Below, piece by piece: positions 1 through 64,000 of a stretch of DNA of 64,000 nt (positions within the stretch are counted from its first letter, which is position 1; each line of letters opens with the position of its first letter). A program made the translations under genes and the position numbers. Source of the DNA: Ceratodon purpureus (Eukaryota; Streptophyta; Bryopsida; Pseudoditrichales; Ditrichaceae); assembly GCA_014871385.1 (NCBI GenBank), contig CM026426.1:97490861-97554860 (forward strand), written 5' to 3'. The notes below the pieces were generated by a model, which saw nothing but the letters and a program-made list of their open reading frames with translations, ran no database searches and was not told the origin of the DNA.

Positions 1-27
1 GTCACGTATTCTTGTCCCCCTGTGTAG

Positions 28-3000
28 AATGCAGTTAATGGCCAAAGTGAGGCCTGTTGGAGAAGTGGGAGTCCAACATTTGGAGCACGAGTTTGTCAGG
101 GGATACAGTGATGGGGACCGGGTTATGTACATTTCCTTGTACAACCACGAAGAGAAGTTAGCCGATGTCACTGAGGAGATCAAGGCCGACTGGAGCCCGT
201 GTTGGCAAAAAGCGAATGATGATTTCGAATTGGCGATTCAAGGCGATTCCGCCTGGAAGCAATTCTCTGGGAAGATGTTCTACGTCTGAGAAGGTAATCA
301 TCGCCTTGCCGCATGGTTCAGGCATATCAACACTCACCATACCGAGGATCCAGCATGGCATATCTCTGTGCATTGCATTGTCCTTGACCCACGAGGTCAT
401 GTGGGAAACCTTCTTCATGCTATGCAAGATATCAACTGGTAAGAATTTCATCTCATCTTTTCGTCAACTCCGCGCTTATTACCTGCTTCCATTTACACCA
501 TTTGCAATTCTTTTAATACAAATCTTGTTTTGAGGTCTACAGAGAATGATCACGTCAAAAGTAATCTTCCGGCAAAACTATTTCGTATTCGCGTTTTGGG
601 GTGATGAAATTGGAGGAATTTAAGGACCTACTCCATCCAGAGGAATACTAGATATCTTTAAATCAGAAACTGTCTACTCCATCGTGGTTTACTTTGCCAA
701 CGAGAGTCTTCATCGCCTTTCTTTACCGTGTAAAAACTTGGTTATTTATATTCTACATTTCCTTTACTCTATTTAATCTTTTGTTGTAAGTAACTATACT
801 GTGACCCTGTTTTACAGCGAGAAATTGCGGTGGCATCAGACGAAGCTGCCAGAATCTACAAGGAGAAAACATCGGCTGACGAACAAACTCCGTCTGGTGT
901 TTGGGACGCCATGACAGCGGCTTCGAACAACATGGTCGACACTATTAAGAAGAAGGACTTCACCAAGCTATTGGCCATTGCCAATCCCAAGAATGGAGAT
1001 GACTTCTTTGCCGAGGTAAGATTTAAAACCACTTCCTTAATAGTCAATTCATAAGTATTGCACTCTCAACAAATTCATCTAATTCTGTATATGTTGTTCT
1101 GTTCTTAGATCAATCGGCATTACAGTGACGCCAATAAACCGGAGATGACTGTGGACAAGCTTCAAAAGATTGTCCCTGCAGCTGTGAATGCCAAAGTCAA
1201 AGCTCGTTGGCTGAGGTGGAAGAACTCTTCACCTAGTTCCCGGCTTTCTTATTGATTTCTGCCACCAGAATTTAAAGAGGCAGACCTCGACCATTGGTTG
1301 AACAAGGCAACATTCTGGGCTGCGGTATAGTACCTTCAAACTTTATTGTGAATGATGTAAATTTTTTATTTCTTGCATATTTTTCTGAATCTTAACTACC
1401 TTACTTTGATGTTGCAGCTGGAGGAATCGGTCACCCGTGAGTTTGAAGACATCTGTAAGGCCGAGAACTTTGTCATGAAGTGGAAGTCTATCCCGGGTAT
1501 CCTGCGACCCGACGCATATGTAGAGAGTTGGCGTATTCTCTTATGGGAGAAGGCATTCCCCACATTCTTCAGTTCCCGCGCAGAGAAGGCTTTCAAAAAG
1601 AAGTCGGATTTTTCCAAATTCCCGGGGGCTGCAGACGCGGTGAAGTGTGTGACATACCGGTATTACATTTAGAATGTCCTTTTTGAATTCCAGTTACATC
1701 TTCCATTCATTGAGTTTGACGTGTAGAATTCTAATCTATTTTAGTTGAACTTGGTTAGGTACTTCAAGAGAGAGCCGCTTTCAAAAGGTGCCATTCAACA
1801 AGAGCAGCTCCCGAAGTACTTTGCTGCGTGGATTCAGAAGGATTCTGACCAGTGTATCTATACTCCTCAGCAGTTGAAGAGGTTCAATACCCAGCACCTT
1901 CAAGCCGGTTGTTGGTATCTCGATTGCATTCGTGGTTTTGTTATCAAGTCCAAAGCAGAGCTGAAGTCTGAGCTTGATGGAGGATCTTCGGCTGTTGAAG
2001 ATTCTGCAGACGGTTCAGAAAGGCCGAAGGCCTGCAGGATCAGTCATCTGCACCTCCAACGAAGAGAGGGAGAGGGCGGCGACTGCGACCACTGGGTTCC
2101 AAGTCCCAGGCCTCACAGGATACTGGTGCGGAGTCTTCCGCACCAGGGAAGGAGACACCCATTGCTTCTCCAACCGCAGACGTCCCAATACCAACTTCAA
2201 CCACATCGAATGCGCCTTCATCCATTAGTGCTTCTGAGATCATCAGAAGTCTCATTGAGCAGAGGAAGGTCAAACTCTATCCTCAACCAACTTCTTCCAC
2301 AGGAGCTTCGATTTCCACACATGTTTCCATCTTCAACTCCTCTGTGCATTCGATGTTGCGGCGAAATAAGAGATTGGAGACAACAGGTGGCCACCCAGAT
2401 TGGATCAAGACTCAAGACTTCATTCGCAAGGTATGTTCCGATATTTTGACATTTCTTAGATACATCCACCTCTACTCGTTTTATAGTTTCTAACTCTGCT
2501 TTCTTGTTCCCTCAAGTTTGGAGCAGGCCGCCAAAACAGAGTTCTGGGCCGATGCAAACAAGAGAACTATCTGGGAGTCGACTTGATCATTGCCGACATC
2601 CCTGAGAATCTTCCCGTCCCTTCCGTTTCCAATCCCCTCACGAGTATTCCGCCTTGGAACTCTTGCTCCAAGGATTATGTGTACGACATCTTCCATTTTG
2701 CAGATCAATACCTGCAGAAAGATGGTGCCCTACCCTCATCTACAACACTGATCAGAACCTGGCTAAGGATATCGAGGAAGAAGCTGAGGGTGGTGACTTC
2801 GTGCTTTTCAAGGACTGGTGGGGCGTCAATGTACTCGGCCTGACTTCTCCTACGAACCCCGAGAACTTGGTAATTTTATCAGAACATTTCCTTCTCTTTA
2901 CTTACTGATAACCCTTCCGCTTAATTTTACTCACTAGTTTTGCTTGACTGCAGACTATGCGATTCTGGATTCGCGTCTACGTTCGTAGTGGCAGTACTTT

Positions 3001-3754
3001 CTCCTTCCTGACGAAGAAATCCTAGTTGATCCATGGGGTCCTCAACATTACCAAGAGTGATGCCATTTTCAACTGGACCGGTGCGGAGTCGCAACAAATG
3101 AATGGGGACGTTCCGTGGAGAGGACCAAGGGAGGAAACCCATGAGATGATGCAGAGCATAACTGGAGAGCTCTCGGAGCCCGGCGACATTGTCCTCGACT
3201 GGAATGCAGGGACAGGTAACTATTCATATATATCTCCGCTTAATTATTCCTCTCATTTTTTCCACAGTTTCTCATTTCTTTGTTTCTCTCCGAGTTTCAG
3301 GGGCCTCCATCAAGGCTTCCCAGGCTATTGGTCGTCACATTCTAGCTTTTGAGGAGGACGAAGCCATATTCAACGCTATTCTCAAACCGTGCATGGCTAG
3401 ACCATTCGCCATGGGCCCTCCTAAACATCCTAGGCCGGCAGCAGCAGACGAAGCGCCTCCAAAGAGACCAAGACCTGATAAGTGGTGTAAGTCTTCTATT
3501 CTTTGTTCAAATTATCCAAGCATTGCTTCTCTTTGCACCTCTACGTACTCAATCTAACCACAATCGGTTTTATACTTCCGGACTACGCAAAGGGCTTAGC
3601 TCACGCGTTTCAATCTGGAGCCCTTACATATGTTCCTAGTCGGCCAACTACTTTTGATCCCAGGGCCCTTCTATTCGTCGATGCAGAGGCTGTAAAAGGA
3701 GATTCAGAGTCATCTAGTTCTGAGAGTGGAAGTAGCGATTGTAGCATGTTGTGA
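28..3754 (+). pseudogene. ParB/Srx-like domain joined to beta-class DNA methyltransferase-like domain, decayed copy
   Basis: Approximate exons, judged from GT-AG borders and the partner copy in Z: 28-438, one fuzzy exon near 540-700, 819-1014, 1110-1325, 1418-1659, 1758-2430, 2517-2870, 2954-3215, 3300-3486 and 3575-3754. The first exon has a ParB/sulfiredoxin-type EGNHRLAAW motif near 290-316, with an in-frame TGA just before it. The middle is helical and unrecognised. Downstream, DLIIADIPENLP sits where beta-class amino-methyltransferases carry DPPY/W. It is followed by DIVLDWNAGTG and AIGRHILAFEEDEAIF, which match the motif I (SAM-binding) loop and the following strand. The order IV then I is typical of the beta class. 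The tail is acidic and serine-rich. Breaks seen: at least two in-frame stops, a frame change near 2030 and a shortened last exon. Function is inferred; a role in DNA binding or modification is likely, catalysis doubtful. Confidence 0.72.
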
Positions 3755-4017
3755 GTTTGAAGGAGGCTTCAGTCTATCATTGTTTTCATCTGATTTGATT
3801 TGATTTAATTGAAGTTTTATTGCATACTCCTTCGTCTACTCTACTGCAAACAACCTAAACTTGTTATGATTCTCATTTCCAGTTCGTATCCATGTATGTA
3901 AAGAATGAAATGTCACATCTGTAATGCTCAAAATGTAACATGCACAATGAAATGTTACAACTCAAATGCTCAAAAAATATATATATATTGCTGTAATTAC
4001 TTTCTTAATCATTCATG
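3755..4017. other. Short spacer between convergent genes of X
   Basis: AT-rich, with a small AAATGT/ATGCTCAAAA duplication around 3905-3975 and an (AT)n run near 3978. It probably holds the 3' ends of both convergent transcripts. Confidence 0.4.
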
Positions 4018-4581
4018 TTACCTACTCTTGGGAGAGATCCAGATATCATCTCTTGGAGAAATTTTCTCTCCTTCCGGCACATCCAAGAACTGATTCCCAT
4101 TGGCCAATAGCAATGACCTCAACTGACCTAACTCAACGCAACTAAGTTCTCCAAGGGACGCTGTCTCTAACCTCTCGTTGTAAATTGGATTTGCAAGTTT
4201 CCAAGAACTCCTAAAAACACTCCAGTTGATGTTGAACCGACTAACTTCGTATTCGTCCTTCGGACTCGAATGGCGACCCTCGTACGAAAAGTAATCCCAC
4301 CTCGCTAGCCGAAGGCATGCGTATTCAGGACTGCTGTCAATCTCACGGTTCCACCTCTTCGACACAGCACGAGCGTTCTCGACATCTTCAAACGTAATTA
4401 CAGTCGGAGGAGTCCAACCCTGCGTTGCACTACTACCTATATGATCCCAGGGGTTGGGCCCATCCGCCATCCGCTTAAGCAGATCCTGTAAAATTGTTAC
4501 GCATGCAACGACCTCAAATGAATCACCCATACCTTCAAACAACTCCCTAGCAAGTACAAGCTTAAGTTCTACAGAAATCAT
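4018..4581 (-). CDS. Small protein of element X, weakly F-box-like
   Basis: An open frame of 187 residues whose first Met is at 4581. The middle holds ITFEDVENARAVSKRWNREI followed by YACLRLARWDY, which recalls the second half of an F-box (ARAVSKRW). I would not call it F-box without a profile match. The C-terminal half has a conserved ELGQLRSLLLANGN stretch and ends with IWISPKSR. A clear homologue lies in element Y at 33050-33590, same orientation and same position relative to the TIR, so this is a regular cargo gene of the family and not noise. It is convergent with the ParB-methyltransferase gene. This copy is uninterrupted, unlike the one in Y. Confidence 0.65.
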   Translation of the reverse strand: MISVELKLVLARELFEGMGDSFEVVACVTILQDLLKRMADGPNPWDHIGSSATQGWTPPTVITFEDVENARAVSKRWNREIDSSPEYACLRLARWDYFSYEGRHSSPKDEYEVSRFNINWSVFRSSWKLANPIYNERLETASLGELSCVELGQLRSLLLANGNQFLDVPEGEKISPRDDIWISPKSR

Positions 4582-4920
4582 TGAGCTAATACAACTTCAA
4601 GGACGTCTGCTAAGGTTTATATAGATCGTTGCTTGACACTTAAGCTAGAAATGGTCTTAGCTAAAGACGAAGAATTCTTCGACCAAGACAAGCAGATTGA
4701 CTTGGTATACATCTTGGTTTCAGCAACTCCATTATTGTACACGAATTCTGAAATATGCCACAAACTTTTAGGACCATTTCTTTTTGATGGTTTTGAGTTT
4801 TCTTATTCCTAGAATTATCTATATTAACGGTATCAATATTTTATGTTCTGATCTAAAAACAGCGTGCTGGAATACTCGTATCTTGATCCAATAAGGAACC
4901 AACTCTATAGGATTGTATGC

Positions 4921-4950
4921 ATGACGTCATCATGACATCAGCCCTAATTT
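4921..4950. promoter_or_regulatory. Paired TGACGTCA-like block upstream of the small X gene
   Basis: Reads TGACGTCATCATGACATCA followed by GCCCTAATTT. Two bZIP/TGA-type cores in a near-palindrome. The same block occurs in Y (about 34006-34035) and Z (about 60624-60653). It lies between the small minus-strand gene and the TIR, so it could be that gene's promoter or a transposase site. Confidence 0.5.
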
Positions 4951-5063
4951 GTACCTCGGTAAACAGACTTAAGAAATTCTTACCAGATATAACCCTGAAT
5001 TCCACGATAATATACTCTTTTCCTATAAAAGGTAAGAAATTCATGCCTTAATTTAGTAATTTT

Positions 5064-5076
5064 CCACGGTTATAGG
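5064..5076. repeat. Subterminal conserved box of X
   Basis: CCACGGTTATAGG, identical (as reverse complement) to boxes at 25148-25160 and 60498-60510 and identical in sense to 34148-34160. It lies about 105 bp from the terminus. Likely a recognition site for the mobilising protein (inference). Confidence 0.65.
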
Positions 5077-5181
5077 ATCTATTTCGCTTTTGAAAATTTG
5101 GCTAATTGTCAATTCTGTGCTCTCCATTCTGTGCTCACCGCTCTCCGCTCTCCGCTCTCCGCTCACATACGAATTTCTCCC

Positions 5182-6518
5182 AGTTGTTGTATCCTAGCAC
5201 AAGGGGAGACGGTACTGTAGGGCAGCACTTCAACCTTACGCAGGTACCATGCGACATTTCTATTGATCCCATCACTTGTTTCTCCTTTGATTTTCAAATC
5301 TCTATTCATTTTGAGCTATCTAATACCCCCATTTTTCACATCTATGTGAAAGAGCTTGTAAGAAAGAGGTTGGAATTTATGAATATCTCTCTTGGTACTA
5401 AGCTTATTGAACCAATTTTAGTTATGTGTATGAGTGTAAAACGGGGTGGAGAGAAGGGGGTGTGGGCTGGAATAGTAAAATTACACCTCCTCCACCCTGA
5501 AATTGATGGTATTGCCCTCTTGAAGGGCTTAAGACCATTTATCTTGCTACTTGACTCTTCATCAAATGTGGGCACCTTGGGCAAGGTATGTAAGTCTTAC
5601 CATGCTATTGCAAGAAATAATAATTTATCTGTTAATATTACGAGTGAGAATTTGGTGAATGTATCTCCATATACCCTCTTCTTTGATGTGTTGGAGAGCA
5701 GTTTTAGGAGAGGCCTCGATTTTGAGGTGGTGGATGTGCAAAAGAGCACTCCTCTTAACTATGCCTACATAGTTGCACCCGCCCCCCTTCAAGCCAAGAG
5801 AATCAAAGAGAACCAAGCGACCACTCATCATGAGATGCTAGTTGGGCAAATGAAGAAGGGTCCATCACTTACCTTGGAGCAAAAGCAAAGGAAAGAAGCC
5901 CTCACTCTTACCCTCTACAATCTTCCAGTTCTTATGAGTATTGATGCTACATCACTTGAAATTTACAATGTCTTTGGAACCAAAAATGTGGTAAGCATTT
6001 GGTTCCACAAACAAGATGGCACTAAGCACAATGGTAGTGCTAATGTGGAATGTCTTAGTCCATTTGTTTATAAAAAATGGGTGGGCAAAGAGGTAAAAAT
6101 TGGAGTTTACCACGTTGAAATTACCCCTCACCGTAGAAGCCTTGAGGGAAGTGAAAAACCCTCCAAGGAAGTGTTAGAAAAATTTGATTTTACTAACCCT
6201 AACATGTGTTTGGTTAATACTGTGGAAGCCATTCAAAATTAACCTCAAGGAGAAGCAAGTGCCACTGAAGGTGAGGTTTTTACTATTATGAAGGAGGCAA
6301 ATGAGGAAGGTAACAAGAAGTTGAAGGTGGAGTTACACAAGGAAATGACTGAGCTAAAGAAGGACATTATCAAGGAGGCTCACCATTATGTGGATGATAT
6401 TAACGAGAAGTTGAAGAAGCAGATGTTAGACATTCAAACTACACTTACCTTGGCACTTACCGGAATGCAACAATTTACCGGTGGACTTTTATTTCAAGAG
6501 AAGCCAACTGTGGATTGA
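5182..6518 (+). pseudogene. LINE ORF1-like gene (RRM-like domain plus coiled coil), 5' part removed by X
   Basis: An open frame runs from inside the X terminus (5106) across the junction at 5181, so its first residues are transposon-derived. The genuine part starts at about 5182. The region around 5900-6150 looks like an RRM: LTLYNLP as RNP2 and HNGSANVECL as RNP1, between strand-like blocks. One in-frame TAA (6240-6242) separates this from a tail at 6288-6518 rich in K/E heptads (ELKKDIIKEAHHYVDDINEK), predicted to be a coiled coil. RRM plus coiled coil is the usual make-up of LINE ORF1 proteins, which bind RNA. It is followed by a short-repeat array and, beyond element P, by the LINE ORF2 region, which supports this reading. 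I recognise no closer family. Confidence 0.5.
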
Positions 6519-6729
6519 CCACAAATTGCCGAGGTAAAAAGTATTTACTGAAATACTACTATAGTTACTTATTAGTACATTGGCATAGTAATTTACTTAG
6601 ATTTTACCGTGAGATAAATATTTTTTCCTATAGTAGAAAACATATGATTTTACCGTGATCTGAATACGATATGAAATATAATTACAATTACTATACTTTA
6701 CACTTGTGTAAATGTAATTACCAACGGGA

Positions 6730-6831
6730 TACTCATCCAAAACTCCATCTCCAACCAAATTTACAAATTCATCCAAAAGTTCATCCAAAATCTACATTTC
6801 ATCTAAAACTTAGTTTCCATCCAAATCCAAC
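6730..6831 (+). repeat. TTCATCCAAAA short-repeat array, left half
   Basis: Degenerate tandem units of about 20-23 bp built on TTCATCCAAAA. The array stops exactly at element P and resumes at 23402, showing that P split one array. Confidence 0.75.
6824..6831. repeat. Left 8-bp target-site duplication of P
   Basis: AATCCAAC, identical to 23402-23409. Eight base pairs is the hAT length. Confidence 0.9.
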
Positions 6832-6900
6832 CAGAGCTGTTCAAAAAGACGTCCGACCCGGACGTCCCCCATCCCGGACGTGGCGTCACCAATGCTCGAG
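6832..6900 (+). repeat. P left terminal repeat with GGACGTC units
   Basis: CAGAGCTGTTCA terminus followed by three GACGTC-containing units at 6849-6882 and GGCGTCAC. The right end at 23341-23401 shows the same plan in inverted order, imperfectly matched. Confidence 0.75.
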
Positions 6901-6939
6901 AATTACGTCGCGGTAGTAATTTTGCGACCCCGGGGGGAT

Positions 6940-7560
6940 AAAAACATCTCCCAACCGTCCGATCGGCCGATCCCGCCACCACGCTCCATCTCGGCCATCG
7001 GTTTGTGGGGACGGCCGCTAAGACGGCCGCGGGTTCGCAGGGGACAGCCGCACCTCGATACGACGGCCAAGATGCGGCCGTTCTAGCTGATCGCGGGGCG
7101 TCGGATGTCGGCGGCCCTCCTCGGCCGTCCGATCCCGCGGCCATTGCCGTGGCCGACCACGGGGACGGCCACGGGGACGGCCGCTCAATCCAAAGGCCCG
7201 GATGGTTCCCGCCGCGGGCCATCCGGGACCGCTGGATTGCCGCGGCTAACCGCAGGCCGTCGGATCCCGCGGCCATCCCTGTAGCCATTCCAACGGTCGG
7301 CCACGGCGACGGCTGCGGGATCCGACGGCCAGCGGCCGGCATGGTTGGCCTGGGAGGGCCGTCCGATCCCTCGACCGCGGAGGGCCGTCCGCGTGGCCAA
7401 CCGCGAGAGAACCGGCCGTCCGCGTGGCCGACCGCGGAGACGGCCGCGTCAGGCGACGGCCACGCGGCGCCATCGCCCGACGCGGCCGTCCGATCGGACG
7501 GCCGCGGGGGCCGTAGGTCCGACAGCCGCGAGGACGGCCGTGGGGACGGCCGCGAGGTCG
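6940..7560. repeat. GC-rich GACGGCCGTC array 1, upstream of the kinase-like gene
   Basis: About 620 bp dense in CpG and in palindromic GACGGCCGTC/GCGGCCGC units. Long open frames on both strands here (up to 263 residues, P/R/S/G/A-rich) are by-products of this composition. The array ends just before a TATA-like element and the kinase-like gene. Confidence 0.8.
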
Positions 7561-7568
7561 GCTTCTCC

Positions 7569-7577
7569 TTTATAAGG
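7569..7577 (+). promoter_or_regulatory. TATA-like element of the kinase-like gene
   Basis: TTTATAAG directly after GC array 1, about 265 bp before the ATG at 7841. Confidence 0.45.
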
Positions 7578-7840
7578 GGAAGCCGCCTCTTCATTTTTTA
7601 CCTTTTTTCTCCCATTTCGCGTGAGGCCGATTGCTACTGGTGGAGGATTCGCTCCTTCTCCGTTGGTTGTTCTCATCGGGAGGAAAGGGGTCTTTTATTT
7701 GGGGGGGGGGACTTTTCGAATTTTTAAACGGTTTTTTCAAAACCCTTTGGATTTGTATTGCTCCGATTAATCTTTGTGGGAATTGAGGGTTTATTTGGAG
7801 TTGCGTATGCGATTGCTTGAAGCCTTGAAGGCTTTCCACG

Positions 7841-9330
7841 ATGCCGAAGAACAAGAAGCAGAAGAATGTGGGGGAATGGGCGGACATATACGATGACAAA
7901 CCGAGCTTACGTAGCAAGGATTATAGTACGGCATTCATCGTGGAATTTTACGAGGAGAACACCCTTGTTTCATTGAACAATTGTTACGTCCGGTATGAGG
8001 AAGATGGGACCAAGAAATTCAAGTCAGAGATGGAGGTAAAGATTATGGATCATTTGATGCATCTGCACTGGGAATCCAAGAGACAGAAGCGCGGTTACCT
8101 TCAGTTCGTGGAACAGCGTGCACATGATGCGTTGAGGAATGCTCGTGACGTTGTGTCTAAGTATGCAAGATAGCATAGGGGGGGAGTCGAGGCCTTCAAG
8201 GATGTTATTTCAAAGGCAGATTGCTTCCAGAGACTAATGGTGCCCTTGAGCTCAAGAAAGCATCTACGGATCTCTGTTGAATGGTGGAATACTCCAATTG
8301 GGATGGAGACGGCGGCCGACTTACGTAGACGGCATTTGACTATCTTGTCAGACTACGCACTTTTCTATTACTTGGACAAGGAAGTTCAGAGAGGTGGTTA
8401 TGCTACCATACGTAGAGTTTGTATCGAGGGAAACCTGGAAATCCCACCATTCTAGGAGTTTGCTGAGAAACGGCCGCTCAATTGGTCTATGAGGCCGGAT
8501 TTGGCACGTGTGGACCACAACAACGAATCTCTTGCGATAAGGATTCCCCATCATGGTGTCATCCGCTTCATGGCCATTCATGAGAAGGAACATTTCAGAT
8601 TCATGTTCTGGTGGAACGGTGGGACCCTTTGAGCCATGCTACAGAGAGACAACGAGGCCCCGGATGACCTCCCCATCGACTACATCTTCAGTAGGAATCC
8701 AGAGGACAGTCCGATTCTAGGAAAGCGTCTCCGACTTTTCCGAAGTAAGCGTACAGAGCTTGCTTGGGCATTGTGTAACATCATAGATGCTGTGCACAAA
8801 TACGGTTACCTCCACAATGACTTGTCACCGGACAACATCCTACTTCACTTTCCGGAAGATGAGTCCAAGATCTACATCGGTGTTTGTGATTGGGGCTTGA
8901 TGACGAAGACACTAGAGAACAGAAGGTCGCCTTGGGTTTTTGAGAGTGTCCATCAGAAGGAGGAGACTATCAGAAGGAGGAGACTATGAGGAGGCGATAC
9001 TGGGTGGATCCTCGCGTGGTATACGTACACAAGGAAAACCAAGATATTCAAATCATTCTAGATTTGACGGTTGCATCGGAGGATTTTGCAGCTGCGAAGA
9101 TTGCGGCAAAGATCAACAGGGGCAACATGTGCACGGCATACCACAAAGCGGAGCCAGTAGAAACACGCCATTTCAAGAATATCGGAGAACTCGCAATGGT
9201 TTTCGAAGGTTACCTTGAGAGAGTTTGCCAAAACAACAGAGGAACGATTGGTGGACTCGGACATCTTATTAACCGTTTCAGAGATACACACAACTGGCCC
9301 ACTCCCTACAAGCACTACCGCATGGGGTAG
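7841..9330 (+). pseudogene. Protein-kinase-like cargo gene of P
   Basis: One intronless frame of about 490 codons from ATG 7841. It has three in-frame stops (8171-8173 TAG, about 8453 TAG, about 8630 TGA). A 17-bp tandem duplication at 8952-8985 shifts the frame for the last 115 codons. The C-terminal half has HNDLSPDNILL, a kinase catalytic loop (HRDLKPxN with the Asp and Asn kept), then CDWGLM, a DFG-like magnesium motif with Trp for Phe. The N-terminal half (MPKNKKQKNV...) has no glycine loop that I can identify. It is the left gene of P and convergent with the next gene. A kinase is unexpected in a hAT; it could act on host or transposase proteins (speculation). Confidence 0.68.
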
Positions 9331-10269
9331 TAATATGGAGAGGCATATCTACCTTTCCGAATTTCTATAATTTCATAATGTTTTTTTTCTTACCGGACGG
9401 CGGGCATAGCCCTCAGTAGTGAATAGTTATATTTAGATTCTAAATTATGATGAGATGTTGGAATCTCAATTTTTGTACATCGGTCAATATTTTGTTTATA
9501 AAGTTTATTTGCATTTGGTTCAAATCTGGTCTTGTGTATTGAGATTGGTCTATTTCCGTCCCTCGTACTCTCTAGAAAAAGGATTTGCTCCATACATCCA
9601 GCTAGAACTCGATAGTCTCTATTGTAATTATGAAAATGATGTGATATGTGAATTGTAACCAATATGCTTTGTACGTTTTAGTCTTAGAAATATTGGCAAA
9701 CGTATACTAAGCTTCTTTTTGTGAAGACGAAAGCGTAAGGGCTGCATAACATGATTGCTCATAATCCCCGGTACAAACAAATAGCTTAAATATAAATATG
9801 CATCCCTCGAAAAGAATCATTCACGATATTCTTATTAATTTAGCAAAAAATATATTTGAAAATTATTGTGCATACGTGTCTTGAGATTCATAATATTCAA
9901 CTGGTCATAACCCATGTCAATGGTAAGTTGTCATTTTAAAAATAGTGATATTGATATTAATGTGCACTTAGAATACCGCTAGGAGAAGATTAAAAAGACA
10001 AATTCCTTTCAAATGTCAAGACAACTACAGTATAGAAGACAACACAACTACACTCTATTCCACTAATTCTATCTATTTTGTTTGCAATATGAGGCACGTG
10101 CCAATTTTCTGGAGTCCATACATCTTAAACCTCCACCTTATAAAATGCAAACTATGTACACACTATGCTTGCATCTTTTACTTTACGCTGTAAATTTGTA
10201 ATATGTGATGTCCACATTAAAGACTCGGTACGCTCCGATGCTGTAGAAAGTACTACCATGCACCCCATT
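9331..10269. other. Spacer between convergent P genes
   Basis: AT-rich. No supported gene or repeat seen; it probably holds both 3' ends. Confidence 0.4.
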
Positions 10270-11637
10270 CTAATAGTCTCCCCTCCACCCTAATCCATCG
10301 TAGTCATATGGATGATAATAGTTCCCATCATTGGATAGTTCGCTTGGACCTCCCCGATCGTACGTTTCTTGTGGCCCGTGCCCTGCAGAATTTGTCGAGG
10401 CTCTCAAAAGTCTCTCTCTCTCCTCCATCAATCTTCGATTATCCCGTCTAAGGTGAAATGCATGATTCTCCATCTGTAGTACATAATTTTGCCTTGTCCG
10501 CTCCAACTCTAATTCTTCCTCAAAATAGCTATCTCTTACAACTCGACCGGGAGGGTATATAAAAGGAGGAGGTGGTACTCTGTCATCGGGATGAAGTACG
10601 TTGCGGTTTTCCCCCCTATTGTGATCAGTACCGTCGTTGTGATAACCTAGAGGTGGAGGAAATATTGCGTATGGAGGGGGAGTTCCGTAATGATCTCTCG
10701 CAGGTGTTCGATGGCGAGGACTAGCACTCCTTGGAGGACTCAGTATTTCCGACCAGCCGTCGTCATAGTTACGAAAGTATCTTGATCCCGTTGCATAATC
10801 CAGCCAAGGTCGTCCCCCATACGGTCCATACACATCATCCGCGAAGTCAAAGGGTAAATCAGCTCCTTCGGGTTCCCCGTAGCCATAGCCTCGTTCGTGG
10901 GGTCCCACGTCTTGACGATCTCGCGAACGGTGTCCCCCGTGGGCAGAGAATTGTCCATACTCCTCATGGTTGGTACGCGATAACTCTCTGCCACGATGCC
11001 CTCTGCGATTCCTGGGATTTTCGTTTGAGCGACGTCCTTGATAGTTGTCATCATCATCATAGCTTAAACGACGTCTCTCCTGTTCTTCATCATTATATTC
11101 GATGGCTAGAGTTTGTATTCCTGCATCTTGTGCCGGTGGACTCCGACGGTTTGAAATATGTAATGGAGGACAATCGCTATGTCCACTCCAGTCTGTTACA
11201 AGATCCATGCTGTCTCTGTTCATTCTATCTGTCCTCAGGCCCGAGACTGTGGTCCAGTCAACCCTCTTGTGTAAGACTATCTCCGCCCACACCATTGCCA
11301 TATTCGAATACAACATGATATGAGGTCGGGAGTTCTGGATTCGTGCAGCTCGAAACACCTCGTTATATCGAATTTTGAAATGATCACTTTCGAAATTGTC
11401 GACCCTGATCTCACCCCGTGTTGCCTGTTTCTCCGCACCCTCGGTATGTAGATGTACTGGGATCAACTTCATGAGGTGCTTCATCTTCACATATTCCTTG
11501 CAACTTACCATCCTCCATGGTGATGGTTCCTCCTCCCATCCAAACTCGGCTACGCAATAAGGGTCATTCCTAGCCTATGGATCCAAGGGGTGTTTCTTTT
11601 TTGGAGTGGAGGATCCTCCCCGGTCGTTACGAGGCAT
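10270..11637 (-). pseudogene. P gene b: shared N-terminal domain, low-complexity middle, coiled-coil tail
   Basis: The start is taken at ATG 11637, which opens MPRNDRGGSSTPKKK, followed by one in-frame TAG about 21 codons in and then 413 uninterrupted residues. The N-terminal part, CVAEFGWEEEPSPWRM, CKEYVKM and MAMVWAEIVLHKRVDW, matches the start of P gene c (IVAEKGWESV, CKTYVKM, CSMVYAELILKRKISW), so the two are paralogues. The middle is rich in R, D, Y, G and P. The end (ELELERTRQNYVLQ... RLMEERERLL) looks like a short coiled coil. Gene b is divergent from gene c across a 4.5-kb spacer. Function unknown; the shared domain may bind DNA or partner proteins. Confidence 0.65.
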
Positions 11638-11981
11638 GGCGAAAGTCCGGTAAGCGAGTAGCTGTGAATACCGTGTATCGAACCAACCTCGTAACAATGG
11701 CTGTAACTTCTCCCCACCGTATAAAAGTTGATTTAATCTCGTATATATCTAGTGGATAAGGACCAAAACAAAACCCCGAACTCCGGCCAAAAAATTGTAG
11801 GTATGAAGCACTAGTTTGTTGGTTTCATAATATCCAACAAACGGAGCTGATAACCCTGAACACAATCCCACGATAACCCGTGGGGAAGTAGAAAAAGCTT
11901 GGAGGATTGCAACTGCACTGAAGTAAATTCAGCAAATCTAGCACGAGCACCCAAGTGAAAAAAAAGGATGCAGGGCCAGCC

Positions 11982-11989
11982 TTATATGC
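11982..11989 (-). promoter_or_regulatory. TATA-like element of P gene b
   Basis: GCATATAAG on the minus strand, at the inner edge of GC array 2 and about 345 bp upstream of the ATG at 11637. Confidence 0.35.
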
Positions 11990-11999
11990 AAGCCAGGAC

Positions 12000-12370
12000 C
12001 CCTAGACGGCCAGTTAGGTCAAACAGCGGCCCCCCTACGGCCATTGGATCTCGGCCGATGGAGAATCCAACGGCCGTAAGTGGTCCGTCGCGGGACCGGT
12101 CGCGGCCGTTGAGGAACACGGTCGTGACTGGTCGTGCGGCCGCGACCGCTCCCCAAAGGGTGCGTCGGTGGACCGCCGCCCCGCGGTCGGGACGGCCGAC
12201 CACGCGGACGGCCATCCGCGCGGACCAACCCCCTGACTGACCGCGGAGACGGCCGTGCTCCACCTCGCGGTCGGGGGCCGTCGCCCGCAGCCGTAGGATC
12301 TTCTTGGCGGACGGGCGTGGGTGTGGCCCGCGCTGCGCGCGGACGGCCGTGGGGGGGAGGGGGGAGGGTG
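12000..12370. repeat. GC-rich GACGGCCGTC array 2, upstream of P gene b
   Basis: CpG-dense ACGGCCGT and CGCGGACGGCC units, same character as arrays 1, 3 and 4. Open frames inside are compositional. Confidence 0.75.
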
Positions 12371-15300
12371 CAAGGAACTCCCCTCCCCTTGTGTTTTCTC
12401 TCTTCTCCTCCCCTACTGTCCCCCCTCCTTCTTGTCCCAAACAATCCCACTTGGGATTGTTTGGACAACGTAACTGCCCCAAAATAGAAAATTCAGACAT
12501 ATCTCGGATATTGTGGGGAATGTCCTGAAGATCCTGTGATCGGGGAGGTGGGGTCAACGTTTGAAATTGGGATCCAATGAACTATGTGATATTTTGGTTT
12601 TTGGGGGTCGATAACCTCCTGGGATCTACAAATAATGTGAACACGTTTATGAAGAAGAATATATATCCTATTGAATGGAAAGAACCGGAAACATTGTGGG
12701 TATACTAAAACATTTTGTACCAATTTTCATTTAAAGAACCCAAGTTACTCATGTTTTAGCATATGGTAATGAATTAACATTTTATAATAACTAATTGAAA
12801 GAGTAAATGTCAACAACGAGATGATAAAAGGAACCTCGCGGTGAAAATGCATTAAATGTAATTCACCGCATAAATTCATGTACACACTTGGTTTTTCAAG
12901 CGGTGCAAATTATGTTTACATAGGTAAGAGATTTGCATTTACATTTTACCGGTTTACCGTTTCATAAATCTCTTAGAAAAAGAGTTCGAGTTTCTTCTCA
13001 ATTAGTGGTACACAATGAAAAATTTTATATAGATTCTTTAACTCTAATTTTTTATGGTATGTTTTCTCCCACTTTTATTTCTGTAATTTTACATACTCCC
13101 GTGCTTTAGTATTTTGATGAAATCAAAAAAATATATAAATAGTGGTTTAGATTATGAAATAAACTGGAGATAATAATAAATTAAAAAAAAAAAAAAAAAA
13201 CAAAACATTCAATTGTCTTGGAATAATGGAAATTTTGGGAGGAATAAAACTCAAATCATTGTTTTTATAACCAATTCTAATTTCTCACGCCCACTTTAGA
13301 GTTATATGAAATATAAAAACTCTCTTTGCACTTTTATGTCTTTTATTTTACAAACTCCCATACCCTAGAACTCTGTTAATATTAAAAAAAATTAAAAAAA
13401 ATACTAGCTCACAATATGAGATGAAAAAGGGATAATAATAAAAAAAACAAAAAATAAGAAACAAAACATTCAATCATCATTGAATAATGGAAATTTGTGA
13501 ACGAAAAAAATTGAAATCATTGTTTTTATAAACAATTCTAGTTTCTCACGCCCAGAATTGAGTTGTAACTTATATGAGATAAAATAAATAAATTAAAAAA
13601 GACATTTACATTATATACTATAGGAATATATGTTTATACATATACACTTTAACGTAAATAGAAATATGGAATTGGATTCCAACTTGTATAGTATATACGT
13701 ACAAAAGTAATCACATACTATGACACAATGAGAAAATTAAACAAACACGATAATTCATAAAGACATATAGTATACCAAGGAAAAATCAAAGAGGTACGGC
13801 GTGAAATACTTAGGACTACAGGTATGGAAATAAAATTATTACACGAGAACGTTTATTGATGGGACATAATTTTAGAAATAAATATATTATTAAGATACTA
13901 AGAATACTGATGAAAAATGTTTGGCAGGGTGGTATTGTTTCAAAATAGTTGGTACTTAAATTAATCAACAACACAAAGAATAAGAAGGTTGAGGATGGAT
14001 ATGAATATTAGAACTATAATGACGACGGAAGTAATATTAAAAAATTATATTTCGCTACAATGGGGGAGACTGTGAAGTAGAAGTGTATTCATAAGTAAAC
14101 AAATGAGTGAACCATCGAAATAATATAAGAAAAAAGTAGAGGTAGAGAGGGAAACCAGCGAAATTATAATTATTAAAATAAATAGACGACGGCCATGACG
14201 TAGTGATACATGGGGAGTTCAAAACATATATATGAAAGAGGGGTACAGTAGTCAAAAAAAATTAAAGCAATAGGGTAATAGGGTTGTGCGATGGAAGGTA
14301 TAAAATTTAACAAATGGAGGAGTGCAACAAATTGTAAAGAAATGTTTAAATACCAAAATTAAGTGTGGTTGCTTGAGGGTTGCGATTTTATATGTAGTTG
14401 AAGGGATATATTGAAAGAATGGCAGATGTAGAGATTTTCAATGAAACAATGACCGGATTTAAATATTATGGTAATAAAATGTTTGAAAGGCCATGAACGT
14501 AACGAGGGGGATGAATATCGCCTTCCAAAAAATTAAAATCAAGATAAAAGAGTAGTGGAATGGATAGCAAAAGGAAAGAGAAACAAGAAAAAACAAGCTC
14601 GAATGACGGAGGAGCATGTGAAAGAACCAAATATAAATACATATTCAAGATCTAAGGAATTTCAGTACATGGAGAACGGGTACATGGAAGAGTGGTAGAA
14701 TTAGTAAAATATAATTTAACATGGGTCATGGAGGAAATAAATTGAAATAAGAACGTTCGAAATTAAATAAAAGAAAGAAATTCAACATTAACATTTCAGG
14801 AACTTCAAGGGTAACAGTGGTAGAGTAGACGAATTACACGTATAAAAAAAGGGCATAACATAGAGGGGAAAAAACATAGAGGAAAATAAAGAATAAGTAA
14901 ATGAAAAACAGTTTCGAGAGTGGAAATTGTAGAGAGGGAGGAACGTTAAAAATACATAAAGAGGTGGTAACCCGAATTAAATTGAGAATATGAAGCCGTT
15001 TAGTGAAAGAGAAGTAGAAGTATTTCTGCTTTTTAAAAAAAATAAAATCACAGCAGAGAATATGAAGATGGAGGACTATTAAGATTAAAATTTCTAAAAC
15101 GGGTTTAATTGAGTTGGATTTCAGCAAAGAACTTCTCAAGTGGGATGGTAGACTGCATGAAATATATGGAAAAATATAACAAAACGAATGATTCCAATAA
15201 ATGACACATACATTAAGTTGGTGGGAGTGTACGGAATAATGACTAGTTGAAGAATTTAGATGGTTTGCATACCATGAAGTCTTTAAATTCATGTTAACAC

Positions 15301-15418
15301 TAACTGCTATTCTAATTTTAATTGGTGAAAGAAATTAACAATTTCAGTTTAATATGTGGTCGGAAGTTGTAGCATTATATGTTTTTAGAATTTATTTTTT
15401 TTAAAGGGAGGGGGAAAG
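12371..15418. other. AT-rich spacer between divergent P genes b and c
   Basis: Includes an inverted repeat, CAAACAATCCCA against TGGGATTGTTTG (about 12439-12461). The middle holds a duplicated block (see 13050-13600). From about 13900 to 15300 the plus strand is purine-rich and C-poor. No gene is supported; minus-strand F/L/Y-rich frames follow from the skew. Confidence 0.5.
13050..13600. repeat. Two diverged tandem copies of a ~290-bp AT-rich unit
   Basis: Both copies contain ACAAAACATTCAAT, GAATAATGGAAATTT, AATCATTGTTTTTATAA and TTTCTCACGCCCA in the same order, about 290 bp apart, with poly-A tracts between. Confidence 0.65.
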
Positions 15419-15419
15419 T

Positions 15420-15850
15420 ATCCCGCGGCCGTGGGCCGTCTCTTCGAGGGGCCGTCCGCGGAGACGGCCCCTCAACCACGGCCGTCGCAGCGGAGACGGC
15501 CCCGATCAGACGGCGGCGCACCGTCGCCGACGAGGCCGTCCCCGCGCGGTCAGCCGCCATCGGACGACGACGCCTGCGGATACGGCCACGATCGCACGGC
15601 CGCCAGCCGCCCCTTGGGGGGCCGTCTCTGCGAGCGTCTCCTCGGCGACGGCCGCCATGGGACGGCTGTCGCCGAGAAGACGGCCCGATCGGACGGCCAC
15701 GGGGGCACGGACCTCTGCGGCCGTCACCATGGCCCCCGACTCGACGGCCCCCAACGGCCGTTGTCAGGTTAAGGACGACGGCCATTGGCCGCAACCGTTG
15801 GGTCGTGGGCCAACGGCCCTAGGTTCGGGGGGACGGCCGTAGGGTTGGGG
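15420..15850. repeat. GC-rich GACGGCCGTC array 3, upstream of P gene c
   Basis: CpG-dense array with repeated GACGGCC/GGCCGTC units; ends next to a palindromic TATA/CArG motif and gene c. Confidence 0.75.
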
Positions 15851-15852
15851 GT

Positions 15853-15872
15853 CGTCGCCATATATGGCGACG
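15853..15872. promoter_or_regulatory. 20-bp palindrome with CArG/TATA core
   Basis: CGTCGCCATATATGGCGACG is a perfect palindrome containing CCATATATGG, a CArG consensus, and a TATATA core. It lies about 240 bp upstream of the gene c start. Confidence 0.45.
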
Positions 15873-16112
15873 GCTCTCTCCTTCTTCCTCACTTCACTCT
15901 CCTCAACAGTCCCCGTCGTATTGCTATAGTTTCCCAATTCACTTGGGAGCTTGTTGGTACGTGGGGGTGAGGAGATGGGGGTCCATTTTTATTGTGGGGG
16001 GGGGGGGGGAGTTTTTGAATTTTCTGTATTGGTTATTTTGTAAACCGTCATTTATCAACTCCTTGTTTTCTTTAAAACAAAACCATTACGTTTTTGTTTA
16101 AAACGAGGTTAC

Positions 16113-19100
16113 TATGGCGGATCCGCAACATGATGAGATTGGAGGAACCGGGAAGAAGAACTGGCCGAAGGGAGCCAGCCACAACTTTTCGTGGGAGATC
16201 CTAGACAACAAAAACATCGTAGCGGAAAAAGGTTGGGAATCTGTTGGTGACATTTACTGGAGTGCAAGACGTATGTGAAGATGTATCACATTGATAAGTT
16301 ATGGCCCCGAGAACAACACGAGTTGAACACACGGAGTTTTACCTGCAAGCCCTGGTCATGCATGGATGACCTTTCTTGCATCAAGCATATGAGGTCTGGA
16401 CTACTATGTTTGGGCAACGTAAGCCTAGCAAAGGCCATTTCAATTATACCATTTGCAGTATGGTATATGCGGAGCTAATATTGAAGCGGAAGATTAGTTG
16501 GTGTACGTACCCCACTACGAAAGACAGGCCGTTGCAAATTGGATGGATGGTAAGAGACATTCCGGATTTATGTCTGATAGATCCTTTGCAAGCGAAGAAG
16601 GTCGTAGCGGAGTTTCGAAAGGGGCAGTGGCTACCTCTGAAGAGTTTCCCAAAGAATGAAGTAAAGAAATTACAGAATGAAACTCCACATCGTGCAGAGG
16701 AAAGGAAGCCCGTTTCCTCTGCCAATGTGATCGCTACGATGTTCCCTACTGCCACGGAAACCAATGTCCCTGTTATTCCTAGAGCAAACTTGGGAATCGC
16801 GGTGAAATCATCCAACGATACAAAGGGCAAGGCAGACGTGGATGAGGTGGAAGTTGAGGTGGACAATGACTGTTCAACACATCCTACGGCTGCGGCAGCT
16901 GGATGATCCAAGCCTCGTTCAGTGGACGATGGTCCGAGGTCCTTGGCAATAGTACAAGTGCCTACCGAAGAGGATAGCACAAAGGATGCAGTTCATTCCA
17001 TTTCAGAGATTATGGAGATGGTGAAGTCGACGCCGAACAATGAATCATTGAAGGAGTTACTAGATTTTAGCATCAAATGGATGGAGGTGTGCTGTGATGA
17101 ACAGCGTGGGGGCTTAGAGAATACCACGGAGGGAGGCGATGCAGGAAAAACCATGGAGGAAGTGCAACAAATTCATAATGTGTTGAAGATTGCACACACC
17201 CTGAAAGAAGGGGCTTCCGAAATAGGCGCTATGGCACCATATCTCATAAACATGGTTCAAAATCTCATAAACATGGCTCATGCATTTGGAAGTATCACTC
17301 CGGGCATTATACACGGTGCCGTCGGCTTTGAGACTTTGGTATCTTCCATGAAGCCTCTTCTGGAAGACCGTGTGCAATTACGCGAAGAGAAGGTGGCGCT
17401 GAGTAAGGATTTAATGGAGGCAACGCAGACAATCGAGAAATTGACAGAAAGGTTGGACAATGTGAAGAAGAGTTGGAGTGCACAATTGGAAGAATGCGAG
17501 AAGTACCACCCTATAGATAAGGAGAAAAGCAAAATAGAAGAAGTGAGGCCTAGGGTGAAGAAAGAAGCCGTGAAGGTGGAAGAAAAGGATCGTGTCATTG
17601 AAGTACTGAGCGATGATGAGGATTCCGATGACCTCGATCTTTCTAAATTCTCAAATAAAAGTGGAGATGGGGCCACACAAGGGATGGCGTCTCAGAAGTC
17701 TAAAATGACATCTGGTCCAGTTCCATTGGACATTGGCTCTAGCCAAGCAACACCAAGACATGAGAATAGAGGAAAAGGGCCAATGGATGATTCAAAAGAA
17801 GTAGACATTCTTTTACGGGATTTGGAGGTGGCTAGAAGGGAAAGAGACGAGGCCCGTACGGAACTGGAGAAGCTGAAGACCACTATACAAATGGTAGACA
17901 ACACACCATGTTCCACAAGGGCATTATCGTGGCTTGGTTAGGTCCACAAAGTGCGAGATAAGGAGACAATAGTCTCTAAAGCACAACAGGATATGAAGAA
18001 ATGTGCAATTACTTCCATGGATGTCGAAGAAGCTATCCAATCATCTTTACAGAAGTATAACGAGGCAGCAGCCAAGGGCGGGGAGAATGCAACAAAAATC
18101 ACGATATGGCGCGATGTAGGAGAAATGATGGAGCGCACATTACATAGTTCCAAAAATAAAGAAGGGATAATTGACTGGGCGCTAGAGGTCGAGGAGGGGT
18201 GGATGCCGTACGATGTACTATCATCTCATTTGGATGAATCGAAACGTGTGGTTATCCATACCCGCAAACCGTAGGAGGAATATTCGAAGGAGACGTGTCC
18301 CATCTGTCAACAATATTTTGGGCCGGAAGGGGCCTTTGAGATGGGACATTGTAATCACAAGTTCCACATAACCTGCATCGCGAAGGCTGCTTTAAACAAC
18401 AAACAGTGTGTTATGTGCCGCTCTTCAATTAGTTCACGTTTTTACGAGATGCTGGGACTACAACACGTGATGCCGCCCGGGCATGAGTTTGATCGGTGGA
18501 ATTTACCACTAGACCAACTACCTAAGAAAGAGCTGAATTATTATGAATGGGGCAAATCACTGGCTTGGAACCCGGAGACAATGACTCACCAACTATCTAC
18601 GGCTAACGATGCCGGAATGGACGATCTTTCATGGATGACACACGACTATGAGGTGGAGATGAGGGCACGTGAAATTCCGGATGCCAAGGAGCGAGAATTT
18701 TTTTGTAGGAACTTCGGTGGACATTGGAGTATACATGGCAATCGCTTCTTTCGGTTTCCAAAACCGGAAGTTGTGGTAGATGCCGACGGTAAGAGAAGAG
18801 AAGTAGAACGGGACTATGGCCAACTTGATGAGTACAAGATGTATGACAGAACCCCGGTTGGGAGGGCACTTGTATTGGCCAAACTAGAAGAAGCCATTCA
18901 GCATCGTCGCACTTTTACAGAGGAATCCTTCAAATATTCGGACCTAGACTACTGGGTGATCATTAAGAAGTTTGACGATGCTCTTCAGAAAATAGTTTGC
19001 GACTGGAGGAGGGCACTTCGTGCGGAGGATAATTCCTCTCGTTGCTCACGCAATAGGATTGAGAAGATTGTGCAAGAAACAGTAGCCAAGATTGAGAAGG

Positions 19101-19294
19101 CAAAGGAGTTGTGGAACGGGAAGAATTCCAAGAAGCGCAATCGAGACAACCCTTATGAAGATGATCCCGAATGGGGGGAAGATAATCGTCGTTCTTTGGA
19201 TCGCGTGGAAGAAGAATATCGATCGGGGGGTACGATTACACATCCAAGCCAGCGACGCCAAACTCGGAGGTTAAATGCAAACAATGAACGCTGA
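16113..19294 (+). pseudogene. P gene c: shared N-terminal domain, coiled coil, RING-H2 finger
   Basis: About 1,060 codons without introns from ATG 16113 (MADPQHDEIGG). There is one frame change near 16270 and three in-frame stops (about 16906, 17941, 18274). The N-terminal domain is paralogous to P gene b. Around 17040-17560 it is helical and heptad-rich; 17560-17660 is acidic (VLSDDEDSDDLDL). At about 18298-18420 lies a RING-H2 finger: CPIC, then MGHCNHKFHITC, then CVMC, giving the C3H2C3 ligand pattern. The last 290 residues are unrecognised and end basic. RING-H2 domains usually act in E3 ubiquitin ligases; here that is inference. The partner gene on the other strand is the hAT transposase. 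Confidence 0.72.
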
Positions 19295-19752
19295 GTAGGG
19301 TATTTACGTTGGACATGGTACCCGCATTACTTTGGTTAATGTGATAATACATTGGGTGATAGTTGTATTTGGAGCAGTATATATATATATTGGTTGCGTA
19401 GCCGGGTGTATGGACTTTACTCTACCTCTATATGTACTTGCAGAAATTACTTCTGGTTTTAATGCAATTTCATTTATGTTTTCTCGGAGTTGCATTTGTG
19501 TTGAAAGAATTGTTAGTACTTAGATGCATCGAACTTCATATGTAGATTTTGTACATTCATTACGAGAAAAAAATTGCGTGAAGAACAATCAAAGTAAACA
19601 TAAGTACACAACGTGGAGGACAATATTGAAGAGGCAAGCACCACCGCTTAAAAGTTATGATATGACAATGGTTTCTAGAAATGGACATTCATAAAAGAGT
19701 GGCATTCTAGGGTGGTGCACTGGAAATGCTGCCTTCTAACTATCGTGCGCAA
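19295..19752. other. Spacer between convergent P genes c and d
   Basis: No gene seen. A short (TA)n run lies at about 19378-19390. Confidence 0.4.
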
Positions 19753-22700
19753 TCATGCCACGTAAACGCTGTCGTCCTTCACTTCGGCCCCACTAGGACC
19801 GGAAGAATCGTATTTGTCATCGCCATCGCTCTCGCGTACCTTCTTCACCCTCGCCTTAGTCTTCTTCTTTGACTCGAATGGGTTCAGGAATTTCTTTGGG
19901 CCATTCGCAACATCCAAAGGAGTTTTTGGCTTCCCAGGATTGAAAGCCAACACCTTCTGAGTCTTGTCTTCAGCCCTCCGCTTGGACATGGCTCTAGCAC
20001 GGGTTTTTTCAGGAAATATGTCCTATTTCTCCAAAGCCAACTTTGGCCCAAAGAGATGCCCAATTGGAAGTCCGTCATCAGTAGAGAGAATGCCCGGGTC
20101 CGCTTGTCGGGTTCGGGCCAATCTCTTCCTACATTTCTCCGCTACTTCAGCAGCCTTAGCATCTGTCTTCATTTTTTAGACAAGGCAACCAACCTCGTGG
20201 ATGATTCGAACCCACCAACTTGGACCCTAGTCTTTGCGGTTCCAAACAATGTCCGAGACGCACCGGGTACGGGTACGGGCACCTCCTCCTTTGTAGAGGG
20301 TGGAACCATTTCCTCCTTCAGGCGGTTGAAGTTTGGAGAAACAACCTTAGAAGTATCAAGGGTGGGGTCTTCCTCTTTCTTTGGTACGACCAAACCCACG
20401 GTAGTATGAGATGATCCTCCCCGCAGAATCTTATCACTGTATAGTAAACCGTCTCCATTCAGAACAGAAGCAAAAGGAATCGTATCCTCCTCGTTGGTAC
20501 CTTCTTCTTCGACATCATCATACTCGAAAACACGCTCCATCGGCGCAGGAAAACAACGGGATTTCCCTTTCGATGAAACCTCGAGGTCGTCAACTGGGTT
20601 GTCAATAGGGGGCTCAATTGATAGAACGTCAAAGGGTACATCAACATTAGACTCACTAGAGTAGTCAACGTCGTTGGTTTCCACGGCCTTCGGATCCTCC
20701 TTCACCTCCAACTCCCCATAGAATCTCCCTAAGCCACTCAACTTGGACTGGGAAATTATCTTGGAATTTGTATACACAAACACGAGGTCATTAGCCCTTT
20801 CCGGAAGTAAACGGTTTTGCTTCCTGTCGTGGACAAAGGAGTAGCTACTCCAATTCCGCTCGCATGAAGAAGAAGACAGGGGCTGAGCTAAAATCCTTTT
20901 TGGAATTGGGGAAATGAATTTACCAGCGGATCCGTATATATCCCACCAACCAGAAGGCGGCAATTGTGACTTAGAGGAGTCACGTACATCACGAAACGGA
21001 GGATAAGCTTCACGAAATGCGAAGAACTCTTCAATGACCACTTCCTTCAATGCAGGAGGAGCCATCGACAACAAGACCTCCTTGGCCGATGCCATTGCAT
21101 CAGTATCAATGTGAAGGTCCTCATCGTCAATCAGATAAGGGTTTAGAAGCGCAGCAGCACACTATAAGGGTGATGTGACCATGGCTTTACGCTCATAGAA
21201 TGAGTCCTCGCACAAATCAGCATTGTCAGAGTCTAATGTGAAGGGGTCATGGCGTAAAGAGAGAACATGCTTCTCAAGGTTGCGGAGAACGACGTAGGCT
21301 TTACCCAATGCCGATTCCTTCGCATCAAACTCTCGTAGGGCATATACAACGGGACTCGTCATCCACTTGAAGTTTGCACATTGCTCCCAGAAAACGTCAT
21401 CCAAGACAACCCTCTTAACATCGCGTGAGATCTTCGCTTTGTCACGGGCAGATAAGGTCTTCTTCGTTTCGTAGTTTCTCCAGTCAAGATCCACAACGCT
21501 CTGCTCCAATGCTCCTCAAACCTTCAGTAGACGCGAAATCATAATGTAGTGCGATGCAAACCTAGTCTGACCAGGCATCAGCAAGCTAAGTTTTGCCTTG
21601 TGCTTTCGAAATACCGAGAGTGGCATTTGCCTTATCTTTATGAACTTAACCAAGTTCTTAGCCCGATCTAGGAGCTCCTTCACCCACTTCATCTTACTCC
21701 AGTCCTCCAGCAAAAGGTCCACCGCATGGGCAGCACATCCTTGGACAAATATGGATGGATAGAGTGCTTGGACCAACTTTCCGGCATTAAGCATCACCGG
21801 AGCATTATCGTAGCATACTTGAATGATGTTTTGTTCTCCAACTTGTTGGATAAACTTCTCAATGACGGTCGCTACGAAGACGGCATCCTTCTCTTTCCCA
21901 CTCGTGTCAACGGCTCCCAAGAATAACTCATCAGCGGGAGATACCAGCATTGCATTTATTAGAGGGCGACTGCTTACAGAAGTCTATCCATCGAGGGCCA
22001 ACGTTCCCGCGTACTTCCTAACACTGGAAAAAATCCTATCATTCAAGGAAGTCTCCAAATCAGTCCTTGCTTGGGCTAGTAAATTTGTTCGGAGATGGTG
22101 GAAAGATGGAGGTGTGTATGATCTCTTCATGTTGGACGTCTTCAACACCGCGTCCTTGAAAGAGGCACTCCAATCCACGTTAAACAAGATACTGTTCTCG
22201 TAAAAACATGTGGCCCATGCTTTGTCGCATTCCCGCCTCTGAGTCTCTTCGAAGCCCTCTTGAAGGGTAGATTGCCTCTTTGCCTTCGATGGAGGAAATT
22301 GTCCACTACCTTCCCCCGAAGAGTGGAAATGGAAGGTACACCCTCACCCAATAAGACGGGTTCATTCTTCAGAGTTGAAACCCTAGATCCAGCGCATGAG
22401 TCCACATCCATGGGAGTCTTCACTCTCGGGGATATATTGCCACGAGTCACAGGGGAAGTACTCTGCTCCGACATGAATATTCTGGAGTCGTTAGGGAATT
22501 TGCCACCGCAATTCTTGAACAAGGACTGTATAGCGGGTGACAAATTAGTGCAACGACCTACTCCACTAGTCCGTACCCCTAGAACTTTGTCATAGCCCAA
22601 ATGACTGAGCATCCGCTCAATCCTCTTTGCGAAAGTGTTCTTGCATAGTAGTCATTGAACCATCTCAGTCTTCTTCTTCTCCGCATCGATCATATGGACT

Positions 22701-22849
22701 TCGGTATACCATGGGGAGTAACTTTTAGACGCTATTGGTGCACTTGATAGATCGCCCGGAAAAACTTCAAAAAATTGGGGTAACAAGTCCTCAAGAGAAC
22801 AAGAACCTACGAAGAAGCTCCAATTCAACACACTTTTGAACGCCGCCAT
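19753..22849 (-). pseudogene. hAT transposase (DUF659 plus C-terminal dimerisation domain)
   Basis: Starts at ATG 22849 (MAAFKSVLNWSFF) and runs in one frame to 19753, about 1,030 codons with several in-frame stops. The DUF659/RNase H-like core has LALDG followed by a TAG where the family has DGW, then CYDNAPVMLNAG (second catalytic Asp) and GCAAHAVDLLLEDW (the C-x2-H motif). The C-terminal dimerisation domain lies at about 20960-20780, with SSSSCERNWSSYSFVHD and NRLLPERANDLVFVY. After this comes an unusually long acidic then basic tail of about 340 residues ending near 19753. It would cut and join P ends, but this copy looks inactive. It sits next to the right TIR, as expected of the mobilising gene. 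Confidence 0.88.
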
Positions 22850-22939
22850 TCACCAAGCAACAGATACACACGTATATTAGTGCAACAAGTAGCACATGGA
22901 GTACAATTCAGAAGTGTAATGCCAACTTCCAGGAGGGGT

Positions 22940-22947
22940 CTTTTATA
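22940..22947 (-). promoter_or_regulatory. TATA box of the hAT transposase gene
   Basis: TATAAAAG on the minus strand, about 90 bp upstream of the ATG at 22849 and just inside GC array 4. Confidence 0.55.
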
Positions 22948-22984
22948 CCCATCCCAAGAAATGGCAGGGGGTAAGCCCTACAAA

Positions 22985-23290
22985 TCAAGGGAGGACGGCC
23001 GTCGAGGCCGTAAGTCAAGCGGAGGGCCGTCGGATCATCGGTTGTCACGGCCGTCGCCGGGACCCCCCCCCCCCCCCCCCGCCCCCCCCACGCGGCCGCA
23101 GCAAGCCTCCCCTCCGTGGCGACGGCAAGGGGCTGTCGCCGGGGATGGCCCCCCCTCCGCGGCAACGGCAAGGGGCCGTCGCCGAGGACGGCCGCTTCCT
23201 ATCGCGGCCGTCGGCCCCCCCCCCCCCCCTCCCCCCTCCGCGGCAACGGTCGCTCCCTCCCCCGACAATCCCTCCCCCGCGTACAAGGTG
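22985..23290. repeat. GC-rich array 4 upstream of the hAT transposase
   Basis: GACGGCCGTCG and CCGCGGCAACGG units with C-homopolymer runs at about 23060-23090 and 23215-23240. Long frames here are compositional. Confidence 0.75.
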
Positions 23291-23340
23291 TGGTTTCACT
23301 TCGGGATGAAATCTGTTCGGGTGATTTTTATTTCCTAAGT

Positions 23341-23401
23341 CACTGGACGTCCTGGGGCGCTGGCGGACGTCCCGACGTCCCGAGCGTCCGTGACAACCTT
23401 G
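23341..23401 (-). repeat. P right terminal repeat with GGACGTC units
   Basis: Read inward it begins CAAGGTTGTCACGGACG and carries three further GGACGTC units within 60 bp, mirroring the left end. Confidence 0.78.
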
Positions 23402-23409
23402 AATCCAAC
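23402..23409. repeat. Right 8-bp target-site duplication of P
   Basis: AATCCAAC, identical to 6824-6831. Confidence 0.9.
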
Positions 23410-23640
23410 ATTTCATGCAAAGTTAGGATTTCATCCAAAATCTAGATCTCATACAAAACTGAGTCTTCATCCAAAATTCAGAGTTCATCCAAAATCCAGA
23501 TATCATCTAAAACTTAAATTTCATCCAAAATCCTGATTTCATCCAAAATTCAGATTCCATTCAAAATTCAGATTTCCTCCAAATTTTAGACTCTCTTCGA
23601 AATTCATTCTTCATCTAAAAATCACTCTTTAGTCAAAAAT
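23410..23640 (+). repeat. TTCATCCAAAA short-repeat array, right half
   Basis: About ten degenerate units of 20-23 bp (TTCATCCAAAATTCAGAT type), the continuation of the array at 6730-6831. It may be a LINE inter-ORF or untranslated repeat. Confidence 0.75.
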
Positions 23641-24962
23641 AAGACTTTACAGCCCACATAGACACAACCTTAGTACAAACCACCACTTCCAAATATCACA
23701 ATACAACCATAAAATGGCCTCGGCCTACCGGCCTCGCCATAATACAAAACAAAAATATCAAATAACTTATAAACTAATACCGAATACTGTATCTAAATAT
23801 GGACAAATTCAAACCACACCATTTCCAAAACTCCACACCCAACTACAACAATTTAACGCACCTATTTCCAATTCCTTAAAAAATTTACAAACACCCCCAC
23901 CCACCAAACCACACTCTTACAAAAATTACAAACAATACCAAAATACAAATCAAAAACTAGAAGTTACAGAAAAACTATCTACATTATTTATCTCCCTACA
24001 TACTTCTTATCTTCTCTATCCCTTATTAACATCTCTTCCCACCTCTCTTCTTCTCCTTTTCAAAATTCCTTCTTATCTCTCTTCTTCCTTCTTTTCATTT
24101 TCTTTCATACTTTTTTTATATATTCATACTTCCTATTATCAAATCCTATATTTTCTTACCCTCCGCTCTCTCTCTTTCCGTAACTCTATTTAATGTTCCC
24201 CCTCCTACCTACCCTTATCTCCCCGTTGGCACCTTCTCCCTCTCTACACTCTCTCTCTATCCCACAACCTCCAACTCTCCATCTTCAAACCAATAATTTC
24301 TCTTAAAAAATCACAATCTACAAAATACTAAACCACCATTTCTACATATTCCTTATTCATTTAAACATTACACATATCACACTATCTCTAAAAATCCTCT
24401 AAAAAGAAACCCATCACACCAGAAACTCATAGTAAGGGGCGATATTGAGACCCGCCCAGGACCCATGCCAAATTTACTTAAAAACCACCCACCTGTACAC
24501 AAATGATGCTGTAAAACCTACTTTTTACCCTGTACCATAAAACTCCACCCAGAATATCAACACCTTGCAAACTGCTTTTCACCCCTCCTCAATACAACGC
24601 ACCTAGACCATATCACAGTTAATACTGATTACCCCCACCTCTCACACTACATTTTACAAATACAACATCACCCATCACCTAGAATCTTATACACACTCAT
24701 CACCACTCTTAGCCCATCACATGAAACATGCGACCAACTACTCATCGAGATTCCCAACCCAGACTGGACAACTCTTCTTTTGGAAAAATGTCCAATTTAT
24801 CCAACCCTCTAGAACGCCACATCCTCACCAAACACCCTTACATAGAATTTACACAAAACAATCTTCCACTAATAAAACCACCAGACACCATACATATCGA
24901 CGTATACAACTTTGTACATCAACACCATGATTCAATAAACCTTCAACTGTTAACAGAAAAAT
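23641..24962 (+). mobile_element. LINE, ORF2 5' region interrupted by element Y
   Basis: G-poor, A/C-rich plus strand, same composition as 34275-40130. Near 24428-24475 it encodes LIVRGDIETRPGPMP, which resembles the 2A-like motif (DxExNPGP, here with Arg for Asn) found early in ORF2 of several LINE clades. Several stops follow. The frame reaching the Y insertion reads LQLLTEK and continues as FPFLPNTLLEEIL after one target copy at 34275, so the coding phase is kept across the insertion. Confidence 0.7.
24955..24962. repeat. Left target-site duplication of Y
   Basis: AGAAAAAT, identical to 34267-34274. If the TIR is taken to start TGGGGG, the duplication shortens to GAAAAA. Confidence 0.82.
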
Positions 24963-25020
24963 GGGGGTAGCTTGTATGCGTGCGGCGAGCAGAGATTTGG
25001 AGAGCGGAGAGCAGAAAATG
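24963..25020 (+). repeat. Y left terminal repeat
   Basis: GGGGG terminus, then TGCGTGCGGCGAGC and GGAGAGCGGAGAGC units. It matches 34200-34266 in inverted orientation, shorter by some units. Confidence 0.78.
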
Positions 25021-25147
25021 AGGCCCTAAATCTAAAAACAGTAAAGTTCTTATTAAAAATAAAAACTATTATTAGATTATTTGATTATTTTAGGAATATT
25101 CTAAGAATATTCTTAGAATATTCTTATTTATAGTATTTAATGATGAC

Positions 25148-25160
25148 CCTATAACCGTGG
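25148..25160. repeat. Subterminal conserved box, Y left end
   Basis: CCTATAACCGTGG, identical to the box in X, Z and the Y right end. The spacing to the terminus is about 80 bp longer here, with AT-rich AGAATATTCT repeats in between. Confidence 0.65.
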
Positions 25161-25895
25161 ACTGAATTACAGTTTTTTAATAATTTTTACAAAGTTCCCC
25201 TGCCTTTTTTTTCAATATTCCTAAAGTCGATACGACCGATAAACCGTACTTTTTGAATCCTATGTCATTTTCTTTACATTACTACATTTCTACCAATCTC
25301 ATCTACATGGCATTCAACATTTTTTTATTGATTGTTAATCATTTGAATTAATTTCCCTTCCCATCTTCTTGGATTCTATCCATCTTCTCAATTCCAATTC
25401 TATCTATCTATTATATCCCTCCATTACATGTTTTATTGCGTTGATGTTAATTGCCATTTCATCTTCTTATTTTGCCATTCATTTGCTTCTTATATATTCT
25501 TTGTTCATTTTCAATTTAATATTTTTCTCCCCTTTCAATTTTTATTTTTGAATCATATTTTCCCTTAATGTACACACACCCTCTTTTAGATGCATTTATT
25601 GAGTTTAATTTTTTTTTTTGATTTATTTATTTATTTTTTAAATTTTTAAACGAACTTTCTCTAGTTCCCCCTCAATTTTTGGTTTAGGGTATGTTGTTTA
25701 CAAATCAATGAAAACAGTGTCAACAAACCCAGTCACGCCATTCAGTAGGATGAAATTCGTTTATCATTATATGGTCCAGGTTTCAAGGGCGCCAAGCATC
25801 TAGCTCTTGGATATTTAAGTAGTGGCAATAGAAGGTCACTTCCTCTTTGTTCATTCTCTTCTTGAAGCAAGTCCAAGGAAGAGCGTGTTTCGGAT
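25161..25895. other. AT-rich leader of element Y
   Basis: T-rich, no gene supported. Confidence 0.35.
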
Positions 25896-27620
25896 ATGGA
25901 AGATGTCAGGGATACTGCTCTCTCACTTGGTGATGTCGTTGGCCCATTTCATCCATATGTGGAGGTCGATGGGGAAGACGAGGCGAATGGGTGCAATGGA
26001 GGGCATTCTGGAAATGATGACGTGAATGTAGAATTAGACGTGATAGGAGACTTATGGCTGTAGAAGAGCCAGGTAGTCTCGTAGTACTTCAGGATGAGCC
26101 GGTTGTGCCTTTGCCACCTCATGCATACTCCAAGGTCGGGAAGATTCTACCAAGGACTTATTCTAGGGAAGCATTACGTAGAAAGAGTGAAGCTTGTCCA
26201 TTGTTGAAACGTCCCCGCCTACAATAAATGCCAACTAGGGAATGAGCAATGAACGTCAATGTAGCTTGTCCTGTAGTGCAGGAGGAGGTTGGTAATTATG
26301 CTGAAAATGATAGTGAGATAGCTAAACGCATTAATTTCAAAGAATTAAATGGGTTTTGAAATGTATTGATGGCATTAGAACAGTCCAACTGTTTTAGGGT
26401 ATAAAGAACAAAGGCCACTTGTCCAACTGAAAGCTATTGTTACTCAATGTAATAAATGTGAATGACAAAACCTTTATATTGAAATAGGCAATACGAGATT
26501 TGCATTGCTGACTCAGTAAAAGGAAAAAGTCAATCACCAATGACTAAGTATCCCCATTAACCACCGTCCACTATGCGAATGCGTGTCTAAAAAAGTACGC
26601 TTCGGCCTCCTCTTTTTTGGCCAAGGGGTGAGTCAAGATTCCACTCTCTAGGACTTGATTGACCTCGTTGAAACTAAAGGTAGGCGCATGGATAAAAAGC
26701 TTGGTCTCAGATCACGGTTGCAGACCTTCAAAAGGATGTAATACAAGTGTTTAGAGTACGAAAACTGAATCCTGTCTCAAAACTTAGTCATTGTCTTCTT
26801 GAATGCAGGGCAAGTGCAACCAGGTTAAGAGCTGATGGTGATCTGGTATTGTGTGATGGTAGGAGTAATGCCGAAATCCAGCCTGATGATGCAACTATGG
26901 CCCGGGTGAGGTATCATAGTGACAGAACGGAAGCAAGCTTTGACTCGGATTCGGAGGAGCCCATGCAGTGTCAGCGATGGTTTTGGAGTTGAATTTGGAG
27001 TTGAATTTGGAGTTGAATTCGATGCAAATTCGCTCCGGCACGGGCTCTAAGGCTAGTGGTTGCGGGTAGTCCCCCACTGATTCCTGCCCCGGCCCCGGCT
27101 TCACTTTCTCTTGCTTGCCATTGCCCATGATTGCTCTTACACCTCTTCCGCTCAGGTTGCGCCTATTACTGCAAGGAACGATGGAATTGGAGGTTGCAGG
27201 TCGGGGTTGTAAGACTGCTTGACGGATCCAAGGCGCCCCTAGAGTAACTATAGAGGGTACGAGAGTGGGAGAAGGAGAAGGTGGTGAGTGGAAAAGTAGC
27301 TGCCATAGGTGGCTGGTTTTACAGCGAAAAGTTTCCGCGAGGGGAACCATATCATATCATTGTAGGAGCACCAGGAGCAATGGGAGGAAAGCCTAGGTTA
27401 ATGATATGCCAAGTGGAGCGAGCGTAATTGCCCACCAAGATAAGTTTTGTCGGAAATGTCTTCAAATGCCTCATGCTAGTGCCTCGGATATGTATCAGCG
27501 TAGATGAATTAAAAACGATTCGATCATGGCCAACACTTATCGAGTCTGCTTTTCGGCCAGTATTTGTTGATCACTTCATCTTGACTATCCCTGTGTATGA
27601 AGCAGTAGAACGACATTGAG
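25896..27620 (+). pseudogene. Unrecognised multi-exon gene remnants in Y
   Basis: Coding-like pieces: 25896-26036 (MEDVRDTALSLGDVVGP..., acidic); a second frame at about 26058-26228 ending LRRKSEACPLLKRPRLQ, like a nuclear localisation signal; 26811-26992 after an acceptor-like TGCAG, acidic; and 27320-27620 with YHIIVGAPGAMGGKPRLMIC, one stop, then about 60 more residues. I cannot show that these form one gene, and I recognise no family. Three tandem TTGGAGTTGAAT units sit at 26983-27018. Confidence 0.3.
26983..27018 (+). repeat. Three perfect tandem copies of a 12-mer
   Basis: TTGGAGTTGAAT repeated three times, read-through in all frames on the minus strand as NSKF repeats. Confidence 0.9.
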
Positions 27621-29485
27621 TTGGATTCTACTAAATTTTAGGATTCTGGAGGTGATTTTACTCCGAAGCTTGTTTCTCTTCTTCATGATTTCAAACTTGT
27701 TTCCAGATAACTGCCATTCACATGAAACGGCAAGATGTGTGTGCAGAAGGATTTAGCCGGGACATGCGTAGCAGATGCACAGAAGCATCTTCATTTCCTT
27801 TCCGTGGGTGAACGAGAATTTTCCTGTTTAGCGCTTGAGAATTGCATCATTCATGCTGGGAATTGAGATGCTGAACTGCTGTTGTCCAAATAATAATCTG
27901 AATCCAGGCTTGCAATGAGATATCTCAATGCACTGCAGATATCTTTAAGATAATAGCACTTCTGAAGTGAAACCAAAACCCTTCTTTGACATTCTAGAAT
28001 GTGCATTACAGTACCCTCAAACAAAGAAGAGCCGACAAGCAGACCCAGTGACTGGCAACGTACTCCGTCGATAGAAACTATACAACAAGTACGGTTGTTG
28101 ACTATTGCAATGAAGTGTAATGAACATCTGTTTGTAAAGAACTGAATGTTTACCTGACTTTTTATCTTCCAGTCTAATGGAACAATTTTCACCTTTCGAC
28201 ACAACCTTCAAGACGCCCTCCTACGCCGACTTGTTAATGTCCCATTCATCCGCCCTTCAATCAACACAGATCATCAAGGTGACTACACTTCTAGAAACAG
28301 ACTAATCCACCAAAAGATCCCTGCTGTAAATTTGAAGCAGAGCACCTTTCTGGTCGACCATTTACTTGTAAGAAGCTGCACTCTTTCTTGGAGGTATCTA
28401 TGACAAACAAAATAAACATGCTACTCCTTTAGCCGGGTATTACAAACAGGAACAAAACCATACTAAGAGGCTCAATAATGTACTTTGAAATCCGGCGAGT
28501 CGAATCCTAAAAGTTCCAATGTAGAATGTAAAATTGACAAAACATGATGCATGACTTAGTTAAAACCACGACAATCGCAATGTCTTGTTGATTTCAAACT
28601 AAGTAATCCAAAAAACAACACTAATATACACTCAACATCCTTAAAAACAAAGTGATTTCCAACAACACCTCCCATAAACCACACATGCAATTCACAGTAA
28701 ACCCTATAAACACATCCAACTACTAGAAACACACAAACTCCAAAAACTACACAAAACACAAAAGAGATTGTTGAAAGCAAAATCTAAACCCTCTCACTTC
28801 ACGAAACTCTAAAACCAGTCCATCAAAGCAAGAAAACGACTATCTGGTGACAAACTCCAACACCGTCTTCTAAAACCTTGACCAGTGGGCTCAAAAAAAA
28901 ACCACAACAATCACACACAGCCCAATTCAACCTAAGTACTGAATTTCAAATTCCAGAGGTCTCGCACCATATACACATAGCATTCCTTCACTTGGAAGAG
29001 CACCAACTCCGCATTGCTCTCCTGATCATCAACCGTGACGCTCTCCATCCCTGCCGCCATATTTTCGAAATCGCGATTTCCCAATCATGCAACAATCCAC
29101 TCACCAATATACCCCAATGTACCCACTTAATTGCCTAGATCGACAAACATAACGCTCTCAGACCAATCAATTTGCTTGCTCTACTTGGCTCACAATTCCT
29201 CACTCGTCATCGTCATCCTTAGCATTCTTAGCCGGCTCGCCCTCCTCTCCGGATGCGTGTATCCTGAAGCTTCGCCTCGAGCTGACTACTTGCAATGATC
29301 TGTAGACCCTAGTGGAGCCTCACTTAGGCTAGATAGAACGCAATATGATCACGAATTGGTCGATAGAAAGGAATTCATAACAGAAGATAGTCTGGTTAGA
29401 ATAGTACATTATCTGCCATGACATTGTGACGTGGTGTTTTTACTCCTCTACGCAGCCTCTTATGGGCAGCGCGAGAGCTCTCCAG
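27621..29485. other. Y interior without a supported gene
   Basis: Mixed composition. Short frames only; no repeat or RNA recognised. Confidence 0.3.
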
Positions 29486-30520
29486 GGGTACTGCCGTTAA
29501 CGGCAGTACCCTAAGGCTACATTTTTATGTCTTGAAGTTGAGGTTTTACTCTTCAACGCTGCCTCACATCAATAGTGTGAGAGCTCTCCAAGGGTACTAC
29601 CGTTGATGGCAGTACCCCGAAACTCCTATTTTTGATTTTTTTGAAGTTGAGGTTTTACTCTTGAGGCTGCTTTTTTAAATTTTTAGTTCTGTTTTAGATC
29701 TTCTTTGTTGCCTTTCTTCGGAAGCCCCAGAGCTCTCCAGGGGTACTGCCGTTGACGGCAGTACCCTAAGGCTGCTTTTATTTTTTTGGTTTTTGAATTT
29801 AACCCCTTAAAACAGCAGAGGATATTTCTAGAGATGTGCCATTGACAACACAACCTCCACAGCAGATTTATTTCAACAGATCATAAAATGACCAAAAGAA
29901 GTCTGAAAAAGGAGTGCCGTTAATGGCACTTCTTTTTAGGCCTTTATCAAGAGTTGAGAAATTATCAAGTAAACCTTCAATTGGATACTTCAAGTACTTC
30001 AAATGGCAGTAAAAAAGTACTGCCCTTAACGGCACTACCTTTGAAGGTCGTCAAAAAATTAATTTTGAGTCCGTAATTGATTTATAAAGGCTATTTTTAG
30101 GAGTTTGTCGGTATTTTGTGCATCTCAGAGATGCTTTTGGGATATTGCCGTTAACGGCACATCCTTTTTCATGCCTTATGGGTATTTTTGAAGCTCAAAT
30201 TGTCCTATATTTTTATTTAGTCCCAAGTCACTTGAGCACCACCGTTTTCCCTAAGATATTCTCTTAAAAGTAGTGTTCTTGCTTTGCTGTTGACAAGGCC
30301 GTCCAGGGTAAGGAATTTGAGCACTTTTTAGACATCTTGGGAGGTCATAAAAGTAGTGCCGTTAACGGCACTCCCTTTTGACCCTCCCTTCTTATATAAT
30401 TTTCCTCCCAAAACCGCTCCATGTCTGGTGCATCCTGTAGAATGGTCTGTCTAACGAAACGAAGTTGAGCACTTGCAAGACATCTTGGGAGATTATAGAA
30501 GGAGTGCCATCATTGTGACA
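29486..30520. repeat. Cluster of about eight palindromes centred on GCCGTTAACGGC
   Basis: Centres at about 29498, 29604, 29753, 29921, 30027, 30153, 30363 and 30508 (the last decayed). The first (29486-29511) is a perfect 26-bp palindrome with half-site GGGTACTGCCGTT; 30355-30372 is a perfect 18-bp palindrome with half-site AGTGCCGTT. Spacing is 105-210 bp. The first three share flanks (GAGCTCTCC before, CTTGAAGTTGAGGTTTTACT near), so the cluster arose by tandem duplication, but the palindromes are better kept than the DNA between them, suggesting a bound site. Confidence 0.82.
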
Positions 30521-31135
30521 TTCTTTTCTTCCTCTTGTGATATATGTATTTTCGTGTGTAAGTTGTTCAATGTCTTGGTATTGCGTCGTGTGCCAAGCTC
30601 GGTTCCGTCTAGTGGATGACGTTGTGCCATTGTGGTTGTTGGATGGAGAGTAGTGAATGAAGACTCTGGCCGGGCGTTCACGGAGATGATGACTTTTAGG
30701 CCTTTGCTTATAAGATGTTCATGGTTTGAAATTTGGTTTAAACTAAATTCTTAAGGGCATTCTTCCCAACTATCGGTAACGGGAGTGGGTTTGACAAGGG
30801 AGAAGGAGCTGGATTTTCTCAGCTTAGGGGTGGGCAAGTGGTTAGGATCGAGAGGGACTTTGCTTGCCCAATTGCTTAATTTTGAGGAGCTCCTATCTCC
30901 CACTACCAAAAATTGCAGCGGATTTAGGAAGAGATAGGGAGGTGTATTTCATAAATAGTAAATTGAATTCATCTGTAATTGAATGGCTGGTCACTTTTGG
31001 AGAGATAAATGAGTTTTTACTTTATAAATGCCATTTAATACTCTGATTCTTCTTCTATATTTGACCCTAATTCATTACAATTTCCGATTACTCATTGTGC
31101 TGTACATATCTATATTGGATTTCACCTTTGAAAAT

Positions 31136-31549
31136 ATGAAGAATCACGTGTTTGAGATTCATGTTATTACCTGGATGTTTTTTTTTATAATTTTTATTTG
31201 CGTATATGCTTCACGATCTTTTGGACACAGTCCCCTAAAAATTCTCAATGCCTCTCCCTATCCAATTTCACTTGAATGCGCTGAAAAGAAATACATGTAT
31301 GGAGTGTTGAGATTGGAATACAGTTTTTCTGAAAATCTTAGTCCCAATACTGGAGCCTTACTTGGTTCTCTGCTTCGCCAAAGTATGAAAATGGAAATGT
31401 TTAAAAACAATCTATTCTGTGAATTTTCCTACAACACTCGGAATTGGAATTGCGTGGAATCTTTTATTGTTGAACCACTGTGCATTTATAAGAATCCACG
31501 AGCGCAGTGCAAGCGAAACAAGTTGGCAAGACACTCAGAAGACTATTAA
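31136..31549 (+). CDS. Unrecognised protein of Y with a hydrophobic segment
   Basis: Open frame from an upstream Met at 31028; a likelier start is MKNHVFEIHV at 31136. Residues 10-25 (TWMFFFIIFICVYA) are hydrophobic, as in a signal anchor. The rest contains LRLEYSFSENLSPNTGALLG and spaced cysteines, ending CKRNKLARHSEDY. It may be an exon spliced to the gene that starts near 32150. No family recognised. Confidence 0.35.
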   Translation: MKNHVFEIHVITWMFFFIIFICVYASRSFGHSPLKILNASPYPISLECAEKKYMYGVLRLEYSFSENLSPNTGALLGSLLRQSMKMEMFKNNLFCEFSYNTRNWNCVESFIVEPLCIYKNPRAQCKRNKLARHSEDY

Positions 31550-32140
31550 AGGGTGATTTAGCTTCACCCTTAATAAGCTAGTTTACTGTCCAGATCTAAA
31601 GAGAAACCCAAAAAATTTTTATACCCACCTAGCTAGTTCTACTTAACACCATTCTGCTCCTTTATTGCACCAGATTTCTAAGTCTCCTGCCTTTTTCTAG
31701 TGACATTAAAGCAACAACCCAACAAACCCACATACATTTCCTATATCCTAACATCAATGTATACACTCAATCTACTCAAAAGAGTCTTTGTTTTCTCATT
31801 AATCTCTACTTCATACAATCAGTCCTGCCCTGTACAGTCCTATCCTGCCCTCATAACTACTCCTAACTTCTACAACCCCCATTCCAACCTCCATAGTCGC
31901 ACAAACTCCAAGGGGAGAGAGAGAGAGAGTGAGAGCCGCCAAGGTCTCACTCCTTACTACCCCCCCCCCCAACCCTAGCCGCCACCCTCCATCTGTCCAT
32001 TTTTCATGCAAGTCAATTTTTTATCCGACTGTCAAAACTTCATCCAAAACGCAATAACTAAGAAATCTGCAGTAACTAACTGTTTTACTGCTCCTGGCAA
32101 TTTAATGTTCCTGCTCCTGTTTTACTGCTCCTAGGTAAAA
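31550..32140. other. Spacer or intron in Y
   Basis: Contains a C-rich stretch and GAGAGAGAG run (about 31915-31935). No gene supported. Confidence 0.3.
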
Positions 32141-32153
32141 GGCAAAAAACCCC

Positions 32154-32842
32154 TTTAACAAAGACGACTGTCCATTATGTGATGAATGGCCGCACACTGA
32201 GGAACCTCAGTGTCGTTGGAAAATTCAGTCGGATGGAGTCTATGTGTCTCAGTTCAGTCCTCCAAGAGGTTGCAAGCACTTTCTAAAAAAACGTGAGTTC
32301 ACACTGAATCCATACACATGGCCATTGGTTGAGAGACTTGGCGATTACATGGTTACAATGCTTAATGACCTTGACCATGAATTGATGCTTGTTTACGGAC
32401 CGGTAAATGGAGACAAGACTGTCAGAACACTTCCATCCCGCATTCAGAGACCTTGTGCAAATGAACGTACCACAGGAGTTATCTTGAGAAGGCATTCACA
32501 TCCTCATTATAGTACAGAATGGAAATGCAAGTTCATTTCTGTAGCAACAAAGAAAATCTGCAAAGATGTATTCATTTGGATACCACCTGATGATCCAACA
32601 CGCATGACGTGTATTGATTGCGCTTGGAAAGCAAATGACACTCGTATTTATCTAGATACCAGAGGGTGTAACTAAGATAGACCAATATGGGTAAAACAAT
32701 ATGATTGGTCCAAAATTCGCGGATCAACTATGGAAGTGGAGGAAGCAAGAGCACCCATGGAAGTAGACAGTGCTGGTTTATCAGTGGAGTCAGAGATTGA
32801 AAATCCAAACAAACGTCCAAAACTTGACTACACTGAATTGTG
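32154..32842 (+). pseudogene. Unrecognised Y gene, Cys/His-rich start and NLS-like end
   Basis: A single frame begins around DDCPLCDEWPHTEEPQC, a possible zinc-binding cluster. It continues through CKHFLKKREFTLNPYTWPLV and CKFISVATKKICKDVFIWIP to CIDCAWKANDTR. One in-frame TAA (about 32673) precedes a tail PMEVDSAGLSVESEIENPNK, then RPKLDYTEL, with a KRPK nuclear signal. Five spaced cysteines in pairs suggest zinc binding. It occupies the place that the ParB-methyltransferase gene has in X: plus strand, convergent with the small gene next to the TIR. No family recognised. Confidence 0.5.
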
Positions 32843-33049
32843 ACTATAGTGAGCTGTAAAAGGTTTTCTAGAATATGCGTTGAAGGATAATCTAACCATT
32901 CATAGATATCGATAGATACAAAGTGCAACTCATGTAATTAGCCCGAATGCACATATAATTGAAAGACTCATAATATACATACATCACTACTCATATATAA
33001 CTGTATTGCATTCATGATTTCTTAATCACACCAATCTCATCTATGCTTA

Positions 33050-33590
33050 GGAGAGACCCAAATACCATCACTAGGAATCAATTTCTCTCCCGGTTCCACC
33101 CATATTGGTTGATTTCTGTTGTCCATGAGAATCGACCTCAACTGACCTAACTCAATGCAACGAAGTTCACCAAATGACGTTATTTCTAACCTGTCATTGC
33201 GAATCGGATGTGCTAGAATCCAGGAACTCTTAAAAAATATTCCAGTTCACGTTGAAGCGAAACGCTTCAAGGTCTTTCTTGGTAGTCCACTGCCCCTCTG
33301 AGTATGAATCGTAATTCCATTTTGCAAGTCGGAGGCAAGCATATTCAGTACTGTTGTCAATCTCACGTCTCCAGAGCTTCGACACAGCACGAGCATTCTC
33401 CACATCTTCAAACGTGATCACTAGTGGAGGACTACAACTTTGAGTTGTACTAACACACACTGATTCCCAGAGATCAGGTCCATCTGCCATCCGCCAAAGC
33501 AGATCCTAAAGAATTGTTTCACAAGCAACTACTTCAAAGGTATTGCTCATTCTCTCAAACAATGCCTATGAATTGCAAGATTCTGTGTAT
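33050..33590 (-). pseudogene. Homologue of the small weakly F-box-like X gene, decayed
   Basis: Aligns along its length with 4018-4581: ITFEDVENARAVSKLWRREI, YACLRLAKWNY, ELGQLRSILMDN and IWVSPKHR. A stop occurs upstream of MADGPDLWE, and a one-base frame change near 33232 separates the two halves. Confidence 0.72.
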
Positions 33591-34005
33591 CGATTGATGA
33601 CTCTAAACAAGTAGACCAAAAACCTCTATGGTTTATATGGAATCGTGAGACATAAAAAGCTAGAATAGATCTTATCTATAGCCGATGGAATTATCAGTGA
33701 GGACAAGCAATTTTGGGAAGGATAAATTTTTGACTAAGTAATATAATTATTGTACACGATTTTTTAGAAATCTCAAGAGGATTTCAATGGCATGCTTTAT
33801 AAAGTGGCAGAAGCAACGAAGCTCAACTTATTTTTAAATCTATCTTTAAAATTATTTTCTAAAGTATCAAGTGCCAATTATTCACTGTTTTTATCATATC
33901 CTAGATCATAGCAGGAAGATGGATTCCTATTGTCAATCGGCAAGGTATATGAAACTGAAAAAGATGTAGGATATAAAACAACTTTAGAGGTGCATACTCA
34001 GGGCA

Positions 34006-34035
34006 ATACGTCATCATGACGTCAGCCCTAATTTT
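34006..34035. promoter_or_regulatory. Paired TGACGTCA-like block, Y
   Basis: ACGTCATCATGACGTCAG followed by CCCTAATTT; same block as in X and Z. Confidence 0.5.
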
Positions 34036-34147
34036 ACTTACTCCCTTTTAACTGTAGGTTAAATATGGGTTGGGAGAAATTTTCCACGGAATTACACACA
34101 ATTACTATAAATTATTCTAAAAATATAACTCTAAATTTAGATACTAC

Positions 34148-34160
34148 CCACGGTTATAGG
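34148..34160. repeat. Subterminal conserved box, Y right end
   Basis: CCACGGTTATAGG, 106 bp from the Y terminus, as in X and Z. Confidence 0.68.
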
Positions 34161-34199
34161 ATATTTTTTTTAATCAAATGGGTGTTCAAAGGTCAAATC

Positions 34200-34266
34200 T
34201 CTGCTCTCGAATCTTCGCTCGCCGCTCTCCGCTCGCCGCTCGCCGCACGCATGCTAACTTTCCCCC
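34200..34266 (-). repeat. Y right terminal repeat
   Basis: Four GCTCGCCGCTC/GCTCTCC-type units, then CGCACGCATGC and the CCCCC terminus. Confidence 0.8.
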
Positions 34267-34274
34267 AGAAAAAT
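34267..34274. repeat. Right target-site duplication of Y
   Basis: AGAAAAAT, identical to 24955-24962. Confidence 0.82.
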
Positions 34275-37200
34275 TCCCGTTCCTCCCAAATACACTATTA
34301 GAAGAAATACTTCGAATATATGAACTCATGCCAGAATACACCCACCCCCCACCATTACCAAACATACCCCACGTCTCACCACAACCAACCCCCACAACCG
34401 CCCATACTACAAAATTGACTACATGGAACGCCGCATCACTCAATACAGCCCTTCCAAACCTACAAGAATTAATTACCAGCACAACAAACGAACCTGCCAT
34501 CATAACAATACAAGAAACCAAACTCACTACTACAAAATCCACAAAATATATACAACGCTTATTTCCAAATTATTAACTATTCTTTAATAACACACATGCC
34601 TTGACACGTTGCATACAACAATGGATGCCGTACACACCGACAAGAGGCGGTCTCCTCACAATGATCAACAAAAAATATGCATACCCAGGCAACATCACAA
34701 AAATCCCCACTCCAAAAGATATATCTCCCTACCTACAAATAATAAAAGTTAATAACAAACCACTACAAACACTCCTCATACTACATATATATATGCCATC
34801 CCACGTAGAGGACATACAATACATACCAATCATACAACAACACATTACACAACAACTCAATACACACCCAACTTTTACCCACATTCTTTGCGTCGATTTC
34901 AATCGCGATATTGCTCTTTGTGGGCGGCAAACTAAACACAACACTACACCCCCACAATCTGAAGACCTTGAGGGGTGAACCTTTATAGATAACCTCCAAC
35001 TCCAATACATCCCCACAAACTGCCCATTTACAAGACAAAGAGGAAATAACTATACTCATACCAGCCTCATAGACGGCTTCTACATAAAAACCACAAACAA
35101 CACACTATTTACTTCCACTACAGACAACAACCATAACCTCAACTCCGACAACTCTCTCGTCACGTTTCACATTCCAACGAACATACTACTAGCAAAACCT
35201 AGTCTCCCAATAAACCAAACTCCAAGACTACTCAACCCAATTCCACAAGAGAATATGGATAAATTTAAACTCGAATATTTTGAGGAAAATGCCCTGCTTA
35301 TAAATGAACTCACTACACTACTCTCCACAGAACATCTTACAGACAACCAATGGCAAACTTTGTGCAAGCAACTAGATCATTTAATCCACAACATTTCTGA
35401 CAAAATCCAGGAAACTTGTAGTGCACCTCCCCTCCCAATACTAACAGCCCATACATCCCCACAAGGAGGTTTTCTCCCTCGAAAACTACAAAAAACATGG
35501 AAGAAACATCTAGCTACATACCACCTCATCCGTAAAACCATTTATATAACAAAAAATTTACCAAACTGGCAAACACACCCCATAATAGAAGAACTAAATA
35601 ATCACACCAATACCATAATCCCACCACTTCCAACTAACGAAGCCCTTCAACAAGCTTGGATCCAAACCATAGTTGACATAGCCAAACAATCAAAACTCCA
35701 CACTCGAAAAATCACTACTAAATACATCCAACAATGTGTCAAAAAAGCAATATTTAAATACAGACAACTATACGACAAAAGCCCAAAAAAAATAAACAAA
35801 TAGGTCTTCAAAAACCAAGACACATCCCCACTAGATTGCATTCTAGACCGTAACAACAACATTCTCACCAACCCAGAAGATATCACAATTGAAATCCACA
35901 CTCAACAATCCATTAGTAACCGACCCACAGTACCTACATGCTATTTCCAACCTGAACACCCCCCACAATGCACCTATGGAGTCAGACAATACCCCTGGCA
36001 CGACCTAGATGGCTTTGTCTTAGAAAAACGCGGAAACCCCCATATCCCACTACACAAACATTTTACTAAAGAAATATTTGAAACATGTCTTAAAAAATTA
36101 TCTAGCAACAAAACTCTTGGGCCAGACAAAATCCCAAACTCAATTCTTAAAAACATGCCTGGAAATTTCCACGAACTACTCTTCCTCTTTTTTACCCATT
36201 GCTATAAACAAAAACAAATTCCCACCTCATGGAAAACAAGTCTCACCATATTACTCTATAAAAAAGGAGACCCTACCCAAGTGCCTAACCCTAGACCAAT
36301 TGCCCTAGCAAACACAATTTACAAATTTTTTACAAGCACTTTAACATATATACTATGAGCATATGGGGAAAAATATCAGATACTATATGATAGCCAAGAA
36401 GGCTTCAGAGCCGAAAGAAGCACAGCCCGTCAGCTACAACTTCTCATTGCCGCACTAGAAGATGCAAAATTCACCAACCAAGATATATACTTGCTCTATA
36501 TCGATTTTAAAAATGCATTTGGCTCCCTCGACCATGCCAAACTCCTTGCTGTTATGAAAGACCTCGGTTACCCAATCAACGCAATCATGCTAATTGGAAA
36601 CATATACTCCCACTCTCACACAATAATTTCCGGTGAACATTTTGGTAAAACAAAACCAATACCGATTCAAAGAGGCACCATACAAGGAGACACACTCAGC
36701 CCCTATCTTTTCCTTATATTTCTTGAACCACTACTTCGCTAGCTACAAAAAGGGAACCATGGTTACACATTTGGAACATCTAAAATCAACATTAGCCCCG
36801 CAGCCTACGCAGATGACCTTGCTGCCCTAACACATACTTTAAATTCTCTACAAATCCAACTCAACAAAATTGAGAGATTTTGCAAATGGGCTAGAATGGA
36901 TCTCGGAGTTACAAAATGTGTTGTCACTGGTTGCCCTAACAAAACCAAAATGCAACCCACTAAATTCAAAACCTACATACAAAACTACCAAATCACCTAT
37001 AGAAATCAACTACTCCCAGTACTTCATCAAAACGAACCCTATACCTACTTAGGCATACAATTAGTCCCCTCTCTTAATTGGAAAATTCAAACACATATTA
37101 CTACTACTAAAGTAATTGACCTATGCAAACGACTAACCAAATGCCCAGCCACAATAAAACAAAGAATTAGCATGATTGACACAGTCATCCGAGCTGGCAT

Positions 37201-40130
37201 TGCCTATAGTTTCTTTGCAGTCCCATACTGACTACCAACCATTCAAAAACTTGACAAAAAAATTATTGCCATCCAAAAACCAAAATGTGGACTCCCCAAG
37301 AGCACTGCCAACGTAATCACACAACTCCTCCACGAATTCTTCGGCTTGGAAGCCTTCTCCCTAAAAAACGCATACCTCAGATGCATTAGTGAACAACTTC
37401 GCAATGCACTAAACGACAAAGGACGCCTCGGAACAATCTATAAAGGATAAACTCACCATATACTTGCCAAAGCAGGCGGTGCCAAAGATATCCCAAGAAT
37501 TAAACCTCAAGACTGCGAACGATCTCCAACAACACGCACACTCTACCTTACAAAAACAGCAAGTGGTATACATCTCAAAAGCACAGAAGAAACCTTTCCA
37601 CTACATCAAACCAAATTAGAACTAGAATAGACGTCTATTACAACCACTGAACTCCCACATTTAGACCCCCAACTATTTCTCAAACTCTTATATAAACTTC
37701 TAGCCCATAACATATATACAATAAAACATCTTACTCTCCCAAATGGCACACACCTAATGTCCCCAGAAAACTCTTATTTATGCCAATGGATTGATATAAA
37801 CCAAATCATATACAAAAAATGGCTCGCCCAAGGACACTTGTTCCCATTAAACCGTCCACTAGTAATCCAACACAACCAACACCTTCTCACCAATTACTAC
37901 ACACAACACAGAAATCAACATTATCAACATATCATAACCACATTATTTACACCTGCTCAACCCCGAGACACAAGATTCATGCCCCCGCCAACTATCACTT
38001 CTAACATCAAAACCTCCACAATTGAATGTAACCCTGAAAGAGACATTGTTGCCACAAAATGTACCCTCCACACACAAACCAACATAACCCACATATACAA
38101 TGACTCTGGAAAGTATCTCACCACCATCCCTACTACAAGGATAGCATGGCTATGGCAACAATATAACGCCAACAAACACAATAACCACATAATCATATCT
38201 GCCATACAAATTTTGAAACAGAAGTAGCTTGGTTATATCAAAGATACGCACACAAAACCAGCAAAACAAACCCTAAACAAACGCCACACCACTCCATCCC
38301 ATCCTCAATTCTAGACACACTCATTACAACCTTTCAAATAATCCACTCATACTTCTCCTCACCAATTACATGCTCCACTACACATACCCAATTTTACTCA
38401 CAATTTCCACGAGATAAAATATTTGGCTCGTTAGGCACTGCCTTTGAATATAAATGGAAAGGCATTGGATATGCTCACCCTCACAATGCTGCAATAGCAC
38501 AACAAGCCATCCACTGGGCCCGATTAGCAGCAAAACAAGATCCTAATACCATCACCATCTTAGCTCTCCCAGACTCTAGTTGGTACCAAAATCTATCACC
38601 ATACATATGCCCCTATCCAGATACACATGCCTTAATCCACTTTGCCGCTGATACCATCACATATGACGAACCCACTCCACTTCTCGACAAAACGACACCT
38701 GAACCTTTAGCATTACATATTTGGTGCATTCACCATCAAAACAACACTCTTGTTAACCCCAACCAAATCAATACACTAAATACAACCCTAAATACCCTAC
38801 ACATCCCACACTACCACACCCAAATTATACCACCAACACCACCCAACACACAAGTCAACAAAAATTAAAAAATGGAACACATCATTATACCCTCCATACC
38901 AAAATCCACAACATCATCCCACACCATCCATACCAACCTATGACATCCCTACCACACTCAAATTCTCACCACTTCACAGTTACTACACAGATGGCTCCTT
39001 CCTACCACCGCAAAAAGTAGATGACGGCCACTGGAAAAAAGAAAGAGCAGGCTACAGAATATACAACCCATCTAAACCTGACATACAAATATCAAAAAGA
39101 TTACCTAGACTCCAAACATGTTTTCGTGCAGAACTCATGGCTATCCATGAAACACTCTTAATACTTACAACTAAATATCATAACGAACTCGCACATATCT
39201 TCACTGATTGTCTCAACTGCATTCATGTTCTCAACACACAACTCCAGCATCCCACTCAACAGAATAACCATGCAGACAAAACCATCCTACAAGAAATGGT
39301 TGAGATACTCAAAAAACGTACACAATCCACGACAATATACAAAGTCAAAGCACACTCCAAAATTGACGGCAATGAACAAGCAGATAAACTAGCAAAAGCC
39401 GGTACTATGAAACGCAACTATCAAAAAGCTGCTAAACCACATGAATTTGCACATACAACACCTTACTACTTTCATAAAGACACATGGCCCGGTCCACACA
39501 AACGACCAGATAAAGGACCAGTCCGCAACTTAGAAGAATATATAAAAAAATACGACCGCGACAATAACCTCATAGAGTTAGCACTGAAATTTCCTAATAT
39601 AAACAAATGGACATCAAATCCCATTATTGATAAAACACTATCTAATGACTTTTGGAAAAACCTCAAAATAACCGACTCCCAGAAGACAAGCATACTCAAA
39701 TTCAGAACCGGTCACTACATGGGAAACTTTGAACCCCCACTTCGCCCCGACAAAAACTTGACCATACAATTTATCGAATTCACCTACACAAACGATAGAT
39801 TTTCACCTGAAGCAATTGGTAGAAAAATTATAAAATACCTACCTCTAATTAATGACATCACTAACCACGAATGGGAAGTTGACCCTATCCTAATTATCAC
39901 AGCCGGAGCCCGAGGCACCACACACATCCCCCCAATGCAACAACTCGAAAAAACATTCAAAATCGGTGAAAACTCTATTAGACATACATTCAAAGCAATC
40001 AATACCATTGCCATCCAACATGCAGCCTCAATTCTACTTCAAAACGCCGAATAGAAAATAACCAACCAGCACCAACATAATAAATTTAACACCCTAACAA
40101 TAAAACAAAACTCTGTAAAAGTGAGAGTAA
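34275..40130 (+). mobile_element. LINE ORF2: AP endonuclease, reverse transcriptase, RNase H
   Basis: Domains in order. Endonuclease at 34410-34980: TTWNAASL, IQETKL and CVDFNRD, the APE-type catalytic pattern. Reverse transcriptase at about 36070-37240: YIDFKNAFGSLDH, IQRGTIQGDTLSPYLF and AYADDLA (catalytic pair at about 36805-36816). RNase H at about 38970-39410: YYTDGSF, RAELMAIHE, IFTDCLN and AHSKIDGNEQADKLAK, with the D-E-D residues visible. The C-terminal domain ends at 40054 (stop). Several in-frame stops and frame changes lie between 34560 and 38900, so it is inactive. The plus strand is strongly G-poor. The RNase H and 2A-like motif speak for an I/CR1-like or algal-plant LINE clade, but I cannot place it further. 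Confidence 0.88.
39137..40054 (+). CDS. Longest intact stretch of LINE ORF2: RNase H end plus C-terminal domain
   Basis: Continuous 305-residue frame holding RAELMAI onward, AHSKIDGNEQADKL, then about 170 residues with NKWTSNPIIDKTLSNDFWKN and FRTGHYMGNFEPP. It is the 3' part of ORF2, not a separate gene. Confidence 0.8.
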   Translation: MAIHETLLILTTKYHNELAHIFTDCLNCIHVLNTQLQHPTQQNNHADKTILQEMVEILKKRTQSTTIYKVKAHSKIDGNEQADKLAKAGTMKRNYQKAAKPHEFAHTTPYYFHKDTWPGPHKRPDKGPVRNLEEYIKKYDRDNNLIELALKFPNINKWTSNPIIDKTLSNDFWKNLKITDSQKTSILKFRTGHYMGNFEPPLRPDKNLTIQFIEFTYTNDRFSPEAIGRKIIKYLPLINDITNHEWEVDPILIITAGARGTTHIPPMQQLEKTFKIGENSIRHTFKAINTIAIQHAASILLQNAE

Positions 40131-40149
40131 TGGTAACAACCACTACTAG

Positions 40150-40375
40150 CCACTCTTTTTTATTTTTATTTTTTATTTTTCATACTAGCTCAACTTCTCT
40201 CAAAGGAATAGGAGGCCGGTTGGTTGCCACAAACTTTCCTGCCATGACCACTCACTAGCAGCACCAAGTCATGTGTATCACATCACCGCTCAAACGAGCC
40301 CAACAAGGTTCGAACCCGGACCAATTAAATGAGATACCACACCTCACTCCAACCAACCACTGATGTCATGACTTG
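40150..40375 (-). mobile_element. tRNA-derived SINE
   Basis: On the minus strand the head has an A-box-like ATCAGTGGTTGG (about 40345-40360) and a B-box GGTTCGAACC (about 40310-40319) 35-40 bp later. The body is unrelated, and the 3' end is A-rich (AAAAATAAAAAATAAAAATA, plus-strand 40155-40180). This is the standard plan of a tRNA-derived SINE. ACCAAGTCATG occurs at both sides of the head in inverted orientation. Target duplications were not found. Confidence 0.62.
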
Positions 40376-40615
40376 GTGACAATGTTCTCCTCAAAATTGT
40401 AATTATGCAAACTTTACTGATATCCTCTACTACTAACAGACTAGTCACTTGTTCCCTAGTTACTATAGTGTCCATTCTCGAAAGGGGAGAGTAGTTTTGT
40501 CCCAATGTCCCTCTGTCCTGTGGACACCGGGTCATTAACATTACGAACGGACACTTTATTCACGCCGGCCCATGATTGGGTTGGTGTTTCTATCTATCTT
40601 CTATGTGCTTGCAGA

Positions 40616-42480
40616 GCGAGCCCCTTAATCAAAAACGCGCTGTTTGGATTCTTCACCCTGATTACCCAAACGAGACCATTGCCGTAGGAAAAACAAGACC
40701 ACATTGGAGATCATCGGAGACGAAGGTCTGGATACCGAATGTGACGAATGTCGCCTGGGAACCCGGCATGCAGCAGGTGACAATAGATCACATCTACCCG
40801 CAGTACATGGACGTCGAACTCCTGCACCCAGCTCAGCAAAGAGAGGGGATTCAAAAACTGTCTGATGCCCTGGACGGAGCGTTTGCAGAAGACGCTACTG
40901 TTGTCTGGAAAACCCGCTTCTTAAAACTCGTTTCATAACAAGTAAAATGAAGTGAGTATCTGTCTGTTTTCAATTCCGTCGATTCCAAGGGTACATTCTG
41001 TCGTTGCTTTCGATTCCCCTGAACAGCGACTATGCAGTATTTAATTAGCCATATTTGATCTGTTGTGTGCAGTATTAGAGTTTATGATTCATGCCATACC
41101 GAAATATACGAAGTGAATGTCTATTCTCATCAGAATCTGAGCTTCGTATTCAACCTCAATTGTCATTGTTGTTTACATGCGTACGTTTTTTATTACCCCG
41201 ACAGTACAATAAGATTATAGCTTTGACATATGCAGATGTTCGAAACATTCAGTGAAGACGTTTCTGTAAAATTGCTATTCACATGATGATTCCGACTATA
41301 GTACGGAACCTGGGGAAGCGGATTTCCCCGATGTTCTAGCGGTTCGTGTCCATCGACACCCATTGTAAGTTAATACGTACAATCAATATATTTTACGTTT
41401 ACATTACAATTCTGGGAAATGTGTGAACCATGATCTTGATGAAAGTTCTTGTACAATTATTGCCGACTCTTTCATTTTTTGGATGTTCTGGCTAGACGAT
41501 GGTGAAATCCCCTTCTGTGTGAACTAGCATAACGGAAACGGTATGCCACTTATTGGCCAAGGCCACGTAGATGACCCTAAACCCAGCTTCAATTGTAGCA
41601 TAAGTCGGTGCAAGGTTACACACATTTCTGTAAAAAGGTGAGCAGTTACATGCATTGAAGTCGTACTGGAAAAGTCGTGGCGATGTTGTGGAGACGCTGC
41701 AGACGCCCCTTCAGTCGAAAATGACGACGATCAAAACGAAGCGTTGAACCATAGGTACATGCGGACGCTGTCTCATATGAACACTTTTTCAAATTAAATC
41801 AAGGACACTAGAGATATGAATAACTGGATAAATCACTTTTTGATTTTCACGGAATGTCAATGAGGACGTTGAACATTTGTGACAGACTCGGGCTTTATGA
41901 CTAGGTTTCATGTCTTACAGACTATGTACTCATTTTAAATTCGTAGACGACAATGAACGAATTGCCCGCATAACCCCTTCATTTCTGATTCAATTAATAT
42001 TCCTGGTGTACTAAAAACTGGGTCCAAACGTTCCAATTTACAGGCTTCGAGGAACGTTTTGTTTCATTGTTCGTAGGGTGCAGTTCCCAAGCTTGTACAC
42101 TGTCAGAATGGGTGTTCGGTTCAGAGAACTAGACAATGAATATATCGATGACCAAAAATGTCTTCCAAAAACATCGGACTAGGTGAGTGAACTAAGATCA
42201 CGTCTCATAATGGGTTCACAGACGTCTTCTGACTAAGCGACCTAATAGGGAATTTCTTGTAGATGAACAGGCTATTCTGAAAAGCCTTCCGCTATCCAGT
42301 GACCGAAGTTGGAGGCAGTTATATCAGGGGACTACAACTTTCACTCGTAAAGGATTCAAATAAGAATGGAGTGTGGACGATCTACAACGCTCTAGAACAG
42401 TTTAGCATTTACGATCTGCTGTACTGGTGAAATTCGATTGAAATTGGCGAGTGGCCTAGAGAAGGTCTCTGGTACGTTCT
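40616..42480 (+). pseudogene. Multi-exon gene remnant with En/Spm-accessory-like exon
   Basis: A clear exon at 40616-40938 follows CTTGCAG and encodes NETIAVGKTRPHW, then PGMQQVTIDHIYPQYMDVEL and DATVVWKTRFLK before a stop. The order (xVGK..H, hydrophobic strand, ..VVWxxRFL) recalls the C-terminal module of plant Ptta/En/Spm accessory transposase proteins; this is a weak match. Further coding-like pieces at 41285-41365, 41490-41636, 41690-41755, 42076-42180 and 42280-42480 (with GVWTIYNALEQFSIYDLLYW) mostly end at donor-like GTAAGT/GTGAGC, but stops are frequent. Confidence 0.35.
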
Positions 42481-43125
42481 CCACCTCCATGTGTTTCAAT
42501 GACCTATAACTCAGCTACTTCCATTCCGAAATTACTTACGTAGATTCAATGCATACAATGAAAGAAATAAGCTACTTTAATTGCTCTATCACTGTAATTC
42601 TGCGATTTTGTATCTGTTAGATGGCTTAACATTACACTGTTCTTTTGTCGTCCAGGAGACATTATTAGCCACACGTAGTGTCCACATGACATGTCAAGTC
42701 AATTTGCGAATCTACCTCGGCCAACACTAACAACAAAGCTGAAACTGTGCCGGCAATGTACTATGCTGATGTACAGGCAAGCACCCCTGACTCTGGGAAA
42801 ATACGCTCTCCATCAACCGTGGTTTAACATGATCTATAGGCATGTATACAGAACTCGAAATCTCTTGTATTGAAGCCGTTTCTCTATGTCATATTTTCCC
42901 CCTAACCCTCTTACAGAGAGCTCCGAGTCACGGAATTATAGCGAAAGAATAAATAACTGAAAGCACATGAACATGGAAAGGATAGAAGAACCGCCGTTGA
43001 GAAAAATGGTCCGGCAAGCACAAGGTAAATTCTATAAGAATTCCAAGCATCAAAGGGTCTCCTGGATGGTCGTCCTTACTAGAGTTTCGTACAATTCAAC
43101 ATTGTCTTCTTATAGCAGGGACACA

Positions 43126-43630
43126 TGTAGCAGAGGTGACCTCCGGCTATGGCCCCGGGGAATTGAAGGGTGGGGGCAGGGTGACCCGGCGCTCACTGGG
43201 CGGGCAGCCCCATAGAATTTTTTATTTTTTATTTTTTTATTTTTTTATTTTTTTATAAAATTTACTTCGGAAAAAATAAAGGCTATAAAAACCAAAATTC
43301 AATGAGATCATCCCTAGCTACCCTGAGATCGTTGTTTTGAGTGAACCCTAAAATTACTTAACGGGCAACGGGTCCTACCGGACCCGTCGCCCTTATTCAA
43401 ACCCTTCTCGCTCCGCTCGATGGGTTTGAAAAACCTTATATTATTCATGTAAATTTCTGAGACCATATGTCTCCCAAAAAAAAAACAAATTTTTTTTAAA
43501 TTTTTTTAAAAAAAAAAATTAATGAAAGTTAGGGCTGCCCGGTGAGAGCTGCCCCTTGCTGGATGTCGGGTCCTCCTGCCCCCGACCCCCCACTCCGCCG
43601 GGGCCATAGCCGGAGGTCACCTCTGCTACA
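43126..43630. mobile_element. Foldback/MITE-like element with ~85-bp inverted repeats
   Basis: Begins TGTAGCAGAGGTGACCTCCG and ends with its reverse complement. Similarity extends through GGCTATGGCCCCGG and more loosely to about 85 bp (GGGCAGCCC). The core is AT-rich with T runs and two perfect-stem hairpins. No coding capacity. I could not identify a target duplication. Confidence 0.75.
43363..43431. repeat. Two adjacent hairpins inside the foldback element
   Basis: ACGGGTCC/GGACCCGT with flanking GGGC/GCCC (43363-43392), then TTCAAACCC/GGGTTTGAA (about 43396-43430). Confidence 0.7.
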
Positions 43631-44041
43631 TTCATACCGACCCTGAGCGAGGACTGTGGACGACACCCGATGTTCTCTGCGTCCTAAATCATCCACATAC
43701 TTCGACTCATTCTGGAACTCCATTTTCACTGATACTGGCGATGCTTTAGCATAGAACTTTAAATTGTCTTCAATAAGGATAGGATTTGCGGCTGTACCTC
43801 CAGGGCGTCCCAGATTAGGAGACAACTCACACAAGTAATCACGGAACGGCAGCCCAGAGGCTTGTCCGAGCTCCTGAACCTCCAAATAGCATAGGTCGTT
43901 CCAATTAAATTTGTTGGAACACTGGATGAGTCGCCCAAGCGCTGGTGCGTCAGGATAAAGTAGGCCATGGTCGTTACAATGCCAATGGATGACGGAGAGC
44001 CAGCCTAAGAGGATACCTTTCTCCATTGAACCGCGTCCCAC
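43631..44041 (-). CDS. Unrecognised exon ending at the foldback element
   Basis: Minus-strand frame from Met at 44041 with GWLSVIHWHCNDHGLLYPDA and EVQELGQASGLPFRDYLCEL. It looks coding (balanced amino-acid use, no low complexity). The frame runs into the foldback element, which supplies its last residues, so the gene was probably cut or altered by that insertion. No family recognised. Confidence 0.4.
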
Positions 44042-46470
44042 ACCTAAGTCACACAGATCGAAATTAACTTGGCATTAGTACGTACATTGGTTACACTGTC
44101 CCAGTGAGACACAGAGGTGATAAGTTCTATAAATTTCTTACTTCATTGGATCTTGCGGTATGGAATGGGTTAGAGCCACCATTGCTTTGACGCCTCTTAC
44201 CTGAGTAAGCAGGTTACCCGTACAATACAGAACACCCTTGCTGCCACAACAACGTTTCTCCGGGCAATATGGTCGAACACGGGAAGAGCAATAGACGCAC
44301 AGATTTAAGTTTCAGTTCAGAAACGCCAACAACAATGTAACTACAGGAAGATGTATGCGGTATTTGGTGCCCACTGCCCAGCGTGCAGGACCGGCCACGC
44401 AAGATTGGCAATGATGACGATTCGACAGCCTTCGTCACCAGAAGCGGCTGAGGTTATAAAAACGATGATTGAAATCCAAGGTACGGTAACGCCAATGATC
44501 TCGGATGTACGTAGTATTTAATTTACCTGTCTTTGTTATGATTCATTTTGATTGCTTGACAGGATCCCAGCCGTAAATGCACCCTGGGCCAATCACTTCT
44601 CCGTAAGTGAAAATCTTACTTCAGTCCAGATACAGTATTCCGGGTATTCATGTCGCACTGGGCCTGTCTCTAGAAATGTCTGTCACCAATCTTATCATAA
44701 TTGTAGATCGGAGCGGAGAAACGCAAATTCTACTTGTGGTTTTGGTTCACTGAACGTAAAGTTGGTTCTGTCCAGGAGGCAGGAGAAAACAGGGATTCGA
44801 AAGCGAGTATGAACCTACATCAACCGCCGGTAACCCAGTATGTTACACCCTAAACACGATGTCAATATTGTATAGGTAAGTAAAACATGAACCACTTCCA
44901 ATCGGAGAAGATATTGACTCTAGAAAATAACTTGAACACAAGCATCCAGTTTTGTGTCCATATTTCTTGGGAAGAGGAAGCAAGCGCGTCAGAGCTTCAC
45001 TATGTCCTTCGTAGTTAGTGAATAAGCGGAATCATTTTCTGTTTTTATGTGTCTATGTCTGTTCCTCTTCTTCATTTTCTCATTAAATTACGACAGCATC
45101 TGTCCTCTCAAGGAAACAGTTGCTGCTTACAAACACGGTCATTGCTCCACTCACGTTATTGATTACCAATGACGTCCCATCATATTAACAGAATCAGGAA
45201 GTAAGTGACATTACACAGGTAGAAATTCGGGATTTCTCAAGGCTGGGTGGAGGTCCTTTTCCATTCACAATCTACTCCTAGTATGGAAATACTGGCGGAC
45301 TGCAGACTGTCTACAAAACCGCCCAACCGGCATGGTTGGCGCCATTCCTCGCGAAGGTCGTCTGACATTTATGGATGTCGTAGTTATATTTCGACATTTT
45401 CCGCAGGTATTGATCTTGGCGTTACTGCTTTTCGCCCCGATTCTCCCCCAAACAGAGTTAATCACTCTCCGTAACACCGTAGGTAAAAGCCAAGGGTCCA
45501 CGAAGGTTCATTATCGTGGCCCCCTCGCTTGGAACCCTTACAAAATTAGGTAGTTTGATGCGTCGACTGCCCGCTTTCATCATCTCGACGGACAGTAATG
45601 ACACCCCCTATCATCCATCGACATCTCCGGATAAAAAATCCTGTCTTTTTTTCTGTATGAAAATGCTTTGACTGCGATGTAACCAACGTCGAGGCTTCGG
45701 TTTACCTTGGTTCCTTTCGGAAGAGCGAAGTCCTGGACATCGAAGACAGAGATACAACCGTAGCATCAACCGGGCACCAGGTTTCGATCACGCGAGCATT
45801 GTGTTAATGCTCGCGATTTACATCTTACAGCTTTATGAAGTCCCCAATTTTTTTTTTTACAATACAAAATATTTCCCAAATGCGATATCTTACCAAGCCG
45901 ACCCCATCCACCCTTCCACCCCCAACCCCTCCCCCCCCACACCCCCCCCCCCCAACCATCCCTCCAACGCACATCATCCAGACAGGAGCGGAAAACAAAA
46001 GGTTTAGGCCATAACATATACCATAACATACCCCACACTAGAGCACCCAACCCTCCCAAGCCACACACGAAATGTAAGCATAGAAGCAAACACCAAGCGT
46101 AACCCCCCAACCAAACACCAAGCGTAACCCCCCAACCAGACACCAATCGAAACAGAGCATCATATACATACCCGAATTTCCAATATTGCTATCGAAATTT
46201 TATATATGTTTCAGAGAATACCATGCCACTCCGTTCAAAGTTACGGCAATTTGTGTTCCAAGGTTCCTCACATGCCTTACTGGGAAATACAAAAATTACA
46301 TGAACCGTCTGCGGCGGATTAGGGGACACTGTTTGGTTTTCTAACGAGGGAACTATTATCTTAGCTCCATCCCCACTGCAACGTCTTCCTACTAATTACA
46401 AAGCATTGAAGACCAAAAATTCACAGAAATAGAGTCTAACGCCGAACTATCTACATGATCCTGCACTCTG
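44042..46470. other. Territory without a supported gene
   Basis: Possible small exons only. A C-rich stretch (45905-45960) produces a spurious W/G-rich minus-strand frame. No repeat recognised. Confidence 0.3.
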
Positions 46471-46477
46471 CATCTTG

Positions 46478-48740
46478 ACTACAGGTGGCGGTGGCTGGCG
46501 TCCACAACGAAGGGAAACTCGCATGCTGAGTCGGGACACCTGCATTTCAAGGAAGACAACTGAAGAGCCTCCTCCTTGCTTATGTCCTCACGGTTCATGT
46601 ACCGAAACAGGGCTTCGACGACCTCCTCGAATTTCCCTTCCCACGTGGAAAATACGCGCTGGAGAGTCTCCAACGACTGGTAGATGACCCATATTTCTTC
46701 TGCTCTGTTCAGCCCATTACTCCACAAATTATAGGCCTCCTTCTCCGCGATTTCCAGGCGATTCTTCACCTCTGCCTCTCTTTCATTTTGCTCTGCTACG
46801 GCCGCACATTCTCCCCATTTGTTGAGCATGTAAGACGACACAGCTCTCTCGAGATGCAGCTGGTTCGTGAGGTACTCTACTCGCACGTCCTGCAATTTGA
46901 GGTGCGCACTCAACGTTCTTCCCTTCTCCTCCAGGTCGGCGATCTCCGCAGACTTCGTCTTCTTCACCTCTCTAGCTCGCATTATCTTCCCCTGAACATG
47001 CTGTTTGCAATTTTCTCTCGTTGCCATACCTTTACTGATTGAAATAGCCTTTGCGACAAAAATTGCGCATACATCCAATGTTGAAGGATCAGCGTGCCAC
47101 ACAAATTTAAATGCCCACGACATCCAACAGACTCCGTACACACTCGTCCTACATGAATGCCAATTTATGAATCGATACTATACATAGACGCAACAATGAC
47201 ATGCTCCCAAGACTTAACCACATTCGGAGGGAACCTACGCATGGACGGCTGTTCAATCCAGCCTCTACAACCTGTAATTTGTAATGCAATCCACAATCAA
47301 TACTGAGTCAGACATTGAACCTACCCCAATCCACGTCCCACTGTGTGCCTCCAGGAGTTTGAAGAGGAGCAACAGAAGGAGCTCTAGGAGATCGAGTCTC
47401 ATGTCCCGTCTGCGATTCTGGAATGGGGATCTTCGGTTTCTCCTCATACTCCATCGGTTCGGGTTTCACTTGGAATTCCGCTTCTGCATCTTTGAGCAAA
47501 ATAAAACGCTTCTTATTCAGTACAGTCTACATATGCATTTGGGAAAAGCATTCGCTTCCAATTGATTACACATTACTCTGACAATGTCCGGGACCTACTC
47601 CGCCTGTTCCGCACGGTACATGCTAGAGCTTGCCCAAGAGATTTCTATACTCTTGCTACTTCAAAATGTACTCACCTCCTTCTGGAATGACAGTTTCCTC
47701 TACGCACTCATCGTTTGGGGGATGTATCCACCGCAGAGGCATTTGCTGAATGTCATCGTTGGGTGCAACCTCGTCCATCTGGGCTTCAGGATCCGCGTCT
47801 CCCTCCACTGTCTCCTGTACTGCATGCACCGCGACTGAACACAATTCCAGGTGAGGATTCACTGACGATGTGCGGAAGGACCATCCTGTCTAAGAGCTGC
47901 GTGTGCCTCACGTAGGGAAACCATATGGAAGACTGAATTGGCGATCACACATACAACACTAACAGGACTGGCTCATACAAATGAACTTACCCGGGTCGCG
48001 CTCCACGATTGCGACGGGCTGAACTTCCTGCACTTCAACTCGTCGCTCCGCAAGGACACCCGAATCTGTATGGAGGGGCTCCATAACACGCACCGCCGCG
48101 TGGATCACATTTACCTCCCAATCATTATCCGAGCCTTCTTCTTCATCGGTTTCGCTGCCGACCTCGTTCTTCGGCCACATATGTGCTGGCGTCTTCGTCC
48201 TCAAAGTTTCCATGGATGTAAAGACAAACGGAGCCCCCTTCTTTGTCAGGCCGCCTACCACAGCGTCCCCTACGCCAATGTGTGCGAGGTCTCCCGTTCC
48301 GCAATGTGTCATCTTCCTTGCATAACCTGCCTAGTCGATGGGAATGCCTTTCCTCTCCGCCAGAAGCCCTCTCCCAAATTGATAAGGTATGGCGTCCGCA
48401 GCTCCAATTGGTCGTTGAAATACTCGTTGATAGAGATAGCAAATTCTGCGCACCATTCTCGGAGAAACCCGCTTCTTGTACCTGCCGCCGTTGTGGTAAT
48501 TTTTCCTCCCCCAGAATTCAACGTACTCCGCCTTGCTGCAATGCTTGTTCGTGAGATCCATCCCAGGTATAAACCCCCTTCCGTTTAGGCCCTGATCCTT
48601 CGTGAACCATGTCTTCGAGCCCTGGCCTTCGTCGGCGCCTGCTCTCTGACGGCGCTCTCTCTCTTGGCAAATTGTCGAGCTCATCCCCCTCGTCGTCACC
48701 ATTGTATCCGAATCCTGCGTGGTTGAAGCAGCAGCACAGA
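46478..48740 (-). pseudogene. Unrecognised multi-exon gene with basic, acidic and coiled-coil regions
   Basis: Likely exons: about 48720-47987, 47845-47677, 47490-47330 and 47000-46478. The first begins near MVTTRGMSS and has KAEYVEFWGRKNY, then YKKRVSPRMVRRICYLYQRV, one in-frame TAG (48331-48333), and continues in phase through GDAVVGGLTKKGAPFVF to an acidic stretch ending RDPG at a GTAAGT donor. The second is acidic and ends VIPEGG at GTGAGT. The third is rich in P, E and K. The last is a long coiled coil (REVKKTKSAEIADLEEKG onward). In CACTA elements a second gene encodes a DNA-binding, dimerising accessory protein; that role would fit but is inference. Confidence 0.5.
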
Positions 48741-51600
48741 TCATGAAACTTCAGTACCAACGTACATGAAGGTCTAAGACGGCATTCTAACAATGGACGA
48801 CACTGTGACACGCGAAGACAAGAACAGAACGAGACGTCGTTGCGCTGAGAGGGCATTGAACATTACCTGTGGTACACCGGAGTCCTCGGAACAGCAGACA
48901 AACACCAGAGAAGTGACCTCCTATCTGCGAGAAACAAGCTCCTCCTCCCGGCGACAAAGCTTGCATACACAAACCGCCACAGAAATCGGGGCGCCACGCT
49001 ATGGTGCAGAATGCTGAACTCACCGCTGGAAACCGCTCAAAGAGCATGGAAAACTGTAGACACATCTGCGAATTCTAAGGCTCCAATGCTTATGTAGGGG
49101 ATGGTAAGACAGGCCTCGCCTAGGTGACTGGGAATACCACACCCCTACTTCCCCTGCTAGTCTACATCCCCAAAGTGTCAATTTCACGAAGCACTTACTT
49201 TTCCAGTCATTCCGCCCCATGGTGGAAGAGACATATATGATGATTTGTCGTTTCCATCCCATGTGATATGAAATGCCATAATCCCCAATTACATGGTTTT
49301 GACGGACCACAACTCCATTATCGAGCAGTCGCAGCAAAATCACCATGCACGTCGTTGGAAGTCAATCACATGAGTTTCAGACATATACTTTTGTGTTAAT
49401 ACAGTAGTCTTCTATTTAATCTGCGTTAGTCAGTTTGTGACATTAATTCAGCTCTATTCATATAGTGATACTCGGGTTTAATGATCACCATACGAATGTC
49501 TAAAAATGAAATTTGCTACCTGAATTTAATTTCTGATCCAAACAACCATAAACTGAAAAACCTGCTTGACTATCTGGATACGCTTCTGTATTACTCGTTC
49601 CTTCTACACTACTCAATATGTACTCCATTTCAAATTTGAATTTCAATCTTATGTTCGTATGCACATCCACTGTAACTTTCGTTCTGGACCAGTCGTAAAA
49701 AATAACTACGCTTTCCATAATCGATTCACCCATTTCATTAGCCAAATCCTTATACATACACTTATTCACGCAAAGACATCAAAACAAACAGAAAGTGAAA
49801 ACTTCATATTTTCAATTCGAGGGTAATCTACAGTAAGATAACTTACTTCAACATGTTCTTGAACCCCACCCCTCTCCTCCTTGAGAAAATTCCTGACGAT
49901 GCTGTTTGAAAATGGAGAACATTTGTCATCGATAACCCAAAGCCTCCAAACTGCTCCTGAGTTCTGTAAATCTTAATAAATGAATTATAATACAAAGACC
50001 CAACATCACAACCGTCCCTCCACAACATTGCAATTACCAAAAAAGATTTTAAGTAAATGATGGTAGCTGCACATGACTGCAAGTGCAGATTCGACAAACC
50101 CTGCGCTAACATGGAATTTACTGTGCCCAACATCCATTACATTCACCGATTGCAAAACCGACAATGGCTTCCTCCCACGCCATAATCATTTTCACCAATG
50201 AGGTGCCACTGCCGTGTATCAGTGGTTTCATGGACAGTCATCGTCTCCACAGTAGAACTCATTGGCTTTCCGTGACTTAAAACATCATACGAGGATGGCA
50301 GACATAAATCAGCGGATAACATAAACATATTTTCTTACAATCCACTCTTTCAAATATATGTTCCACTTAATATCATTTTTTATTTAATTAAAGAAAATTA
50401 GTACGCTATGAGAGAAGTGCATAGTGAATCCTCTATTGATGTTCTACAGACAACCCGAATTGTGGCGGACCTAGTCAGTATGCATTATGTACTGCGTTTC
50501 TGAGTTCAAGGATGCACAACCTACATTCTACGGCATTCACCACTGCCGTCACGTGATTTATACTGTGGATATTACACTTCCTCTATCATTGCAATTGTGA
50601 ATGGATTAAGTTCTAATTACATCCTCTCACATTTCAGTTCGAAGATTAAATAGTGTAACATGGTGTAATCCAATCAGACGTTAAACCTTGTCAGCATTCC
50701 TTATTGTGTTCCATGATTTCATCAACACTCACTGTAGCTTCTACTATACACCTGTAATTGTAGTATTACCATTACTTTCCTAGATAAAAAAAAATAACAA
50801 AAAAATATAAAAATTAAAATTAAAATCCAAATGAAACAACTCTGCCCACTTCCTTATGTAGATCATCATTGCAGGGGGATTTTGCCATCGGCACAACAAC
50901 TCCAAAACAGTATGACATATGAAGTTCGTTCACGTGACAACGGAGTTCCCAATTTTCAAAGAAAGTATTACATGAAATAAATATGATTGCGAGGTGCACA
51001 TCCTATGAGGCAGAGATAATGAATACGTACCTCCGCTCTTTCACATGCACAAGCAGTTGCCACCACCGGATCCTCCTAAATGGCCACCTCAATCCAGAGT
51101 TCGCCGGATTTGCGAATGTTGCGAGCTCGCTTATCACAAAGATAAGAAAAAAAAGTTACCAACGTCGTCCAGCATATGTATCCTTCTTGATTGGATTACA
51201 CTTTCCCAGCTGGCAATTCAGACACTGTTAATCACGTTGTGCTTTGAATTCCTGTCCTTGTCTTCTTAGACTCATATAACACACAATCAATATTATGTTC
51301 TACAATTACAGTCACCTAGAATTAAAACATTTACTGTTAGGGCTTTCCAGATTTCAAACCGGCGTGGAAGCCATTGTATTATGAGGAGGATATGATCTCA
51401 AATACATGCTCGTCTCGTATATGATTTCGACCCTACGTGTTCATATGAAACCATAATTCAAACAGTCTAACACCAGAAAAACCTACTTAAGGGAGTCCGT
51501 CAACATGCACATACATGATATCCCTCTACGTAGTCGTAGTCCAATAACATAAATGTAAATCATCAACGTCAAATCCAACTGTGACTAACCTAGAACAGAG
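48741..51600. other. Territory without a supported gene
   Basis: AT-rich from 49350. Minus-strand frames at 49500-50328 are short and unrecognised. A poly-A/T-rich tract lies at 50785-50830. Confidence 0.3.
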
Positions 51601-51621
51601 TACTAAAATCAACTGCTCCAA

Positions 51622-54600
51622 TTACGCCACATCCGCGTAATCGCCTCGTACCCATGTATCATGTTGTGTATCCACGTCGTCATCATCATCCTCATCGACA
51701 TGGTCAACGTCCTGCAAGGCATTCTCAGTTTCCTCTGTCTCTCTCTCAGCATCCGCTAATTCGACCTCCTGGACGGGGACATTTATCCCAGCCGACCATT
51801 CTCCGTCCTCGGTAGCATTAGTACCGAAGCTAATGTCATCTAAAGTCACAGGTGTTGCCAATCCGGCAGCCCCAATTGGGACGTCATTGTTGTCCTCCTC
51901 CACCCTCCTTTACCGTGGTTCCTTCTGGAGCACTACGCTCCAATGTGGATTATCATTGTCAGCCGCGAAAAAAACCTGCAATCACTTACGATCCTCTCTG
52001 AATACTCCACATTTATATCTCTTCTATTGCAAACGGCAACATTGATTGAAAACAATATATACACGGAAAAAAACCATAACATACTAGGCTTCATCTAACA
52101 CACCTGAGAAGCATGATACGGTAGGATATACTTCTCCCCACGAGGATTTGTGAATGCATCTTTTATCACAAGCCAGAATCCATGATCATCGACCTTCATA
52201 ACAGCGTTCCCACCGACACTGGGCCTAATCCAGCTGCACTCCATTACGGTGATTTTTGTGTGAACATAGTCAACCTGAAGGATGTTACGCAGAACCCCCA
52301 CGTACTTGAGATCTGCTCTAACCGGCCTTTGATCCACATTTGAGGCCACACAGTCCGTAGACACTATAGCAGCTACTCCTGAATCATAACTCCCGTACGT
52401 GTTACCAACTGCTACATCTTCAGTTCGGTAATGATTACCAAACGCTTTCATCCTCTTCTACTCCTTCACGGAGTTCGGGGGGAGTTGTGCCAAGCTACGA
52501 AGGTCCACTAACACCTCTTCTCCACGAGCTAGCATTAAGTCGACGCGCCTGTCCAACCAGGTCGAGAAAGGTTCCACGTTCCGAATTCAACCTCTGCCAC
52601 GCTCAGTAGCCGAGAGGATGTCGTACTCTCTAATGTAAACAGAGGATCGTAAAACAAGTCAATCGCTAATCACATACCGAGTTCACTTCCACGATGCAAT
52701 GCAAATCCATTAATGCACAGCTTATGATTTTAAGATGAAGTGAGATGTCATAACTTGCAAAATCAATAGGAATACATTAAGCCAGTGATAGATTAAACGT
52801 ACTGCCGTAGTGTTTCTGTGTCCTGCGTGTTCATTATGATGAACTCGTGGATGCTACGAATGTCGGCATCCGAGAGTTCTCTGGTGGTTGGCACCCCCTC
52901 CAATACCTCTCCATTGTCTCCCTCGTTGTCATCTGGATCCCACATCTTCTGGTGTCCGGGATACAGAGAGAGATGTTCACTCATAAAGCCAAGTGCTTCA
53001 GCATACAAATATCCCGTAGCAATAGAGGCCTCTGGTTTAGCTCTGTTCCGCACATACCTCTTTAGAACATACAGATACCTCTCTGATCCATAACACCACC
53101 GTGCATGGACGGGGCCAAACCAGTCCAGCTCCTCCACTAAGTGGAGGACTAAATGCGGCATGATATCGAAGAAGGTGGGTGGGAACCATATCTCCAAGAG
53201 GCTCATGGTCTCGGCTACGTACTTCTGGAGCTCTTCCATCGCCGATGGGTCCACTCTCTTCGTACAGATTCGCTGGAAGCAGTGACCCAGCCTTATTACC
53301 GCATCCCTAGCGCCAGGGTGTAGCATTCCCCGTATAGAAGCTGGTAAAACATTCTGCAAAATAACATGGTGATCGTGTGACTTGAGCCCATGTAGCTTCT
53401 TGTCACTCACCTTTCTCCCGATGTTCGAGCTGTAACCCGTAGGGACCTTCAGGGACTTGAACGTTCTGAAAAACTTTGTAGATTCAGATACTGTCAAGCA
53501 GTATGGAGCATGCGGCTTCACATAGTTGGCTGCACCTGGACGAGAGATCAGATGCAATCCCGGACGTATACCGACGGACTCCAGGTCTTTCCGGACTGCG
53601 ACTGTGTCCTTCTCGCCTAGTAGGAACCCGAGGATGCTTGCTGAAACATTTTTTTCGACGTGCATAACGTCGATGGTGTGTCGAATGCGCATAGCCTGTG
53701 GCAAAAAAGGGGTCACAATTAAATATTGTCCATTTCGAATACTCTTGTCGTCCTATACCAAAAGAGCATATGTCCCATTCAGAATTCACTGTTGGGCAAC
53801 ATCTACCTAGGCAGCATGGTGTCCGAAAATCTGTAAGTTCCCATTCATGAACTGTTCGTAGGATTATGATATTTAGCAACCTTGATCGAGTCACGGAAGT
53901 GAACAAGTGATTACAGGTTAGATGAGGACAACGGATCAAAATGGAGAACTAAGTACTGCATAATAGTAACTTTAAGGAAGTCAATATAAAATTTAATCGG
54001 TATGATAATATGATATCCAAACAGTTCCAAGTGACGTGTAACCCCGACAACGATACTCAACTCCCCAATGCCATGGCGACTACCAGAGTGAGAAGACGCG
54101 TTTTCGCCCCCCACTGACAAGTATAAATTTTTTTTTAGTACATAACCATTGCGGTAGACTAATCTAATGTGATTCACTACGGAACAACATTCTGTCCGGG
54201 CCTCTACAGTCTGGGATAAAATCCTGTACATAGGGTTTACCATCGGACATGCTGTTTACAGAAAGTGAAATACAATTATCCGGACATAACTATAAAAACA
54301 GTTCAACTAAACGATGATTTGACAACATGACGCTCATACATATAAAGCCACCACTATGTAGACTGCCCACAACTATGTTGACTTAGTATGTCAGGTATCA
54401 TGCACATCCCCAAAACCCGAATCTATATGTCCTCATCTCTAACCACTGGCAAAACACTTAATCGTAATGACGGACGAGGGCAACGGCCGAACCAGAATAT
54501 ATTATAGATTCACTTCTATTCCACTCAAGATTAACATGTGGTTTCTCATGTTCATCCGACTCTCCATCTCGATCATGTATCCGGCTCTTTCCTACAACAT

Positions 54601-57103
54601 TAAGTTTACAGAAACCACGCGATGAAGTAGCATCTGGCTACCACATCGAATCGAGTGCAACGTATCAAGACATATGACTGGCGATATAATTCATAAGCAT
54701 CATAACATAACGTATGTATGTAATTAGGCATAATTCACATTCCTGCAAATCGTTGTACAGAACCGCTATGGTTTTCCACTTCCAGATAGAACTCGTACTT
54801 GTAAACTACTTGTTCTGACAAAAGTTTTAATGTAATTGACAGTATGTAACGATCATCCTATATGTCCATTGACATAATTAACAGTGAGCAGACAAAGATG
54901 CCATGGAAGTAATTACCCAAGCAGCATACAAAACATATATAAGCCTACATATATTGACGTCGTTGCGTTCACAATGTCCTAAATGTTTTCCCGATTTCCA
55001 TAAATCGTCACGGTTAAAAAACAGACTTTTCCACATTAATTCTAAATCACGTAATGGCGTCTAGATTTTACTCACCTCTGAGTACGGCAATCTGTATAGA
55101 ATGAACAGCCTTTTTACTCCGCTGATTCGCACCGGATCCTCTGCTCCTCCAACTACACCCCCGGCGTCGAGCCATTGCTGTCGCTGCTCTGCAAATGCTA
55201 CCACCTCGGATCCTGTCACCCGCGGTGGAGGTGCCTGAAACTCAACCTGGCCTCGGAAATCCCGACTATTGGACCGCAGTTCGTGATTATGAGGAAGAAA
55301 TCTGCGAGCCTGGTGTTCGTATACATTCTTCTTCAAAAAGCTCGATCTGGGGGATATAGTGTGTTGACCGCAGACAGGACATCCCTTGTAGCCCTTCGTT
55401 ACGCAACCAACCACCATGCCATAGGCTAGAAAGTCGTGTATGCAGAAGATTAACATGACTTTCATCACAAACCTAGGCTCGTTTCTAAACCTGGCGTCAT
55501 CCTCCATTATAATACCCTCATACCAGAGCATCTCAAGCTCTTCTACCAGTGGCTCAATCAAAGTATCGAAGTCATCTCCAGTAGGTGATTTGGGACCCGG
55601 TATTAGCAACGAGAGCATAATGATGTACCTTTTCGTTGTCAACCAAGGTGCGATATTGTAATTCTGTAGAGTAACTGGCCACGTAGAGTAGACGCTCTGC
55701 TTCTCTGAAAATGGATTCATTCCATCCGTGGCAAGGGCAAGGAAAAGCCTTCTTGGATCTGAACAGAACGCAGGGTGTCTCTGCCGTATATCCGCCATGT
55801 GTTTGGAGTCCGAAACATGCCTAACAAGACCATCACGCTCCCTTTCCCTTGCTGTCCAGGTCATCGCTGCAGCCTGCAGTGGGCTTCAAAACATGCGACG
55901 CAGCCTCGGCGGCAAAGAAAAGTGGCGGAGGACTTTCTGAGATACCCAGGATTTACCGTGCCGCTTCCTCTTCGGTGATCCACAGCTGGGGCAGAGGTGG
56001 TGGTCTCTAAACACTCCTCTAAAAAGGATGCAATTGTTCGGGCATACCTCGATTGTGTTGAACTCCAGGCCTAGCTTTCGCAACATTTGTGAGGCTGCGT
56101 ACTCAGAGTCCGGTAAAGTGTTTGGTTGAGGGAGAAGCACCCGATGCGTCAAAGCAAACGACTGGTCTATCTGGACATTGGTGGCGTTGTTGGCCCTGTG
56201 ATGGTTGAGCATGAGAATCACGGCCTCCAGGCTTGTCAGAGGTGAACCCTCGTATAGGGGTATCCGCGGCACCTCCTGAATCCTGTCTTGTTCAGCTGCA
56301 GCTTGCATGTCCCCGTTGTCCGAATTCCCCCACGTCAAGTCCTCATTGGCATCAGACCCTTCATCAGACCCTTCATCCGATTCAGCGTTATCGTGGGAGC
56401 CTGTTGCAGTCGGGATAGCATCGTCCATTCCGTCTTCAGGAACGCCGTAGTCGGGCCCTGCTGGCGGTGGCGTGCCCTCACGTCTGTTCGCTCCTTCGGC
56501 AGCAACATCCCTGATGTTGTCTGCGACGCCGTATGCCGTACGTAGAACTTCTACAACGTCGACGTTGGCAGCGGCAGGATCATGTTCTGGCTCGTGGCTC
56601 CTGCCGGCTTCTCTACCATACTCCAATTGGATGGACTCGTCCCACTCAATGTCTGATGCGTTGGGGTCGACACCCTGTACACCCAAAATACCATAGTTAC
56701 AATACCCTCGTCTTCAATTTAACGGAGGCCCACACTTAGGCCGATGGTCACATGCGTAATACATGGCGTTAACATGTGATATAAGCAGTGAACTATGCTA
56801 ACTTGAAGAGCAGGCTTTGAAATCAACTGCAAATCCTCTATGAACATAATGAGTGCGGGAAATTACCACAGTGCTACCCCGTTGGTACGGATGGTACCCA
56901 TACCATCGGACATGCTTGGTGATTGTGGCGTGAGACAACATAGTACGGAGTCCTCTGTTGCATATGCTACAGGGACATAAGAATCGCCGCTGACCGAGCT
57001 GGTTTGCGATAGCGATTTCCCTCCGCAGCAGCTTCTGGTCTCTAGCTTTCTGACGACGTTCATTTTGAACCGGCATTGGAATCGCAGGCCGTCGTTGCGG
57101 CAT
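51622..57103 (-). pseudogene. CACTA (En/Spm) transposase: Transpos_assoc, tnp2, DUF4218, DUF4216
   Basis: Exon 1, 57103 to about 56869: MPQRRPAIPM, then RRFLCPCSICNRGLR and TKHVRWYGYHPY, the transposase-associated zinc domain. Exon 2 from about 56672: acidic, then CPNNCILFRGVFRDHHLCPS with zinc-binding cysteines. One TGA (55886-55888), then the tnp2 core: FLALATDGMNPFSEKQSVYS, KGYKGCPVCGQHT and LYRLPYSE. A 1.37-kb GT-AG intron follows (55073-53700). The next exon gives HTIDVMHVEKNV and DUF4218 (HHVILQNVLPASIRGM, PHLVLHLVEELDWFGPVHAR). DUF4216 lies at about 52560-52100, with one TAG before KRMKAFGNHYR. An acidic end closes at 51622. Inactive by two stops, otherwise well kept. Confidence 0.9.
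53700..55073 (-). other. Intron of the CACTA transposase
   Basis: Donor AG/GTGAGT after LPYSE and acceptor TTTGCCACAG before AMRIRHTIDVM. AT-rich; no insertion recognised. Confidence 0.65.
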
Positions 57104-57109
57104 GTCTGC

Positions 57110-57845
57110 TCACTGGTCCCGGACAACCCCATTTCCCCCATTTGTCAGACTGGATTGTAACCTTACGTCAGTCATGAAGGACTGTTCATGCGAACATAGA
57201 CATTTCGAACCATAGATGCAATGTAACAATGCAAATTCTCCGTGACCAGAGTAAGTCATGTGAATGATAGTGAGACACCTAAATTACTGTATGGGAGATG
57301 ACAAATTACGAGTTACATGAAGTCAGGTACAGAGAGTTTGCATCCCACGGTGAGATACACAACGTCTGAGCTACTGTGGAACACATTTGCGGTTCTAATT
57401 ACAATATGTTACTTAATGGGCGAACTGAAATTAATTGTACTGTAGAAAATACAATGCAAATTTAAAAATATAACAGAACTTCGAATGTAAACAAGGAAAC
57501 AGAGCAAGGGAGGAAAGTTGGGAAGAGGGTTATGGAGTTAAGGGTCTAAGTATGAGTACCTGAAATTCGACCGCGACAATGTGCCCAAGTGGTGCTTTAG
57601 AACAAGCAAACTCCATGCTACGACATGTGCTGTTGAGGGAATACGCTATAGACCCCACCGATTGCTATGTCAGAAAAGAAAAAAAGTGGAAGAGCTCAAG
57701 TTTCGGGGAACTGGAGACCAACGGCACTCGGAGGTTACTCTGTAACGTCCATCACTGCCTCCTTGATGATGGATGCGTCCGGCTGTGCACATCGTCGATT
57801 CGAACGTCACCAACGCCACCTTAAATAATTACAGGACCACTAGGA
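57110..57845. other. Upstream region of the CACTA transposase
   Basis: AT-rich to 57480, then mixed. Probably the promoter side of the gene; no clear box chosen. Confidence 0.3.
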
Positions 57846-57850
57846 GTTTT

Positions 57851-58400
57851 AGCAGATTCTAAAAATGGGTTTTGCGAATCGATCACGGATGGCAAGCAAT
57901 CTAAATTCCTAGGGCGGTTTACCTCAGGACAGAATTAGGTCAGAAAATGAACTCACTGGAACTGGAAGCTTCTTAATCGGACTGTTAGTGCCAATGCGCA
58001 TATGGGTCTGCATTGAAAGAACTGCAAGTTTCAGCAGATTCTGAGAAGAGTTTTTTCAAATCTAACGGGGATGGCAATCGATCCGTATGGCTATGGCGGT
58101 TGACATAACGAGAGTATTAGGTCAGAAAAGAAAGTGTAGTGAAGCGGATGGTTTTTTTTTCCCTACTGGTACGAGCAATGCAAAAACGGGTCTGTGTTGA
58201 TAAATGTGGGAAACCAAGCAAATTCTAAAAAGAGGTTTCTCAAATCTAACCGGCATGGCAAGCGCTCTGTATTCCTAGAGCGGTTTACCTTACGACAGAA
58301 CTAGGTCAAAAAAATAAGCGGGGAACTGGAAGCTTCTTTTTCTGATGTGGTAGTGACATTCTGGCAATACGCATATGGGTCTCTATTGATACCCGCTGAT
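57851..58400. repeat. Three tandem copies of a ~183-bp unit
   Basis: Units start at about 57851, 58033 and 58216. Each has AGCAGATTCTAAAAA, GGATGGCAAGC/GGCATGGCAAGC, GGCGGTTTACCT, GAATTAGGTCAGAAAA and GCATATGGGTCT in order, with 15-25 percent divergence by eye. CACTA elements often carry subterminal repeats bound by the accessory protein. Confidence 0.8.
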
Positions 58401-58733
58401 TATCATGTACGGGTATGGAACTACTTCTATACTTAGACTTTATCCTCAGTGTTCCTAAATAGGGTATAGTATATGGTTACATGCATCCATCGGAGCTGAT
58501 ACTGGCACATCATTCGACGGGCGAAGATGGGGCTATACATGAGTTATGATAACCAGGGAGACGGGCCTCTGCTAGACACCTTAGTCTCACTGCAGAGTTG
58601 TAAGCAAGTCTTCGTTGTAGGGCGTGATGACAACAGAGTCGAATCTTCCATAAGTGTGGGTTACTCTGAGCTGTAGTGGACTATATTCTCATTTGAGCAT
58701 TGGAGTGCTAACCTGGTGTAGTGCAGAAGTACC

Positions 58734-59357
58734 ATGGGACATGTGGAGGGGAGCGCCGTCTACATGGTAATGCTCAATTGGTTTGCGGAGTTGGACCTCG
58801 ACGGTGCAGACCGACAGTACGATAACTATGGAAGGGAGTTTCGATGTTTGTGCCTGGCGCAGAAGAGAGGTGTGGAGTTTTACGAACTGTGGGAGAAAAC
58901 AGAGTACCAGAAATGTATGATGGGACTCCGCGATTATTGGAACTTCTTCTTCTTTAACGTAATGGTCAAATAGGACTTCGATATTGATTACCGATTGAGT
59001 GCAGAGCTCTCAATCATAACATTATCTACTGAGATATCACTTGCAGAACTGAATCGCGATCGTAAATTGCAGTCAGATATAGCTATGACTCCATATCATG
59101 TAGTCACTGAAAGTGACGCAAAATGATTTTCAAATCAATATGAAGCTCTTTTTATTTCAGCTGTTGTTGAATTACAAATCACAGAGCCAGGTAGTCCTCT
59201 ACTGGGAGCAATGCCGAGGCGGTTAGGCAATCCGATAGCCAATCTTGGTAAACTACCTTAATAAATGTTCGAAGGGGATGCCAGTGACCGATGAGGAGGA
59301 CGATGTCCTGCACATCCTTCCCCCCGAGGCTGCAGTAGAAATGTTCAAGAAGTAGAT
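58734..59357 (+). CDS. Unrecognised short gene between repeat and element Z
   Basis: The first exon (58734-58973) opens MGHVEGSAVYMVMLNWFAEL and has YDNYGREFRCLCLAQKRGVE and MMGLRDYWNFF. Later coding-like pieces at 59158-59223 (after TTTCAG) and about 59263-59357 (MPVTDEEDDVLHILPPEAA, ends MFKK) fit short downstream exons. I cannot prove the splicing. No family recognised. Confidence 0.38.
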
Positions 59358-59429
59358 GTTAATTTCATTTAGCGTAAATGTATTGGAAAACAGTGAAGTG
59401 GATATGTGACACAAAAAAAATTCACACTA

Positions 59430-60222
59430 CAAGTATTCGGACATACCTCATTTGAACTGACTGTCTTTCCAAGCGCTGTCCCTTCTCTCGGTAGATAATC
59501 ACATGTGTTACCTTTTCATCTAACGTGTCAGGTACTAACGCTCCCAAATACTCTGCCTCCATACAAAGACTGTCCATTGTGAGCCGTGCGAGACGTCGAG
59601 AGAACATGTCCCTGCAAACGAAGTCCAACTGTTAATACGGAATTCAGCATATGCAGCCGCGTCTGCGCGAGGTAGGAGACAAAAGCCTCGCAGGCATCAC
59701 AGGCTCAGAAATTACTTTGAATGGACTGGACGAGCCATGTAAAGGGAGACTCCGCTGAACCATAGCTCCTCCGTAACGTCCTTCCCGTCATCGGACACTC
59801 GCATATCTGGAAGACGCGTCGACTTCGGGGACGACTGTGAGCAATCATCCTCGTCGTCAAAATCCTCCCATGGTCGAGGACGTTTTCGTACGCAGTCCTG
59901 GAAGCAATTTTCAAACACAAGGTCAACAACATCGACAGACGAACAAAAGTTTTGGGACAACGCATCCTGGACCGAACTGTTGGATTGCTCAGAGACTCCA
60001 AACGTTTCCTAGATGTGACATCCGCACCCCCCACGCGCTCCACCTCCATATCTGCCACAAGTAATCCGAATTATGCATCAATTGTACTGATTAGGAATTG
60101 GTCCGCTGGTGTCCATAGTAGAGGCGCTTGGATCTCAGAGAACCGTCCGTCGACCTCGATAACTCTGCGGCATTTACGCGCATAGGTGGCTGTCAAGGAG
60201 TTGGAGTTGGTACCGAAATCCA
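59430..60222 (-). CDS. Unrecognised multi-exon gene next to element Z
   Basis: Exons judged by frame. 60222 to about 60079: MDFGTNSNSLTATYARKCRR, then VIEVDGRFSEIQAPLLWTPA. About 60010-59712: SVDVVDLVFENCFQDCVRKR, then PWEDFDDEDDCSQ, ending YMARPVHSK. About 59625-59450: DMFSRRLARLTMDSLCMEAE, then THVIIYREKGQRLERQSVQM. Element Z begins 170 bp upstream of the start and probably displaced its promoter. No family recognised. Confidence 0.42.
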
Positions 60223-60383
60223 TGGTGGAACAGCAGTTCCAGTCCACCACTTACGTGGACCGATAAATGAGGGGGGCGCCGCCTCTATGTGGACGGCGAG
60301 ATATTCCATCCCCAGTTTCTGATAACCCTCGCAACAGGCATACTCTCCATCTGCATGCACCTGGTTGCTCTCCAGTTCAACTG

Positions 60384-60391
60384 TAGACACT
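60384..60391. repeat. Presumed left target copy of element Z
   Basis: TAGACACT directly before the GGGGG terminus. Its partner would lie beyond the window. Confidence 0.4.
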
Positions 60392-60497
60392 GGGGGAAAG
60401 TTCATACGTGAGCGGAGAGCGTAGAGCGGAGAGCGGTGAGCGCAGAATGGAGAGCACAGAATTGACAATTAGGAAAATTTTCAAAAGCAAAGTAGAC

Positions 60498-60510
60498 CCT
60501 ATAACCGTGG
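60498..60510. repeat. Subterminal conserved box of Z
   Basis: CCTATAACCGTGG, 106 bp from the terminus. Confidence 0.68.
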
Positions 60511-60623
60511 AAAATTACTAAATTAAGGCTTAGTTTTGACACTTTTTTAAGAAAAAGAGTATATTACCGTGGAATTTAGGGTTATCTCTGGTAAGAATTT
60601 ATTACGTTTGTTCTCAAAGATAC

Positions 60624-60653
60624 AAATTAGGGCTGATGTCATGATGACGTCAT
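60624..60653. promoter_or_regulatory. Paired TGACGTCA-like block, Z
   Basis: AAATTAGGGCTGATGTCATG then ATGACGTCAT, reverse complement of the X block. Confidence 0.5.
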
Positions 60654-60938
60654 GCATACATTCCTTTAGATTTATCATGGGTTTGGGCAAGATACAATGA
60701 TCAGGCGTTGAGTTTTAGATCAAACAAATAATTCTTTCATAGGATTGTGTAAATGCACAAGGAAAAAAACAACTTTCACAGAACATAAAGGAGGCAAGGT
60801 ATACACGAGTATAAACTGGAAATGAGAATCATGAATATTTTAGTGCTTTGCAATAGAGTAGACGATGCAGTATGTAATCAACTCCACTGAAATCAAATCA
60901 AATTAAATGGAAACAATGATAGAGCGAGGCCTCTTTCA

Positions 60939-63900
60939 AACTTCGAAGATGCTACAGTCGCTACTTCCACTCTCAGAACCCGATGACTCAGACTCTCCTT
61001 CTACAGCCTCTTCATCGACAAAAAGAAGGGCCCTGGGATCAAAATTAGTGGGCCGACTAGGAACATATCTAAGTGCACCACATTGAAGCGCTTGTGCTAA
61101 GCCCTCTGCATAGTCCGGAAGAATAAAAGGCTGAACCGGGCTGGAATTAAGACGCCACGATGGAGTGAACACGGCTCTATGCCCACTTGGCGGTGTTGTC
61201 ACAACTACTCTGCAATAGAAAGCCAGAAGTGGTTAGATCGAATAGGTAAATTTGCGTACAGAAATAATACTAGATGCATTGCACGAAACCTACAAATTCT
61301 AGAGTAAGACTTACAATACTTAATAGGTCTTTGTTTCTTTGCTGGTGCTTCCTCTGCTGCTGCCGGTCTAGGATGTTTAGGGGGGCCCATGGGAGATTTT
61401 GCTGCCATATACGGTTTGAGAAGGGCGTTGAATATGGCTTCGTCATCCTCAAAAGCTATAATATGACGACCAATAGCCTGGAAAGCCTTGACAGAGGCCC
61501 CTGCAACTCAAAGCAAGGTGAAGACGTGAGAAACTGAGGAAGGAATCAGAGAAATAATTTTGTAGAAACATGTAAGAACGGTTACCTGTTCCTGCCTTCC
61601 AGTCCAAGACTATGTCGCCGGGCTTCGAGAGCTCTCCAATTATGCTCTGCATCATCCCAGGGGATTTTTCCCTTGGCCCTCTCCATGGAACATCCCCATT
61701 CATTTGCTGAGAATCAACGTCGATAAAGTTGAAAATCGCATCACTCTCGGTAATGTTGAGGTCGCCATGTATGACATGGGATTTCTTCGTTTGAAAGGAG
61801 AACTTAGATGGCGGCTCGCCACCACGAACGAAGACCCGGATCCAGAACCGATTAGTCTGCAATCGACCAAATTATGTCAGAATGAATAAACGGAAGGGAT
61901 AGTACTAAGTAAACTGAAGGAAAGGAAAGGATGAAATTACCAGGTTTCCGGGGTTCGTAGGAGAAGTAAGGCCTAGCTCATTGAAGCCCCACCAGTCTTT
62001 GTAAAGGACGAACTTAGTGGCGCTAGCTTCTTCAAGAATCTCCGTAGCCAACGCTTGATCATTGTTGTAGATGATGCACAGAGCGCCATCATTTTGCAAG
62101 TAAAGACTTGCGAAATAGAAAATGTCGTACACATAATCCTTTTCACGGGAGTTCCAAGGAGGAATCACGGTAGGAGGATCGGAAACGAGAGGGACAGGAA
62201 GATTCTCAGGGATGTCAACGATGATCAAGTCGACTCCCAGATGATTCTCATCCTAGCACCGCTCAGGAACTTCGTTCTGGCGGCCACGTCCAAACTGGAG
62301 AAACAACGCTATAGGGTTAGACTATATGAAATTAATTGAAGTGTATGTAATATCGAATTATGTAAGAAGAGAATCATACCTTGCGCACGAACTCTAGAGT
62401 TTTCACCCAATCCGGATGGCCACCCTTGTCTTTGAGCTCCATGTTACGAACCAGTAACGGGGTCACGGATGACTTGATGATAGAAACACCAGTGGAATGG
62501 GGAGTTCCTGCGGAGGAGGTGCTTGCCGGGAGAAGTCTGGCCTTCCTTTGTTCCAGAACACCACTGGTGATAGCGCATGCACTGACCGATGAAGGCGCAG
62601 GAGTAGGGGACGGATTGGGAACGACAATCACAGGAGATGGAACGGCAGCGCCCTTCTCCGGTGCGGAGGACTCTGCACCAGTCTCCTGAGAGCCCTGGGA
62701 CGTAGCACCCAGCTTTCGCAGTCGCCGCCCCCGCCCTTTCTTCGGTGGAGGTGCAGATGATTGATCCTGGAGGCCTTCGGCCTCATCAGAACCGTCTCCA
62801 GAATCGTCGATGGCTATTGATCCCCCGTCAAGCTCAGATTTGAGCTCCGCTTCAGACTCAACAACGAAACCTCGAATGCAATCGAGGTACCAACAACCAG
62901 CGGCTAGGTGCGGAGAGCTGAACCTCTTCAGCTGCAGAGGAGTATAGATACACTGATCAGAGCCTTTCTGAATCCACGAGGCAAAGTATGAAGGGAACTT
63001 CTCTGGGTCAATTGCACCTTTTGGAAGCAGCTGTCTCTTGAAGTACCTAATGAAAATCAAGTGCCATATTGATCAGAATCATAGTATTGACAGTAAATAA
63101 AAGCGAAAAAGAAAAAAGATAAAAATTCGAAGTGCATAAAAGTCATACCGGTATGTCACACGCTTAACAACATCTGCTGCTCCCGGATAAGTGGAAAAAT
63201 CAGACTTCTTATCAAAAGGCTTTTCTACGCGGGTACTTATAAATGCGGGGAAAGCCTTTTCCCAAAGGAGAATACGCCAACTCTCCACATATGCGTCTGG
63301 CCGCAACAGTCCCGGGAAGGACTTCCACTTGATGACAAGGTTCTCGGTCTTGCAGATGTCATCAAACTCCCGGGTAACAGCATCCTCTATCTGCGATTGA
63401 AAGGTAAAGTCATTGAGGTAAATATTGACATGGGACAAAGAAGAAGTAGTATCTGTAATTATTACGAAGTTTGAAGATACTATACCCCAGCCCAGAATGT
63501 TGCCTTGTTCAACCAAGGGTCGAAGTCGGCCTCCTTAAAGTCCTGGGGCAAAAATCTGTAAGATTGTCGTGCACTTGCTGAAGAGTTCCACCACCTCAGC
63601 CAACGCGCTTTGAACTTTGCATCAACAGCTGCAGGAACAATCTTCTGAAGCTTCTCCACTGTCATCTCCGGCTTGGAGAATTCACTGTAATGCCGATTGA
63701 TCTGGGAAGTGAACATTACATGAAAGGGAAGATTAGTGTTTAAATTACTTATTCAAAAGTAAAGTAGAGATGTGAAGAAACTAACCTCCGCGAGGAAGTC
63801 ATCACCGTTTTTGGGATTGGCAATGGCGAGGTACTTGGTGAAGTCCTTCTTCTTAATGTAGTCGACCATGTTGGTTGAAGCGGCAGACATGGCATCCCAT

Positions 63901-63985
63901 ACACCTGCCGCCGTTTGCTCTGTTATGGGTGTTTTCTCCTTGTAGGCCCGAGCAGCTTCGTCAGAAGCAGCCACGATTTCTCTCT
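60939..63985 (-). pseudogene. ParB-methyltransferase family gene, second copy, 5' end outside window
   Basis: Read on the minus strand the visible exons are about 63985-63786, 63700-63486, 63390-63148, 63045-62382, 62298-61942, 61857-61590, 61505-61315 and 61210-60939. Intron positions match the X copy and acceptors such as TTTTCCAG are intact, so the introns are ancestral to both copies. The proline-rich hinge is in frame here (QDQSSAPPPKKGRGRRLRKL). Methyltransferase part: DLIIVDIPENLPVP, KDYVYDIFYFASLYLQNDGA, DIVLDWKAGTG and AIGRHIIAFEDDEAIF. The full last exon contains PPSGHRAVFTPSWRLNSSPV and an acidic Ser-rich end. One stop is seen just before DENHLGVD. The ParB-like domain would lie to the right of the window. 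Confidence 0.75.
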
Positions 63986-64000
63986 GGAAAATAAAATTAT

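Follow-up and report, generated by a model that had tools for sequence, protein, structure and literature searches.

A probably inactive methylase-derived gene, tentatively ParB-like, carried by a high-copy transposon of the moss Ceratodon purpureus

Accessory proteins joining a ParB-like region to an N4C/N6A methyltransferase domain are described in algal transposons, one example being the 1104-aa protein of the Ectocarpus element Sola1-1_Ec32, and the available text of that report (PMC12477816) ascribes such genes to transposons of green and red algae as well, citing a 2011 book chapter and the Bostrychia genome. The role proposed there for the algal proteins is the binding and epigenetic modification of the transposon. 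Fusions of ParB and N6_N4_Mtase domains are also described in phages (PMC12704722, in the portion accessible). Bacterial-type amino-methyltransferases occur in eukaryotes too, including a Marchantia 4mC methylase and N4CMT of bdelloid rotifers, which is presented in the accessible sections of PMC8885841 as an active host gene with a PF01555 domain, introns and a retained SPPY motif. A different kind of accessory protein is represented by VANC of Arabidopsis VANDAL elements, which binds a short motif accumulating in tandem repeats and causes loss of DNA methylation (PMC5735166, in its available part).

Since ParB-methylase genes of algal transposons are published, the kind of gene considered here is already known. 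In the open-access literature, setting aside the two sources on green and red algae, no such gene of a moss or of a Mutator-like element was found, nor any loss of motif IV from one. The gene of the moss Ceratodon purpureus resembles that of Sola1-1_Ec32, as far as the latter's published description extends: each belongs to a giant DNA transposon, runs against the direction of the transposase gene and encodes a single large protein with both domains. The moss gene differs in residing in an apparently Mutator-like element and in carrying DIPEN at the site of catalytic motif IV, a comparison in which the algal proteins enter by description only. Phage fusions, such as that of the Anaeroplasmataceae phage NatCom_34063, share the order of ParB followed by a beta-class methylase. 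In contrast to these proteins, which measure 384-461 aa (ten full-length sequences) and have DPPY in 10 of 10, the moss protein is extended by a long middle region, its gene has introns, and its ParB-like part has no significant profile match. With VANC, as its source presents it, the likeness is that of an accessory protein of a Mutator-like element (MULE) bearing tandem short motifs; VANC binding is experimental, whereas binding by the moss protein is proposed from sequence, and the comparison concerns the mode of action alone. Rotifer N4CMT, by its published account, is active with SPPY and belongs to the host, while the moss gene would be a transposon accessory gene with DIPEN. The best explanation, for which belief and doubt weigh about equally, is that a catalytically dead methylase fold has been kept as an accessory factor binding the element's own DNA.

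Ceratodon purpureus has 13 chromosomes. The analysed window, meaning the whole stretch of 64,000 nucleotides, covers 97.49-97.55 Mb of a 110.5-Mb contig in an assembly of 362,488,568 bases and 151 contigs; of the contigs C1-C13, all except the window's own measure 16-29 Mb. A genome of 360 Mb with sex chromosomes each above 100 Mb is given in the accessible text of PMC8000587, and the contig bearing the window is likely the U or V chromosome. Two decayed copies of a gene with about ten exons are located in the window: copy A at 2-3754 on the plus strand and copy B at 60939-63983 on the minus strand. Their proteins are identical at 557 of 772 aligned positions (72%), far above chance. Thus, two expectations of an earlier sequence-only reading, an intron-split gene (about ten exons in copy A) and its second copy, were borne out, and both of the motifs it named lie where it placed them: EGNHRLAAW at 290-316, and DIVLDWNAGT, which runs up to the splice site at 3214.

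All exons of copy A are on the plus strand. The ParB-like exon (2-437), whose 5' part extends beyond the left edge of the window, contains EGNHRLAAW directly after an in-frame TGA at 287-289; better kept copies have FYVWEGNHRLAAW at the corresponding place. The second exon (about 535-730, ends approximate) reads STENDHVKSNLPAKLFRIR...GVMKLEEFKDLL, is 80% alike to that of a copy on contig C9 (the C9 copy) and includes a frame change and a stop. Three exons at 818-1015, 1109-1324 (stop at 1253-1255) and 1418-1660 form a region without a named domain, in which the lowest Ka/Ks was obtained. The exon at 1760-2430 holds the end of this region and a low-complexity linker, with one frame change. The first methylase exon (2517-2869, one frame change) has DIPEN (2595-2609) at the position of motif IV, replacing (D/N/S)PP(Y/F/W). 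The second (2954-3214) has a stop at 3023-3025 and ends in motif I, with DWNAGT(G) from 3197, and the third (3303-3485) continues after motif I with ASIKASQAIGRHILAFEEDEAIF. The last exon (3584-3754) encodes an acidic serine-rich tail. Copy A is broken by the in-frame stops at 287-289, 1253-1255 and 3023-3025 and by the frame changes in three of its exons (about 535-730, 1760-2430 and 2517-2869). Copy B comprises minus-strand exons at 63983-63786, 63701-63486, 63390-63148, 63045-62380, 62294-61941, 61856-61587, 61498-61316 and 61112-60939, and its ParB-like exon (64807-64370, also minus strand) lies to the right of the window. It has two stops, one in that first exon and one inside the window part, a TAG near 62255 in the exon 62294-61941, which also contains DIPEN (62216-62202).

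The proposal that the gene is carried by a TIR transposon was upheld, and the transposon is a high-copy one, with at least 150 occurrences of the ParB-like exon in the genome. The accompanying claim of two copies inside one element was right about the two copies and wrong about the element, as each copy has an element of its own, the two being oppositely oriented. The element of copy B occupies 60392-74498 and has its own 9-bp target duplication GTAGACACT (60383-60391, with its partner at 74499-74507); its left terminal region, together with the duplication, spans 60383-60673 on the minus strand and includes a GAGCGGA array at 60410-60455. The right terminal region of the copy A element is at 4901-5181 on the plus strand, with a GCTCTCC tandem array at 5133-5164; this element ends near 5181 and extends leftward past the start of the window, and no left end was found for it. 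A third, related element (24963-34265) is flanked by the duplication CAGAAAAAT at 24954-24962 and 34266-34274, and no ParB-methylase gene was found in it. Between copy A and the right end of its element, a convergent small open reading frame (4018-4596, minus strand) has no Pfam match above cut-off; the stretch 3977-4563, at the same place, is 72% alike to 32993-33582 of the third element. The ends of the two gene-bearing elements in the window have about 285 bases in common (87%), and an end of the third shares about 190 of these (72%). All three related ends have a 7-bp tandem array, heptamer arrays being present at three of the four element ends within the window. A single 64-kb element with the copies as its inverted ends was rejected because the copy B element has its own ends and duplication and the third element intervenes. 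A CACTA origin of the gene was likewise rejected, since the tnp2 gene (52.8-56.7 kb) lies outside both gene-bearing elements. No Rfam match reached the gathering threshold.

Five further pairs of ends were fetched by distance, namely that at 76.06 Mb, that of C9b and three without both ends shown. The element at 76.06 Mb has AACCTTCAC on both flanks (9 bp, read by eye). A 9-bp target duplication (GTAGACACT, CAGAAAAAT, AACCTTCAC) was therefore seen in three of the five elements with both ends seen, and its length falls within the 8-11 bp range given for MULEs in the accessible part of PMC6446971. The remaining two of the five are C9 copies with unlike flanks and no target duplication; the left flank of one equals the right flank of the other. 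The C9 copy spans about 17.2 kb. Open reading frames in its left part, on the minus strand, contain D..D..C..H..E and a C-terminal CxC..CxH (read by eye), and this transposase-like gene has no Pfam match; the ParB-methylase gene is on the opposite, plus strand. The element family looks Mutator-like, judging from these eye-read MULE-type motifs and from the duplication length. A large Mutator-like transposon of the moss, about 14-17 kb long, would carry the gene as an accessory, oriented against the transposase-like gene; taken jointly with the whole of the best explanation, this view has about an even chance of being right.

The protein would begin with a ParB/sulfiredoxin-like region, followed by a long stretch that has no named domain and then by a methylase-derived domain of the beta class. 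In the best explanation, the last of these would not transfer methyl groups and would be retained as a DNA-binding, perhaps AdoMet-sensing, module. Together with the ParB-like part, it may load on the element's own DNA, most likely on the 7-bp arrays near the ends. This loading may aid transposition or shield the element from host silencing, by analogy with the way in which VANC works. According to another explanation, a dead methylase fold serves the transposition complex structurally or in dimerisation, with no anti-silencing role. That the gene is a separate one, next to the transposase-like gene and oriented against it, agrees with such a part, as do its high copy number and the selection acting on it; the terminal arrays fit both this explanation and the anti-silencing one, and the structural role is considered unlikely, if still deserving of serious weight.

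The ParB-like assignment made by the sequence-only reading is favoured by motif and architecture and lacks significant profile support from Pfam, PHROGs or PDB. The first exon includes the sequence (E/D)GxHR, which we take to be the box II motif of the ParB/sulfiredoxin fold, in the form EGNHRLAAW. For a closer comparison, 30 loci were taken, of which 29 were read (L034 was dropped by the motif filter); they gave 17 distinct peptides, three of them with stops, leaving 14 stop-free ones. One identical peptide is common to 10 of the 29 loci. Across the 14, the G, N, R, L, first A and W of EGNHRLAAW are invariant, and EGNYR, KGNHR and RLATW each occur once. No ParB family was retrieved from Pfam or PHROGs for any of the 14 peptides, and none from PDB with a profile built from them; the alignment of the 14 has low diversity and hence low power. 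The N-terminal parts of 11 phage ParB-methylase proteins, the first of which passes Pfam ParB_N, served as the partner in an HMM-HMM comparison. The best local alignment falls exactly on box II (YVWEGNHRLAAW) with a score of 16.9; the reversed profile scored 14.2, and one of 60 column-shuffled profiles scored higher (18.5). On these results, ParB is regarded as a lead and not as a result. Searches of phages with the ParB-like region (tblastn) gave no match, and with its alignment as the query none of 17 pattern-matching stretches in IMG/VR and none of 96 in GTDB genomes was confirmed. The ParB/sulfiredoxin-like character of the N-terminal half is thus a lead based on motif and architecture.

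The methylase-like domain was confirmed by profile search, copy B scoring 32.2 bits against Pfam N6_N4_Mtase, above the cut-off of 26.7 (E 1.3e-7). The same cut-off is missed by copy A (22.7 bits) and by a single exon of the C9 copy (17.4). The best methylase family in PHROGs gave E values of 3.4e-9 for copy B and 1e-7 for copy A, a PDB chain of DpnA gave 0.0021 for copy B, and tblastn of copy B against phage methylases reached 2e-6 at its lowest, with 527 records at E <=10. An HMM-HMM comparison of a profile of A and B with three phage methylases resulted in a probability of 96.6 and E 6.3e-10 (few sequences on each side, without a shuffled control). In the global HMM-HMM alignment, VDLIIVDIPEN is placed on VDLILTDPPYN, which indicates the permuted order of the beta class, with motif IV before motif I. 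Within the AdoMet motif I, GxG (DW[NK]AGTG) and the following acid (FE(E/D)DEA) are kept in most copies; the PF of DPFxGxG is replaced by W[NK], and some copies have AATG or AGIG. Judged by these sequence comparisons, the C-terminal domain is derived from beta-class amino-methyltransferases. Among public proteins, copy A had no relative at E 1 within the best 7999 candidates, the methylase part of copy B had none at E 10 within 633 candidates, and in IMG/VR none of eight stretches matching the pattern of copy B was confirmed.

The conservation of motif IV was followed in 20 stretches fetched by coordinate and hand-picked for variety from the 150 loci of the ParB-like exon. The first methylase exon was found in 17 of them and motif IV was covered in 16; three stretches have no match to this exon, and one match stops short of the motif. 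The site reads DIPE(N/D) in 14 of the 16 copies, DITEN in one and NIPEN in one, while copies A, B and C9 all have DIPEN, so that (D/N/S)PP(Y/F/W) occurs in none of the 19 copies covering the site. Several of the fetched stretches have stops elsewhere. Phage ParB-methylase fusions have DPPY in all ten proteins that are long enough, the eleventh ending before the site. The sequence DPPT, found in copy B and in L073 twelve residues past the start of DIPEN, was rejected as motif IV because the corresponding residues are NPLT in copy A and VPPT in C9, and because it is not preceded by the predicted strand. Since the catalytic motif is absent, the domain is treated as derived from the family and not as an active member.

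The earlier suggestion that the protein may mark element DNA was weakened at this point: marking by methylation is unlikely because none of the 19 copies covering the site has motif IV, even though the domain is under purifying selection between subfamilies. If the protein had kept N6A or N4C DNA methyltransferase activity and used it to mark or protect element DNA, DIPEN would have to be a tolerated variant of motif IV. Retention in most copies of the fold and of the GxG-type AdoMet motif with its acid would suit an enzyme of this kind, as would purifying selection, and the same role is proposed in print for the related proteins of Ectocarpus and other algae (PMC12477816, accessible text). 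The lack of (D/N/S)PP(Y/F/W) in all 19 copies argues otherwise, as does the replacement of PF in motif I; furthermore, the change from SPPY to APPA abolished the activity of rotifer N4CMT (PMC8885841, accessible sections). An active enzyme is thus regarded as improbable. The methylase is probably catalytically dead, judging from its sequence, with the reservation that unusual motif IV sequences might still work.

The family is abundant, and its protein appears to be maintained. A genome-wide search with the ParB-like exon gave 1836 first-look candidates, of which 150 were scored, so that the counts are lower bounds. At least 150 copies match over 133 or 134 of 134 residues with E 1.6e-72 or better, on all of C1-C13, and the exon has no internal stop in 135 of the 150 scored matches. 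Copy B is absent among the 150 matches listed. The C9 copy (about 17 kb) has no stop in any exon of the gene that was read, its splice joins and start codon being predicted. Ka/Ks was calculated by the Nei-Gojobori method with our own script and bootstrap ranges. Between copies A and B, the value is 0.275 over 763 codons, and 0.18 in the middle region. For the methylase part, it is about 0.32-0.33 between A and B (bootstrap 0.21-0.483), 0.26 between B and C9 (0.17-0.39) and 0.61 between A and C9 (0.36-1.05), the last not clearly below 1. Six copies that are free of stops over the parts read gave 15 pairwise methylase values, of which 14 lie at 0.26-0.49 and one, from a close pair, at 0.91. Because of the A-C9 value and that of the close pair, selection is clear only across subfamilies. 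The values indicate that a protein with DIPEN in the place of DPPY was maintained during the divergence of the subfamilies. That the gene is a captured passenger, decaying and without a role for the element, might be supposed from the broken state of both window copies and from the related element that lacks it, but it is very improbable in view of the open ParB-like exons, the stop-free C9 copy and Ka/Ks below 0.5 in all but one of the 15 pairs.

With the active site gone and selection retaining the fold and some of the AdoMet motif, methyl transfer becomes less likely and DNA binding more likely for the preferred accessory factor, and the protein plausibly binds element DNA. A more specific version is tentative and rather doubtful: non-catalytic self-recognition, in which a conserved DIPEN stands in place of the active site, the fold would read the heptamer arrays and the ParB-like part may load and spread against silencing.

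The loss of the active site, together with the conservation of its new form in many copies, indicates that the transposon has a use for the fold as such. Ceratodon purpureus can be grown in laboratories, and the gene family offers a testable case of an element that recognises, and perhaps protects, its own DNA.

Between the elements carrying copies A and B of the ParB-methylase gene, a third element of the same, apparently Mutator-like family occupies 9.3 kb of the window (24963-34265), and no ParB-methylase gene was found within it. Near its right end lies an ORF of another kind (32139-32675), whose match to Pfam Self-incomp_S1 is weak (20.1 bits, below the cut-off of 24), together with a segment (32993-33582) resembling the small convergent ORF located between copy A and the right end of its own element.

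Pieces of other mobile elements are also present in the window. On the plus strand (34300-40054), a set of ORFs with matches to reverse transcriptase at 49.6 bits and to RNase H at 58.6 bits probably represents a non-LTR retrotransposon; these ORFs start immediately past the third element's right end. The minus strand bears hAT-type pieces (20169-21983; Pfam Dimer_Tnp_hAT, 34.7 bits; DUF659, 96.4 bits) and CACTA-type pieces (52793-56713; Transposase_21 (tnp2), 205.7 bits; DUF4218, 103.4 bits). Moreover, an ORF with a RING finger is encoded at 18275-19294 on the plus strand (zf-RING_2, 32.2 bits; cut-off, 27.3).

Among the 150 scored genome-wide hits to the ParB-like exon, 15 contain a stop, and by raw count 11 of these are located on the 110.5-Mb contig C6, from which the window derives. 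C6 is probably a sex chromosome.

The well-kept copy on contig C9 contains a long ORF made of direct peptide repeats (...EAVAPRNQREAAEENPLAEAMAAGSQLEAAKEMPLAEGHSVKNASKEVGADCGSGAA...; approximately 8700-11500 of the joined stretches L039/L040), flanked by the transposase-like gene on one side and the ParB-methylase gene on the other. When the C9 copies at 14.19 Mb and 14.37 Mb were compared, the left flank of one (CGAATGCGC) proved identical to the other's right flank, a pattern that recombination between the two copies, or a rearrangement of the segment, might leave behind.
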